Shown here piece after piece: positions 1 through 64,000 of a DNA stretch of 64,000 bases. The notes beneath the pieces are model-generated. The model ran no database searches. It saw only the letters and a program-made list of their open reading frames with translations, and was not told the DNA's origin. The translations under genes were made by a program, and so were the position numbers. Source of the DNA: Aedes albopictus. Taxonomy: Eukaryota; Arthropoda; Insecta; Diptera; Culicidae. Position 1 is the stretch's first letter. Each line of letters opens with the position of its first letter. The stretch lies in assembly GCF_035046485.1 (NCBI RefSeq), contig NC_085137.1, forward strand, positions 374,604,706 to 374,668,705, given 5' to 3'.

Positions 1-336
1 TTGCGCTAAAAATTCAGAAAAGGAAGTTCTGAACGCCGAAGTAATTCACAAAAGGAACGCCAAAGAAATAATCGATGAAATAGCCAAAGAAATTTCTAAA
101 AGAAATACCGACAACATTTATAAATAAATTTCCAAATCAGTTTTCGGAACAAATAAAAATTAATACAAAGAATTCACGAATAATGATAGAAGGGATCATA
201 CCACAATAATACTGCCAAGGAAATTTGCAAAGGAACTGCAAAAGGAAATGTCAGAAAAAAATTAGGAATTGTCTTTGAAATGTCAAAACAAATTGCTGAT
301 GAAAAAACAAATACAAAGATATTTAAAAAATAACAA
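1..336. repeat. degenerate AT-rich repeat, no gene
   Basis: Poorly conserved A-rich sequence with recurring AAGGAA, GAAAT and AAATTTC pieces. It looks like a highly decayed form of the 12-bp satellite seen at 17.3-23.6 kb, read on the opposite strand. Similar text resumes at about 1610-1760, on the other side of the inverted-repeat element, so the two pieces may once have been continuous. I see no coding signal. Confidence 0.35.
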
Positions 337-1258
337 ACAGGCAAAGTGCATTAAAAAATCTGAAATTTATACTGTTAGTTGGTCAACTAGTTGTGTATCA
401 AAATTTGGGAAAGATCGGGCTATCCTACATGAAGTTAGAAAGATTCTAGAAAAAGTCAAAATTATCCGATAGCTAACTTTGAACTGTTATATCTCCGGAT
501 TCAATGAACCAAATGCAATGAAGTTTTGAGCGATCATGACTTATACGATAAGCTTTGAAAAACATTTGACATAACCTAAAATTGTTAACACGGAAGAAAA
601 TTATAGCGCTTAAATTACTTTTCTGATATAAAACCAAATTATCGGAAATTTTAACATCGCTTTAATATTCGATATAGAAATTATAGTTTATTTGAAATCC
701 CTCTAATTGACTTAAATATGAATACGTTTTGAAAGAAAGTAACAAAATAACCAACAGTAAATTGAAATAGTAATGAGAAGCATATTAAAATTAGACCAAT
801 TTACTAAAAAATCATAAAATAAATGAAATTGCTGTAACTTTCTTTCTTATTAATAAGTTCAAGTTTAGTCAAACTTTTTTCAAAGCTTATCATATAAGAC
901 ATGATCGCTCAAAATTTCATTGCATTTGGTTCATTGAATCCGTAGATATAACAGTTCAAAGTTGGCTATCGGATAATTTTGACTTTTTCTAGAATCTTTC
1001 TAACTTCATGTAGGATAGCCCGATCTATCCCAAATTTTGACCATTGATACACAACTACCCAGCCAACACACGATCGTATATGATATTGGATAGGATGCAA
1101 AAGTGGAGGCGATATACGCACACTTTACACGCGGTTAAATGGAAGCAGGTACGCATATTGCCTCCACTTTAGCATCCTATTCAACATCATATAGGACTTC
1201 GAGTTAACTGGGTAGTTGACAAACTTACAGTAAAAATTTCAGGTTTTTTGATGCAATT
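337..1258. mobile_element. inverted-repeat (foldback-like) noncoding element
   Basis: Two long imperfect inverted arms, about 337-570 and 869-1258, flank an AT-rich centre. Matching landmarks are the segment running from GTTGTGTATCAAAA into GGGCTATCCTACATGAAG on the left and its reverse complement on the right. The right arm is interrupted by a MITE at 1058-1212; the arms align continuously once it is skipped. Sequence around 1310-1338, reading CAGGGGATAGACAAAATG on the minus strand, resembles a mariner-type terminus and may be the true right end. The left counterpart is missing. There is no transposase frame, and the open frame at 269-472 simply runs into the left arm. Confidence 0.7.
1058..1212. 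mobile_element. 155-bp hairpin MITE with TA target site
   Basis: Ends read CCCAGCCAAC and GTTAACTGGG, flanked by TA (1056-1057 and 1213-1214). Internally, ATTGGATAGGATGC pairs with GCATCCTATTCAACAT and AGTGGAGGCGATAT pairs with GCATATTGCCTCCACTT, so the whole element can fold into a hairpin. Removing it joins the right arm of the surrounding inverted repeat into a match with the left arm, which gives an internal empty-site control. TA duplication suggests Tc1/mariner-type mobilisation. Confidence 0.75.
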
Positions 1259-1763
1259 TTCAAAAAGTTACAGCTGTTTGAACATTTTATGAAAAGTGGA
1301 AATTTTACCTGTCCCGATCATTTTGTCTATCCCCTGTATGTAGATTGGAATTATCTCTGATTAGCCTTCGGCTAGTACACAATACATAAGGCACTCAGCC
1401 TGTTCCACGTTTCGATAGGATAGAAGATCTCTTTGTAGATTAAATAGTTCAGTTGAAATATATTGCTCGTGCAGGACACAATAACGGAAGAGTGCCCTAG
1501 CTCAAACTATCGTTTCCCACATTTCGGGGTTTTTCGCCTACCACGTGTTCGAGTTTCAACCGGTATTTTCGGATCTTAAGGTAATCCGTGTTCCTACATA
1601 TTTCACAAAGCAATTTTCAAGGAATTTTCATAGGGATAACCAAATCAACACCCAAATAAATTACTGACAAGATTTCAAATGATTTACTGAAGGAAATACC
1701 AAATGAATTCTCAAAGATGTTCACAGTTGAAATAATTGCCCATCATATATTCAAAGAAATGCT

Positions 1764-1990
1764 CGCCGGGGCCCGTAGTGTATTGGCTACACGTTCACTT
1801 CATAAGTGGCTGGATTCGATCCCAGCCCCGGCACTTGCAATTTTTCGTCAGTTGCTCTTCCCCCAGAGAGCGGCTGGCATCTGACCTTCTTCAGAGCGCA
1901 TGATCCAACGGATCCGAAAACCTGAATATCGGCTAACGGCAACTCATAATGGACCCCCAATCGGACTGGAAAAGGAACAAGAGCCACACA
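1764..1990 (+). mobile_element. tRNA-like SINE head (5' part)
   Basis: A tRNA-like start with an A-box-like TAGTGTATTGG and a B-box-like GGATTCGATCC, ending in CCCCGGCA, with a plausible anticodon loop TTCATAA between them. The body beyond about 1835 is GC-richer, shows no poly-A, and grades into unassigned sequence near 2000-2230. I read it as a pol III-type SINE fragment rather than a tRNA gene, because the D-arm and variable-loop spacing is wrong. No target-site duplication found. Confidence 0.5.
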
Positions 1991-3055
1991 TCAACATCCT
2001 CGTGCTCATCACTCTACCATGGACGGGGTAGAAAAGTGACAGCAGCGCAAAGACCACCAGTTCGATATAGTAGAATAAGAATACAATGCATTTAGGCGCT
2101 GTACAAAGGGGAGAGGGGTTTGAGGAATCTTACGTGCCATACAAAAAAATTTAGGATCTCATACAAAAAATCTTACTGGGGGTGGAGGAGGTGTCGGTAA
2201 ATCGCAAAAAATCCCTTACGTAATTAGTGGACAGTCCCTAGGTTCGATTCGGTAACCATGTTTTCTGTATTACGAGAATCAATAATGTCTATTTTTAACC
2301 GAAAATACAAAATGTCTGCACTATACGTAGATTTGTGTGTTTTTTTTCAGTTTCTGCGATTCATACTGCTCACAATTGTTCTGGAAAAATTATTTGAGGT
2401 ACGTGTGTATGTGATAAAACAAATCGGTTGACGCTGTATTATACGTTGTTTTATAAATATTGAATATTTTCAAGCCAAAAAACAAAGGGGTTTTCACTTT
2501 AAATGTGGATTTCGAACCAAAAATGTAAATTTTCTTAATTATAAATGATTTTATAAAGAAGTTTTACCTCATAAAAACGGTATTTTAAGCACTTTTTCAA
2601 AGTTTTTTAGGTTCACAAAAATATAGTTTTGTAAAATTTGTCTGCTCTAATCAATTTGTGTAACACCCGTGGTAGTACATTAGTGTAAATTAACCTGTAA
2701 TCATTACTGTACCGATTGATGGTTTAAAATTAAAATTTAATCATACACCACACTTTTTCCAAAAGATAGTTCTAAACAAAACAATCAGCTAGGATGAATT
2801 GGCGTCACTTTGGTAAAATAAGTCTGTTGATTGCTCTTACAGTTGAAGTATACAAAAAGTTAATCTGGTAATGAAGTAATCCCAGGTGAGGCTTAAGATT
2901 TGTTCAAATGTGCTATTAATATATATTTGAATTATCGTGTGAGGTTTTCAATTTTAGGTGACTATGAAGGAAAAATTCAAGGGGGTGCCCTAGCTACGCC
3001 AATACTAGCATAAACGTTCCCTCCGTTGTCGTTGTCACCCGTGCCTACGATCTCC
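1991..3055. other. unassigned AT-rich stretch
   Basis: About 1.07 kb without a recognisable gene or element boundary. It contains a purine-rich patch (about 2105-2195), then AT-rich sequence with many short homopolymers. No open frame over 60 codons and no strong inverted repeat was seen. Confidence 0.5.
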
Positions 3056-3059
3056 ACGC

Positions 3060-3245
3060 CATCCAGGTGATCCGTTTTTGATTATTACGTTCCACGTTCT
3101 GCCGGGTGACTTGCTGCAGCAGCACTACAGCCCGCGTTACGTTCTTCTCCTCCAAAATGGCTCTGCACTTCGCATCGAACCATTCCTTCCGTCAACTTCT
3201 TTCCACGTACCCGTTGGTGCTCTCGGCTACATCGTTGATGGTTGT
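3060..3245 (-). pseudogene. short relic of a non-LTR retrotransposon ORF2
   Basis: Read on the minus strand from about 3239 the conceptual peptide contains KEWFDAKCRAILEEKN followed by LLQQVTRQNVERNNQKR. This resembles the linker between endonuclease and reverse transcriptase in many insect LINEs, where an EWFD-x-EC block is followed by a basic, Arg/Gln-rich stretch. One in-frame stop precedes KEWFD and another follows the basic block, so it is dead. Only about 60 residues are visible, so the clade cannot be told. Confidence 0.4.
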
Positions 3246-3259
3246 TAAATTATTGCCAA

Positions 3260-4470
3260 CTATTTGATTCGGTGCGCCAATGCTTTAGTCCAAACCAGTT
3301 TATTTATCCAGCCAATCAGCATCCAACTGATCTGCCGATATAATTCATTAACTAGATGTGTAGGTGCCCCCAACCTGCAGCCATCAATATCCCGGCCGGG
3401 AACCCACCAATTAATTGAAACTGGAAACTCGCAAATTGGATGGAGTAATGCCATCTCAACAACGCAACGATTCGGTCACACCCGCCTTATTGAACCAGTT
3501 CCAAGATGTTCCGGTTCGTTATTTGCTCGCATCTGGAGGAGAGTCCCCGCAACGGGCGCGGATCGGGTGTGGCGATAAAACCACATTTAGGTCTGATCAC
3601 GAAACGCATTGCGCGCTTCAATTGCCTTCACCGACTTGACATGGACAAGCAAAGTACACACTCGAAAAAAAAAAACGGTCTGGCATGTCTGAAATAAAAA
3701 CTGGAAATGGTCACGTGCTCGCCTAATAGTCGGGGGACGTTGACGACGGGAGCCTTCCCGACCGGAGCCGGACACAACAACGAATTCGAGTTGAATTTAT
3801 TGGTTCTTTCACTTTTACGAAATAAGCTCTAAAACGCTGCTCTGGCTGGCTGGCTGCTGGGCGGGTTGTCAACCACTATCCCAAAGGTGACAAGCTGCTA
3901 CGGCCTGAACAGTAGTCGCACGGGGGAAGTTGGTTGCGGAGGTGCACGGCGTGAGAAAACCCCGGGTCTTGTACAGATCATGCGAGTAAGATGCGTGTCT
4001 GTCTACTCGAGGTGCCGTTGCACTTTCGCTATCGATGGCGTGGCGTTGTTGACGGGCGGTTGTGGTTGGTGGCTCGAGCTTGTGGGTTTTCGTTTGCGAT
4101 ATTTTTTTTATCTCTAGTAGTAAGTTTGTGTACCATGAAACGAGGCATATTTGGTAAATGAGATGGGCTTGGTGGTGTGTAGTGTCTCTGCTCTGTATGT
4201 AGGCAGACGGTTCAAAGTTAAATCTTTGAACCCCAAGACCCGTCTGAACGTTCTATCTGTTTTTGGAATGGCCATGAATTATGTCATACAAAAATTAAAA
4301 ATTTCCAACTCTATCCCTCCTTTGTTACAAAAATCCATAACACAAATCAAACGTGAGTTCTTGCTTCGGAGGAGTAGAACATCTTGTACGCACACAAAAA
4401 AAAATAATAAATTCAATAGCAGAGAACTTATGATCAGTCCTCAAACATGATTGAAAAAAACATTCCTTTG
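3260..4470. other. GC-richer unassigned region
   Basis: Contains CpG-bearing stretches (3530-3570, 3730-3780, 3840-4080) unlike the AT-rich repeats on either side. Several short overlapping frames exist on both strands, but none has a recognisable domain and they contradict one another. This could be old unique host DNA, such as intron, UTR or enhancer, or an unrecognised GC-rich repeat. I cannot separate these from sequence alone. Confidence 0.35.
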
Positions 4471-5536
4471 ATAAGTACAATTACTCAAAAAACAACCGGA
4501 ATACCAAAGTTACTTCTTTGTCCGGTTCTCTTACTATGTACTGATGATGTCTCACTTAGTGACAAAAAAGAGTTATCGAGAGTTTTTGACGCATTGGTTT
4601 CACATTAGCGAAACTGGAGAAATCTATAGAAACGGCCAAAATATTTGAATTCCTTTTCACCTCGTAAATTAGGACCACATTATTGGCCAAATAACTTGTT
4701 GGATACATATATCTTCAGTTTCTACGAATTCAAACAGCATCAGTTACCGTGTTCGTGCATACATGCCAAATGAGTATCACCGACCGGCAAAAAAGTGATA
4801 CCTAGCGAGACACTTGTCACGGTCATAAAGTAGCGGATATAGGCCCCGAGGAAATAGCGTCAGATCAATTCCGAAGCCTACAGCATGCAGCAGGCAACGA
4901 ACGAGTAAGAGGAGGTCTCCAGGGGAACCTCTACTAGCGACGAGCTGGCTGATGACGCTAACGAGATTGGATGCAGAATGACGACGACGGCAACAACAAC
5001 TCGGTGTGTTTGCCGGCCGGAAAACTAGAAGCCAAAGGCAACCGGCGCGGCGTGGAGAAGTGTCTTCTCGCCAGATCCTACTATAGACGGTGTCAGCTGC
5101 ATAAATCGAGAGCCAAAGCGTACCGTAAGATGCAACAGATTGCAACAGTTTCTTGGAGACTTTCAAAGTATCGAGTAGTTTTTCATTCACTTCCATCTCA
5201 ACTCAAGGTGCCCTCATTGGTCGTCGTATCCAATGGTATCATCGTCGTCATTTTCAACGGCAGTGCTGCAGTGTAGCTCGAAGAGGAGTGGGACATTGAT
5301 GAAGCTGATAATAGCTGTGACATGAGATTTACCTAATGAAGCGTATCAACTCATGGCACTAATGGGCACAAACACGCTGCATTTAAAAATTAGATCCAAT
5401 CAATGCCCATCATTGGGAGAGTATGATTAGTGCCACGGGGGTTGGTGGTACGATATACTTAGGCGGAAGAGCAAGTGCCATTTACCCGATTGAAAATTTG
5501 ACTCACAGTGAACGGTATTGCTATGAAGCATTGATA
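4471..5536. other. unassigned region with moderate GC core
   Basis: The core at 4780-5280 is less AT-rich and carries two opposed frames (minus strand 4777-5196, plus strand 4971-5276) that overlap and match nothing I know. 4471-4776 and 5281-5536 are AT-rich. A short inverted pair, TGGCACTAAT near 5354 and ATTAGTGCCA near 5428, is the only structure noticed. Confidence 0.35.
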
Positions 5537-6416
5537 ACACTAGTTTACAAAATAAAACGAAAGTCGTGAACTTCTGTCAACGACCAACATTTTTGAAGCA
5601 TAATTTAGCGATGATTTCGAAACCGTGCTTCAAAAAATTTAAAGTAGAACAGTTTTTAAGTTTTAGTGCAATATATTATGTTTTCAGTTCAAAACCGAAT
5701 TAGCGACATTTTTTCTTTGACTTCCACTGCTTTTGTCTTGCGTTAAACACAATGTCGGAAGTGGGGCGCTCTCTATACAGCGCCCCACTTCCGACATTGT
5801 GTTTAACGCAAGACAAAAGCAGCGGAAGTCAAAGAAAAAATGTCGCTAATTCGGTTTTGAACTGGAAACATAATAGAGTTTTACAACTTTTGAAAATATG
5901 GAATTTAATAAAATTAAACATCTTGCGTTTTGTTCAACCAATTTTAATTCTTTTTCCATAAATTAAAAGCTGAATATAATACCTTTCGATCATCTGAATG
6001 CAGGTTTTGCGTCAGATTGATGAAATTCAAGATATTGATGAGTTTTGGGGACGATCTCCTAAAATTTTAGCAAAATTTCCAAAACAATTTGAAAAAATGT
6101 ATTTTTTTTTCAATAAGAAAAAAACAATTTAAAAATTCTTTTTCAGCGTTTATTTGACATATCATATGTAAGCGAGTTACAGTAAAAAATTCAGCTCAAT
6201 CGGAGTATTGATTACTGAGAATGAGATGTGTGAAGTGAGCGACTTTGCTTAAAAATAGAACAAAAAACGATTTGAAATCATCAACCTTGTATGGAAAGTC
6301 GAAAAAGTTTCCGCTCTACTGTAATTTTTTTCCTTCGCGTTTTCGAACTCAGGGCATGATTCTACACCAAAGACGATCATCAACTTACCGAGTTCAAAAA
6401 TGCTGTAAACTAGTGT
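5537..6416. mobile_element. MITE family A, copy 1 (ACACTAGTTTACA ends)
   Basis: Begins ACACTAGTTTACA and ends TGTAAACTAGTGT. Three further copies in this window (33531, 38264, 46137) share the ends and most of the interior, including the block GACTTTCCATACAAGG and the sequence around TGAATGCAGGTTTTGCGTC. Copies at 38264 and here face the same way; the other two are reversed. No transposase is encoded. A 200-bp foldback insertion sits at 5675-5874 and is absent from the other copies. The right end lies about 14 bp from the next element. Confidence 0.85.
5675..5874. repeat. near-perfect 96+8+96 bp palindrome (foldback insertion)
   Basis: Arms 5675-5770 and 5779-5874 are reverse complements with about two mismatches; the 8-base loop is CTCTATAC. 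The arm ends in GTGGGGCGCT. In the sister MITE copies the host sequence runs through this point without it, so it is an insertion. The two arms encode mirror-image frames, which explains the short plus-strand open frame at 5752. Such high arm identity implies recent formation or active arm homogenisation. Confidence 0.9.
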
Positions 6417-6689
6417 AATTATTTCCGTTTAACACCTATGTGCCTGAGCCTCATTTTGCACCCAATTTCAAAACTTTAAAAATCTGATTCTCAGCTGTTT
6501 CTCAACGAAAGTTAATGAAATTTTGACAGTTGATCTCGAAATTCTTCTAGTTTATGTAACCGGGATCATGGTTCCGGAATTTTCCGTTGTTCCGGATTTA
6601 TGGCCGGGGGTACTGGGGTAACCTCCTTATCAGATAGAGGTGCAACCTATAAAGTGCCTTCGAAAACTAGTTACGGCATACCAAACTTC

Positions 6690-7484
6690 ATGATTTTGCA
6701 AAACAAGAGTATTGGACCATATTTCTAGAGATTTCAGATACACTGGCCACTTCTCCGGAAGTTCCGGTTCCAGGTGCCCCCAGGGAAGTGTTAACTTACT
6801 GACCGGTTCTGAAACCTAGCTTGCGACATATCAAACTTTATGATTTTGCAAGACAAGAATATTGGACCATGTTTCCAGAAATTTCGGATATACTGACCAC
6901 TTCTCCGGATGTTCCTGACCTAGGTGCCTCCAGGGAAGTGGCCATTTACTGACCGGTTCTGAAACCTAGCTTGCGACATATCAAACTTCATGATTTTGCA
7001 AAACAAGAGTATTGGGCCATGCTTCTAGAGATTTTGGATACACTGGCCACTTCTCCGGATGTTCCTGACCTAGGTGCCCCCAGGGAAGTGGCCATTTACT
7101 GACCGGTTCTGAAACCTAGCTTGCGACGTATCATTTTTTATGATTTTTCAAAACAAGAGTATTGGATCATGTTCCCAGAAATCAAGAGTATTGGGCCATG
7201 TTTCTAGAGATTTTGAATGTACTGGCCACTTCTCTGGATGTTCGGGAATCCTGGTGCCCCCAGGGAAGTGGCCATTTACTGACCGGTTCTGAAACCTAGT
7301 TTGCGACATATCAAACTTTATGATTTTGCAAAACAAGAGTATTGGACCATATTTCTAGAAATTTCGGATATACTGGCCACTTTTTCGAATGTTCCGGAAA
7401 CCTGGTGCCTCCAGGGAAGTGACACTTTGTGACCGGTTCAGAAACCTAGCTTGCGACATATCAAACTTCATGATTTTGCAAAAC
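6690..7484 (+). repeat. 150-bp tandem array, plus orientation
   Basis: The phrase ATTGGACCAT or ATTGGGCCAT recurs at 6711, 6861, 7011, 7161, 7190 and 7341, giving a 150-bp period with one roughly 30-bp internal duplication near 7161-7190. Each unit carries CTGGCCACTTCTCCGGA, a GGTGCCCCCAGGGAAGTG block and CCGGTTCTGAAACCTAGC. The array stops at about 7484, where it meets its mirror image. Confidence 0.9.
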
Positions 7485-8030
7485 ATGGCCCAATACTCTT
7501 GATTCGCAAAATCATGAAGTTCGATATGTCGCAAGCTAGGTTTTAGAACCGGTCAGAAACTGGCCACATCCTTAGGGGCACCAGGTTTCCGGAACATCCA
7601 GAGAAGTGGTCACTGTATCCGAAATTTCTAAAAACATGGTCCAATACTCTTGTTTTGCAAAATCATGAAGTTTGATATGTCGAAAGCTAGGTTTCAGAAC
7701 CGGTCAGAAAGTGGCCTCTTCCCTGGGGCACCAGGGCCCGGAACATTTGGAGAAGTGGCCGGTGTACCCGAAATCTCCAGAAACATGGTCCAATACTCTT
7801 GTTTTGCAAAATCATGAAGTTTGATATGTCGCAAGCTAGGTTTCAGAACCGGTCAGAAAGTGGCCACTTCCCTGGGGGCACCAGGTTTCCGGAACATCCG
7901 GAGAAGTGGCTAGTATATACGAAATTTCAGGAAACATGGTCCAATACTGTTGTTTTGCAAAATCATGAAGTTTGATATGCCGCAAGCTAGTTTTCGAAGG
8001 CACATTATACGTTGCACCTCTATCTGATAA
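7485..8030 (-). repeat. 150-bp tandem array, inverted orientation
   Basis: The same unit as the adjoining array, now reversed: ATGGTCCAATACT recurs at 7636, 7785 and 7936. Because 150 is divisible by three and the unit lacks stops in one minus-strand frame, long repetitive open frames appear (for example 7836-8108). They are a by-product of the period and have no start or domain that would make them genes. Confidence 0.9.
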
Positions 8031-8208
8031 GGAGGTTACCCCAGTACCCCCGGCCATAAATCCGGAACCATGATCCCGGTTACATAAACTAGAAGGATTT
8101 TGTATCAAAATTTCATTAACTTTCGTTGAGAAACGGCTGACAATCAGATTTTTGAAGTTTTGAAATTGGGTGCAAAATGAGGCTCAGGCACATAGGTGAC
8201 AGGTGTTA

Positions 8209-8648
8209 AAAGGGATAAATGGCCAAATATTTTGACCAAACTTGGTCAATTCTCATTTTTCGGAACATGCAACTGCAGATCTTCCAATGATCTCAATCTC
8301 AATTTGCTATGACTTTCGGCAATTTAACATGGAGCCAACCATGACAATTCCTTCATGGCTTCGCTGGAAGTTTCAGTGTTCCATGAAAAACTTTTCAATA
8401 AATATTCTATACTTTTTGCATTTTCTACAATTTTTACAAGAACTTTCCAATAAACTTCTTCAGTAGTTCTATCAGGATTGTATTTTTTTAGAATTTCGTA
8501 CAGCAATTCGTTTCGGATTACAATATGAAATTTTTCAAAATCAAAATTGTAGAATTTTTCATGCACTCTCTGGAAAGATACAACGTGTTGAACTTTTTTG
8601 TGAGAGAAAAAAAAAATTGCCTATCCCAAACATTTTGGCCACCCCCTG
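8209..8648. mobile_element. mariner-type noncoding element (right end clear)
   Basis: The right end, read on the minus strand, is CAGGGGGTGGCCAAAATG, followed by TA at 8649-8650. The left end (AAAGGGATAAATGGCCAAAT, preceded by TA at 8207-8208) is a weaker match. The 80-codon minus-strand frame inside is not recognisable. I infer a Tc1/mariner-related MITE; the left boundary is uncertain because it abuts the palindromic element. Confidence 0.5.
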
Positions 8649-8650
8649 TA

Positions 8651-9675
8651 TCAACAAATCCATGTTTTACGATAGTGACCCCAAACTTTTGGCCGATACA
8701 TCATTAAAGCTAATAGATAAAAGGTTTCATAACCACTCTTTTCTTAAAATCTGGTCGACCCAATTTCCAGCAGTGTCGCTGTAAGTTTATATTCATTTTT
8801 TATAAAATTTTGCAACTTTGGGAAATGTTTACATACAAATAATATTGTAGAAGCTTCACGTAAATCACGTTCAAAGTTACTTAGGCTTATTATCTTTTGA
8901 GTGTGACCTGGGGTTTTGAAATCGGACGCAAATTGACGGATATATGGGCCTAAAAAATGACATGTTATAGTGGGGGTGACACAAAACTTTTGATTGGGAG
9001 TGTACACAGCATTTTTTTTCCTTTTTTTACCAAGTACTTCTTTTCATTTCAAGCCATCTCTGAAATTTCATTTAGCAAGCTTGTTTTACCTTTAATTGCA
9101 ACAAAAATACTACCAGAGAAATTCTCACTGAAATAAATAAAAATTGTTCCCACGAACTTTGCAGTTAACTAACTCTAACGTTTTATGACGGTCCTTAAAA
9201 CATCTACAAGACTAATCAGCCATTACAATTGTTAAAAACCGGCAATCTTCCAACACTGATTGTCGTGGAGTGAATTCCGAGTGCTCCCCTGCCGGTACCC
9301 GTCATCGCGACAGCAGACAAAAGTCAACGCCAGAAAAGTGAAGCAAAGCGACAGCAAATTAGGTTAAGGTTGTTCGCTGCATGACCGTGTGTTTTGGCCG
9401 TATAAGTCTACCCAAATAGCTCCTCCCTGGTGGTTCGATTAAAACCAGAGACGGTGGAACAGGAGTTCGTTGTACGGTAAGCTGCCTTATTGGCCTGACT
9501 AAGGTCAAATATTGATCTGCAGACCTTCTTTCAGCAGCTGCAATTTGCCAACAAAGCTGGACTGAGAAGAGTTCTGGCAGGGTAGACAACGCATTACGGA
9601 TGCTTAGTAACACGTTTATTCTGAACCGTGAGTTAATTATATGCTAAAATTTGGTAACCTAAATTAAATAACTAG
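8651..9675. other. unassigned stretch
   Basis: 8651-9240 is AT-rich. The related phrases GTGACCCCAAACTTTTGG (about 8681) and GTGACACAAAACTTTTGATT (about 8975) may be ends of a further MITE. 9240-9610 is GC-richer with a minus-strand frame at 9359-9613 that matches nothing I know. No gene is supported. Confidence 0.35.
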
Positions 9676-9677
9676 TA

Positions 9678-10583
9678 GGGGAGACTGGGGAGATATGATC
9701 CCTTTTTTCTTAATTTACCTGAAACTTTAAGAAAAAACACAAAACTAGATCCGAATTCCGTACAAAATGGCAGGTAAACATCTATTGCAAGTTAATACAC
9801 AACAGAAGGCCTTTAAATTATTGTTAAAGTTTTCAAAACTGTGTTTTCATGGAGGCATGTCTTATAATGTATTTTTCAAAAATAGCTGACACTTGATCCC
9901 CCTTTGAGCACATGATTTAATTAAAGGGAAAATAATTCCAGAGTCTTCCTATTCATTTTCTTTTCGAGTTTTCTTGTATTTTCGATGAATATGGAGTGTT
10001 TGAAATTGTAAGATTTCCATAAATTTTTAAGGATATGCCGTATTTTCAAAATGGGGAGACTTGATCCCCCTTTTATTGGTTTGTAATAAAGTTATAATTA
10101 TCTGACACATTTTATTGTTGAATAGACTAGAACTCCAAGTAAATAGAGGCTTCCGAATAGAATTTTATTTTCCACATGTATAATGTGTGTGTAAACCTCG
10201 AGGGATCAAGTCTCCCCATGTCACTGTTGTGTATACTAAGCTGAATTAATTAAAATATGTTAACAACAGTCTTATTTGGATAAATAAGTTTAAAAGTATT
10301 TTATTTAAACTATGTGCTGTGAAATTTTGACACGATTTGGTTCAATTTTCACAAAATTATTGAGATTTTTCGGAATCGTTCAAAGGATTTCTGAAGGACT
10401 GAAAACAAACCATCAGCCGTTAAAAAATAATGCAATGTACAATCGAAATCACTTGTAGTCAAAACATAGTCGTTAGTCCAGGAGTAGTTTTGAAAAAATT
10501 ATGCTAGAAGAAAAATGTTTTTGATTCCGAGCAAATATGGGGGGAACAAGTCTCCCCAGGGATCAAGTCTCCTCAGTCTCCCC
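9678..10583. mobile_element. 906-bp TA-flanked MITE with reiterated GGGGAGACTTGATCCC motif
   Basis: Starts GGGGAGACTGGGGAG and ends CTCAGTCTCCCC, flanked by TA (9676-9677 and 10584-10585). The terminal motif recurs inside in both orientations: a CTTGATCCCCCTTT form near 9892, GGGGAGACTTGATCCCCC near 10052, GAGGGATCAAGTCTCCCC near 10200 and a tandem pair next to the right end. There is no open frame of note. The reiterated motif is a candidate transposase-binding site; this is inference. Confidence 0.85.
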
Positions 10584-10585
10584 TA

Positions 10586-10984
10586 CTTTAAAACTAACCA
10601 AATTTGAAGATCCTAGTTCTTAAAACTTAAAACTATATGTACACTTGAATTTGTTCTCAAATACTAAAACATGCATTCGATAGGTTTAGGTGAACAAGCT
10701 GATTGTTGAGTCTCCTAAATCAGACAGAAGGCCACTGAATGTAAGTTTGCGACAAAATGTAACTAAATCTTGAACTTAAACTAATGAAACATTAAATAAA
10801 TTACATCTTTGAGCTGCGTCTGTAAAGACCTGCTAAAGGAAGTGTTTTACCTGCCCTGAAACCCTCCGATCCACAACAACAACGTTACTTGTGATTTTCA
10901 AGATTAGTTAGGTCTTTGCGAAGTTGACCTGCATAATGGTGAGTCAATAACATGGAGCGTCTAATACAGCTCTGGTCCTCATAA
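10586..10984. other. unassigned stretch
   Basis: About 400 bp of AT-rich sequence between two elements. I see no gene, repeat boundary or strong structure in it. Confidence 0.5.
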
Positions 10985-12392
10985 CCCAAGTAACAATCAG
11001 CATGCCTTGAAGATTTATTCATGTTTTATCCTGGTTTTATACGAGCATGTGAAAAAGCTAGTTGTTCTATATTAGTTTTATGTGGTAGTTTTTTACTTTG
11101 CACCTTTGGTATTCCATAAAACTATCATATAACTTCTGCTATAAACATCTTCAGTTAAAGACTAGCAAGTAGTCATGGATTGGTTTTATCACTTATTATA
11201 TACCATTTCAATAAAACTTTCATTTGCGGTTGTTGTCGGAGAGATTTTTTTTGTAAACAAATACATAAAACTGTGAGGCAATGCATAAAACCAACAAAAG
11301 ATTTCGTGGCCGTATGAAATGCTGTGATAAGACCGTTAGTTCTATCATAAGCTCAGTTATGACCAGCTTAGGAGGGTTAGCCATATTGGAGAAATCATCA
11401 GGAACGCAGAGTTTTATCAAAAAAATATGTCGCCTAGCCGGGATAATTTATGTAAATACAGAAAAATCATTACTCAATTTTATGATTTCACGTACAGCGC
11501 TTAAGATCAAACTTAACGATTCAACACGTTTCCGTCATATTATTTTCAGAAAAATTACATATTGTTTTTGAAACTCCGCTATGTTGAATAAACCTTTTTC
11601 ACGCCCAATTCTACCGAGTATATTAAATGCATTTAACTTCCTATTAATTCACAGTTTGTGTGGCGCACTTATTTTTCGTCATTATTACAGTCACATTCAT
11701 CACAAATTTCCCGTGGCATGTCTCCTGACACGTATTAAATAGGAAAACAAACCTGAATTCCAAATCGGCATCTTTCCAATTGATGGCTGGATAAATAACC
11801 AAGCAATTTACTCTGACGATCGAACATTGATAGTGAAAAATTATCAAAACAAATATTTGACAAGTCAGAATATGGTTATATTTAGAAGGTTTATAAAACT
11901 AAGATATAACCTGAAATCCTAAGCCGGTCTGCATACGAAGTCCTGTAGATCATAATAAGGCTGGGCCAACTAGCCAGATCGTGGACTTTTGGAGGCATAA
12001 AGGAGCTCGAGAGTATTTTCAAGTCGGCATCAATGGTTTTATGGTTAGGGTTTTTAAATCGCTAAAAAACTTCGATAAAATCAAAATTGTTACTTGGGAA
12101 TTTACTCTGACGATCGAACATTGATAGTGAAAAATTATCAAAACAAATATTTGACAAGTCAGAATATGGTTATATTTAGAAGGTTTATAAAACTAAGATA
12201 TAACCTGAAATCCTAAGCCGGTCTGCATACGAAGTCCTGTAGATCATAATAAGGCTGGGCCAACTAGCCAGATCGTGGACTTTTGGAGGCATAAAGGAGC
12301 TCGAGAGTATTTTCAAGTCGGCATCAATGGTTTTATGGTTAGGGTTTTTAAATCGCATAAAAACTTCGATAAAATCAAAATTGTTACTTGGG
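10985..12392. mobile_element. 1.4-kb noncoding element with CCCAAGTAACAAT ends
   Basis: Begins CCCAAGTAACAAT and ends ATTGTTACTTGGG; AA flanks both sides but may not be the full duplication. The right-end segment is present twice in tandem (see the separate entry), so the element carries two right termini. Open frames at 11281-11571 (plus) and 11220-11420 (minus) overlap and are unrecognised. Superfamily is not assigned. Confidence 0.75.
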
Positions 12393-12393
12393 A
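11806..12393 (+). repeat. 294-bp near-identical tandem duplication of an element end
   Basis: 11806-12099 and 12100-12393 are direct repeats at an offset of exactly 294 bp. They differ at only about two positions, for example ATCGCTAAAAAAC against ATCGCATAAAAAC. Each copy ends with the terminal motif ATTGTTACTTGGG. The near identity implies a recent duplication compared with the decayed elements around it. Confidence 0.92.
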
Positions 12394-12703
12394 AGTGCCT
12401 ACCTCATGTTTCCATGGGTCAATCGATGACAAAGACCGCTAGCTAAGAGCTTTGTACTAAGCTGGTGGTACAGCTTGGGCACTGCTGTCCTTGTGACTTC
12501 AGCTAGATTGAGGATGTACGTATCAAGCGTCAGTTTATCAAGGAGGTGCGGCTCGAACAGTCTAATCTGGCATCTAGCAGCTGGCAGGCCCACACTGATT
12601 AAAAGGGGACCTTAAGCCAACTTCCTACTCTGTCCCCGAAACCTAAAAACAAAAACCGGAATTGAAAGATTACGAACAGATTTAGCGCAAAGCAACAAGC
12701 AAT

Positions 12704-13260
12704 AATTGGGACATGGAATGTACTAACCGTCGTCCAGCAGGGTCATGCAATGAGGCAAGGCTTGAGATTCAAGGGCTGCGTGAAGTCCGTTTGTCGAACT
12801 TTGAAGAACACAGATTGGCAAATCTCAAATTCTGCTATTCTCTGACCTACGAAGTGAACATGTTCCTCATCACCGCGGAATTCGTTTCCTGCTCAGCGTT
12901 GCCGTCCACGCAGCGCTCAAATAACCTATTAATGAGAGGATCAATGTGGCCAGATTCAGAACACGGTCACGGGCTCGAAACCTTACCATGATCCAATGGT
13001 CCGCGCCAACCGATATGGTGCCAAAATCCAGGACAAAGAGCACTTTTATGGACAACTGAATGCAATCGTGGATAAGGTTCTAAAAGGTGATATGTATCGA
13101 GATTCTTCAACGCGACGGTTGAATCCGACAACTCGGACCATGAGCACGTCATGTTGTCGGAGAAATCAACGAGAACGAACAGCTGTCAGAGTTTAATGGC
13201 CACAATTATATGGTGAACGTGGGTGACATCGGTTTCTCGTGATGGCGTCACGGAAAATTA
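12704..13260 (+). pseudogene. LINE endonuclease domain remnant
   Basis: The first recognisable peptide, IGTWNVLTVVQQG, matches the usual start of an APE-type endonuclease (GTWNVRT-like). Shifted frames then give LREVRLSNFEEHRLAN, the conserved EVRW-like block carrying the catalytic Glu, then DKEHFYGQLNAIVDKV, and near 13225 the VSRDGVTEN block that normally precedes the catalytic His region. Part of the middle of the domain is missing. In the live enzyme this domain nicks chromosomal DNA to prime reverse transcription; this copy cannot be functional because of frameshifts and deletion. Confidence 0.8.
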
Positions 13261-13289
13261 AATTAACATCACGTCCGTGCTTCATCTCT

Positions 13290-14256
13290 TAATCGGCGAG
13301 ATCCGGTTGCGCATCGACAGGAGAAGAAAATCGGGCGACGCGTCGCGACGATTCAACACACGCCGACTGAAAAACGCTGCGGAGTTAAGGTTCATCGAGG
13401 AGCTGGAGAACCGTGCTGCGGATATTTCGGAAAGTGGAAGCGTAGAAGATCAATAGAGTGCCATGAAGAATGCCTTCATTGCATTGCCAGCGGTGAGAAT
13501 AATTTGGTGAGTTACACATCCAGCATTGGAGCGTAAAACATTGTATCAGAGACGACATCTGCAGGAAGACAGAAGACCGAAGAAATACCAAAGCCGCGAT
13601 AGAACGAGCGAAAACACGAGGAGTCAAAGCTGTAGCCCGCCAGTGCTATTTGGCTCTCGAGAAGGAAGTGAAACGCTCATGTAGACGAGACAAAAGAGCG
13701 TGGGCGGACTCCCTAGTCGACGAAGGCGAGAAAGCCGCAAACACCGGCGACATCCGTCTCCTCTACGAAGTTTCGCGTCGTCTTAGTGGCACTAACATAA
13801 ATGCTACGATGCCCGTGAAAGACACGTCGGGACAGTTATTGACCGACCTGACTGACCAGCTGAATTCGCTAATTCGAGTACTTTGGAAACTTTTTTCAAG
13901 TGTCGGCCACACCACCAACATCTCAGCATGATCCGCCAAGGGTTCGACGCATTACCCGTGTCAACACTGAAGCTCCTTCAGTGCAGGAGATAGAAACAGC
14001 CATCCATAGCATGAAATCGAACAGGACCCCAGGAGTGGATCGCATATCAGCGGAGATGCACAAAGCTGACCCCGTAGTATCCGCACAACTACTCCATCAA
14101 TTAGTCTGCAACATATGGGAAACCACGATATTTTCGGCCGGCTGACTGGATTCAAGGCGGTTTAGTGAAGGGCGACCTGACTGTATGCCATAATTGGCGG
14201 GGCATCATGTTAATGTGTATCGTTCTCAAAGTCTTCTGCAAAGTGGTCCTTAACCA
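13290..14256 (+). pseudogene. LINE linker and N-terminal reverse transcriptase remnant
   Basis: From about 13330 the peptide RRFNTRRLKNAAELRFIEEL and, after a stop, ALEKEVKRSCRRDKRAWADS follow LINE linker style. The RT start is seen as PSVQEIETAIHSMKSNRTPG (from about 13978, the region with the conserved TPGVDRISAEM block) and, one frame later, KGDLTVCHNWRGIMLM, equivalent to the NWRGI block of RT finger motifs. The reading stops where a MITE enters at 14257. At least three frameshifts or stops are needed. Confidence 0.85.
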
Positions 14257-14714
14257 CACACCTAGAAAATATCGTGTAATTTTAAATGTCCTGAACCTGA
14301 CATATACGAGCATCTCCAAAAACACAAATTTAAAGGTTGAAACATGTAAATTTACGTCTTTCAAGACACCTCAAAATAAAACTTATTTTTTCTTAGCGTC
14401 TAGCAATCGCTAAAACCGATTTGACAGATAAAACATAGAAAAGTAAAATAATGCCATGCATAGATTCGAACACCGGATCTCCTGATCGTGAGCCACATCT
14501 CTTACCTCTCGGCTATTTCACCGAGTTAGAAGGTAGCTGATGAACGTGATACTGCTTCTACTTTTCTGGTGAAACGGATTTGTTGACATCTAACGCAACC
14601 AACCAGCACTTACATGATGCGCGTAAAATTGAGTCCAATGTATGATTCAGTCTTGAAATCGTTTACATTCTTTGGTGATTCCGTTTCGTGCAAATTTCAG
14701 AATTTCTAAGTGTG
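14257..14714. mobile_element. 458-bp MITE inserted in the LINE RT domain
   Basis: Ends read CACACCTAGAAAA on the left and the reverse complement of CACACTTAGAAATT on the right. Removing 14257-14714 together with one copy of a CA dinucleotide gives LNQIQKKINET, continuous with the LINE RT frame, so the boundaries are well supported. The target-site duplication appears to be only 2 bp (CA). A tRNA-like segment lies inside, on the minus strand. Confidence 0.8.
14455..14525 (-). other. tRNA-like segment inside a MITE
   Basis: On the minus strand an A-box-like TAGCCGAGAGGTAAG is followed about 40 bases later by a B-box-like GGTGTTCGAATCT. The spacing and order fit a tRNA with a variable arm, but I cannot draw a convincing acceptor stem. 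It is more likely a tRNA-derived SINE head or a captured tRNA fragment than a working gene. Confidence 0.45.
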
Positions 14715-15208
14715 CAGATACAGAAGAAGATTAACGAAACCACTGGCGGCAACAAGCAGGATTCCATGCCGAACGATCCCTTGTAGACCATCTTGTCACG
14801 CTCCGTATCGGTTTCTCTAGCTGGTGTTCATTGATTACGAAAAACATTTCGACCATGATTGAGTCTCGAAAACATGTGAGAAGCCCCAAGAGGAAGCCCT
14901 TAGGCGCAAGGGTATCCCTGAGAAAATAATCGGCCTCATTGAAGCACAGTACAGGGCATTTTCGTGCAGAGTACTGAACAACGGTGTCTTGTCCGAAGCC
15001 GGGTCATTCCTGGCGCGAGGCTAGGATGTATCACCGCTGCTGTTCCTCATCGTAATCGATTATGCGATTGATCATGAACCAAATCGTGGGTTGCAGTGGC
15101 AGCCCATCACCATGGAGCACCTAAATAACTTCGAATTGCCTGATGACGTTGCTCTCCCAGCTCAACGGCGCTCTGATATGCAGAGCAAGCTCGTTGATCT
15201 TGCCAACC
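14715..15208 (+). pseudogene. LINE reverse transcriptase palm remnant
   Basis: RT motif A is visible at 14827-14853 as FIDYEKHFD, with the first catalytic Asp intact. The following AREEALRR-like helix reads EEALRRKGIPEKIIGLIEAQ. The RQGC block is degraded to GARLGCIT. The YADD-type catalytic motif C reads ELPDD near 15136-15147, so both Asp codons survive but the preceding residues do not match the active motif. Frameshifts occur before motif A and around 14870. A MITE interrupts the frame at 15209. Confidence 0.85.
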
Positions 15209-15624
15209 CTGATAAAAAAGATCATAGAGATACAACAGAATGTATTGTTACAACACGCTGAAATGAATGGTAGTTATCATGATTTCAATTGTTTAAAACG
15301 ATAGAGTAACAACAGACCCTATGGTTTTCCACCATAGCATGTATTGTAAATGTCACTTTTACAATAGAAAATGGGGGTTGTTATGTATCTTTACCATAAA
15401 AAAAATCCAAATTTTCTGGAGCAAATTCAAGTCAACTACCATTCAATTTATGGTGTTTTTATTATTGAAATCTCTAGTGCCATTCATTCTATTGTTCACA
15501 TATTGTAGTTCCAATACATAATTTTCAGCAGGAAAATACGTACACAATATGATTTGTTGTTAAACAATCAACTTTGTCATTATTCAATGGAAGTTTATGG
15601 CGATTTTATTGTATATTTTTATCA
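15209..15624. mobile_element. 416-bp MITE inserted in the LINE
   Basis: Ends CCCTGATAAAAA and TTTTTATCAGGG form a perfect 11-12 bp inverted repeat, flanked by AA on both sides. Excision leaving one AA gives the LINE peptide LANRFSAAGLTINVN, in frame across the junction. Inside, GGTAGTT-type and CAACTACCATTC-type segments are also partly inverted. No transposase frame. Confidence 0.85.
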
Positions 15625-15971
15625 GGGAATCGCTTCTCAGCGGCAGGTCTTACCATCAACGTCAACAGGACCAAATCGATGGATGAAAATACGGCCAACC
15701 CTTCCAGCTTTACGGTAGCTGGGTAAGCAGTGGAGAATGTTGAAAGCCACCAATATTGGTAGCCAAACGGCGGCCGACTGCGGCACCAAGATCGACATAA
15801 GGGCACGGATCAAGAAGGCGAGGGCTGGCTGCCTTTGCGATTTCAAGGAATATATGGAAAAACAACCAAATATATCGACGCCCCAAAATCCGAATTTTCA
15901 ACTGGAACGTCAAATCTGTGCTGCTGTACGCCAGTGAAACTTGGTATGTATCAGAACACTCAACGGCTGCA
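15625..15971 (+). pseudogene. LINE post-RT region remnant
   Basis: Contains RFSAAGLTINVNRTKSMD, a conserved block that follows the catalytic motif in this LINE type, and then in shifted frames GTKIDIRARIKKARAG and KSVLLYAS-like sequence (about 15910-15930). It runs into a 246-bp MITE at 15972. The continuation TQRLQVFI is recovered only when that MITE is skipped. Confidence 0.8.
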
Positions 15972-16217
15972 CTGCCGTAATTCTGCAAAGTGACGTAAGC
16001 GACATTGATAGTTTTGGCCCATTTTTTGGTTATTGTGCATAAAATTTTTGCCCATCCTCTAATTGTCTTTCCATAGATGATAGATTACGACTAGATCTTG
16101 CATTCTAATGCAGCAGGCATACCACAGAGTTATTTTTACACCAGATATTATATATAATATACCAAAAACTATCGACATTTTGAATGGCGCTTACGTCACT
16201 TTGCAGAATTACGGCAG
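15972..16217. mobile_element. 246-bp MITE with TGCA duplication
   Basis: Perfect terminal inverted repeats of at least 28 bp begin CTGCCGTAATTCTGCAAAGT and continue to TAAGCG. A 4-bp TGCA duplication lies at 15968-15971 and 16218-16221. Excision restores TQRLQVFI in the host LINE. This is the sharpest boundary set of the three insertions in this LINE, and the identical ends imply it is the youngest. Confidence 0.93.
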
Positions 16218-16480
16218 TGCAGGTCTTCATCTGTCGAAGCCGACAGCGACAGAAATTCGGGAGCGAAAGTGGAAGTGGGTTGGCCACATTCTTCTCAGGG
16301 GCAGAAACGAAATCTGTAAGAAGGCGTTATATTGGAACCCAGAAGGACATCGCAGCAGAGGCAGACCCAGAGGCTCATGGTGGCGCAGCCTCAACAACGA
16401 ATCGCCCAGGATTGATCTTTCCATTCGGCCCTCTGCACCACCATGGGTGTTCAGAACTGAAAGTAAGAGCATAGCAATAA
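16218..16480 (+). pseudogene. LINE C-terminal region remnant
   Basis: The frame starting near 16203 gives EIRERKWKWVGHILLRGRNE and then NPEGHRSRGRPRGSWWRSL. A KWxWxGHxLR block followed by a GRPRxSW block is typical of the C-terminus of several APE-type LINEs, where it may contact nucleic acid. This is the least damaged part of the element. It continues without clear homology to about 16480. Confidence 0.85.
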
Positions 16481-16936
16481 ATCGAATGAAACCTGCAGGT
16501 CAAACTATGACTCGAATATATACCTAATGTTTAGATGAATTATGTTAAACAATAGACACGCTAAGTCCAGGCCAAGAAATGTTTTGTACGTACGAAAGCA
16601 CTATCATCATCCGCCGTACATCACATCCTGCTATATAATGCACGACAAAGGTTACAATTTCTCCTAGCCCTTGAATCTGCCCTTTGCGCACCGCCCGGTT
16701 CATACTCCATTCCTTGGCTAATGACATATGAAATATGTGACTGCGCCTGCATAAGGGTTATAGGTATAACATGGCTAAAAGTGCGACGACGATGTGAATC
16801 ATACGCGAGGTGCAGCGCACCAACAGACGGGTTCGCCATCGACCGTCGTCATCGCCGCACTCGACTGTTACCGTTTGGAAAATTCTCACACATAAATTAT
16901 TGCGCACACAGTCTGCCTGCCCGCGATCATAGTTGC
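16481..16936. other. unassigned stretch between LINE and giant hAT
   Basis: Mixed composition; the section 16780-16930 is CpG-richer. Short opposed frames match nothing. It could include LINE 3' UTR or unique host DNA. The last eight bases (AGCATAAC, 16937-16944) are the target-site duplication of the next element. Confidence 0.4.
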
Positions 16937-17319
16937 AGCATAACCACTAGCGTGCGCAGGGTTCTTGCTTAGGGGGGGCACCATAATAATGATGTATGAT
17001 CATGGTGCAAAATAAAATTATGGTGTTACACCCACCCAATATGAATTCCCAAGTAGGGGTTTCAACATGTTGTGGTGCTAACATCGCCAAGTACTTCATA
17101 TTGGAATTCTAGAGAAGGCTTCGGATGGTGATGATTTCAAGGCATTATGAAACTTTAATATGAAGTCACTATCTCGACTCTTATAAAATTTTATAAACGC
17201 ATCAAATACAATGGAGAATATCGAGAAAATTATTGTCGTTGTGAAAGAATTTTGATCCTGGACAATTAGTGATGCTAGAATTGGAGAATGTCAGAATTTT
17301 TAGATAGAACATTTTGATC

Positions 17320-20300
17320 GGAATCCAGAGATTCCTCCAGGATTTCTCCAAATATTCGTGCATGATTCCTCTAGGGATTTCCCCAAAAAATCTTCCAATA
17401 ATTCCTTCAGAAATTCCTCCAGGAAGTCTCAAATATTTCTTCAGGAATTCCTCAAATAATTCCTTCAAGAATTCCTCCATATTCTTCCAAAATTACCTCC
17501 AGGAATTCCTCCTGAAATTTTTTTCAGAAAAAAAATCCTCTAGGAATGTCTGCCAGAATTCCCCCAATATTTCCTCCAGGGATTCCTCTAGGAATTGCTC
17601 CACGAAATCCCCCAGAAAATTCTAAAGGAATTTCTGAAGTATATTTTCCTGGAATTCCTCGAGAAATTTCTACAGGAGTTCCTTCAGAAAATTATCCAGG
17701 AAATTCTCAACGAATTTCTTCAGGAATTCCTGAATCAATGAATTATTTCAAAAAATCCTTCTTAAATTCCTCAACAAATTCCTCTAGAAATTCCTTCAGT
17801 AATTTCTCGAAAAATAACGCCAGAAATTCCTCCAGGGATTTCTCCAGAAATCCTCTAGGAATTTCTGCCAGAATTTCTCCAGAGAATCCTAAAAAAATGT
17901 CTCCTGGAACTCTTCCAAAAATTTTGCGAGGAATCTCTACAGGATATCCTCCACAGATTCCTCCAGTAATTTCTCCAGGATTTTTTCCAGGATTTTTTTT
18001 TTCAGGAATTCCTCCAGGGATTCAAAAATGAATTTCTTCAGAAATTCATCCACATATTCCATTAGAAATTCCTCGAGGGGTTTCTTCAGACATTTCTTTA
18101 GAAATTCCTCCAATATTGAACTAGTGACTTCTTTCAGGAATTCCTCCACGGATTCCTGCAGAAAATTCTAAAGGAATTTCTTCCAGAACTCTTCCAGGAA
18201 TACCTCCAGGGAATCCTCCAGGAATTTCTTTAGGATTTTTTCCAAAAATTTCATTGGGAATTTCTCCAGGGATTCATTACTGAATTTCTCCAGAAATTCC
18301 TCAGAATCCTCCAGAAATTCCACCAGGAATTCTTTCAGAAATTTGTCGAGGAAGAACTCCTAATATTCCTCCAGCAATTGCTCTAGGAATTTCTGCCTGA
18401 GTCCTCCAAGAATGTCTCCCGGAACCCTTCCAAGAATTTCTCGAGGAATTCCGCAAGAAATTTGTCCAGGAAATCCTCCACGGATTCCTTCAGGAATTTC
18501 TTCAGGATTTTTTCCAGCAATTTTTTCAAGAATTCCTGCAGGAATTCATTCATAAATTTCTTCAGAAATTCCTCAAAAAAATCCTCCAGGTATTCTTTCA
18601 CAATTTGCTCGAGTAGTACCTTCAGACATTACTCCGAGAAGCCTTCAGGGATTTCTCCCCGAAATTCATCCATGAACTCCACCAGAAAATGCTAAAGTCA
18701 TTTCACCCGAAACTCTTCCAGGAATTCCTCCAGGAGTTCCTCGAATGATTCCACGAGAAATTCCACCAGGGAATCCTCCATGGAATCCCCTAGGAATTTC
18801 TCCAGGATTTTTTCCTGAAATTTCTTCAGAAATTCCTCCAGGGATGTTATAATGAATGTCATCAGAAATTCCTCATATAATTCCTCTGGTAAATATTCCA
18901 ATAATTCCTCCAGAGATTCCGCCTGAAATTTTCTTTTAGGAATGACTGTCAGAATTCCTACAATATTTCTTCTGAGGATTTCTCTAAGAATTGATCCTCG
19001 CATTCCTTCCAGAAATTCCTCCTAGCATTCCTCGAAAAATTCCCCCATGGATTCCTCCAGGAAATTCTCGAGGCATTTCTTCAGGTATTCCTCCGAGGAT
19101 TCATCCATGAATTTCTTCAGAAATTTCGCAAAAATTCGCATTTGTGGGGCCGAGCGGTTAGCGGCGGCAGTCGTTTAGGCGTCTCGTAAGCCTCGGAGTG
19201 TGGGTTCGATTCACGCTCCAGTCGGGGAAAACTTTTCGTCGAACTGAAAATTTTCCACTGGGCCACTGGGTGTTATATGTGTTGTCCGTTGTCGAATGTT
19301 TGTAATGTTCAGTCTGTAGAGGCCGCAAGGTCGAAGACGGAGTAATTGTCTTTTTTTTTTCTTTTTTTTTTAAATTCCTCCGGGAATTCTTTCAGAAATT
19401 TCTTAAGGAAGAGCGCCAGAAATTCTACCAGGAACTCCTCATGGGATTCCTTTAAAAAATCCTCTGGGAATTTTCACCTAAACTACAGGGATTTCTCATT
19501 GCATTCCTCAAAGAATTCCTCCAGAACTTTTTCTAGGAGTTTCTCAAGGAGTTCCTGCAGGGATTCGTTGAAAAATTTCTTCAGAAATTCTTGGAAAAAA
19601 AATCCTGCAGAAATTCCTCCAGAAAATCCTTCAGAAATTTCTCGAGGAGTTCCTTCAGAAATTTCTCCATGAAGCCTCATATATTTCTCCAGAATTTTCC
19701 CAAATAATTCCTCCGGGAATTCCTCCAGTAAATACTCCAGAAATTTCTTCAGAATTATCTCCAGGAATTCCTCCAGAATTACCTCCAGGAATTCCTTCAG
19801 AGATTCCTTATGAAATTTTTTCTAGAAAAAAATCCTCTAGGAATGTCTGCCAGAATTTCTTCAATATATCTTCCAGGGATTCTTCAAGGAATTGCTCTAC
19901 AGATTTCTCCAGAAAATCATAAACGAATTTCTCCCGAAACTCTTCCAGGAATTCCTCCTGGAATTTCTCGAGCAATTCTTCCATGGATTCCTCCAGGAAA
20001 TTCTAAAGGAAATTCTCAAGGACTTCTAGGAATTCTTCCAGGAATTCTTCTAGGAATACCTCTAGCGATACTTCCATGGAATCCTCATGAAATATCTCCA
20101 GGGATTGCTGCCAGAATTTCTACAGAAAATTCTCCAAGGATTTCTGCCAGAATTCTTCCAATATTGTCTCCAGCTCCAGGGATTTTTCCAGAAATTCCTC
20201 CAGAAAATCCTAAAAGAATTTTTCCCAGATCTTTTCCGGGAATTTCTCTAGTAATTCATCCAGAGATTTCTCCATGGATTCCTTCGAAATTTCTTCGGGA

Positions 20301-23300
20301 ATTCATCCACGAGTTTCTTCAGAAATTGCTAAAAAAATTCCTTTATAAATTCCTCGAGGAGTTCTTGCAGACATTCCTCCAGGAAGCTTTAAATATTTGT
20401 CCAGAAATGCCTTAAAGAATTCATCCAGGAATTTCTCTAGTTATTCCTCTAAGAATTCATAGATGAATTCCTCCAAAAAAATCTGGAGGAATTTATCCAG
20501 AAATACCTCCCGGAATGCAAACATGGATTCTTCCAGAAATTTCTCCAGAGATTCCTGAAGAAAATCATCCACTAATTCCTCCAGGAATGTTTCGCAAAAA
20601 AAATACCTCAAAGAATTCTTTCGGGAATTCCTCCAGGAATTCCTCCAGGAATTCCTCCATTCATTCCTTCAAAAATTTCTTCAGTAATTCCATCTTGAAT
20701 TTCTACAGGGATTCATCCAGGAATTCCTGCTCGGATTTCTCCAGAAAATCCTGAAGAAATTTCTCCCGGAGCTCTTCCATGAATTCCTCGAGAATTTTTT
20801 CCAGGGACTTCTACAGAATTTTCTTTTCTAGAAATTTTCCAAGAATCTCTCCAGATATTTTTTCTAGGACAACTATAAAAAATTTTCTAGTTTTTGCTCC
20901 AGAAAATCAAAAAAAAAATCTTCATGGGTACCCCCAAGAATTCCTCTAGGCATTCCTCTATTAGTTTATCCACGGATTTCTCCAGAAAACACTTCTCCCG
21001 GAACTGTTTCAGGAATTCCTCACGGAATTCCTCGAAAAATTTCTCCAGGGATTCCTCCATGGATTTCGCCAGGAATTCCATCAATGAATTTTTTCAGATA
21101 TTCCTCAAAAATCCCTCTAGGAAATCTTACAGAAATTGCTCGAGGAGTTCCTTAAATCATTCCTCCAGGAAGCCGCAAATATTTTTCCAGAAATTTTTCA
21201 AAGAATTCCTTCATTTTTTCAGGAATTTCTCCAGAAAAATCTTTAAGGATTCTTCCAGAAATTTATCTAGGAATTCTCCCGGGAATCATCCTTGAATTCC
21301 TTCACAGATTCCTTCAGGAATCCCTCCTAGGATTGCAGCAGGGATTTTTCCCAGATCTTTTCTGAGTATTTCTCTAGGAATTCCTTTAGGGATTTCTCCA
21401 TGGATTCCTCCAGGAATTTCTTCAGGAATTCATCCAGGAGTTCATCCATGAATTTCCTCCGGAAATACTCAAAAAAATCCTTCACAAATTCCTCGAGGAG
21501 TTCCTCTAGACATTCCTCCAGGAAGCCTTAAATATTTGTCCAAAATTTCCTTAAATAATTCATCCAGGAATTTCTCTAGTTATTTCATCAAAAAATTCTT
21601 CAGGAATTTATCCAGAAATACCTCCCGGAATGCAAACATGGATTCCTCCAGGAATTTCTCCAAAGATTCCTCAGGAAAATCTTCCAGGAATTTCTCCAGG
21701 AATGTTTCGCAAAAAACACCTCAAAGAATTCTTTCGGAAATTGCTCCAGGAATTCCTCCATTATTCCTTCAAAAATTCCTTCGTTAATTGCATCTTGAAA
21801 ACCTCCGGGAATTTCTACAGAGATTCCTCCAGGAACTTCTGCAACGACTCCTGAAGGAATTCCTGCTCGGATTTCTCCAGAAAATTCTGAAGAAATTTCT
21901 CCCGGAACTCTTCCAGGAATTCCTCGAAAAATTTCTCCAGGGATTTCTACAGACATTTTTTCATGATTTTTTTTCTGGAATTTTTCAAGGAATCTCTCCA
22001 GAAATTTCTCCTGGGACAACTGTAAAAATTTCTCAATTAATTGCTCCAGAAAATCATCTAAAAATTCTTCATGGATTCCTACAAAAATTCCTCTAGAATT
22101 TATCCATGAAATTCTCCAGAAAAAAAAACCTTCTCCTGGAATTGTTCCAGGAATTCCTCGAAAAATTTCTTCAGGCATTCCTCCATGGTTTTAACCAGGA
22201 ATTTCTCCAAGAATTTCTTCAGGAATTCCTCAAAAATCCCTCTAGGAATTCATTTGCTCGAGGAGTTCGTTTAATCATTCCAGGAAGCCGCAAATATTTT
22301 TCCAGAATTTTTTCAAAGAATTCCTTCAGGAAATCCTCCAGAAATTCTTCCAGAAATTCCTACATTTTTTTAGGAATTTCTTCAAAAAAACCTCTAGGGA
22401 TTCTTCCAGAAGTTTCTCTAGTAATTCTCCAAAGATTCATCCTTGAATTCCTTTACGGATTCCTTCAGGAATTCCTCCTAGGATTTCAGCAGGGATTTCT
22501 CCAGGAATTTTCCAAAGCTTTCTCTAGGATTTCCTCTATGAATATCTCGAGGGATTCAGCCAAGTATTCCTCCTAAAAATCCTCCAGAAATTCTACCAAT
22601 AATTCTCGAAAGAATGCCTCCAGAAATTCCTCCAAGATTGTTTTCATGGATTCTTCCAAAAAATCCTTCAGGAATACCTCCACTGATTCCTCCAGAAATT
22701 GCTCCGCAAATTCCTCCAGAGATTTCTCCAGTAATTTCTGCGAGGATTCGTCATTGAATTTCTCGAGTAATTCTTCCACAAATTCATGCAGGAATTTTTC
22801 CAAAAAATCCTTCTGGAATTTCTCCAGCAATACCTCTTGGAATTCCTCCATGATTTATTTCATGGATTCCTTCTGTTACCCCTCCAGTGTTTCATCCTGT
22901 AATTCCTTCACGGATTCCTTCAGGAATTCCTCCAGGGATTATATCAGGGATTTCTCCAGGAATTTCTCATAGCTTCTTCCAGGAATTCTACTAGAAACTC
23001 CTCCAAATGTCCCTCCAGAAATTTCCTCAGGGATTTCTGCAGAAATTCCTCCGGACATTCTTCCAGAAGTTCCTCCAGGAATTCTTACAAGGAAACCTCC
23101 AGGTATTCTTCCAAGGATTCCTTCAGGAATGCCTTCAGAGATTGCTCCAGAAATTCTTCCAGGAATTCCTCCAGGGTTTCTTCCAGGAATGCCTCCAGAG
23201 TTTACTCCAGGAAATCCTCCAGGGGTTCGTCAATGACCCCTGCTGGAACTCTTCAAGAAATTTGTCCAGGAGGTTTTCGAAATATTTCTCCACAAATTCC

Positions 23301-23615
23301 TCTATGAATTCTTTCACGAATTCCTCTACGGATTCCCCCAGGAAATTCTTCAAGGATTTCTTTAGGAATGCCTCCAGGGAATTCCTTCAATATTTTTTCC
23401 AGCAATTCCTTTAGTAGTTCCTCCTGCAAATTCTACAGGAATTTCTAGACTCCTCTTCCAGTTTTTGAGAGCTTCTTTCAAGAATTCTTTCAAGAACTTC
23501 TTTAGTAATGCCTTCAGGGATTCCTCCAGAAAGTCCTTCAAGAATTCCCCCTGAAATTTCTCCAGGGATTTCTCCTGGAATGCCTCCACGGATTACTCCA
23601 GATATTTCTCTAGCT
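17320..23615 (+). repeat. 6.3-kb 12-bp satellite (GAATTCCTCCAG family)
   Basis: The least diverged runs (20630-20660, for example) show an exact 12-bp period GAATTCCTCCAG; elsewhere units vary by substitution and indel. The unit contains GAATTC and lacks stops in most frames, so all six frames carry open stretches made of 4-residue repeats (NSSR, GIPP and EFLQ on plus; EFLE and GGIP on minus). None is a gene. The array is interrupted by a SINE at about 19143-19373. Confidence 0.95.
19143..19373 (+). mobile_element. tRNA-derived SINE (family B), plus
   Basis: tRNA-like head with GAGCGGTTAGCGGC (A box) and GTGGGTTCGATTC (B box), a body containing GAAAATTTTCCACTGGGCCA and a T-rich end. The same family occurs in reverse at 38645-38880 and as a relic at 47493-47600. 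The first bases of the head are shortened relative to the 38.8-kb copy. No clear target-site duplication, partly because the surrounding DNA is itself repetitive. Confidence 0.8.
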
Positions 23616-23679
23616 GGTAAAGTGATTCTTAAAATGATCCACGGAATGCTTTTTTGATGCGCGAATCACAAAATGGTAT

Positions 23680-26345
23680 ATACAATTCAATTGTGGATGA
23701 TACAATGAACACCAAGAAGGTGTATAGAATTTTAAAAAGGTGTGTGATGTGAGTATGGTTTATTATATACCTTAATGATCAGAGGAACGTCGAGATAATG
23801 CATGCGTGGCAAGTAATTGCATTTTGATTTATAGATTGCTAAGATAAAACATGTGATTTGGAGATGGTGTAAACATAAAAATGTTGGTGCTACATAAAAA
23901 TCAAATTGCGTGAGGCAATAAAGGTGCATGATGTCACCGTGGTGTATAGGATCTTCTGGTAACACTGAGTTCATTGTTATGGTGCATTGAATGCTAATAT
24001 GGAGCGTGTCATTCAAAGATGGTGCTTGATGTCAGTATGCTGCATTAGAGTTGACATCGTACAAGAAATGCTATTTCGATGTACGAAACTTCATACAATA
24101 ATAATGGTGCAATAGATGCCTAGATGATATAGTGAACGCCACGATTACGCATTAAAAGCTTTAGTAATGCATGAAATTTAACGATGGTGCATTATTTCGC
24201 AATTAGACACATATTTGAGTCAAAGATGGTGCGTGAGATGTTGCCTAGATGATTATGTGAACATCATGGTGGTGCATGATGTCTGTATGGTGCATTAGCT
24301 TCACCATGATTCTGTTATACTCGTCATGTTTCATATTAAGGTGCACTTGTAATTCGTGCAAAGGTGCAGGAAACTCAATGTGACCCAGAAATCAACATGT
24401 TCCAGGTACGTGGAATACTATTTTGTATGCGAAATGCCAAAATGGTGCATCAAATTCAAATGTAAGCCACATTATGATGGTGCATAAGATACCTAGATGG
24501 TATAATGAATGCCAAAATGGTGCATGGAAGGCTTGGAAGAAGGCGTATGATGCTTGTGAGCTGCATTAGTTGTCACCGTTATTGAAAGATTATCAACATG
24601 TTGCATGGTTAGGTGCACGAATTGCAAAAATGATGCATAGAATACAAAATAAAAGTATTTTATGTGATGCTCACAACATAATGGTGCATCAGATGCCTAA
24701 ATGATATAATAAACGCTGGTATGGTGCTTGGAAAGCTTTGATGGTGCATGAAATTTAATTATGGTGCATATCAGTATGATGCATTAGATTCCTAGTTGAT
24801 TAAAATATAGTGCATGAGATCAGCATAATGCGTGGATGCGTAGATCATTCTGTGGACGCTTCGAAGAAGGTACATGATGTTAGTGTGCTGTATTAGTTGT
24901 CACCGTTATTCAGCGACACTCGACATTGTGTATGGCTAGGTGCACGAATTGCAAAAAATGGTGCTTGGAATTTAATGTGGTGCCAAAGTCACCATGGTTC
25001 ACGTACATGGATTACAGTTTTGGAATACGAAATGCCAAAATGGTACATGTTATTCGAATATGGTGCTGACATCACTGATAAGTTAAAATATGGTGCATAA
25101 GATTAGCCTAAAAATGATTCCGAGAACATCATTATTATGCATGAGATACTAAGAAATTGTATGTATCAGGGGTGCATTTGTTGCCACCATGATTCAGTGA
25201 TTCTCAACATTGGGTGGTTAGATCCAAAATTAAAAATTGCAAAAATGATGCATAGAATTTAATGTGGTGCGGAAGTCAACATGGATCAGGTACATGGAAT
25301 ACAATTGGGTGTACGATATGGCAAAATCGAGCTTATGAAATTCAAATGTGAATTAAATGCTTAGATGACGCGTGAGATGGTGCTTAGATATTTATGTGAT
25401 CATCATGGTGGTACATGGAATGCAACGGAGCTACATGATGTCTGTATGGTGCATTAGTTTTACCATGATTCAGTTATACTCAACAAAATCCATATGTAGG
25501 TGCACGAATTGCAAAAATGATGCAGGAAACTCAATGCGGCACAGAAATCAACATAGTCCAGGTACAAGGAATGCTATTTTGAATGCGAAATGCCAAAATG
25601 GTGCATCAAATTCACTTGTGAACCACATCATAATGGTGCATAAGATGCCAAGATGATATAGTGAATGCCAAAATGGTGGTTGGAAAGCTTTGAAGAAGGT
25701 GCATGATACTAGATGATGCATTAGTTGTCACCGTTTTTCAAAGCTTATGGTTAGGTGCACGAATTACAAAAGTGATGCTCAGTGATATGATAAACGCTGA
25801 AATGGTGCTTGAAGAGCTGTGATGGTGCATGAAATTTCATGATGGTGCATATCAGTATGAGGTATTAGATACTTAATAGATAAAATGACATTTCATGCGA
25901 TCATCATAATGCGTGGATACCTAGATCATTCTGTGGACACCATGATGGTGCATTGAAAGCTTTGAAGAAGGTGCATGATGTTAGTGTGCTGTATTAGTCG
26001 CCTGGTCACCGTTATTCAGTGATACTCGTTATTTTGCATGGCTAGGTGCATGAATTGCAAAAATGGTGCTTAGAATTCAATGTGGTGCCGAAGTCACCAT
26101 GGTTCACGTACATGGAATACAGTTTTGGAATACGAAATGCCAAAATGGTGCATGTTTTTCAAATGTGGTGCTGACATCACTGATTAGTTAGAAGATGGTG
26201 CGTGAGTTTAGGTTAGATGATTTTGAGAACATCATAGTTGTGCATGAGATACTCAGAAATTGTATGTGTCAATGGTGCACCATAGCTCAGTGATTCTCAA
26301 CATTGCGTGGTAAGATCCAAGGTTCAAGAATTGCAAAAATGGTGC
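23680..26345 (+). repeat. ATGGTGC satellite with ~280-bp and ~1.1-kb periods
   Basis: About 30 or more occurrences of ATGGTGC are visible. A longer phrase based on GCACGAATTGCAAAAA recurs near 24350, 24611, 24941, 25235, 25500, 25757, 26045 and 26322, about every 260-330 bp. Every fourth unit matches best: GTTCACGTACATGGA at 24997 and 26102 (1,105 apart), CAGAAATCAAC at 24386 and 25542 (1,156 apart), and a long phrase at 25122-25217 matching 26231-26318. Hence four subunits form one higher-order repeat. No coding content. Confidence 0.85.
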
Positions 26346-26365
26346 ATAGATTTTTTTATAGAAGG

Positions 26366-26400
26366 GGGGGCACGTGCCCCCCCTTGCCCCCCCCTGTGCA
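26366..26400. other. G/C homopolymer palindrome at hAT right end
   Basis: GGGGGGGCACGTGCCCCCCC is a perfect 20-bp palindrome followed by TTG and another C8 run. It belongs to the subterminal part of the giant hAT. On the left end only the G7CAC half is present, so the right end carries an extra inverted half. Confidence 0.85.
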
Positions 26401-26426
26401 CGCTAGTGAGCATAACGTGCATCGTG

Positions 26427-26430
<4 letters not shown>

Positions 26431-26474
<44 letters not shown>

Positions 26475-26475
26475 C
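26431..26475 (+). repeat. (GAC)n microsatellite
   Basis: About 14 consecutive GAC/ACG triplets followed by GGCGGCG. Both strands give short homopolymeric peptides (Thr on plus, Arg on minus), which are not evidence of coding. Confidence 0.95.
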
Positions 26476-27686
26476 GGCGATGCTCTTGGGAAAATTGAAG
26501 CCGCTTATTATGACGCGAGGTTCGACGAGTGACTTCCACTACTCGCGTTTGTTACCTCAGTCATTGTAATTGTTCGCAATCTGCTACTCTGCTGCGCTCC
26601 CGCCGCCGCCGCCTTCAGATCGTCTAATCGTGGTGGGCCCCTGGCTTGGAGGCATAAAAGTGAGAGTCATTCACAGACCCGAGAAAATGCTGTGCTGTGT
26701 GAATGGAATTGGGTTGGGTGTGCTCTGGTGTTCAGCGCGCGTATCACAGAGGCGGTTGGCTTAGCTATTGAAAACAGTTGTCGATTATTTATTGTCAATT
26801 TCCGAGCTGTGATTTGAGCTAACTTGTTTGTTTGACGGTAATTGCTCGTTTGAATGGCTTTTGAATTAGTCTGTTTTAATTGTTGTGTGCAAAGATTATC
26901 GCATTATACTCTGTTGCTAGGCATGAGTTGTCACTTGTCTTTAGAGACTAGCATGGAAGAAGTATGAAAGCTTTTAGTTGACGTTTATTAGGTCAACATT
27001 AACTAATCCATCGATCTATTTCAACACAGCCCAACGCAATCTTTCAAGTCTGCAAATCTAAGATATTGCCGACACCGCTAACAGCACGCTATGATAGGAT
27101 GATGTGACACTCGATGACAATCACCGTCCAAATTCTCACGCAATAACTGCCAACGTAAGAGGTCGAGCTTTCTTTTTGCGTCACAAGCCGCCGCGCCGGT
27201 TGCAGAAAGGAATAAATCTGCCTAAGTATATCGTAAAGGATCCATTTGTTGTTTTGAAAATCGCTAACAACTTCGCAATCGGTGTGAATAGGTCATCACA
27301 ATTCTGCAATTCAGCCAGCAGCGGCCTCAAACTTGGACGTGCATCGTTGTGGGGCGGAAACGCAATACAAATGAGCGAGGCGCCAAGATTGATCGGAGTA
27401 ATGACCCCATGCATCATTCTTCTGTTGGAACGTTGATGGTGGTCTCATAACCGCTCTGGCTATGGGAATCTTTTGATTTTAATCTGAGTAATTACACGAT
27501 TATTCGATGGAAACGAGTGATTAAAATTTAGATTTAAAAGCTATTGGTAGCTATTTCTAAAAATTGGATTTGTTTTTTATTCCTTAGGGGTGGTAAGATT
27601 TTGATGATAAGTTTGCTTTGGTGAATAAAACTCAACTTTCGCTACATTTGGTAATGAGCCTAAGCTTGAGCTTAATTGACCGCCCG
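26476..27686. other. GC-richer unassigned region
   Basis: Contains a CCGCCGCCGCC run near 26600, a TATA-like CATAAAAG at 26653 and several opposed frames (for example plus 27104-27436, 110 codons) without recognisable domains. It lies outside the transposons on both sides, so it may be unique host DNA, perhaps regulatory or UTR. No gene can be supported. Confidence 0.35.
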
Positions 27687-27688
27687 TA

Positions 27689-28987
27689 AGGACTGTATCG
27701 TTAATTATGAGTACACCTTTGAGGCTCTGTATTAAAAAGCTATGCCTTATTTTGACAACTGCTATGTGTCTATGTGTTTCTAACGTTGTAAACAAACGAT
27801 AACCTTCAGTAAAAGTTAAAGTTTTTCCTCAAGCGGAACAATGCGAGGGTTTACGGAAGAGAGGCGAAAATCAATTGTGACCAGGTACTGCAATGAAAAA
27901 CGATCATCGAAAAGAAAATTAGCAAAAATTGAATGTGTTAGGGTTTTTGTTGTCCAAAATGCTATCAAACGATTCGGTATGCATAACACACTGAAAGACT
28001 TACCCGGACGCGGCAAAAAACAGGTGCGTCCAAGTCAAATTTGGACAGCAAAATTTGCAAAATCATTAAAGGAAAATAGGAGGTATCCATCAGAGATTGC
28101 CCAAAAAAGTATGGAACGACTGTTGGTATGGTTCAGCGCGCCAAGGAGCGTAATTCCCTGAAGACCTACTCAAAACAGAAATGTCCGAAACGCAGTCAAA
28201 TTTTGGCGGATTTTGTGAAAAGTCGGGCTTGGAAATTGTACGACGATGTTTTGAGCAAAAATTACATGTGCATAATCATGGATGATGAAACGTATGTCAA
28301 GTTGGACTACAAGGCACTTCCAGGGGCACAGTTTTTCACTGTGAAGCTTGGCACGGATGTTCAAAATTACGAGAAATCGATTTTATGCGAAAAAAATTTG
28401 AAAGTGTGTTGGTTTGGCAAGCAATTTGTTTATGTGGTATGAAATTGTCACCTTTCTTCACCGTCCCAAGTATGAACGTCGAAATATACCGGAAGGAATG
28501 TCTCCTGAAACTTGTTCTGCCACTTATCTGAAAGCACAAATGTCCTACATTATTTTGGCCGGATTTGGCATCTTGTCACAATGCGCGTGACAGCTTTGAC
28601 TGGTATGAAGAAAACAATGCCCAATTTGAGGAAAAGGCAATGAATCCTCTAAATTGCCCGCAAATGAGGCCCGTTGAGAAATAATTAACTTTGATGAAAG
28701 GAAAACTACAGAAAAAGGGTAGAGGGACAGAGGGCGTCATCAAATTCAAGAGAAACTGGGTCAACCCAAGCAAAACCACCGTCGCAACGGTTGTCCAAAA
28801 CCTTATGAAGAACACAAAGAAGAAAGTGCGAGAGATGACAAGATCTACAAAAAAATAAATTTACAATGATGTCATGAACTTTTCTGATGGTCAATAAACA
28901 ATGTAATTGAATTTAATTTACAAAATAAATAAAACGTTTTGAAATACAGTAATTTTCAGGTGTACTCATAATTAACGATACAGTCCT
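27689..28987 (+). mobile_element. Tc1/mariner-type transposon, DD37E, 1.3 kb
   Basis: Terminal inverted repeats of about 30 bp begin AGGACTGTATCGTTAATTAT; TA flanks both ends (27687-27688 and 28988-28989). The 1,299-bp length is normal for this superfamily. It contains one broken transposase (27841-28858). The two termini are nearly identical, so the insertion is fairly young although its gene is dead. Confidence 0.93.
27841..28858 (+). pseudogene. DD37E mariner-type transposase pseudogene
   Basis: Conceptual product of about 340 residues. The N-terminus (FTEERRKSIVTRYCNE, then KRFGMHNTLKDLPGRGKK) is the helix-turn-helix DNA-binding region. A frameshift in an A-run near 28105 moves to the frame giving KYGTTVGMVQRAKERNSLKT and the first catalytic Asp in CIIMDDETYVKLD (about 28275). 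Stops at about 28440 and further shifts follow. A third frame gives WPDLASCHNARD with the second Asp at 28562-28564 and MRPVEK with Glu at 28676-28678: exactly 37 residues lie between them, so DD37E. A stop follows that Glu-Lys where other members have Tyr-Trp. The frame ends at TAA 28856-28858. In life the enzyme cuts at TA and pastes the element; this copy cannot. Confidence 0.92.
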
Positions 28988-28989
28988 TA

Positions 28990-29334
28990 GTTGCTAGTAC
29001 AGTAACAATGAAAAAAGAGCTGAGAAATCATCATTATGTCTTAGGAGTTTAAGAAAACCGCGAAAATTGCCTAACCTTTGGCCTCACCTAATGCATCAAT
29101 AGGCAGCGCGTTGGGAATATCAATACGTCGGCTCCAGTGACACGTTCTCCTCCATTTGGGATATGTGTGCCCCTTGAGATTAACATGCGTTTATAATGTG
29201 TAAGTGTTGGTGATAGTGTAGTTTAGGCAAGAACAGTGTCAGCCTCGTCAGATTGCAGGCCAACATGGGAAAGGGGCAAGGAAACGAAAATATAGTGATG
29301 ATGCAATCGCTCACTCACGGAATACCATAGGTAT
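28990..29334. other. unassigned stretch
   Basis: About 345 bp between two transposons, with a GC-richer part near 29085-29170. No gene or structure was seen. Confidence 0.5.
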
Positions 29335-29336
29335 TA

Positions 29337-31480
29337 CAGGTATGTTCCGTTTTTATCAACACGGTACGCGATTTTCAGTTGACAAAAACGGAATAGTGAT
29401 AAAAACGGAATGATTTTCTTTGACAAAATATTTTGCAACATTTTAATATGAATTGAAAGTTTTACTGTAGAACACATAACAAAAGTAAAAAATATGCAGT
29501 TTACTATGAAATTTAATTGTTTTTTAATGTCTTTTAGCACATCTTGGTTGCACAGTTCAAATAACATTTTTTTGAATGTGACGCCGACAAGAGGTTTTCA
29601 CCACATTTGTGACCACATTTTTGGAAATCTATTTTCGTTGAACGCAAGAATGACACATGTTACAGTTCTAGTAACCGGATCGACGTTTTAAAATATGACA
29701 TACTTTCAGGAATGGTTAATCTCCAGGATCGTAATTTCGATATCCTAACAAAAAGGATATGTTCACATCCTTCCGGAAGGCATTTCTCCACGAATATCAT
29801 CTTCACAGATTCCTGTATATGTTTCGTCCAGGATAATTTTAGGACATCTCCAGGATTTTTTCTAAGCAATCACTTGTAACTTCTCCAGAATATTGGAAGA
29901 AGTTCCTCCATAATTCTTCTAGGTTACCGTGTACCATGCCGATTGTTTATCTTTTGGAATTCGATAAGAATTTTTAGAGAAATTTCTCCTCGGATCAACC
30001 TAGATGTTTCTTTGTAAATTTCTCCTAGAATTTCATTGGGGATCCCTTCAAATATTTTACCAGGAATTGGAATTTGTTAACCTTCCTTATGCATTATGTT
30101 GGGAATACTTGACGTAGTGTACGGTTTGGGTCTAGAATGGCCCTAATGCACAAGGTGGGCTAAGAAAATCATTCTGGGATTTAACCTAGACATCCTGTTG
30201 AAATTCATCCAAAAGTTGCTCTTAAGATTCGCCAGGATTTTACTTTTGAAATTGACGATTATCCGGAGTAGGGTTTGGCGCTTCCCAAAAATATATCGTG
30301 CAAACGGTATGTTGAAAGAATCTGAAAATATTGACTGATTACTAATCAATGTTACCTTGACAAAATGTCCATATTTCAGCTTTTTAGAGCATTCTATTCC
30401 CCAGATATGTGTTTGAAAAGCATCAGATCCCGGCTCTGGATAATCGAGTCCGACCTGTATAGGAGCTTCTAAATTTCCTTAGAATTTCCTACGGGAATTC
30501 TTTCAAGATTACTTTCTGAAATCCCTCCAGAAAATATTTCTCCAAAGGTTCTTCCTGGGGTTCCTCCAGAAATTCTTTCTGTGATTTCTTCAACAGTTTT
30601 TCCTAAAATTTCATCAGAAGTGTTTTCTTTGATTCTTTAAAGAGTTTCTTACAATATTTCTTCCTGGAATGTCCTCCATCCATTTTTTTAAAGGATTCTT
30701 ACATAACCTTGATTTGGTATTTATGCGTAATAGAAACAGCTACACCTAATGGAACTTTTATTAGGAATACTTCCCAGAGATTTTCCAAGAGGATTCCATC
30801 TTTCATCTTTGTTATTTCCCCATGACTATTGGATGAATCAGCCTTGGGCTGAAAATCTCGCAAATAAAGATAATATATCAATGATTCTCCCCGATTTCTT
30901 ACTGCGTTTACTGGGAATTTCCCAGAAGTGTCTAGTAATCTTCCAGAAATTCTTTCCTCAAATCCTAAAGAAGTTTCTTCAGAAAGTCCTCCTGATATTC
31001 TTTATAGAAATCTCGGGGAAGTTATTCCTGAGAATCCTCCAGATGTTCCTTGTGGGAATCCTTGAGAAATTCCTTCTAGGAATCCTGTATAAGTTTTTTC
31101 AAGAAATATTCCAATTGTACCTCGAAGGATACTTTTAGAACTGATGGGGTTTCTTTAGGTTTTTTTTTTTCAATTCTTAGTTTCTTCTGGGAACCCTTCA
31201 GGAGTTGGTGGAGAGATCCCCAGATTGATTTCCAAGATCCTAGGCTCCTCTTTCCTAGAGAAACTTATTTCTGAAAGACTAATTCACCTAAAGGAACTTC
31301 TGAATTATTTCCTGGCGATTTCTCAGAAGGAATCCATTAAGAAATCTGGAGGAATACAAGGTAGAATCACTAGTGGGAATTACTGAAGAAAACCATGGAA
31401 AACAAGAGATATATCCTGTAGAAATTTAGGCCCCATCGGAAAGAAATAGCGTCATTGGTGGTTTCTTCAAATTCATTCAT
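29337..31480 (+). mobile_element. CAGGTATGTTCCG element, copy 1 (right end lost)
   Basis: Starts CAGGTATGTTCCG after TA (29335-29336). It is homologous, in reverse, to 51294-55858. Shared landmarks include GACGCCGACAAGAGG, the AAAAAGGATATGTTCACA region, a mini-MITE at 30077, GCGTAATAGAAACAGC, and a final block TAGGCCCCATCGG near 31435. The interior 29880-31340 is degenerate 12-mer satellite (TTCCTCCAGAAATTC type). The expected right terminus is absent; homology fades at about 31480. Confidence 0.8.
30077..30161. mobile_element. mini-MITE (TTAACCTTCC family), decayed copy
   Basis: Begins TTAACCTTCCTTATGCATTA and contains GGGTCTAGAATGGCCC, matching the 91-bp element at 49657-49747. The right end has decayed to GGGCTAAG. 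The same insertion is present at 53007-53091 in the sister copy of the host element, so it predates their divergence. Confidence 0.7.
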
Positions 31481-31693
31481 GGATGCACTAGGTCAACAAT
31501 AAGTCAAGTTTTTGGAACAAAGCTTGTTCGACCTTGATCCAAAACAATTGTACTAAACTTGCGAACGATTAGCTGCGCCCCGTATACAACATTTCAATTG
31601 AAACTTGTTCGGAATTCAATATGGGAAAATGCACTTTTTTGTATTTTTCTTAGAAATGCAGAAAAGTTGTCTAAAACAGTGAAGAAACTTATA
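31481..31693. other. short unassigned segment
   Basis: Contains TTTTTGGAACAAAGCTTGTTC, partly palindromic, and AT-rich sequence ending in the TA target of the next element (31692-31693). Probably a fragment of another MITE. Confidence 0.4.
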
Positions 31694-33519
31694 AGGACTG
31701 TATCGGAAATTAACTATAAACGTTCACAATTGCCTGAAAAATAATCTGTACGAAATTAACATAACTTTATTTTTGGAGATACTATAAAAATCTCTTAAAT
31801 AAAGAATGGCAGTTCTGATTTTCAAAAAATAATCATTTAACTTGGACTTTTATTTCAAAGATTGCAAATATGTTTTTAAAATTTTGGACACCTCCTAAAA
31901 ATTTAAAATTGCGAAAAGTTTGGGAAAATATTCATTTTTTTCTCTTATTTTTGCGCAAATACCGTCAAGGCACCATTCACCGTGGATCTAAGAGGATTCG
32001 GGGCAAATAAGGGTGACTTGACACCAGTCTTATAAACATTGTTGGTGCTGCTTTTAATTGCCTTCATTATAGGTTAAAATTAAAGCAATAGCCACAGAAG
32101 TAGAAAATTTTTCACAAAATTTGGTGATATAGTACAATTAGTAAAGGGTAGTAGGGTCGCCTAATTCCGTGGTAGGTCACCATTCACCGTGGTAGTAGGG
32201 ACCCATTCACCGTGTATGAGAAATTTTATTCTACTTTTAAACAAATGATCAAAACAACTCAGCCAAGGGAATTTTCTTTGTTTAAATTCATTTCAAGTAA
32301 TAACTTGCAAGATTTTATTAGAAAAACGAATGTTCAAATTTTTGATTTTTTTCTAGATATATGGGACAATATGGGGCACGGTGAATGGAGACCATTGATT
32401 TTTAGGGTACCCATTTACCGTGCTTTTTTTGTTTCAATTAAAAAGTACGAGTAATCGTACTTTCTTGTTAAACTTACGTCGGTAATGCAAAATACATACC
32501 TGATATGTGAATTTAATTGCTTCTTGGTGGAATAAAAACGTTACTACATTTAGTTTATCGCTTAAATCACCTTAGCGCAGTTTTCGTTTTTTCACTATGA
32601 ATGCAGTGAACGAGCAGAAACCCGCTTCATGTAAACTCACTTTAGTGTCAAAATGATACTTTTAAATGTTTCTAATGAGCGTTTTGACATGGTAACAATA
32701 CATTAGTGTTGTATTGGTGAAATTGGAGGGAAATTGTCGTATCATTCAATCATAATATGGAATTAATGAAAAAATATTCGAAGGCACACGGTGAATGGAG
32801 CCCCCACGGTGAATGGCGACTTGACGGTATATTCTTTTCCAGAATGCTCATGATATAGGAAAATTATTTTTATCACGAAAAATTCCCTCCGCAGTTCAGG
32901 GCAATTCTTAAAAATGAAAAAATGGCTATTTTTCGAGGAACTCTTTTTTTATGCGTCTTTAAAGAACGATTACGCAAATAAAAAATACATAAAGTTGAAA
33001 ATTTGCATTTTTTTCGATTGGGTATGTATTTAAATCTATTGAAGAGGTAGTTTTACCAGAGAACGAAATGTTATAACCTCTGGAAATATTTAAAACAGAG
33101 CGTCAAAGTTCGACCAAAAAGTAGGTGTTTTTAAGGATAGACCATATTCTTAATGTTGGAGGTTTTTCTATCCAAAATAAGAATTTTAAAAGTCGGTTTT
33201 GAGTGATATGTTATGTGTACATAACTGCTAGTAATAATCATTATTTTCCAGATTTTTCCCCGTACAAATTTATTTTGCTACAAATGTTTGAAACGTTAAA
33301 AATTTAAAGAAAAAAAGGCAGTTTGTACAGATTGTTATTTTGTGTGGTAAACTCATTGAACCATATTTTCAATAATACTAAACATTTTTCAAATTTCTTC
33401 AAGCTGTTATAAACTTAACTATATTGTGAAGATTTCATAGAAGAACCGGAATGAAAAGACCAACCGTGCGTTGAGATAGAGCATTTTGAATGTTCATAGT
33501 TAGTTTCCGATACAGTCCT
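31694..33519. mobile_element. 1.83-kb noncoding TA element sharing the mariner end
   Basis: Starts AGGACTGTATCGGAAATTAA and ends with the near reverse complement (about 33 bp of inverted repeat), flanked by TA (31692-31693 and 33520-33521). The first 12 bases, AGGACTGTATCG, are the same as in the DD37E element at 27689. There is no transposase and the interior is AT-rich. It contains a second, nested element at 31962-32827. It is plausibly a non-autonomous partner of a related transposase. Confidence 0.85.
31962..32827. mobile_element. 866-bp nested MITE with reiterated CATTCACCGTG motif
   Basis: Ends read CCGTCAAGGCACCATTCACC and its near reverse complement, flanked by TA (31960-31961 and 32828-32829). 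CATTCACCGTG or a close variant occurs about seven times: forward near 31974, 32181, 32204 and 32411, reversed near 32377, 32786 and 32804. Same architecture as the MITE at 9678-10583, but a different motif. No coding content (the 80-codon frame at 32212 runs through the motifs). Confidence 0.88.
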
Positions 33520-33784
33520 TACGCTTGATAACACTAGTTTACAGCATTTTTGAACTCGGTAAGCTGATGATCATTTTTGGTGCAGAATCATGCCCTGAGC
33601 TCGAAAACGCGAAGGAAAAAAATTACAGTAGAGCGGAAATTTTTTCGACTTTCCATACAAGGTTGATGATTTGAAATCGATTTTTGTTCTATTTTTATGC
33701 AAAGTCGCTCACTTCAAACAACTCATTCTCCTAAATCAATGCTTCGATTGAGCTGAAAATTTTACTGTAACTCGTCCACATATG

Positions 33785-35204
33785 GTCGGGGTTCTGCTAA
33801 ACCGAACCAAAGACCATTTTTTGAAAAATTTAGTTTTCTTAACCATTAGATGAAGAATATGATGATCTTCTTTTCGTGTAAAAATCCAGTAATTCTGACA
33901 GCTCTTCGTGGAGTAAATTCAAAATTTCTGTTTGGCAGAACATACAAAAAATAAAATTGCATCCAACCAGAGTGAACTGTAAACCATTCCATAGAATCAG
34001 CGAAATATTTTAGTTTTGGTCCAAATGATGAACATTTCAAGTTTTCCTCATCGCTGTCAGATTTCTAACTTCTAACCGACTCATAGTAACAATCTGTGAG
34101 AGAATTTAACACGTAATCAAAAATACGGGTGTTGGAGGATCGATTTGGATTTCGATGGCGTTGATCGCCATTTTTCCAAATCACAGTCAGCTAGACCGAA
34201 CCAAATCCACTGCATTTAAAAATCAATTTATTCTCAACAATACAAAGACGAACTGGCTTTGAATACATGCGTTATGTTGATACACCTCATACTGATTATT
34301 TAACCCAGGAGCCGTCATTGAACAACAAGGCTAATAAGAATAATAAAGCTTGAAAAAAATCAAACACTTGGTTCGCTTTGGCTGATCGAAAAATGGCGTT
34401 TTCACGAAAACCATGCTAGAGAAGAATGTTTAAAACTTGATTCAGACTTAACAACTGACCTTCAGCTAAGTAAAATGGCCTAGAGGTAACGTGCTTGGTT
34501 ATCACTTAAAGGACCCAAGTTCGAATCTCTTTAATATTTTCGATTTTTTTTTGTCTTAGTTCACTTTGGCAGATCATTTTCATGGTTTTCTTCGACCAGT
34601 ATAAATTTGAAGTACACAAATTGCTCCATTTTCACATCTCAGGACATCAGGACATGCAAGGACATCATTTGACATAATCACTCTTGTTCTGTGCCTGCAC
34701 ATGCACCGCCTATAAAAAAAAACATAGATGGGAAGGGCTGAGCTGGGAGGGCTTCCGCCGTTTACATTTCACACTATTTTGAGACCTTTGCGCTACCATA
34801 CTACGCGTCCTCTCTGGTTCATGTAAAGGATTGTGAGTGATATCGATTTCAACTTCATAGACACTGAAAAATCGAGATTTTTTTATCACATTCCGACTGG
34901 TTTTCTCTGAAACAAAGAAACACAGTCAGCCACACTGAACTATAAACCATATTCCAATGTTTTTGTTCAGCCAGAGTGAACTGAGTGCAAAGTACTGAGA
35001 AATTAAATGGTATTATATCAATGATTTTAAATAATTTACATGTTTTCTTCATCTCTGATGGTTAATAAAGGCTTGTAAGTTACATGTGTGCGAAAAAGTT
35101 TCAAATAATCTTAGCTGTTGTTTATTTCTGAGTGGTTGAACTTGAAGCTTAATTATCTCGGAATAAACTTTTTGGCGCTTAGTTCGGTTTAGCAGAACCC
35201 CGGC
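33785..35204. mobile_element. 1.42-kb nested element with GTTCTGCTAAACCGAAC ends
   Basis: Begins GTCGGGGTTCTGCTAAACCG and ends with the near reverse complement, flanked by a CATATG duplication (33779-33784 and 35205-35210). Copies of the subterminal motif, roughly CAGCYARASYGAAC, recur inside in both directions near 33950, 34188, 34367, 34556, 34925 and 34967. No transposase is recognisable. A tRNA-like segment lies near 34470-34535. Superfamily is uncertain; a 6-bp palindromic duplication is unusual. Confidence 0.85.
34470..34535 (+). other. tRNA-like segment inside a MITE
   Basis: GGCCTAGAGGTAACGTGC (A-box-like) and CCAAGTTCGAATCTC (B-box-like) occur about 40 bases apart, with GGTTATCACTTAAAGG between. 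It resembles the minus-strand segment at 14455-14525, which is also inside a MITE. No acceptor stem is convincing, so it is not called as a tRNA gene. Confidence 0.45.
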
Positions 35205-35647
35205 CATATGATATGTCAAATGAACGTCGAGAAAGAATTTTTAAGTTGGTTTTACATACATACATTTCTTCAAAAATTTTTGGGAATTTTACTAAAATTT
35301 ATGAAGATCGTCCCTAAAACTCGCCAATATCTTGAATTTCATCAATCTGACGCAAAACCTGCATGCAGATGATCGAATGGTATTGTATTCAGCTTTTAAT
35401 TTATGGAAAAAGATTTAAAATTTGTTGAACAAAACGCAATATATTTGAATTTTAGTAAATTACATATTTTAAAAAGTTACAAAACTCGATTTTGAGCTGA
35501 AACTCAAAAACTGTTCTACTTTAAATTTTTTGAAGGTCGGTTTCGAAATCAGCACTAAATTGTGCTTCAAAAATTTTGGTCGTTGACAGAAGTTCACGAC
35601 TTTCGTTTTATTTTGTAAACTTGTGTAATTAGCAAGATTTTTATATA

Positions 35648-35665
35648 TGCAGGTTTTCTTCTTCT

Positions 35666-35742
<77 letters not shown>

Positions 35743-35900
35743 TTCTTCTTCTTCTTCTTCTTCTTCTTCTTCTTCTTCTTCTTCTTCTTCTTCTTCTTCT
35801 TCTTCTTCTTCTTCTTCTTCTTCTTCTCCTTCTTCTTCTTCTTCTTCGTCTTCTTCGTCTTCTTCTTCTTCTTCTTCTTCTTCTTCTTCTTCTTCGTCTT

Positions 35901-35931
<31 letters not shown>

Positions 35932-36175
35932 TTCTTCTTCTTCTTCTTCTTCTTCTTCTTCTTCTTCTTCTTCTTCTTCTTCTTCTTCTTCTTCTTCTTC
36001 TTCTTCTTCTTCTTCTTCTTCTTCTGCTTCTTCTGCTTCTTCTGCTTCTTCTTCTTCTTCTTCTTCTTCTTCTTCTTCTGCTGCTGCTCCTTCTTCTTCT
36101 TCTGCTTCTTCTGCTTCTTCTTCTTCGTCTTCTTCTTCTTCTTCTTCTTCTTCTTCTTTTTCTTCTTCTTCTTGT
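35648..36175 (+). repeat. (TTC)n microsatellite, ~525 bp
   Basis: A near-pure TTC run with scattered TCC, TCG, TGC and TAT variants. It yields homopolymeric open frames (Phe on plus; Lys or Glu on minus, up to 253 codons) that are not genes. It begins about 20 bp after MITE copy 2. Confidence 0.97.
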
Positions 36176-36179
36176 AGCG

Positions 36180-36443
36180 GGAGAGGAAGCGATAGATAGA
36201 AATTTGAGTTGACGGGGGATTTGTTTTCAAAGACTCTCACGGTGAAAAAATCTTGATTGAGCATGAGCATGAGCATGAGCATAGATGACCGCACAATTCG
36301 TAGTTGCTACTCCGTGATTTACCAGAGCAATCGAAATTGCACAAGGAACCAATGAATAGGGCTTGGGACTAGCTTACTATTCTCAATGTACACAGGTCGA
36401 GAGCTCTCAACTTTAATAAGGTCAATAACGGCGCCGGCCACGT
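36180..36443 (-). other. possible retroelement UTR, first part
   Basis: Minus-strand sequence containing GACGTGGCCGGCGCCGTTAT and TTGAGAGCTCTCGACCTGTG. It is continuous, across the hAT insertion at 36452-37542, with 37551-37820. It seems familiar as a repeated Aedes noncoding segment, perhaps the 5' UTR of a retroelement, but I cannot name the family. A GAGCATGAGCATGAGCAT run lies at about 36260. Confidence 0.3.
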
Positions 36444-36451
36444 CCTTACGG

Positions 36452-37542
36452 CAGAGGTTCCCAAACTTTTTTCTATCGCGGCGCCCTTTGACATTTCCAA
36501 AAATGTCGCGGCGCACCAAAGTTTTTAACATTTTTTTTTAAATTTTGGGCAACTTTAGAGTGTGCAAGACAAAATCGTGAAACACTTTTCTAATATCATG
36601 TTTTCAGAATTCAATATTTGGAAGACTAACATTTTTTTTAATTAATTTCTCAAAGATTGTTTAAATATTTGTAAGATTTCAAAAATTATGTAGATTTCAT
36701 CATAGAAGTTTTAAAAATAAGAAGAAACTCAAATATACATGTAAAACAAGCTGCTCAGTTTCAACAATTAAGCCAAACATTCTAAAGCGTATGCAATAAC
36801 TAAAGAATTTTTATTGAATGAAAATGACTACACAGAACTTGACCAAAGCTTCAACTTTTTGCAGAAATTGCAAAGCAACACTTTTATTTATTTTGGAAAA
36901 TTTCGGCAAACTGGGACACTTGAAGAGATTGTAAAGACCTGCCAGGTTGACTTTGATTGAACTTATTTTCATAAATTTCAACTTAACCCTTTTGGCCTGG
37001 ATTGGTCATATATAACCCCATTGATGAAACCGAGCATAACAAACTTATTCGAGTTCAGCGAGGTTGCGGCAGTACTGATGTAACAGTCCGGTTGAAAAAG
37101 GCCAAAGCTAGCTCTTCACACTACCTGATCGGCAAACCCGCATGCCGCTAAGCTGTTCCGAAGACCTTGTAATTATTCTAAAAGAACATAAATAATGTTC
37201 TTGAAATTAAAACTTTGGACAAGTTATAGTAAAATCAAAAGCTAAGCTGAAGTTTAAGAATTCCAAAGCAATTTCAAAAACTTGAAATTTTAAAATGTGG
37301 TTTCAATTAATATGTTTAAAAAGAATACCAGAAACCCTATGGAACAATCGAAAAGTCAGGAAAGATTTAAAAAAATGTGAACGACACTAGTTTTACTAAT
37401 AAAAAGAAATTAAAGGTGTTCTGCAATACAAATCAAAAGTTTGTTTTTTTTTGTTTCGTCACAAAAGCCAAAATCCTGCGGCGCACCTGGAGAAGGCTCA
37501 CGGCGCACCAGGGCGCCGCGGCGCACAGTTTGGGAAGCACTG
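36452..37542. mobile_element. 1,091-bp hAT-type noncoding element
   Basis: Left end CAGAGGTTCCCAAACTTT, right end CACAGTTTGGGAAGCACTG. A perfect 8-bp duplication CCTTACGG lies at 36444-36451 and 37543-37550. GCGGCGCC/GCGGCGCACC motifs recur close to both ends. The interior is AT-rich without a transposase. All of this fits a non-autonomous hAT. Confidence 0.95.
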
Positions 37543-37550
37543 CCTTACGG

Positions 37551-38263
37551 TCATCGAGGATGGAAGGGAATGTTAGTAAGACAAACGTTGTTATAAAGAC
37601 CGCGAATCGCTGCATCTCCACGTTTGTCTCAGGAAGGATTTTTTTGTTAGTAGGGTAAGGTACATTGTCAGTCCGGGAGTCACCTATGGTTGGTGATATG
37701 ATTTGACAATGGATCAATATACACAAACCGCCGTTAACAACCGACCACTTTTCGACGCAAGAACTAGCCAAAAAGAAAATTCTATCGCGCGTCTCCACTC
37801 CACTAGGGAGCAGAAACCTTTAGTCTATTCCACACAGAAATACACTGAACGCGACTCACTTGTCGGCGCCCGGATTTTTTCTCGACCGGCGAACCCGAAG
37901 TAACATTTTTCACTCTTTTGTGTAAATGCAAAAAATGAAAGAAAATATTTATTATCAACTAAAAGTGTATTGGAAACTAGCGCCGAAGGGAAGCGAAAAA
38001 TTCGGAACCGACTCGAACCACGGCGCGCGCACACTCGTCCCGTCGTCGGAGCCCCGCAGAGAGAAGAGGAAAAAAAAAATCGCAAAAATCTAGCAAAGCG
38101 AGCGCGCGAAACTTTGCTGCTGCCGAACTACCGCACACTACTAACTGCTTGGCGTCCCGTCGTCGGAGCCCCGCAGAGAGCTGAAAAAATCTTGATTGTT
38201 CACAAATTATATGAAAACGTGAGTATATTAAAATCGCGGTCATAAGAGCAAACAAGTAAGATA
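37551..38263 (-). other. possible retroelement UTR or promoter region, second part
   Basis: 37551-37820 continues the segment on the other side of the hAT. 37830-38263 is CpG-rich in places and contains a 28-bp exact direct repeat, beginning CGTCCCGTCGTCGGAGCC, at 38036-38063 and 38153-38180. Opposed frames (minus 37825-38085, plus 37970-38245) are unrecognised. No gene is called. Confidence 0.35.
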
Positions 38264-39180
38264 ACACTAGTTTACAAAATAAAACGAAAGTCGTGAACTT
38301 CTGTCAACGACCAAAATTTTTGAAGCATAATTTAGCGCTGATTTCGAAACCGTGCTTCAAAAAATTTAAAGTAGAACAGTTTTTGAGTTTTAGCTCAATA
38401 TCGAGTTTTACAACTTTTTAAAATATGATATTTAATAAAATTCTAATTTCTTGCGTTTTGTTCAACCAATTTTAAATCTTATTCCATAAATTAAAAGCTG
38501 AATATAATACCATTCGATCATCTGAATGCAGGTTTTGCGTCAGATTGATGAAAATCAAGATATTGGCGAGTTTTGGCGACGATCTCCTTAAATTTTAGCA
38601 AAATTTTCAAAAATTTATGAAGAAATGTATTTTTTTTTTTCAATAAAAAAAGACAGTACACCGTCTTCAGCCAGAGAGGCTGCACAGACTGAACATTACA
38701 CTAACACGAGACAACGGGCAACACACATAACACCCAGTGGCCCAATGGAGAATTTTCCGTTTGGCGAAAAGTTTTCCCCCGACTGAAGCGGGAATCGAAC
38801 CCGCACTCCGAGGCTTACGAAACGCCTAGACGACTGACGCCGCTAACCGCACAGCCACGAAGCCCACAAAGAAGTCCTTAGAAAAAAACCATTTAAAAAT
38901 TCTTTCTCAACGTTTATTTGACATATCATATGTGGGTGAGTTACAGTAAAAAATTCAGCTCAATCGGAGCATTGATTACGGAGAATGAGATGTGTGAAGT
39001 GAGCGACTTTGCTTAAAAATAGAACAAAAATCGATTTCAAATCATCAACCTTGTATGGAAAGTCGAAAAAATTTCCGCTCTACTGTAATTTTTTTCCTTC
39101 GCGTTTTCGAACTCAGGGCATGATTCTACACCAAAAACGATCATCAGCTTACCGAGTTCAAAAATGCTGTAAACTAGTGT
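38264..39180. mobile_element. MITE family A, copy 3 (with SINE insertion)
   Basis: Starts ACACTAGTTTACA, ends CTGTAAACTAGTGT, same orientation as copy 1 and very similar to it, but without the 200-bp foldback. A SINE of family B is inserted at about 38645-38880, inside an A/T-rich tract. Confidence 0.88.
38645..38880 (-). mobile_element. tRNA-derived SINE (family B), minus
   Basis: Read on the minus strand: GGGCTTCGTGGCTGTGCGG head, TTAGCGGC A box, GCGGGTTCGATTCCCGC B box, then the body with GAAAATTCTCCATTGGGCCA and a tail near 38645. It is the better-preserved member of the family seen at 19143. It interrupts MITE copy 3, so it is younger than that MITE. Confidence 0.85.
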
Positions 39181-39189
39181 AATCGATAA

Positions 39190-39290
39190 TAATGGCTTCA
39201 GGAGTAAAGGTCAAAAGACAGAAATTCGAAGGCCCGAAGGTCGAAAGAACAAAAGGTATAAGGTTAAAAGCCGACGATTCGAATGTTTAT
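39190..39290 (+). repeat. degenerate GGTCGAAAGAACAAAAGG-type repeat
   Basis: Several short A/G-rich units such as GGTCAAAAGACAG and GGTCGAAAGAACAAAAGG in tandem. Related units form the inverted outer ends of the region 45050-45855. Confidence 0.55.
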
Positions 39291-39299
39291 TCATTTATC

Positions 39300-40226
39300 C
39301 TTGGGGCAAACTGCCAAATTTCACATTTAGTCACTAATTAACATAGCATACAGAATTCAAATATTAATAATCAGTCTTGCGAATAATCGCGACCATCACG
39401 AGACAATCACTTGAACCGCTGTCTGGAGTCACCATTCCCAAGGTGATACGAACCAGCTAGCATGTCACGCCTGGAATGATAAACATGTTGTGGGTTCCAC
39501 CCTTCGCAGCTTTGCAGCGATAGCAGTTGCTGAGTATGCTTCAGGCGGGTTGCTAGAGAACCAATCTCTCTGTGCAACGATGCATAACGGGCGAAGTGAG
39601 AGCGTTTGCCGTAGCCAGGGCGAACTGCGTGGTGCGCTCAATGTGTGCGTTTAAACTGAGCTATGCAAAACGAATAGGATTTATGACGTAGTACCGAGCT
39701 TGTGATAATACACATGCATAGTTTTATATGCTGTTGCGCGTGCTTGAGGCGACGGAGAGAGTCATGACACTCACATGAGCCGTATCCAAGTCAGGATGAT
39801 TTTAGCAAAACAAGGGTGACCTGGTGACTATGATGGGATTCTGTCTTTTCTGGTGTTAGCGACTGTAGAGAGAGCGAATCAGAAACCGCAGAGACAGGGT
39901 GATACAAGTTTGGTGTTTATCAGCTTTATTGTGACTTGTACGCTGAGGCTTCGCGACACTGTAATAATATCAAACACTTATTTTCATGTCAATTGGATTT
40001 GAAACATGAATTTAAAAACTAGCTCACACTGCAATATTTAAACAAAATTCGGACCTATCAGCTAAATTCAATAACTTAACTATTTTTTTAACGTAGCTAA
40101 AACTTACACAGATTTCACCCGCGCACATCCAAAAAGTTGTGTATTATAATGTTCCAAAAAAGAGAGCAACAAATTTATTATGGAACGAACAGGAAGAGAT
40201 AACATAGAACAAAAAAAAATACCCTT
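39300..40226. other. unassigned stretch
   Basis: 39390-39900 is GC-richer, 39900-40226 AT-rich. No open frame with a recognisable domain, no inverted ends found. Could be part of a retroelement UTR. Confidence 0.4.
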
Positions 40227-40375
40227 CGTCTCCCCTAGACAGAAATGTGCCATGCCATTTTGCTGCCAGAAAGAGAAAACGTAACAGAAATGATCTCCAT
40301 GAACGGCGAGAGAACATTTCTGTCATGGCACATCTGTCCAGAAAAAAGGCAACACATTTCTGTCTAGTGGAGACG
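40227..40375. mobile_element. 149-bp MITE (CTAGACAGAAATGTG ends)
   Basis: Left end 40227-40249 and right end 40353-40375 are 23-bp inverted repeats with one mismatch; the shared core is CTAGACAGAAATGTG. A second, shorter ACATTTCTGT-type pairing lies inside. Target-site duplication not clear. Confidence 0.75.
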
Positions 40376-40436
40376 TCGGGGTAGGGAATTGTCTATTATC
40401 GCTCTTCGTCCGCGATTGAGCGCAGGTCTCAGGAAG

Positions 40437-42130
40437 TAGCAGTAGGTCTCTGGGACGTTTCAAGAAGCCTCAGGAGCACCTCAGGAGTTCTCAGATGTTT
40501 TCAGAAGTTCTTCTGCGGGTCCCAGAGAGCTTCGAGGGGGTTTCATGGGGATTCAGTGGTATTTCGAGGGAGACATGAGCAAAACACCAAACCGTGCCGC
40601 ACTGATGACGAGTTTGCCTGCATACACACCACCGTGTTGTTCATTGCACCATCTTTGTTCGGCTTCTACTGATGAACATGCAGTGCGAGTGACGAAACAC
40701 TCATGTCGGTGTCATAACTAGAGCAAATACAATATATGTATACTGGGACACTAGCGATTGTGTGAAATATGGTCTGAGACTATTTTCTTACTATCCGTTC
40801 TTTACGTTATCGAAAAAACCTGCTTTTTGATGTGCCGCATGAAAGAGTTTGTGAATGTGGGACACCCGGAACCGTTTACATGACTCTACCAGCTGTCCCA
40901 AACATGGTCTGAGACTATTTCATTGTCAACTGTTCATCAAGTTACATAAAAAACCACGATGTGATGCATAACATGTATGGGTTTGGTTCACTTTTACATT
41001 TGACAACTTCCTACAAGACACCCGGAACCGTTTCCGGGATAGTAGTGATTGTCCCAGGCATTGTCCCAAATATGGTATGAGACAAGTTTTATGCTACCTG
41101 TTCATCAGGTTTCCTAAAAAGCCGCGATTTGATATGTCGCATGCATGGGTTTGGTTCAAGTTTACAGTTCACCAATTTAAAGGGGATACCCAGAACCGAT
41201 TCTGAAACATTACCGATAGTCTCTAATGTGATCTAAGTCTATTTTCTTATATATCATTCATCAAGTGATCGAAAAGCAGCGACTATATGTGTCGTATGCA
41301 TGGTCGCATGCATACAGTTTGGTTCACTTTTAAACTTAGCCACTTTCGTAGGGACATTCGAAACCATTTCCCGAGCAGTCCGGTATTCTTAGATGTTGTC
41401 TGAAATAAGTATCTTGCTGGCCGTTCTTTGGGTTACCGAAAAGATCAGATTCCCCGGATCAGATGCCAAAAAGAGAGGTCAGTTTTTTTGTACACAAACG
41501 CGTTTCAGAAGACCTCAGAGGGTTTCAGGGAACTCTAGAGGGTCTCAGAGGCGATTTGAGGAGTCTCAGGGGGTTCCAGATGATTCTGACAGGTTTCAAG
41601 GGGCTCTAAGGAGTGGAAGAAAAAGCGTTTCAGGTTTAAGTGGGGCTCAAAGGCGTCTCAGGGATCTGAGAGGGTTTCAAAGGTTCTCAAGAGAGCTTTA
41701 GAGGATTTCAGAGAGTTTCAGGGGGGTTTCATGATGCATCAGGGGTGCTTCAGGAGGCCTCAAGTGGGTTCCAAAGGGGCTCCAGGAGGTCTCAGAAGCA
41801 TACCAGAGGTAGTAAAAGGGTTTCAGATATTCCATGGGTTCTCAGGAGAGTTTCACGGTGTCTAACGGGGTTCCACATGGCTCTTGCAGGTTCCAGGGAG
41901 CTCTAGTTTTTTTTTTAATCTCAGGAGTGTTTCTGTGGATCTCAGAGGGTTTCAGGATTTCAGGGAGCTCTGGGAGCCCCAGGGGCATTCCAAAGGGTCT
42001 CAGGGGCGTTTCAAGGGATTTCAGGCGGCTCAAGGGGACGTCTTCACGGGATCTCAGCAGGTTTCAAGGGGGTTCCAGAGAATCTGATGGCTCTAGGGGG
42101 CTTCTAAGGAGTTTTATAAGAGTTCCAGTG
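40437..42130 (+). repeat. degenerate GGTTTCAGGGG / GGTCTCAGAGG satellite
   Basis: Short units built on TTTCAGGGGG, TCTCAGAGGG and GTTCCAGG repeat irregularly at 40437-40560 and 41500-42130, split by a different 165-bp tandem repeat. Open frames on both strands (for example plus 41834-42157) reflect the repeat. It resembles the 12-mer satellite in style but has a different unit. Confidence 0.75.
40740..41450 (+). repeat. ~165-bp tandem repeat (GACACCCGGAACCG)
   Basis: The phrase GACACCCGGAACCG or a variant lies at 40861, 41017, 41185 and 41353 (spacings 156, 168, 168), with a partial unit from 40747. Each unit has GGTCTGAGAC or similar, TGTTCATCAAG and CATGGGTTTGGTTCA. Four and a half diverged copies; no coding frame. 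Confidence 0.85.
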
Positions 42131-42157
42131 ATATTAGGATCAAAGAACTATCATTAG

Positions 42158-42315
42158 AAAATAAAAGAAAATCGGGTTAAGTACGGTTCCTTTGAATTCC
42201 ACTAAGAATTTGCATCCTTTGACAGATACGTATTTCGACCTCAACTGTAAGGTCGTCTTCAGTGTCTTGTACTTGACTCGACAGATATTCCCCTAACAAG
42301 CCCAGGTTAATCATC
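42158..42315 (-). mobile_element. 158-bp retroposon with 12-bp duplication
   Basis: Flanked by AACTATCATTAG at 42146-42157 and 42316-42327. On the minus strand it runs from GATGATTAACCTGGGCTTGT through ACAAGACACTGAAGACGACC to a T/A-rich tail (CTTTTATTTT). The long duplication fits target-primed insertion. No A or B box was recognised. A rearranged copy lies at 45139-45424. Confidence 0.8.
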
Positions 42316-42329
42316 AACTATCATTAGGT

Positions 42330-45048
42330 TAAAGTTCGCCAAAATATAAAGATTAAAAAGAGGTCTTAGGAGCATTTCAGGGGTCTTAGGTGCATTTTTT
42401 GTGGTTCCAGGTGATCTCAGGGGCGTTTCATGTGAAGATATGACCAAACCTTTATTTGATTCTTCACATTTGTGCTCTTGCAAATTTGCCATTTCTAGAA
42501 GACCAGTTTGTAAAAATACCCATTTTTTTATTGAACACCTGTACATATACACTCTGTGGACTTCATTAAAAATTTCATAAAAATTGAAATCAATTATTTC
42601 TTCTCGACATTTTGAAAAGAGATGTCTGGAATTTCTGGCGAAATTCTATTTCACAAATAAGACCTCTCATTGCACTCGTTGAATCCCCTCAGTTCTTAGA
42701 AACATTCTTAAAACATATGATCAAGAACTCCTTGAATGTGTTTTGGTCGACAACCCTCACAAATTCCAGACGAAATTCCTGTGTTTTTTTTTTTTCAACA
42801 GGTTTCTGATGAAAATTCTTAAAACAAGTCTTTAGTAGTTTAATTCTAGCGATTTTTTTCTTTAAAAAAATTGATCAATATTTAATGCAACCGAGATAAC
42901 AACTTTCTTGAGTCGCTTGTCTTTCTACACCTGATGTGTGTTCCTTATGATACAACAAACCTCGTGAAGTTGTTTTTACTTCGCCATCCGAAACCTTTTG
43001 CTCGTAAATAAATATGAGAAACAACGTTATTAAAAGGATGAGCCTCCTTTGAAAGAATAAGGCATTCAATATGTACGATAAACTAAAAAAAATAATTAGA
43101 AATGATTTAGGCGAAAAAAATAGCTTCCTTTAATTAGTGTAGCTCTTGATAAAAAAAATACACATACAAAATATAAAAAAAGTTTCCTTAAACAATAAAT
43201 AATTCAATATTTAATTAGTTTTAGTATTTACAACAGAGAATAAACATGGAGAGGATTCAAAAGAAATTGTGTTCATTTTCTTTACGATCACAGTAACGTT
43301 GTATTTATTTTTCATCAAACGAATCAGTAATATTTATTCAAGTTAATTTTATTACATAGAAACATGAGCTAACGTCACATGTTTCTCTGATATGTAGCAT
43401 TTTTTTTTCCTTTTTCGCGTATCGGAATGAGCTGAAACAAGTTCCTATCAATCCATCAAAGCTAAACCATGGCACAAATCAGGATTTCCCATAATTTCCC
43501 CAAATCCGCAATCAACCTGCCATTCATATGCATATGAATTCACATGCACCGTACTCTTCCCACAATTTCGCGAAAACTATCTCAGCAACATCTCTGAATC
43601 GAATCGGAAAGGGAAAACAGACAACCGTAAAAACGCCAATCTAGTATTATGAATAACTTACTAAACTTTATCACCACACCTTCCATCGTTGCCGCCGCGC
43701 CGGTCGGTCGGTCGCGGTCGATGTGGTGCAGAAAACAGACAAGAAATGTGTCAATTTGCATGGCAAATTTTTCACGCTGTTTTCGAACTTCCTCCACCAT
43801 CCCTAACTTACATCAATCTTCTTCAGAGAGTCAACCACCAGTCGAACTACAACATCGCCGTTGTTCGTACACCCTCCTAGTACAAAAGCGGGCTAGGCCA
43901 AGATCATCCACATGGGCGTCGTCGTTGATGGGGGACCTTCAAATCGCGACGAAGACATCGACGTGACCTACGGATGATGCTGCCGCACAGCTGAGCTCAT
44001 CCCCCCGATGTTCCAGAGAGGATCTATCAGGTGGGGACGGATGCGCTAAAACTGGCAAGCACCGGTGTAGTGGTTGAATTCGGATGGAGGGAGATAAATT
44101 TACGACTCGGCAGTCGTAAAGATGCGGTAAAAGTCACAAATTGTTTCGACTGAATGGTGGTTGACTGGATGGATGGTGGAAGCTGCGCGGCTCTTCGGTC
44201 GGAAAGCTTTAGAGCTATAAGAGAGTGCGAATGGAAACGAGGGTCGTCGCTAGAAGAGCGACTTAGCCGGCTGCTTGGTAGTAGTTGCTACTTAAGAGGT
44301 TGGGGTTAGATAAGCTTGCAACGCGGGGCCTGTTTGTTTGTGACTTCGGAAGCGGGAGATAATTATGAGAAATGGATTTAGCTGTGAAATGTGGTGTGGT
44401 TCAGCGTAGCGGAAGCAACAGAGGAGATATGGTTTGCGTCTCACGATAATGAGCTTGACCATTCCGTGAAAATCGGCTCTAAAATATAGCGAGAAGTGTC
44501 AGGGTCAATACTGAGTTGTTTTAGTGTTGTCTTTTTTAATCTCTGACTCTTATGCAATATGAAATAATTTGAAAAGTGGAAATTTAATAATTCAGTATGC
44601 AGTCCCAAACAGTGTGATAATACTACCTCGAATCGTCTTGGTGTCTACAGTGTTCCTTGATTTTACAAGGAATAAGTGCATAGTAGAAATCGAATCGATC
44701 CGACGTGATTATGTGCTACAATCACACTTTGAAGGGGTGCACACTATTGAGACAGTCCAAATGGGGGTAAATCAATAATCAAGTTTAACATGAAAAGATG
44801 AAACTGTTTCTGATATCCGAATATCCATATTCAAACCTGGACCTTATTGAGATAGTAATGAATAGACGTACCTGAAAAGAAACAGAAAGAAAATCACAAA
44901 TTAGTTATGATAGCAACGATACATTAAAATCAAGCTTTAATTCCGTCAATAAATTTTATAAAAATAATTAACAATCGATGTCATTTTACCCCACTAATTA
45001 TTAAACCTATGATGTTTTATTGTGAGTGCAACAAGTTATCGTGAAGTT
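42330..45048. other. unassigned region, AT-rich then CpG-richer
   Basis: 42330-43620 and 44500-45048 are AT-rich with no recognisable feature. 43680-44340 is CpG-richer (CCGCCGCGCCGGTCGGTCGG near 43693) with several overlapping frames (plus 43649-43966, minus 43582-43800) that match nothing I know, and a TATAAGAG near 44216. It might be a host promoter or 5' UTR. No gene is supported. Confidence 0.35.
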
Positions 45049-45138
45049 TTTCATGAATGGGTGACAGAACGTCGAAAACAAAACGTCTAAGGGACAAAAC
45101 GTCGAAAGGACCCCGAAGAAGTAGAGAAAGGATAAAGA

Positions 45139-45424
45139 CAGTAAGTAAAAAGAAAATCGTGTTAAATACTGTTCCTTTGAATTCCACTAAGAATTTGCAT
45201 CCTTTGACAGATACGTATTTCGACCTCAACTGTAAGATCGTCTTCAGTGTCTTGTACTTGGCTGGACTCAAGTACAAGACACTGAAGACGACCTTACAGT
45301 TGAGGTCGAAATACGTATCTGTCAAAGGATGCAAATTCTTAGTGGAATTCAAAGGAACAGTATTTAACACGATTTTCTTTTTACTTACAGATATTCCCCT
45401 AACAAGCCCAGGTTAATCATCAAC
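45139..45424 (-). mobile_element. hairpin (head-to-head) copy of the 42.2-kb retroposon
   Basis: Arms 45141-45260 and 45269-45388 are reverse complements over 120 bases with about one or two mismatches, with an 8-base loop. Each arm is the body and tail of the retroposon at 42158-42315; the head piece (GATGATTAACCTGGGCTTGT on minus) occurs once, at 45389-45424. GATAAAGA flanks both sides (45131-45138 and 45425-45432). The opposed open frames of about 118 codons (plus and minus) are mirror images caused by the palindrome. Confidence 0.88.
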
Positions 45425-45448
45425 GATAAAGAGAGGTTAGAGTAGCGA

Positions 45449-45572
45449 TTAACCTTCCGTAACTCGCGCGGTTGGCCACCACCGTCAGCACCACGCTAAT
45501 GCTGAGTACAAAAAGTGAGATTTTTTTTAACGTGTAGTACAAAATACAACAGCGCGATCTCTCGATGGTTAA
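45449..45572. mobile_element. 124-bp TTAA MITE, copy 1
   Basis: Runs from TTAACCTTCCGTAACTCGCG to GATCTCTCGATGGTTAA. TTAA at both ends suggests piggyBac-type target choice. It contains CACCGTCAGCACCACGC and matches 60163-60283 in the opposite orientation. Confidence 0.75.
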
Positions 45573-46136
45573 GAATGTGGGAAAGTGTTGCACTTAACGT
45601 GACGTGACGTGAGTTTTTTTACGACAGTGCGAATATTCCCTACCCACGAAGAACTGGTCAAGAAACATGCCGACCCTGAGGTGTTGTATCAGGGAGTCTC
45701 AATAAGGCTGCTTTTTGAAGGGAAAGAATGGGTTTCCTTCAAAAGAATAAAGAACTCACTATTTGCTTAGATTACTCGTTTTCGACGTATTGTCCTTTCG
45801 TCCGTCGTTTTGGCATTCGATGTTTTGTCTTTCGGCGCTTTGTTCCTAAACCCTTTGGGCAGTGTAGTTACGTATGTTTATCACATTTTATATGCGTCAT
45901 TTTTTCTTATTTTTCATCAATTTTGTCGCTTTTCAGATGAAATTGTGATTACACTAAAAAAAAACAATTAAATTATTCATTTGGCATACAAAACAAGAGT
46001 TTTCCACGATAATACTGTCAAACATATGAGACCGTGAAATTTAAGAAATTTTGCCGCGAAGTTCCATTGTCCCTAGTGATGACTTTCAAAAACTCAAAGT
46101 TTGAAGTATCGGATGTTGATATCATTGAGTTCAAAA
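45573..46136. other. AT-rich stretch, no gene
   Basis: Apart from the simple-repeat block at 45775-45850, nothing recognisable. An ACGTGACGTGACGTGA run lies near 45598. Confidence 0.5.
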
Positions 46137-46762
46137 ACACTAGTTTATAGCATTTTTCAACTCGGTAAGCTGATGATCGTTTTTGGTGTAAAATCATGCC
46201 CTGAATTCGAAAACGCAAAAGAAAAAAATTACAGTAGAGCGGAAATTTTTCCACTTTCCATACAAGGTTGATGATTTGAAATCGATTTTTGTTCTATTTT
46301 TAAGAAAGGTCGCTCACTTCAAACATCTCATTCTTCATAACCAATGCTCCGATTGAGCTGAATTTTTTACTGTAATTCGCCCACATATGATATGTCAAAT
46401 AAACGTTTAAAAAGAATTTTCAAATTGTTTTTTTTTCTTGTTGAAAAAAAAAATACATTTCTCTATATATTTTTGGAAAATCTGCTAAAATTTAAGGAGA
46501 TTGTCCCCAAAACTTGCCAAAATCTTGATTTCAATCAATCTGACGCAAAACCTAAAATTGGTATAACAAAAAGCAAGATATTTGAATTTTATTAAATTCC
46601 ATATTTTAAAAAGTTGTAAAACTCGATATTGAGCTGAAATTCAAAAACTGTTCTACTTTAATTTTTTTAAGCACGGTTCCGAAATCAACGCTTAATTATG
46701 CTTCAAAAATTTTGGTCATAGGCAGAAGTTCACGACTTTCGTTTTATTTTGTAAACTAGTGT
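46137..46762. mobile_element. MITE family A, copy 4
   Basis: Starts ACACTAGTTTATAGC, ends TTTTGTAAACTAGTGT; reverse orientation relative to copies 1 and 3. It has no nested insertion, and at 626 bp it gives the uninterrupted length of the family. It shows the intact CACATATGATATGTC site used by the insertion in copy 2. Confidence 0.88.
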
Positions 46763-47492
46763 AATTGACCTTGAATCTGGATGTCCGTTAGAAGGAGAAC
46801 GTGCCTCAGGAGCCGATCTACTGATGATGAAAGGTAAACGTACCTTTCGATTTGGGCTGTTTGTTTAGGTTGGAAATATTATTTGTTTCCAAATTGAAAA
46901 AAAAACACTGTTTAGAAATTACCCATTGCAATAACTCCGACCAGTTCTATAGAACCGGGAAAATCCTTGAATATTTCACATATTCCTCTCAAGTTTTCTA
47001 TATAAATACAATATTTTATAAGATCACGACACATTTCCGGGGCATCACGTTCTCTTTCGATTTCAATTTTTCGATTTTACCGCTTCTTCACCGCCTCTTC
47101 CTTTGTGAGAATTTTTGTATGAAAATCCACATATTTTTGTGTGTCACGAACTCCTACGGAAACTACACCTCGGAAGCAACAATATGAAAAACTATAATGC
47201 TGGTACTTATTGGTAAAAAGATTCACATTTGAATGGAATATTTGTTTCTTTTTTTATTGATTTTGAAAAATAGGGGACTAATTTTTTTTTATCTTTATTA
47301 TCGAGATTTTCAGCCCGAGGCTGGTTCGTCTCCAAGGGGACTAAATGTACAAATTGGAACTGGCAATCTATGCTGGGTCAAATTGCTTTTTGACTAAATG
47401 TCGATTAATTATCTTTCGACCAAATATTTTAAATCCCTGTCAAACAACTATTTTCTAACAATTTTCCTATATTATAATACACTACACACCCT
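46763..47492. other. AT-rich stretch, no supported gene
   Basis: A 111-codon plus-strand frame at 46852-47187 has no domain that I recognise and is rich in Phe, Tyr and Lys as expected by chance in AT-rich DNA. GAGATTTTCAGCCCGAGGCTGG at about 47310 is one of several dispersed CAGCC-AGGCTG pieces (also near 30838 and 52512), probably 3' ends of a short retroposon. Confidence 0.4.
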
Positions 47493-47600
47493 CTTCAGCC
47501 AGAGGCTGTACATAATCAATATAAATTAAACTGGACAATGGACATACGATACCCAGTGGCCATTTGAAGAATTTGCCTTTCGACGAAAAGTATTCTCAGA
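47493..47600 (-). mobile_element. relic of SINE family B
   Basis: CTTCAGCCAGAGGCTGTACA, CCCAGTGGCCATTTGAAGAA and TTTCGACGAAAAG match the body of the SINE at 38645-38880, but the tRNA head is missing and the sequence is much diverged. Confidence 0.65.
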
Positions 47601-49656
47601 ATGGAATGGAAATCGTAAATAATAAATAAATTTTGGAAAAACTACTCGACCAATTGGGTAAAATCATAAATCTCATCGGATTTGTCAAGAAATTTTTAGA
47701 CGATCCGATGTTACCTCTTTTTTGTAAGTATCTATACTAACAAGATTTTTAGTCCAAGACTAGTTCATCTGGGTACCCTAAATTTTCAAAATTTCGTACA
47801 AATATTGTTGTCTCCCTCAGAATAGTAAAATCGGGCCAAAACTTTTCGGGGATGTCACATTAAAGAAATTCCAAATGTGTCTGCCTAAGTGATTTACGAA
47901 ATTTTGGAATCCTTCTAAAAATAGCACAATATAACCCTCTTTATCTTTTCATTCATATATTTTTTTTCTACTCAATTTGTAAATTTTTCAAAACTTATTA
48001 TGCCTATGAAATCAGGCATCACGTATGTCTAACATACCATTTTGGTTGGTTTTCCGAAAAACAACATTCGTGTTGATTATTTTTCTTTATATGCAAGATT
48101 AGGGGAGGGGGAGGGGTATAAGAAGAAATAAAAAAAATAATACGTCTAAAACTATTGATAAGAAATCAAAAACACTATTATAAATACAAAATTTTCCAAC
48201 AAATCAAAAATGTTATTTAAAAGTATTGTTTCTATTGAAAATGGACGTCTGAGTCAACAAGTTTTTTTTCCCCATTCAATGTTTTGGGATTTTTGGAGGT
48301 GCACCGTAAAGTCTTGGTAAGTACACAAGTTTTCATTAGTTATGATCATGGCAAAAGTTGAAATATAAAAAAATAGTTAATTAATTGTCCAACAACGTGA
48401 ATGAATGACAGCATTATTATACAGCTTCCACTCGATAACTGGGCCATGGAGAACTGAACTGAGTACCCATCGCTTGAGAATATTGTTATATTGTGTTTTG
48501 TTTATCGATTTACAAAAATAACCGCCTAGTTTCGTCTAGGTTTGACAGACAATCGCTTTTTGTAGCAAAGCCAGGATATTAGCCATAAAAAAACCTAAAA
48601 AAAATCTGGCTAATATTTCAGAGTTTCTAAGAGGGAATCTTTCGATTATTTTTCAAGGAATGGAAAAGAAGTTTTTTTTTATGATTTTCGTGCAATTTTT
48701 TTCACATAACTTACATGATCCATGGAATCTCAGATGAATATGTCCATATTAGGTGCTGAAAGCCGACAATCTTAAATAGATTTTTTTTAAGAACTATCTC
48801 GAAAATCTTGGAATTATAATTGCCATATCAGTTCGCCAGAAATCCACTGAAAAAAACAGACACTTATTTCGCCAAAAAACCAGGTTCTGACTTTACAAAA
48901 AATCACGTTCAAAACATTTTAAGAAAAGCACGTCAGTGGCAAAATAACATCGGAATGCTGGATATATGAACATCAGATCGGAAATATATTAACCTTTTTA
49001 ACAAACTTCAAGTTTTATTTTTTTAAACCATAGAATAAATGCACCACGCAGCAATTTATTTCCGAAAAGCGCATCTAAAGACAAAATGTTTGAAACCCCC
49101 TGATCTACATGCATACACAGTGGCATATACTCACTCATACCGTTTTCTGTGGTCAAGTTATTGCAATTACCGCTTCCCTCCATTCTCTCCACCATTCCCA
49201 TCTTAAGTAGGAAATCAACATCACTCACACGCGGTAAATAGGGTAAATCGCCAATTACACTCTTTAAAAACTCGCCAATTGTTGCACACCCCATGCTTTT
49301 CTTATGAGGTGTGCAACAATTGGCGAGTTTTTAAGGTGTGCGATAATTTGGCCTGTTAATAGTCCCAAACAGTATCTTTATGGTTCAATGTGTGAGTGTA
49401 GCTGTTCAAGGCGAGAATGGAGTAGCATCCACGGACGGTCAATAAAGCTCAAGCTTTTAAGCTAAACTTCCATTATTAAAAAGTGAATTTGGCAACATTA
49501 TTTGTATCTTTTATCAATTTGTATTTCTAAAAACAGGAATCCCGGAGAAGTTTTAGTTAAATCTCTGAAATTTTTTCTAAAAATTTCTTCAGATATTTAT
49601 CAAGACATTTATTTATTTCTTCACCTCCAGGTATTGTTGCAATTTTCATTTTTATG
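47601..49656. other. AT-rich stretch with one hairpin
   Basis: No gene supported. 47650-47720 resembles 58710-58770 (CTCATCGGATTTGT then AAGAAATTTT), so part of this is dispersed repeat. A minus-strand frame at 48998-49294 (98 codons) is unrecognised and runs into the hairpin at 49264-49334. Confidence 0.4.
49264..49334. repeat. 27-bp-arm hairpin
   Basis: Arms 49264-49290 and 49308-49334 are perfect reverse complements (core CTCGCCAATTGTTGCACACC), with a 17-base loop. Partial echoes of the arm (CGCCAATTACAC to the left, GGTGTGCGATAATTTGGC to the right) lie just outside, so the unit may have been larger. Confidence 0.88.
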
Positions 49657-49747
49657 TTAACCCTCCTTTGGCATTAGGGTCAATTTTGACCCAAACCGTA
49701 CACCACGTCAGCGAGCGGCTGCCACCGTGATGCAAAAGGAAGGTTAA
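49657..49747. mobile_element. 91-bp TTAA mini-MITE
   Basis: From TTAACCCTCCTTTGGCATTA to GATGCAAAAGGAAGGTTAA. TTAA at both ends; a palindromic GGTCAATTTTGACCC inside. Two older copies lie at the equivalent position of the CAGGTATGTTCCG elements (30077 and 53007). Confidence 0.78.
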
Positions 49748-49799
49748 ATGTACTTTTTTGCCTTGCAAACTTTTCTCGAAATTTAGAGCACATTTATGG

Positions 49800-50883
49800 T
49801 GTTCTCTGGGGGTACCAGGTTTCCGGAAAATCCAGAAAAGTGGCCAGTGTATCCGAAATCTATAGAAACATGGTCAAATACTCTTGTTTTGCAAAATCAT
49901 GAAGCTTGATATGTCGCAAGCTAGGTTTCAGAACCGGTCAAAAAGTGGCCACTTCACTGGGGGCTCAGGTTTCTGAAACATTCGGAGAAGTGGCCAGTAT
50001 ATCCGAAATTTCTGGAAACATGGTCCAATACTCTTGTTTTGCAAAATCATGAAGTTTAATATGTCGCAAGCTGGGGGCACCAGGATCCGGAATATCTGAA
50101 GAAGTGGCCAGTGTATCCGAAATCTCTAGAAACATGGTCCAATACTCTTGTTTTGTAAAATCATGCAGTTTGATATGTCGCAAGCGAGGTTTCAGAACCG
50201 GTCAGTAAATGGCCACTTCCCTGGGGGCACCTGGATCCGGGACATCCGGAGAAATGACCAGTGTATCCGAAATCTCTAGAATCATGACCCAATACTCTTG
50301 TTTTGCAAAATCATGAAGTTTGATATGTCGCAAGCTAGGCTTCAGAACCGAGCAGAAAGTGGCCACTTCCCTGGGGGCACCACGTTTCCGGCACATCCGG
50401 AGAAGTTGCCAGTGTATCCGAAATTTCTGGAAACATGGTCCAATACTCTTGTTTTGCAAAATCATAAAGTTTGATATGTCGCAAGCTAGGTTTTAGAACC
50501 GGTCAGTAAATGGCCACTTCCCTGGGGGCACCTGGGTCCGGAACATCCGGAGAAGTGGCCAGTGTATCTGAAATTTCTAGAAACATGGTCCAATACTCCT
50601 GTTTTGCAAAATCATGATGTTTGATATGCCGCAAGCTAGTTTTCGAAGGCAAATAATAGGTTGCACCTCAATCTGATAAGGAGGTTACCCCAGTACCCCC
50701 GGCCATAAATCCGGAATAACGAAAAAATCTGGAACCAGGATCCCGGATACAAAAACTAGAAGGATTTTGTGATCAACTGTCAAAATTTCATTATATCTTT
50801 CGTTGAGAAACGGCTGAGAATCAGATTTTTGAAGTTTTGAAATTGGGTGCAAAATGAGGCTCAGGCACATATGTAGGTGTTAA
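49800..50883 (-). mobile_element. half copy of the 150-bp satellite element
   Basis: Units recur with ATGGTCCAATACT near 49869, 50019, 50133, 50283, 50434 and 50584 (150, 114, 150, 151 and 150 apart). The right terminus (TACCCCAGTACCCCCGGCC through GGCTCAGGCACATATG to GGTGTTAA) matches 8028-8208. The left half and left terminus are absent. Minus-strand open frames at 49965-50183 and 50202-50465 are unit-length repeats (HIKLHDFAKQEYWTM), not genes. Confidence 0.88.
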
Positions 50884-51291
50884 GCGTATGGCCCTTATTT
50901 TTTTGAAAATGTAGCAAAAAAATTAATGCTCCTTAGCTTAACTTTTTTTACGAACCAACATAAAATTCTTGAAAGAGATTGCGGGCCGCAAGTCATTCAA
51001 CAATTGATTATCAACATTTACAGGATTCAACAAAAAAAAAAACAATTGTTTCAATTTTTATGTAGCCGATTTAGGAATGGTAGATTTGCAAAGATATACA
51101 GAAGAATATCCAATTAAATTCCTGAAATTGTTTTGAGAATGCTGAGAAAAGTCAGAAGTAAAGAAAAGTGACAGCTTCAGCATTGAGTGAGATTTTTATA
51201 GAACTTTCTAAAAAAAAAAGTAACATTCCAAAAGTATAATTGTAGGAACATTTTTTTTTCTAGAATGTCGACAGAAATATTCTCTTGAAAG
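50884..51291. other. AT-rich stretch, no gene
   Basis: About 400 bp with A runs and no recognisable structure. Ends at the TA target of the next element. Confidence 0.5.
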
Positions 51292-53006
51292 TACAGGTAT
51301 GTTCCGTTTTTGTCACTATCCGTTATTATCACTATCCATTTTTGTCACTATCCGATTTCGTCAACATTTCATTCCGTTTTTGTCAACACTAAAGTTTTTG
51401 TCAAATTTGTCCCCTCGAACACGAGTTATTTATAGTTTAACATTAATCTTGAGGCAATCTATGAGTGAATTTGAAGCAACCACCAATGATGACATAGAAT
51501 ACGTATACGCTACAATAGCTTTGAACGCAGTTCAAATTCAACTGTAGATAATGTTATTTCATGCTTTCTCTCACGTATAATTTTACTTCTTATTTGAACA
51601 TGAGAAAAATTAAACCAATAGTCCGATAGAAAAATTACTCTAGCTCTACGTACCAACTGGAACTTGGCCTGCCTCTTCAAGTGTTCTTCGAAAACTTGAA
51701 CAGTTCGGGGTTTTGCCCGTCATTTCCTAAATTTTTACACAACAATCATGCCTACAAAACTTTTTTTAAGTGCAATAAATTCCATGCGGTTTTTTACACG
51801 ATTTGCTTGAAATTACGCGATGTGCTGAATTCTTCTCTTCTGGTCGCTATTTCTTTTCGACGGGGCTCAAATTTCAACCAGAGATCTCTCTTGTCATCCT
51901 TGATACCCTGTCCATTTTTTTCCGTCCGAAACTACTATATTCACTAGGTAAACTGGAGATTCCTATAGATTTTTATCTAGGATTTCATCTTTCGATTGCT
52001 CTAAAAATGAAATCTCGGTTTCCTTCAGTAATTTCTACTGGCGATTGTACCTTGTATCCCTCCATATTATTTAATGGATTTCTTCTGAGATATATCGTTC
52101 AGAAGTCTCTTTAGGTGAATTTGGAGTTAAGTCTTCCAGAAATATGTTTCTCTAGGAAAGATGAGTCTAGGAACTTGACAAACGATCTGGGGATTTTTCC
52201 AGCAACTACTGAAGGGTTCCCAGAAGAATCTGAGGATTCCCAAAAAATCCTAAAGAAATCCTATCAATTCTGAACTTATACAGGATTCCTAGAAGGAGTT
52301 TCTCAAGGCTTCACACCAGGAAATTCTGGAGGATTCTCAGGAATAATTCCCCGGAGATTTCTACACAGAACATCAGGAAGACTCCCTGAAGAAATTCCTG
52401 GAGGGTTTGAGGAAAGAATTCCTGGAAGATTACTAGACTAAACTACTGGGATATTCCCAGGAAACGCAGTAAGAAGTCGGGGAGAATTATTATTATATTA
52501 CCTTTTTTAACGAGATTGTCAGCCCCAGGCTGGTTCATCTACTAATCATGGGAAAATAACCAAGATGAAAGATAGAATCCTCTTGGAAGTATTTATTATA
52601 AAAGTTCCAGCAGGTGTAGGTGTTTTTACTGCGCATAAATGCCAAAACAAAGTCCTGTAGGAATCCTTATAAGAAATTTTTGGATGGAGGACATTCCAGG
52701 GAAAAATATCATAAGAAACTCTTTAAAATCCAAGAAAGAACTTCTGATGAGATTCTAGAAAAAATGTTGAAGGAATCCCAGAAATAAATTTTAGAGGAAC
52801 CCCAGAATAAATCCCTGAAGAAATATCAGAAAAATGTTCTGGGGGGATTTCAAAAAGTTATCTTGGAAGAATTCCCGCAGGAAATTCTGAAGGAACGGAG
52901 ATTCTCCTATATTTCAAAAATAAAATCTTGGTGAATCTCCAAAGCAACTCAAGTTGGATTAATTTGAACAGGATGTCTAGGTTAAATCCCAAAATGATTT
53001 TCTTAG

Positions 53007-53091
53007 CCCACCTTGTGCATTAGGGTCATTCTAGACCCAAACTGTACACTACGTCAGCGGGTTGTTCCCATCATAATGCATAAGGAAGGTT
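53007..53091. mobile_element. mini-MITE (TTAACCTTCC family) in copy 2
   Basis: GGGTCATTCTAGACCC and TAATGCATAAGGAAGGTTAA match the family at 49657. It sits at the same place as the copy at 30077 in the sister element, so it was present before the two copies separated. Confidence 0.75.
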
Positions 53092-53668
53092 AATAAATTC
53101 CATTTCCTGGTGGAATATTTAAAGGGATCCCTAAAGAAACTCCAGGAGAAATTAAAAAAAAATACATTTAGGTTGATCCGAGAAGGAATTTCTGAAGAAA
53201 TCATAAGGGGCAAAACTTCTTTTCTCTAAAAATTCTTACCGAATTTCAAAAGATTAACAAGCGGCATGGTACAAGGTATCCTAGAAGAATTCTGGAGGAT
53301 CTTCTTGGAAAATCCAATATTCTAGAAAAGTTACAAGTGCTTGTTCAGAAAGATTTCTGGAGATTTCCTAAAAGTATCCTAAACGAAACTTTTATAGGAA
53401 TCTGTGCAGATGATACTCGTTGAGGAATGCCTTCCGGAAGGAAATAAACATATCCCTTTTTGTTAGGATATCGAAAATATGTTCCTGAAGATTAATAATT
53501 CCTGGAAGTCTGTCATGTTTTAAAACGTCGATCCGGGTACTGGAACTGTGATATATGTCATTCTTGCGTTCAACGAAAATAAATTTCCAAGAATGTGGTC
53601 ACAAATGTGGTGAAAACCTCTTGTCGGCGTAACAGTCAGAAAACTTTTGAATTTGAACTGGTTGCAGA

Positions 53669-55645
53669 CAGAGCCGTAGCGTGGGGTTGGCCAGGTTGGC
53701 CCCCGCCAAGGGCGCCAGCCTCTAAGGGGCGCCGAAAAGGTAAAAGGCTAGAAGGAATATTATGATGCTATTGTTTTCTTGTATGTTACCAAGACTTCAA
53801 AATATCTAAGATTGATCGAGTGTTTTTTACATTACGTTATTCTCAAAAATTCGTTCGCTAGATTATTTATCATGATGTTACCTGGGAATTTAGCTTGTTT
53901 TTTTTTTACTTTGGAAGTTATTTTAGTTGTTTTTTTAACGAGCAAGCAAAATCAATAAGTTTTCAAAATTCTAGTGAAAGTTTTTCTCTGAAAATTACTG
54001 GAAACTTATTTATTGACATATTTTAGAGTGTTTTTAACAAGTATTTTAAATGAAAAATATTCAGACGACGCTGTTCATTTCCTTCAAATAAATAAAATAT
54101 TTCGGGAATTTCTTCATAAATTTCACCAGGTATTTCTTCGGATTTTTTGCTGGGCTTCTTTAAGCAAATCTTTCAAAAACTATTTCAGAATTTTCTCAAG
54201 AAATTTCTTTAAAAACATTTCAAAAAATTTCTCCAGAAATTCTCTTAAAATCTTATATTAAAAATTATTAAAAAAAAAAAAGCAAATAAAGAATTCTTCT
54301 GGAGATTCTTACTAAAAATTCTCGAAGAATCCCTTTAGAAATGCCTTCAGGGAGGTTTTCAGGAAGTTATCTAGGGATTTGTTCAGGAATAAGTCAAAGG
54401 ATTCCTCTCGACATTTATACATGGATATTTAATAATTTCCTTCAATGGATTCCTGCAAAAAATGTGTATAAGGATTACTAAATAACCCTTCAATAGATTT
54501 CTTTAGTAATTCCTCCATGGATTCCTATGAAAAATTCTGTAGATATTCCATTAGAAATCACTTCAGGGATTCCTTCAGAAGTCCCTCTGAGAATGAATTA
54601 TTTCAGAAATTCTTCTAGGAGTTTCTTAAAATAAAATCTTATATGAAACTGTATAATGCTTACTAGGGATTGATCCATAAATTTCTGCTAGAATTTCACT
54701 AGAAAACTTTTCATGAATGTCTTCATAAATTCCTCCATAAAATTATAAATTTGGAATAATTCAGAAATTTTTACAGGTTTTCCGTTAGAAAATCTGCAAT
54801 TGACTTCATCCAAAATTTCTCCAAAGCTTTCTTCTGAATGCCATTCATAGATTTCTTCAGAAATTCCTCCAAAAATTCCTTAAGAAACTTTTTCAGAGAT
54901 TCCTTCAAATATTCTGCCAAGTTTTTTTAACTCTTCTAATGGTCCTCTACAAACTATTACGGACATTAGCATATCAGGCATTTCATTACGAATTGCTCCA
55001 TGAATTCCTGCAAAAAAATACTCCTTAAATTCCATTTAGAATGCTTACTTAAATTTCTTGAAAATTTTAATCATTTATTCATGCGGATAAATGCAGGAAT
55101 TCCTCCGCAATCTCTTTCATAATTTCATTCAATGAATCCAGCAAAAATTCTTCCAGAGATTTCAACAAAACTCATCCTTCAGGAATTTCTCCTGGTATTA
55201 CTTCATATCCATTTTTGTCTAATGATTTCTGAAAATTTTCTAAGAAATATTTTGATTGAACTTCAGAAGAAACTTGTGGTGAAGTTATTAGGAAATTCTG
55301 GTAAAACCAGTTGAAGCTATAGCCAAAAAATAGTAAAAACGTTTGAGGATTTCTGAATGCTCCTGAAATTCAATTCAGTATTTTTAAAAATAAAATAAAA
55401 AAACTAAGATTTTCTTTAGAAATGTATGCATCATACATTTTAAGAATTTGAAATGTCATTTTTAACTATTGTGCTGGTCTAAGTATGATTCTTGAAATGC
55501 AAAATCTGTTCGTACTCTTTGAAAACTTCGAAAACGTACACATAACTTTGAATAAACAAATTTAGCAAAATAATAATGTCTAATTGTCGTGGGGCGCCAA
55601 TCTGGATGCTTGCCAAGGGCGCCGTGGGACCACGCTACGGCTCTG
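53669..55645. mobile_element. 1,977-bp hAT-type noncoding element
   Basis: Terminal inverted repeats CAGAGCCGTAGCGTGG (perfect, 16 bp), followed by GGGCGCC-type motifs near both ends. Perfect 8-bp duplication GTTGCAGA at 53661-53668 and 55646-55653. The interior (54100-55250) is degenerate TTCCTCCAGAAATTC satellite, with the opposite strand sense to the satellite of the element it entered. No transposase recognised. Confidence 0.95.
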
Positions 55646-55860
55646 GTTGCAGATGTGCTAAAATTAATGTCTTTAACAATTAAATTTCATAGTAAACAGC
55701 ATATTTTTACTTTTGGAATGTGTTCTAAAGTAAAACTTTCAATTCATAATAAAATGTTGCAAAATATTTTGTCAAAGAAAATTATTCCGTTTTTATCACT
55801 ATTCCGTTTTTGTCAACTGAAAATCGTGCACCATGTTGATAAAAACGGAACATACCTGTA

Positions 55861-56570
55861 CTTGAAAATATTCTTCCAAGTACCCAAAATCCATAGTAGA
55901 GGCTCTGTAAAATTAGACCTTAATTAGGGATTTTGGAGAAAATACTCAGGAAAACCAAGTTAAGAAATGTGAGCAGCCAAGAAAAAAAGAAGTATACACA
56001 AACTTCATATTTTTAGAATTGTCTTAATTTCAAGACTATTCAATTAAATAGACTTTCAAATTTGAATATTTTTGTAACAAAATTTAAGACATTATAAAGT
56101 GTAGATGATTTAGAACACTCTGTAATAGGGTGACTAAGGATATTCACGGCAGGTTTGTTCTCTTCGCCATGTTTTTTTTTGTGGGCCAAATTGACTGAAA
56201 TTTGGGCATATAACTCAGCTTGGTTGGGAAGGATTTGAGGCCAACTCTGAGATCAAATACAGCTTTCAAAAAACCCCTTCGTCATGTGGAAAACTTTTAG
56301 AAATTAGTTTCAAAATTTTGGATTTGAAAGAAAATCCATAGATATCTTTATAAAGAGATGAGCAAAACTCTGTATTTTCTTGAATTTCGTTTGTAATGAA
56401 ACTTTTTAGAGGTAATTAATTAAGGGTTTAACAAGCTGATTCAGAAAAAAATGTGTATAGTTTATTCAAACTTCTGTTCAAAAAATCTCCATGAAATATA
56501 TATTAGTTCAGTAAGTAAGTAAAGCTTCCGATTGTCATTTATGGAACCTATCAGCCAGCGAAGCCATATT
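55861..56570. other. AT-rich stretch, no gene
   Basis: No recognisable gene or boundary. It may include the eroded body of the hAT whose right end lies at 56662. Confidence 0.45.
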
Positions 56571-56574
56571 ATTA

Positions 56575-56662
56575 ATCATTTCAAAATCAGTTCGTGGGCC
56601 GCACAAAACCTGCTTGAGAGTCGCATGCATGCTGCCAGTGGGCCGCGGTTTGGTGATCACTG
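56575..56662. mobile_element. right end of a hAT-like element
   Basis: Reading inward on the minus strand: CAGTGATCACCAAACCGCGG, then CCCACTGGC and, further in, a GGGCCGCAC-type repeat. This is typical of hAT termini. The following 8 bases, TTTTACAG, are a candidate duplication, but no left terminus was found. Confidence 0.5.
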
Positions 56663-56751
56663 TTTTACAGTGAATCAAACAATTGTCCATACAGCAAACT
56701 TTTTGTCAACATAATTTTTCATTCAACTGTTTTTAATTTTTTTATGCGTCA

Positions 56752-57013
56752 AAAAATTTTTATGGTAATCAGCATGACCATGCTGAGGGTGACGGGTTCG
56801 ATTCCCGGTCGGTCCAGGATCTTTTCGTAAAGGAAATTTCCTTGACTTCCTTGGGCATAGAGTATCTTCGTGCCTGCCACACGATATACACATGCAAAAT
56901 GGTCATTGGCAGAGGAAGCTCTCAGTTAAAAACTGTGGAAGTGCTCATAGAACACTAAGCTGAGAAGCAGGCTTTGTCCCAGTGAGGACGTTACGCCAAG
57001 AAGAGAGAGAGAG
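56752..57013 (+). mobile_element. Feilai-like SINE, 5'-truncated
   Basis: Carries GACGGGTTCGATTCCCGGTC (B box), CAGGATCTTTTCGTAAAGG and GCAGGCTTTGTCCCAGTGAG, ending in AAGAAGAG then GA repeats. The tRNA-like head lacks its first part. ATGCGTCAA flanks it (56744 and 57014), a short duplication fitting retroposition. It is inserted in sequence homologous, in reverse, to 59400-59600. Confidence 0.85.
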
Positions 57014-57189
57014 ATGCGTCAATCAAAAACGCTGAAATTTTGACAAATCATGAATCATATGTTAAAGCTCCATTGGAAAAATGTTGAGAGAGATCGAATA
57101 AGTTTTCTGAAAGTTATAGAACTTTTAGTAAAACTTTTAAAATTTTTGAACACATTAGGCCGGAACAAATCTCATTTTCTTCTTTTGTC

Positions 57190-58195
57190 ACTTTGGTCAT
57201 AGACTCGTCAAGGGGGAGGGATTTTTTTTTCTGTTCGGGTGAGCCACTGCGACCAGTATTTAGATCTTTTGTGGCATTACCCGTATCCTTAGTATTTAGT
57301 GCATGTCGTACTACTCCATTGTCATTGAGAGGCAATGAAGCATCGATTTCTGTACAGTTCCTGTTTTGTTATCCCAGAGGTGCAAGAAATCGATTGCGAT
57401 GAAAAGGTCCAGTTATCATAAAGATTTAAATCACAGTGAAAGTGCGCCCCTAATCTAAAATAATCTATTTTAATTCTGAGAAAAACAAAACGGTGGTACT
57501 GATACTTATCCATGCATCGGAACTCTAGCCCCATCCATGTCTTGCTTCTAGTTTAGTCCCAGGACAACAAAGAAAAACCCGGGACTTTAGGCTAGTTGCA
57601 AAACTCTGTCAAATTAGAGAATGTGTTCTACAATAAGAATGCACGTGAGTCCTTGAATTACCAGAACTTAACAGTCCTTGATAGGTTAGTACGCAGTTAG
57701 ATACGTAAAGCATGTTTGTTTTCCTAACATCAAGTGTAGTCTCGGGTGGGCAAAGTCCGAGTCTTAAACTATCAGCAAGGCAGAATAAATGCAATTTTAG
57801 AAACTGTCACCAGTAACAAGGACTTTGTACCATGAATCCTTATTACCAAAACACATTACCCCAACTTGACAAACCGGATGTCACTAGGGTTCGGTTTGGT
57901 AGATCTTGAACCGTAACGCAACACATAAAGGCGATCTACCTACGTAACGGGCTCCGTTAAAGATCGAGTATATTTTAAACCCCCTCAACCATTCATCCAT
58001 CAGCACGGGTCGCCTGACACCTTGGATTGGGGTTCCCTGTTTAGTGGACTTTTACCTCCGGAACAGGTAGTCCGTAGTGTTATTCTTAGCCAATTGAGAC
58101 AACCGCTACCGACACTACACAGCTATCTAGGCTGATCGGGAAAAGCAGTTAACATTGATGGTTAACTTCTAAACGAGCCCGTTCAGCCAGCAGGG
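57190..58195 (-). mobile_element. probable LINE 5' UTR and ORF1 start
   Basis: Read on minus from 58195: CCCGATCAGCCTAGATAGCT, a GC-rich leader, GTGTCGGTAGCGG, then about 700 bp leading to a short open frame (57114-57335; MPLNDNGVVRHALNTKDTGN...) running into A-rich sequence. The style (GC-rich leader, long UTR, hydrophilic ORF1 start) fits a Jockey-like or similar non-LTR retrotransposon, but no RT is present to prove it. The 3' part is missing. Confidence 0.35.
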
Positions 58196-58890
58196 AGGGA
58201 TGATAAATAATAAATGTATTTGATGAAAAATTACCCGAACAATAGGAAGTAAGCAGCTGCGCTTATGCTAAAGTGCCGGTAGTGGCGCTTTTCTGATAAA
58301 TGCGGTAAACGTGATAACAGTGTAAACACGCACAAAAGTTTGCGCTACGGAATCATAGACGGCGCTCGTGTTCCATGTGTTTTTCACATATACAGCGGCG
58401 CCGCCTGGCACCTACCCACTCGAAACATCATGCGCAACACGGGTGGAAAATGCCAGTCAAAAAAAAAGAAGTAAACAACTTCAAATTTGTATGGTGATGT
58501 AATCAATTCTCTGTTACTGCAATGAATCCAGAAGAAACGCGTAGGGATAATGATTTTGTTTCTAATTTGCAACTTTTTGCCCCAAGGCACAAATCGCTGC
58601 GATGCGTAACAAGTGCAAGCCAGCGATTTGTCCATAGAAGAAAAATGATTTTACTTTTAATGTGGTGGCGCCATCTCTGAGAAAAACAAGCTTTGATTTC
58701 TTACTATTAGACAAAATCGTCAAACTCATCGGATTTGTTAAGAAATTTTCTCGACGACTCTGATTTCACCTTAAAATTTATTATTTTTTTTTGAATAATT
58801 TATTTGTATCCCCCCTCAAAATGTCGAATTCCAACAAAAATTCCCGAGGGGGGGGGGTGACATGAGAGAAAATCGAAATTTGTGTCAGCC
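58196..58890. other. unassigned stretch
   Basis: GC-richer around 58300-58420 (CAGCGGCGCCGCCTGGCACC near 58391; a related TGGTGGCGCCATCTCTGAG near 58662). Those two may be the ends of a MITE. The minus-strand frame 58384-58635 is unrecognised. A G11 run is at about 58848. Confidence 0.4.
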
Positions 58891-58892
58891 TT

Positions 58893-59402
58893 ATTGAAAC
58901 TTTATATCTCAATATGTACTCGATGACATTTTTTCAATTTTTTTTGTGTTACATCTTATACCTAAAGATTTCATATGCAGCTATTTTTGAGGTTTTATAT
59001 TTACTACAAAATATATGAAAAAAGTGCTTATGTAGTTGACGATGTTTAAAAGTTTACCATATTTTGCACATATAATCTGCCAAACGTTTTCTACCAATAA
59101 AAGTGCATTAACTGAACGAAAAACCCATTGGACCTACTCTTCATATGTAGTTAAGTAGGTCCTGTATAAAAATATTACATTAAGAGAGTTTAAAAAAGTT
59201 GAAAACACTTGACACTTTTATTGATCAAAATATGATAAATTTCCAAATGACACTCTGAACATATACAGAGTTTTCATATTTTTTGTAATGAGTATAAAAC
59301 ATCAAACGAAGCTGCATATGAAAACCTCAGGTATAGGCTGTAACACAAAAAAATGAAAAAGTTTCATCAAGTACATATTGAGATATAATGTTTTAAAAAT
59401 GT
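58893..59402. repeat. 510-bp inverted repeat with ~120-bp arms
   Basis: Arms about 58893-59015 and 59268-59402: TATATCTCAATATGTACT, TGTGTTACATC/AGCCTATACCT and TTCATATGCAGCT on the left, each met by its reverse complement on the right at about 80-85 percent identity. No TIR-type sharp end was found, so it may be the inner part of a larger foldback element. Confidence 0.65.
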
Positions 59403-60162
59403 GTTCAAAAATCTATGAGGTTTTACTAAAAGTTCTATAACTTTCAGAAAACTAATTCGATCTCGCTCAAAATTTTACCAGTGGAGCTTCAGCGTTTTTG
59501 ATTGACGTATAAAAAAGTTATAAACATTTAAAGGAAAGTTTATTTTGACCGAAAAATTACTGTATGTACGGACAATTGTTTGATACACTGTAAATGATAG
59601 TGTAGCCAAAAACATGCTTGTTAGGTTATGGAATAGGGGAACAGAGCCCAAAATGCCAAGATGGGGTAAAATGGCCCAGCTCATAAAATCATTCCTGAAT
59701 GGGTCTTGATCATTAGTATTGGTAATCTAATCTAACGTATCTTGACACCAACGTTTGCATCGAACATTCTTCTAGAAGCTAGGCCACGAAACCCACGAAA
59801 AATCTTTTGATTTCCCAATGAAAACTGGCAACTTCCGGTTTTTCGTGCTTGCAATTAAGGTTTTCTAGTGATTTTATTACCAGCCAAGTGTTTCCAACGA
59901 GATTGAGGCACGCATGGAGACGCATGATTGTTGATGTCTACGCTTTTCATGTTAGGGGTCATTCAAATATTATGACCATCGTTTTGTGGGGAGGGGGGTA
60001 ACACTCCATTTATTGAGTATACGAAAAAGCGGGACAGAGGGGGAAAAGGAGTCGGAAATGCCCGAAAACTGATGGACGTAATTTTTGAATGTTTTCATGA
60101 AGTGGTATCTTACCCCACGGCAGATGGTCGTTTTGCACCACCTCCGTTTTACGAATCAGTTT
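59403..60162. other. repeat-derived stretch, no gene
   Basis: 59403-59605 is a reverse-complement relative of 56650-57160 (shared CAATTGTTTGAT, TTTTTGATTGACG, TTCTATAACTTTCAG). TAGGGGAACAGAGCCC at 59634 followed by GATGGGGTAAAATGGCC looks like the left end of a TA-type MITE whose right end is not seen; GGGGTAAAATGCC-type motifs recur near 60108 and 60730. Confidence 0.4.
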
Positions 60163-60283
60163 TTAACCCTCGAGCGATCGCGCTGTTGTATTTTGTACAA
60201 CACGTTGAAAAAATCTCGCTTTTTGTACTCAGCATTAGCGGTGCTGACGCAGGTAGTCAACCGCGCGAGTTACGGAAGGTTAA
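60163..60283. mobile_element. 121-bp TTAA MITE, copy 2
   Basis: From TTAACCCTCGAGCGATCGCG to GCGAGTTACGGAAGGTTAA. Opposite in orientation to 45449-45572 and about the same length. TTAA at both ends. Confidence 0.75.
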
Positions 60284-60426
60284 AGTCGCTAAAAATCGAT
60301 GAAAGTACAGTAATTTAGTGAAATTTTTTGCTGAAATACCGAGCAAATATTGTCTAGTTGCTGTTACCACTTTGAAAGTCTAACAAATGAGACTAATTAT
60401 CATTGAAAACGATGAAAGTTTGAAAA

Positions 60427-60712
60427 GGGCCCATATAGCCGAGGCGGTAAACGCACGGGTATTCAGCATGACCATGCTGAGGGTGACGGGTTCGATTCCC
60501 GGTCGGTCCAGGATCTTTTCGTAAAGGAAATTTCCTTGATTTCCTTGGGCATAGAGTATCTTCGTGCCTGCCACACGATATACACATGCAAAATGGTCAT
60601 TGGCAGAGGAAGCTCTCAGTTAATAACTGTGGAAGTGCTCATAGAACACTGAGCTGAGAAGCAGGCTTTGTCCCAGTGAGGGCGTTACGCCAAGAAGAAG
60701 AAGAAGAAGAAG
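60427..60712 (+). mobile_element. Feilai-like SINE, full length
   Basis: 286 bp. tRNA-like head (GGGCCCATATAGCCGAGGCG, with A box, and GACGGGTTCGATTCCCGGTC, B box), body with CAGGATCTTTTCGTAAAGG and TTCGTGCCTGCCACACG, and an AAG triplet tail (about six). Perfect 12-bp duplication AAAGTTTGAAAA at 60415-60426 and 60713-60724. Feilai was described in Aedes aegypti as a tRNA-related SINE with a triplet tail; the match is from memory of its style, not a search. The intact duplication implies recent insertion. Confidence 0.88.
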
Positions 60713-60724
60713 AAAGTTTGAAAA

Positions 60725-62934
60725 ATGGCATTTTACCCCACATATACAGAAACATTAATTTAAGTTCGAGAGAAGACTATCAAAAGCTGCCAACTTCCAA
60801 AACGATTTGGCGCGAACGGCGACTAAATCATCATCAAGCAACGTGATTCAATGCCATGTTGATATATTTGATGAAAACATAAACATCAAAGCTGTGCTAT
60901 AACTGCACCCAACAAACTAACCGATTCCTTCCATCCCTATAATTATCCAATTCTGCCCGCCGATACATATTGACCTATCTCAACATTCCAAAACACCTTT
61001 GAGCAAAATACAGGCTGCGGGGTAGCAAACAAAGAGCCAGCAGCAGGTTTCCTTCTTCCAACCGACCAAACGATGGATTCCCACAAAACACAACCCGCGC
61101 CCGCGCCACCGTAATCAGACAAGCACATCTAACTCAAACGAAAGCAAAATCAGGAAACAAGGGCTTTCGCCGTCGTCGTCCGTCTCTCCAGGCACGTACG
61201 AACAACAACAGCATAGGTACTCTGCTGAGGAAGATGATGGGGGCACACCGTGGGGTCAACTCGAAATGTTTACGATCGTCGTCGTAGAGTCAGCCCCAGC
61301 CAGCCCCCATCTCGCAGCAGCAGCGAGTTGGAAAATTCAGCATGCAGCCAAACGAGATTCATGGGAGCTGCTGTGGGGTTTCGGAGCGGGAGAAAGACTT
61401 GCACTGATGCCGGCGCGGTCGCTCTCACTTTCGTTTGCGGGGTGTTTGGGGGCTTCGTCTCGATCGCGGCGGTCGTCGGTCGGTTGTGGTGATCGTCGTC
61501 TAGATCGTGATCACGTCGACAAGGGAGAATACCGCGAGCTGGCAGATCTCTGTTTGGACTTTCTCTCGCTCCGCGATCTCCGCGATGCTAATTTCTCCCT
61601 CGAACGTGTACAAGATTGGAGAAAGAGCGACATTTGTTGGGGCTAGCCTCCAAGAGATTGAGGCTTGGGAGTTTGGGAGCCTATGGTTTGTCGGGGTGGT
61701 TGGTAACCAGATCTTCCAAATTTGGATAACCCGCCGATCAGTCTTACGGTGACGGTTGTGTACGCGAGTTCAATACCGCTTGATAAACGATCATAACGAA
61801 AAGAGCGTGTGGAATGTTTTTGACGAACTGGAATTTCGGCGTTGTGTGATTCTAGCGTTGCGTAATCGAGGAAGATCGGGAAGAGAAAAAGGGATAAACA
61901 TGGAAGGATTTTTCTACCTGACTACCGGTTGGACCTGATTCGGAACATCCTTCGTGGCGGCAGGGGCAAAGGGAATGAATGCATTCAACTGACTTCTTGG
62001 GAGAAACAACTTGAAATTGGATTGTTTTGTGAAGTTTTCGTCGAATCGTTACAGCCATCATTAAGTTGATGGAACAGTCGTTAAATACGATACAATGCTC
62101 TGGCATCACCATTGTGAGAATTCCTTGAAGAAGAAATCAGTGAAAGAAGGACGGAACATAGATGTGAAGATACCCAAAGACGAATCTGGATGGAACGAAA
62201 TGATTTTGAACAACGAGAAATAGATTACTATGCGCCTATCATAGTACCTTCATCTATGCTCATGTGGGATCTTTCCATTCAAACAGATTCTGGCTCATTT
62301 CGGGACAGATGCAGAGGTGATCGAGGTACACCTCTGCTTCGGTAGCCAATGGGACATCAGTAGGAATTGGAGACTCTCGGTGTGTGATTGTGCTCTGGAG
62401 TGACAAAACGCTATCAGTTTCTGACAACAGTTATGTATGCTAAAAAGAGTGATGCAAGTGATCTTTTGATGTGGATGTAACCTTCTAATGGCATTATCGA
62501 ATTCAACATTGCGAAAACAGGAAGTGAAATAACCAAAGTGCAACTGAAGAAACCACTCACCCCAAAAGGTACATGCGTAATCCTTCGACTCCGAAGCAAA
62601 TCGAATTGGGGCAAATCCAAGAGAAGAAAAAAAAATCCCCAAGCAATGTAGTGAAAGTGGAAGTTTTAAAACCTTCATGTTCATCTGAGAAAAAAAAGAA
62701 TCGATTTTATTGTGCAACCTTACTGTCGGACAGCAAAAACAAAAAAATAAAGAGAAACCCGCAGTTTTGCATTACATCCAAGGATACCCAATTTCGCTCG
62801 GAGTACGGATTCTTGCTGAGCTGTTTTGTTCGTCTCAGCGCATCGACAGCGACATCTACGCCGCCGACGTGTGCGTTACCTTCACATTTTGCGGATCTGA
62901 ACGTGCGGCGCCGTGAGCGGAGAAAATCATCGAA
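60725..62934. other. GC-richer unassigned region, possible host 5' flank
   Basis: 61000-61660 has CGTCGTCG and CCAGCC runs and several overlapping frames on both strands (for example plus 61266-61646, 126 codons); 62295-62717 minus has a 140-codon frame. None shows a domain, signal peptide or conserved motif that I know. No transposon boundary is visible over about 2.2 kb, which is rare in this window and makes unique host DNA plausible. Confidence 0.4.
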
Positions 62935-62940
62935 ATGAAG
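62935..62940 (+). other. possible start codon directly before a splice donor
   Basis: ATCGAAATGAAG followed by GTAAGATCG at 62941: an ATG in good insect context followed after two codons by a strong donor consensus. Such tiny first coding exons exist, and the upstream sequence is GC-rich like a 5' UTR. No acceptor or downstream exon is seen in the remaining kilobase. Weak evidence. Confidence 0.2.
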
Positions 62941-64000
62941 GTAAGATCGCCGATGGGTCAGTCAGTTCCTTTCAGTTCGTTTGCATCTTGTCTTGGTCCC
63001 CGCGGTGTTTTTGTCCGAATTGCGCGCGGCCGAGAGCGAGAGCGGTCCACGAACGGAACCGGCTTTTGATATGTTTGTGATTTTTTTTTTGGTGGCGTGC
63101 TGTTTTAATGCTCTCATGCGTTAAAAGGCCAATTGCATGGTTACGATTATTGTCCTCGAGTTATTTTATGGAAAGGTTGTTTTATGCATCGGAAAATACA
63201 GATTGAGCCTAAGCAAAATGTTCGCGCTAATTTGAAATGCACTGATTGAAATAAGCTAAAGTAATTTCGTCCAAGTATACTAATATAGTTATAAGAATTA
63301 TAAAAGACTCATTGTTAGAAACGAGCAAACATTTCGGCTAGCATTTTTTTTTCCTAGAGGAGGCTCAAACGGAGTCTGAGTCAAGATGGCTTGAAGCTTG
63401 AATGCACCCCAGACACATATGGGATATAAATATGATAATCCGAAGCCATCTATCTCTTTTATTTCAGCATTTTTTTCATATTTCAAAAACCATTAAACTG
63501 GTTAGACTACACTATAGAGATAAAAACTAAAATATTTTGAATTAAAATATATTTGCTTGTACTTTTAAATAAAAATAAATTTTTGACAACTATGCGACTA
63601 TAAGAGATTTCCAGAAATAATTTGGTTTCTATCATGTCTTGGGTGATTTCTGGCAAAGCTTAAACAGGCATTTCTCAAAGAATATTTTAGCAAAATTTCT
63701 ACCACGGAAAGCTTTCAGCGCAATTCAGAGAAAAACAAACCGTAAACCGTTCAAAAATCATGCTGATCGGTTTATCCGCTCGTGAGATTTGATACCTCAA
63801 ATTAAATTCAAACTCATTTTTATACATAGAGATTACTAAAAATTCTTTCAGTGATATCGTAAAATATGTTTTTGCAATTCAGCACTATAAATTTCATTTT
63901 ATACTGGCCGTTTTAGTACGATAATGGCCTACTGTTCCGCACTAACCCAAACAACTGCATTATGATTCATAATGCAACTCCTTTCGGTTGCATTATGAAA
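62941..64000. other. GC-rich then AT-rich stretch; palindromic motif at window end
   Basis: 62941-63070 is GC-rich (GCGCGCGGCCGAGAGCGAGA near 63022). 63071-63950 is AT-rich with no gene. At 63956-63976 TGCATTATGATTCATAATGC is a near-perfect palindrome, and GTTGCATTATGA recurs at 63987; this looks like the start of a repeat cut by the window edge. Confidence 0.45.

Follow-up and report, generated by a model that had tools for sequence, protein, structure and literature searches.

A 9.5-kb segment of the Aedes albopictus genome (element 1) probably arrived in one insertion event, as a hAT-like, non-autonomous DNA transposon that already contained two repeat arrays. The segment lies in a stretch of 64,000 nucleotides of contig NC_085137.1 (assembly GCF_035046485.1, positions 374,604,706 to 374,668,705), here called the window, and all coordinates below are those of the window. 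If element 1 did jump in with its repeats inside, transposons would be able to take satellite DNA along to other sites. The origin of dispersed satellite arrays in euchromatin is an open question, and if one satellite rides several transposon families, transposition and not local expansion would account for its scatter across the genome, and every fresh insertion could start an array.

The limits of element 1, its perfect 8-bp duplication and its matching ends had been reported in a preliminary description of the window, and they are borne out (Table 1). The duplication AGCATAAC is identical at all 8 positions between the two sides, and the inverted ends CACTAGCGTGCGCAGGG and CACTAGCGTGCACAGGG match at 16 of 17 positions. 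The description had also noted G-run subterminal sequence. The block GGGGGGGCAC is common to both ends, with the G-run palindrome GGGGGGGCACGTGCCCCCCC present in addition at the right end. Arrays running past the supposed termini at orthologous loci would, according to the same description, speak against the element; in the window itself both arrays end inside them, the first beginning 379 bp inside the left end and the second halting about 53 bp short of the right end.

Table 1. Position of element 1 and its parts, and of the other elements carrying the 12-bp repeat, in the window
Feature	Position	Strand	Remark
Left target-site duplication (8 bp), AGCATAAC	16937..16944	.	sequence read
Element 1, whole putative hAT-like non-autonomous insertion	16945..26408	+	9464 bp
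Left terminal inverted repeat, CACTAGCGTGCGCAGGG	16945..16961	+	GGGGGGGCAC follows at 16972
Left subterminal sequence	16962..17323	+	379 bp lie outside the arrays when the left end is counted in
Degenerate 12-bp array, ATTCCTCCAGGA	17324..23613	+	5 model segments, 6021 bp
tRNA-like SINE breaking the 12-bp array	about 19138..19371	+	84% identical to a copy at 38642-38856 (minus strand)
TGGTGCA-rich region	23616..26355	+	2740 bp, 29% of element 1; limits set from sequence
Right-end G-run block, GGGGGGGCACGTGCCCCCCC, and the C-run after it	26364..26391	.	20-bp palindrome
Right terminal inverted repeat, reverse complement CACTAGCGTGCACAGGG	26392..26408	-	
Right target-site duplication, AGCATAAC	26409..26416	.	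sequence read
Partial, diverged copy of element 3	29337..31484	-	without element 2; in-window empty-site paralog
Element 3, TA-flanked, host of element 2	51294..55858	.	identical 18-bp inverted ends, CAGGTATGTTCCGTTTTT
Element 2 target-site duplication, GTTGCAGA	53661-53668 and 55646-55653		
Element 2, second putative hAT-like insertion	53669..55645	+	1977 bp; ends CAGAGCCGTAG

The larger part of the interior is a degenerate array of a 12-bp unit, called with a 12-state cyclic model trained on the array itself and covering 64% of element 1 (6021/9464 bp). The model finds no segment to the left of the element, and the next one to the right only at 29,966. The array agrees with its consensus at a fraction of about 0.74 of positions, where random sequence fitted in the same way reaches 0.49. 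Compared with itself, it has an identity of 0.56 when shifted by 12 positions and of 0.54 when shifted by 24, the mean over lags 1-2600 being 0.27, and for the larger piece of the array the lag-12 identity (0.56) compares with a maximum of 0.297 in 500 shuffles. A SINE interrupts the array, which is therefore older than the SINE insertion; at the second copy of this SINE (38642-38856), ARAGORN calls a tRNA-Arg. A copy of the SINE is hosted by one member of a dispersed family with inverted ends like ACACTAGTTTAC, of which the 64 kb contain four copies in both orientations (5533-6419, 33527-35630, 38260-39184 and 46136-46766).

The rest of the repeated interior is of a different nature. The preliminary description saw essentially two satellite arrays and no gene in element 1: repeat arrays do make up about 93% of the interior and the 12-bp array stands, but a SINE-like insert was overlooked, and the second array is not a simple tandem one. 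It contains a unit of about 1.1 kb that occurs twice, at 24224-25260 and again at 25363-26354, and Tandem Repeats Finder reported nothing in it at periods of up to 500. The two copies are 75% identical by BLASTN and 86% identical in a MAFFT alignment (134 mismatches in 946 positions). TGGTGC is found in this region 35 times on the plus strand and once on the minus strand, where base composition predicts 0.34 occurrences and the triplets of the region itself predict 8.4. Outside the arrays, the left 379 bp hold 5 TGGTG/CACCA motifs, as many as were seen in 1 of 2000 shuffles, and the TGGTGC motifs there mostly point the same way as those in the right region and are not mirrored. Homology between the left end and the right region was considered and rejected, the best local match (score 31) being reached by 4 of 60 shuffles and not significant. 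No plasmid sequence matched the right region in a distant BLASTN search. The two arrays have higher-order repeats of near-equal length, about 1.1 kb, in sequences that look unrelated (offsets chiefly of 1115-1151 in the 12-bp array, with up to 91% identity over 120 nt, and of 1094-1139 in the right region); fewer like windows of the 12-bp array are found at offsets of 272, 300, 455, 1851 and 2297.

That element 1 contains no gene, as originally described, holds for Pfam in six frames (X at stops, matches up to E = 1), where no hAT, BED or other transposase family was matched. DUF445 alone passed its curated cut-off; three of the six frames matched it, and we read this as an artefact of periodic sequence. 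The long open frames of the array were likewise rejected as a gene, the 12-mer consensus being by eye free of stops in all frames and DUF445 fitting its periodic composition. Ten of the 97 open frames of at least 90 aa in the window were scanned with Pfam and 0/10 matched at E up to 0.1, and the 20 Rfam matches found between 16900 and 26500 (E up to 1) all lie under their gathering scores.

The order of events can be approached by comparing divergences. Units of the 12-bp array differ at about 44% of positions (lag 12); the duplication has no change and the ends have a single difference. Under a divergence of 0.44, the probability of an 8/8 duplication surviving is 0.010 and that of at least 16 of the 17 end bases surviving is 0.001; at a divergence of 0.1, the duplication would survive with a probability of 0.43. 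Because its units are so much more diverged than the duplication and the ends, the 12-bp array was likely already degenerate and inside element 1 when the latter landed, a contrast of ages that presumes equal neutral rates. The contrast is weaker for the right region, given the 86% identity of its copies, and for the later-duplicated stretches of the 12-bp array (those with up to 91% identity over 120 nt). Later duplications did occur, as the higher-order repeats of about 1.1 kb in both arrays indicate, and the right-region copies are only moderately diverged, both of which would suit a short hAT-like element that landed first and whose arrays then expanded in place by slippage and unequal exchange. 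We nevertheless regard such a history as unlikely, since the degeneracy of the 12-bp array, taken overall, greatly exceeds that of the duplication and ends, and since element 2 carries the same 12-mer independently, which places this repeat in another mobile element of the window. For the insertion of element 1 with its arrays inside, the earlier proposal that satellite DNA was carried as a unit stands in part as an observation, there being one delimited insertion with arrays inside its ends; carriage itself is suggested by the divergence of the array relative to the duplication and by element 2, for which an empty-site paralog exists.

Element 2 came out of a search for 8-bp duplications with inverted ends. 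GGGCGCC blocks lie just inside both of its ends, and 47% of its length (938/1977 bp) belongs to 4 segments of the 12-mer within 54101-55205, an interval that, gaps included, is 62% identical to the 12-mer consensus and has a lag-12 identity of 0.457 against a maximum of 0.336 in 500 shuffles. Its host, an old repeat designated element 3, has 12-mer segments of its own (423 bp within 52272-53153; 59% to consensus with gaps included, lag-12 identity 0.340 against a shuffle maximum of 0.314). The partial copy of element 3 aligns to it in two long pieces at 82% and 77% and at its right end at 91%. As the alignment stops, at 82%, at 53660 and resumes, at 91%, from 55651, the copy is without element 2 to within a few bases. 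The far end of this copy was not found, and its segments are assigned to it by alignment to element 3; they are 57% identical to the 12-mer consensus over 29966-31140 (gaps included), with a lag-12 identity of 0.349 over 29966-31402 against a shuffle maximum of 0.305. At the junction (within 29335-29560) the copy reads TGCAACCAA, as opposed to the GTTGCA of a clean empty site; TGCAACCAA resembles a remnant of an inverted duplication, possibly an excision footprint or a later change.

The 16 segments of the 12-mer in the window thus fall in element 1 (5), in element 2 (4) and in element 3 with its partial copy (7), and the model found 0 segments in five order-1 shuffles of the remaining window sequence. 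This distribution cannot count as a blind test, because the limits for elements 2 and 3 were looked for once the segments had been seen. That elements 1 and 2 exchanged arrays directly was considered and dropped: their match score of 141 compares with a mean of 146 for 15 sequences emitted by the profile, which indicates no specific kinship. The same is true of element 3 and the array of element 1 (55 against a mean of 58 from the 12-mer profile), where nothing beyond the common consensus is seen.

Other repeats were observed in the window. A foldback-type element at 6433-8205, with TTAA on both sides, has inverted arms containing arrays of a tandem repeat with a unit of about 150 bp (3.5 and 3.4 copies according to Tandem Repeats Finder, together with an overlapping 180-bp row), and is another transposon with packaged tandem repeats; an array related to its own is found at 49802-50886. 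A 294-bp unit is tandemly duplicated at 11805-12394, probably recently (two copies, 99% identical), and a TTC microsatellite of about 173 units, with 93% matches, occupies 35656-36173. Two direct repeats of 241 bp (56764-57004 and 60458-60698), 98% identical and with starts 3.7 kb apart, may flank a non-autonomous retroelement as its long terminal repeats.

Judged from its sequence, element 1 would be hAT-like, and we do not call it a member of the hAT superfamily: of the hAT features compared, the 8-bp duplication and short ends agree with the original hAT assignment, and the transposase and end consensus do not. The hAT elements, divided into the Ac, Buster and Tip groups, are described as having ends of 10-25 bp, 8-bp duplications and a usual length of 2.5-5 kb (PMC3942097); the 8/8 duplication and 17-bp ends of element 1 are alike in this, whereas its 9.5 kb are two to four times the usual length. 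A transposase with hATC and BED domains is not found in element 1, and a non-autonomous copy would lack one. The consensus of hAT ends is YARNG; the CACTA end of element 1 fits it at positions 1-2 only, and the CAGAG end of element 2 fits it throughout. This partial fit, with no Pfam transposase, leaves some room for the ends to be those of a P-type element or of another superfamily duplicating 8 bp, an attribution that we find doubtful. P elements do also make 8-bp duplications, but their ends in Anopheles gambiae measure 27-31 bp (PMC1562414), against 17 bp here, and Merlin ends begin with GG (PMC8101967), against CA here; the lengths of ends and duplications fit hAT (PMC3942097), and element 2, in the same window, begins with CAGAG and shares with element 1 a G/C-rich stretch immediately inward of the ends.

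In 30 order-1 random sequences, an 8-bp repeat combined with inverted ends of 11 bp (at most 1 mismatch) was found 21 times, or about 0.7 times in each, so that this combination alone is weak evidence for an insertion; the real window has 30 rows of it, many of them longer inverted repeats or arrays. In the window the 17-bp end of element 1 occurs at just its two sites (at most 2 mismatches), and the first 11 bases have 10 more matches of a chance-like kind (same tolerance). In a scan of genome contigs, 22 prokaryote stretches contain the 17-bp end, and these are read as chance, as 16 fixed bases in 257 billion bases on two strands lead one to expect, by base counts, on the order of 100; exact scans of viral contigs with three strings, taken respectively from the end, the 12-mer array and the right region, found 0 matches. 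That unrelated ends or solo fragments came to surround a genomic satellite through coincidence or misassembly is highly improbable, for although assemblies can fail in long degenerate arrays and one window was examined, the 8-bp duplication abutting a 17-bp inverted end (at most 1 mismatch) occurred in 0 of the 30 random sequences, the window contains no N and so no marked gap (an assembly join inside the arrays being among the things that would refute the element according to the preliminary description), and the units vary from one to the next, making collapse less likely.

For element 1 as a single insertion, a mechanism can be proposed. The ends, together with the GGGGGGGCAC and TGGTGC subterminal motifs, would be recognised by an enzyme encoded at another site, which would cut and paste the whole block. 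The TGGTGCA region may have grown by amplification of subterminal sequence containing putative binding sites, an origin suggested by the excess of the same motif at the left end. Slippage or unequal exchange, probably while gaps left by excision were being repaired, would have made the arrays longer over the history of the transposon lineage, until repeats made up nearly the whole interior. Sister copies with the same ends and differing array lengths are predicted. The unusual length of element 1, the unmirrored course of its TGGTGC motifs and the non-significant match between its left end and right region tell against this account. Repeated subterminal motifs are known in the hAT element Hermes, whose left end is located by the binding of BED domains to such motifs, arranged differently at each end (PMC10368747), and the lopsided TGGTGC of element 1 would fit a role of this kind. 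One could go further and see in the ATTCCTCCAGGA 12-mer a hitch-hiking satellite using unrelated cut-and-paste superfamilies as its vehicles (two hAT-like and one TA-duplicating within 64 kb), and in the TGGTGC array a runaway amplification of transposase-binding sites that captures the enzyme for a giant non-autonomous element; we consider this extension improbable.

The view that satellites are normally thought to expand in place, from which the preliminary description started, is overstated, transposon-borne satellites having been treated in at least a review and a study of Merlin elements (PMC9659126, PMC8101967). For Aedes aegypti, a map paper reports about 5% tandem repeats, which are not linked to particular transposons in the available excerpts of it (PMC4021624); in those of the 2018 Aedes genome paper, tandem repeats appear only in the methods and references (PMC6421076). 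Among open-access articles on satellites or tandem repeats with hAT, Aedes, mosquitoes or MITEs, and on hAT ends and subterminal repeats, judged by their titles, none describes element 1; on gap repair together with satellites no article came up. Articles containing the literal end or 12-mer strings are, by their titles and the starts of their abstracts, not mosquito or transposon work, and the strings were taken for primers or the like.

The tandem repeats of element 1 lie wholly inside transposon ends, as is the case for satellite-bearing non-autonomous DNA transposons. It does not have the long arms of a foldback element, both arrays being direct and the inverted ends 17 bp long. Helitrons and Helentrons are not known to have target-site duplications or terminal inverted repeats, and element 1 has both. 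The 1723 element of Xenopus, which is long, interspersed and variable in length, makes 8-bp duplications and contains tandem repeats, and would resemble element 1 in these respects. MITEs, Helentrons and the foldback element Tetris are listed as satellite carriers in a review, the satellite-bearing MITEs including miDNA4 and Xmix of Xenopus and the lepidopteran (GTCY)n (PMC9659126). Like element 1, such MITEs are non-autonomous, have tandem repeats inside their ends and can spread the seed of a satellite; they measure about 400 bp according to the review, against 9.5 kb and two unrelated arrays in this copy of element 1 (PMC9659126). Tetris and the satellite TIR-220 of Drosophila virilis also tie the repeats of a DNA transposon to a satellite, which in that case comes from the inverted ends (entered as 'TIR' in the review's table), whereas the repeats of element 1 fill its interior and its ends are short (PMC9659126). 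Merlin elements have ends beginning with GG, an 8-bp duplication and internal tandem repeats, with a 12-bp unit in one copy, and their authors suggest a spread of proto-satellites (PMC8101967); unlike element 1, whose ends begin with CA and in which no Pfam transposase is matched, the Merlin families of that study have a transposase domain. Transposon-borne satellites are therefore an already established kind, of which element 1 is a large variant, distinguished by its scale (9.5 kb against 2.5-5 kb for hAT elements), by its two unrelated arrays and by a 12-mer common to three elements with different ends.
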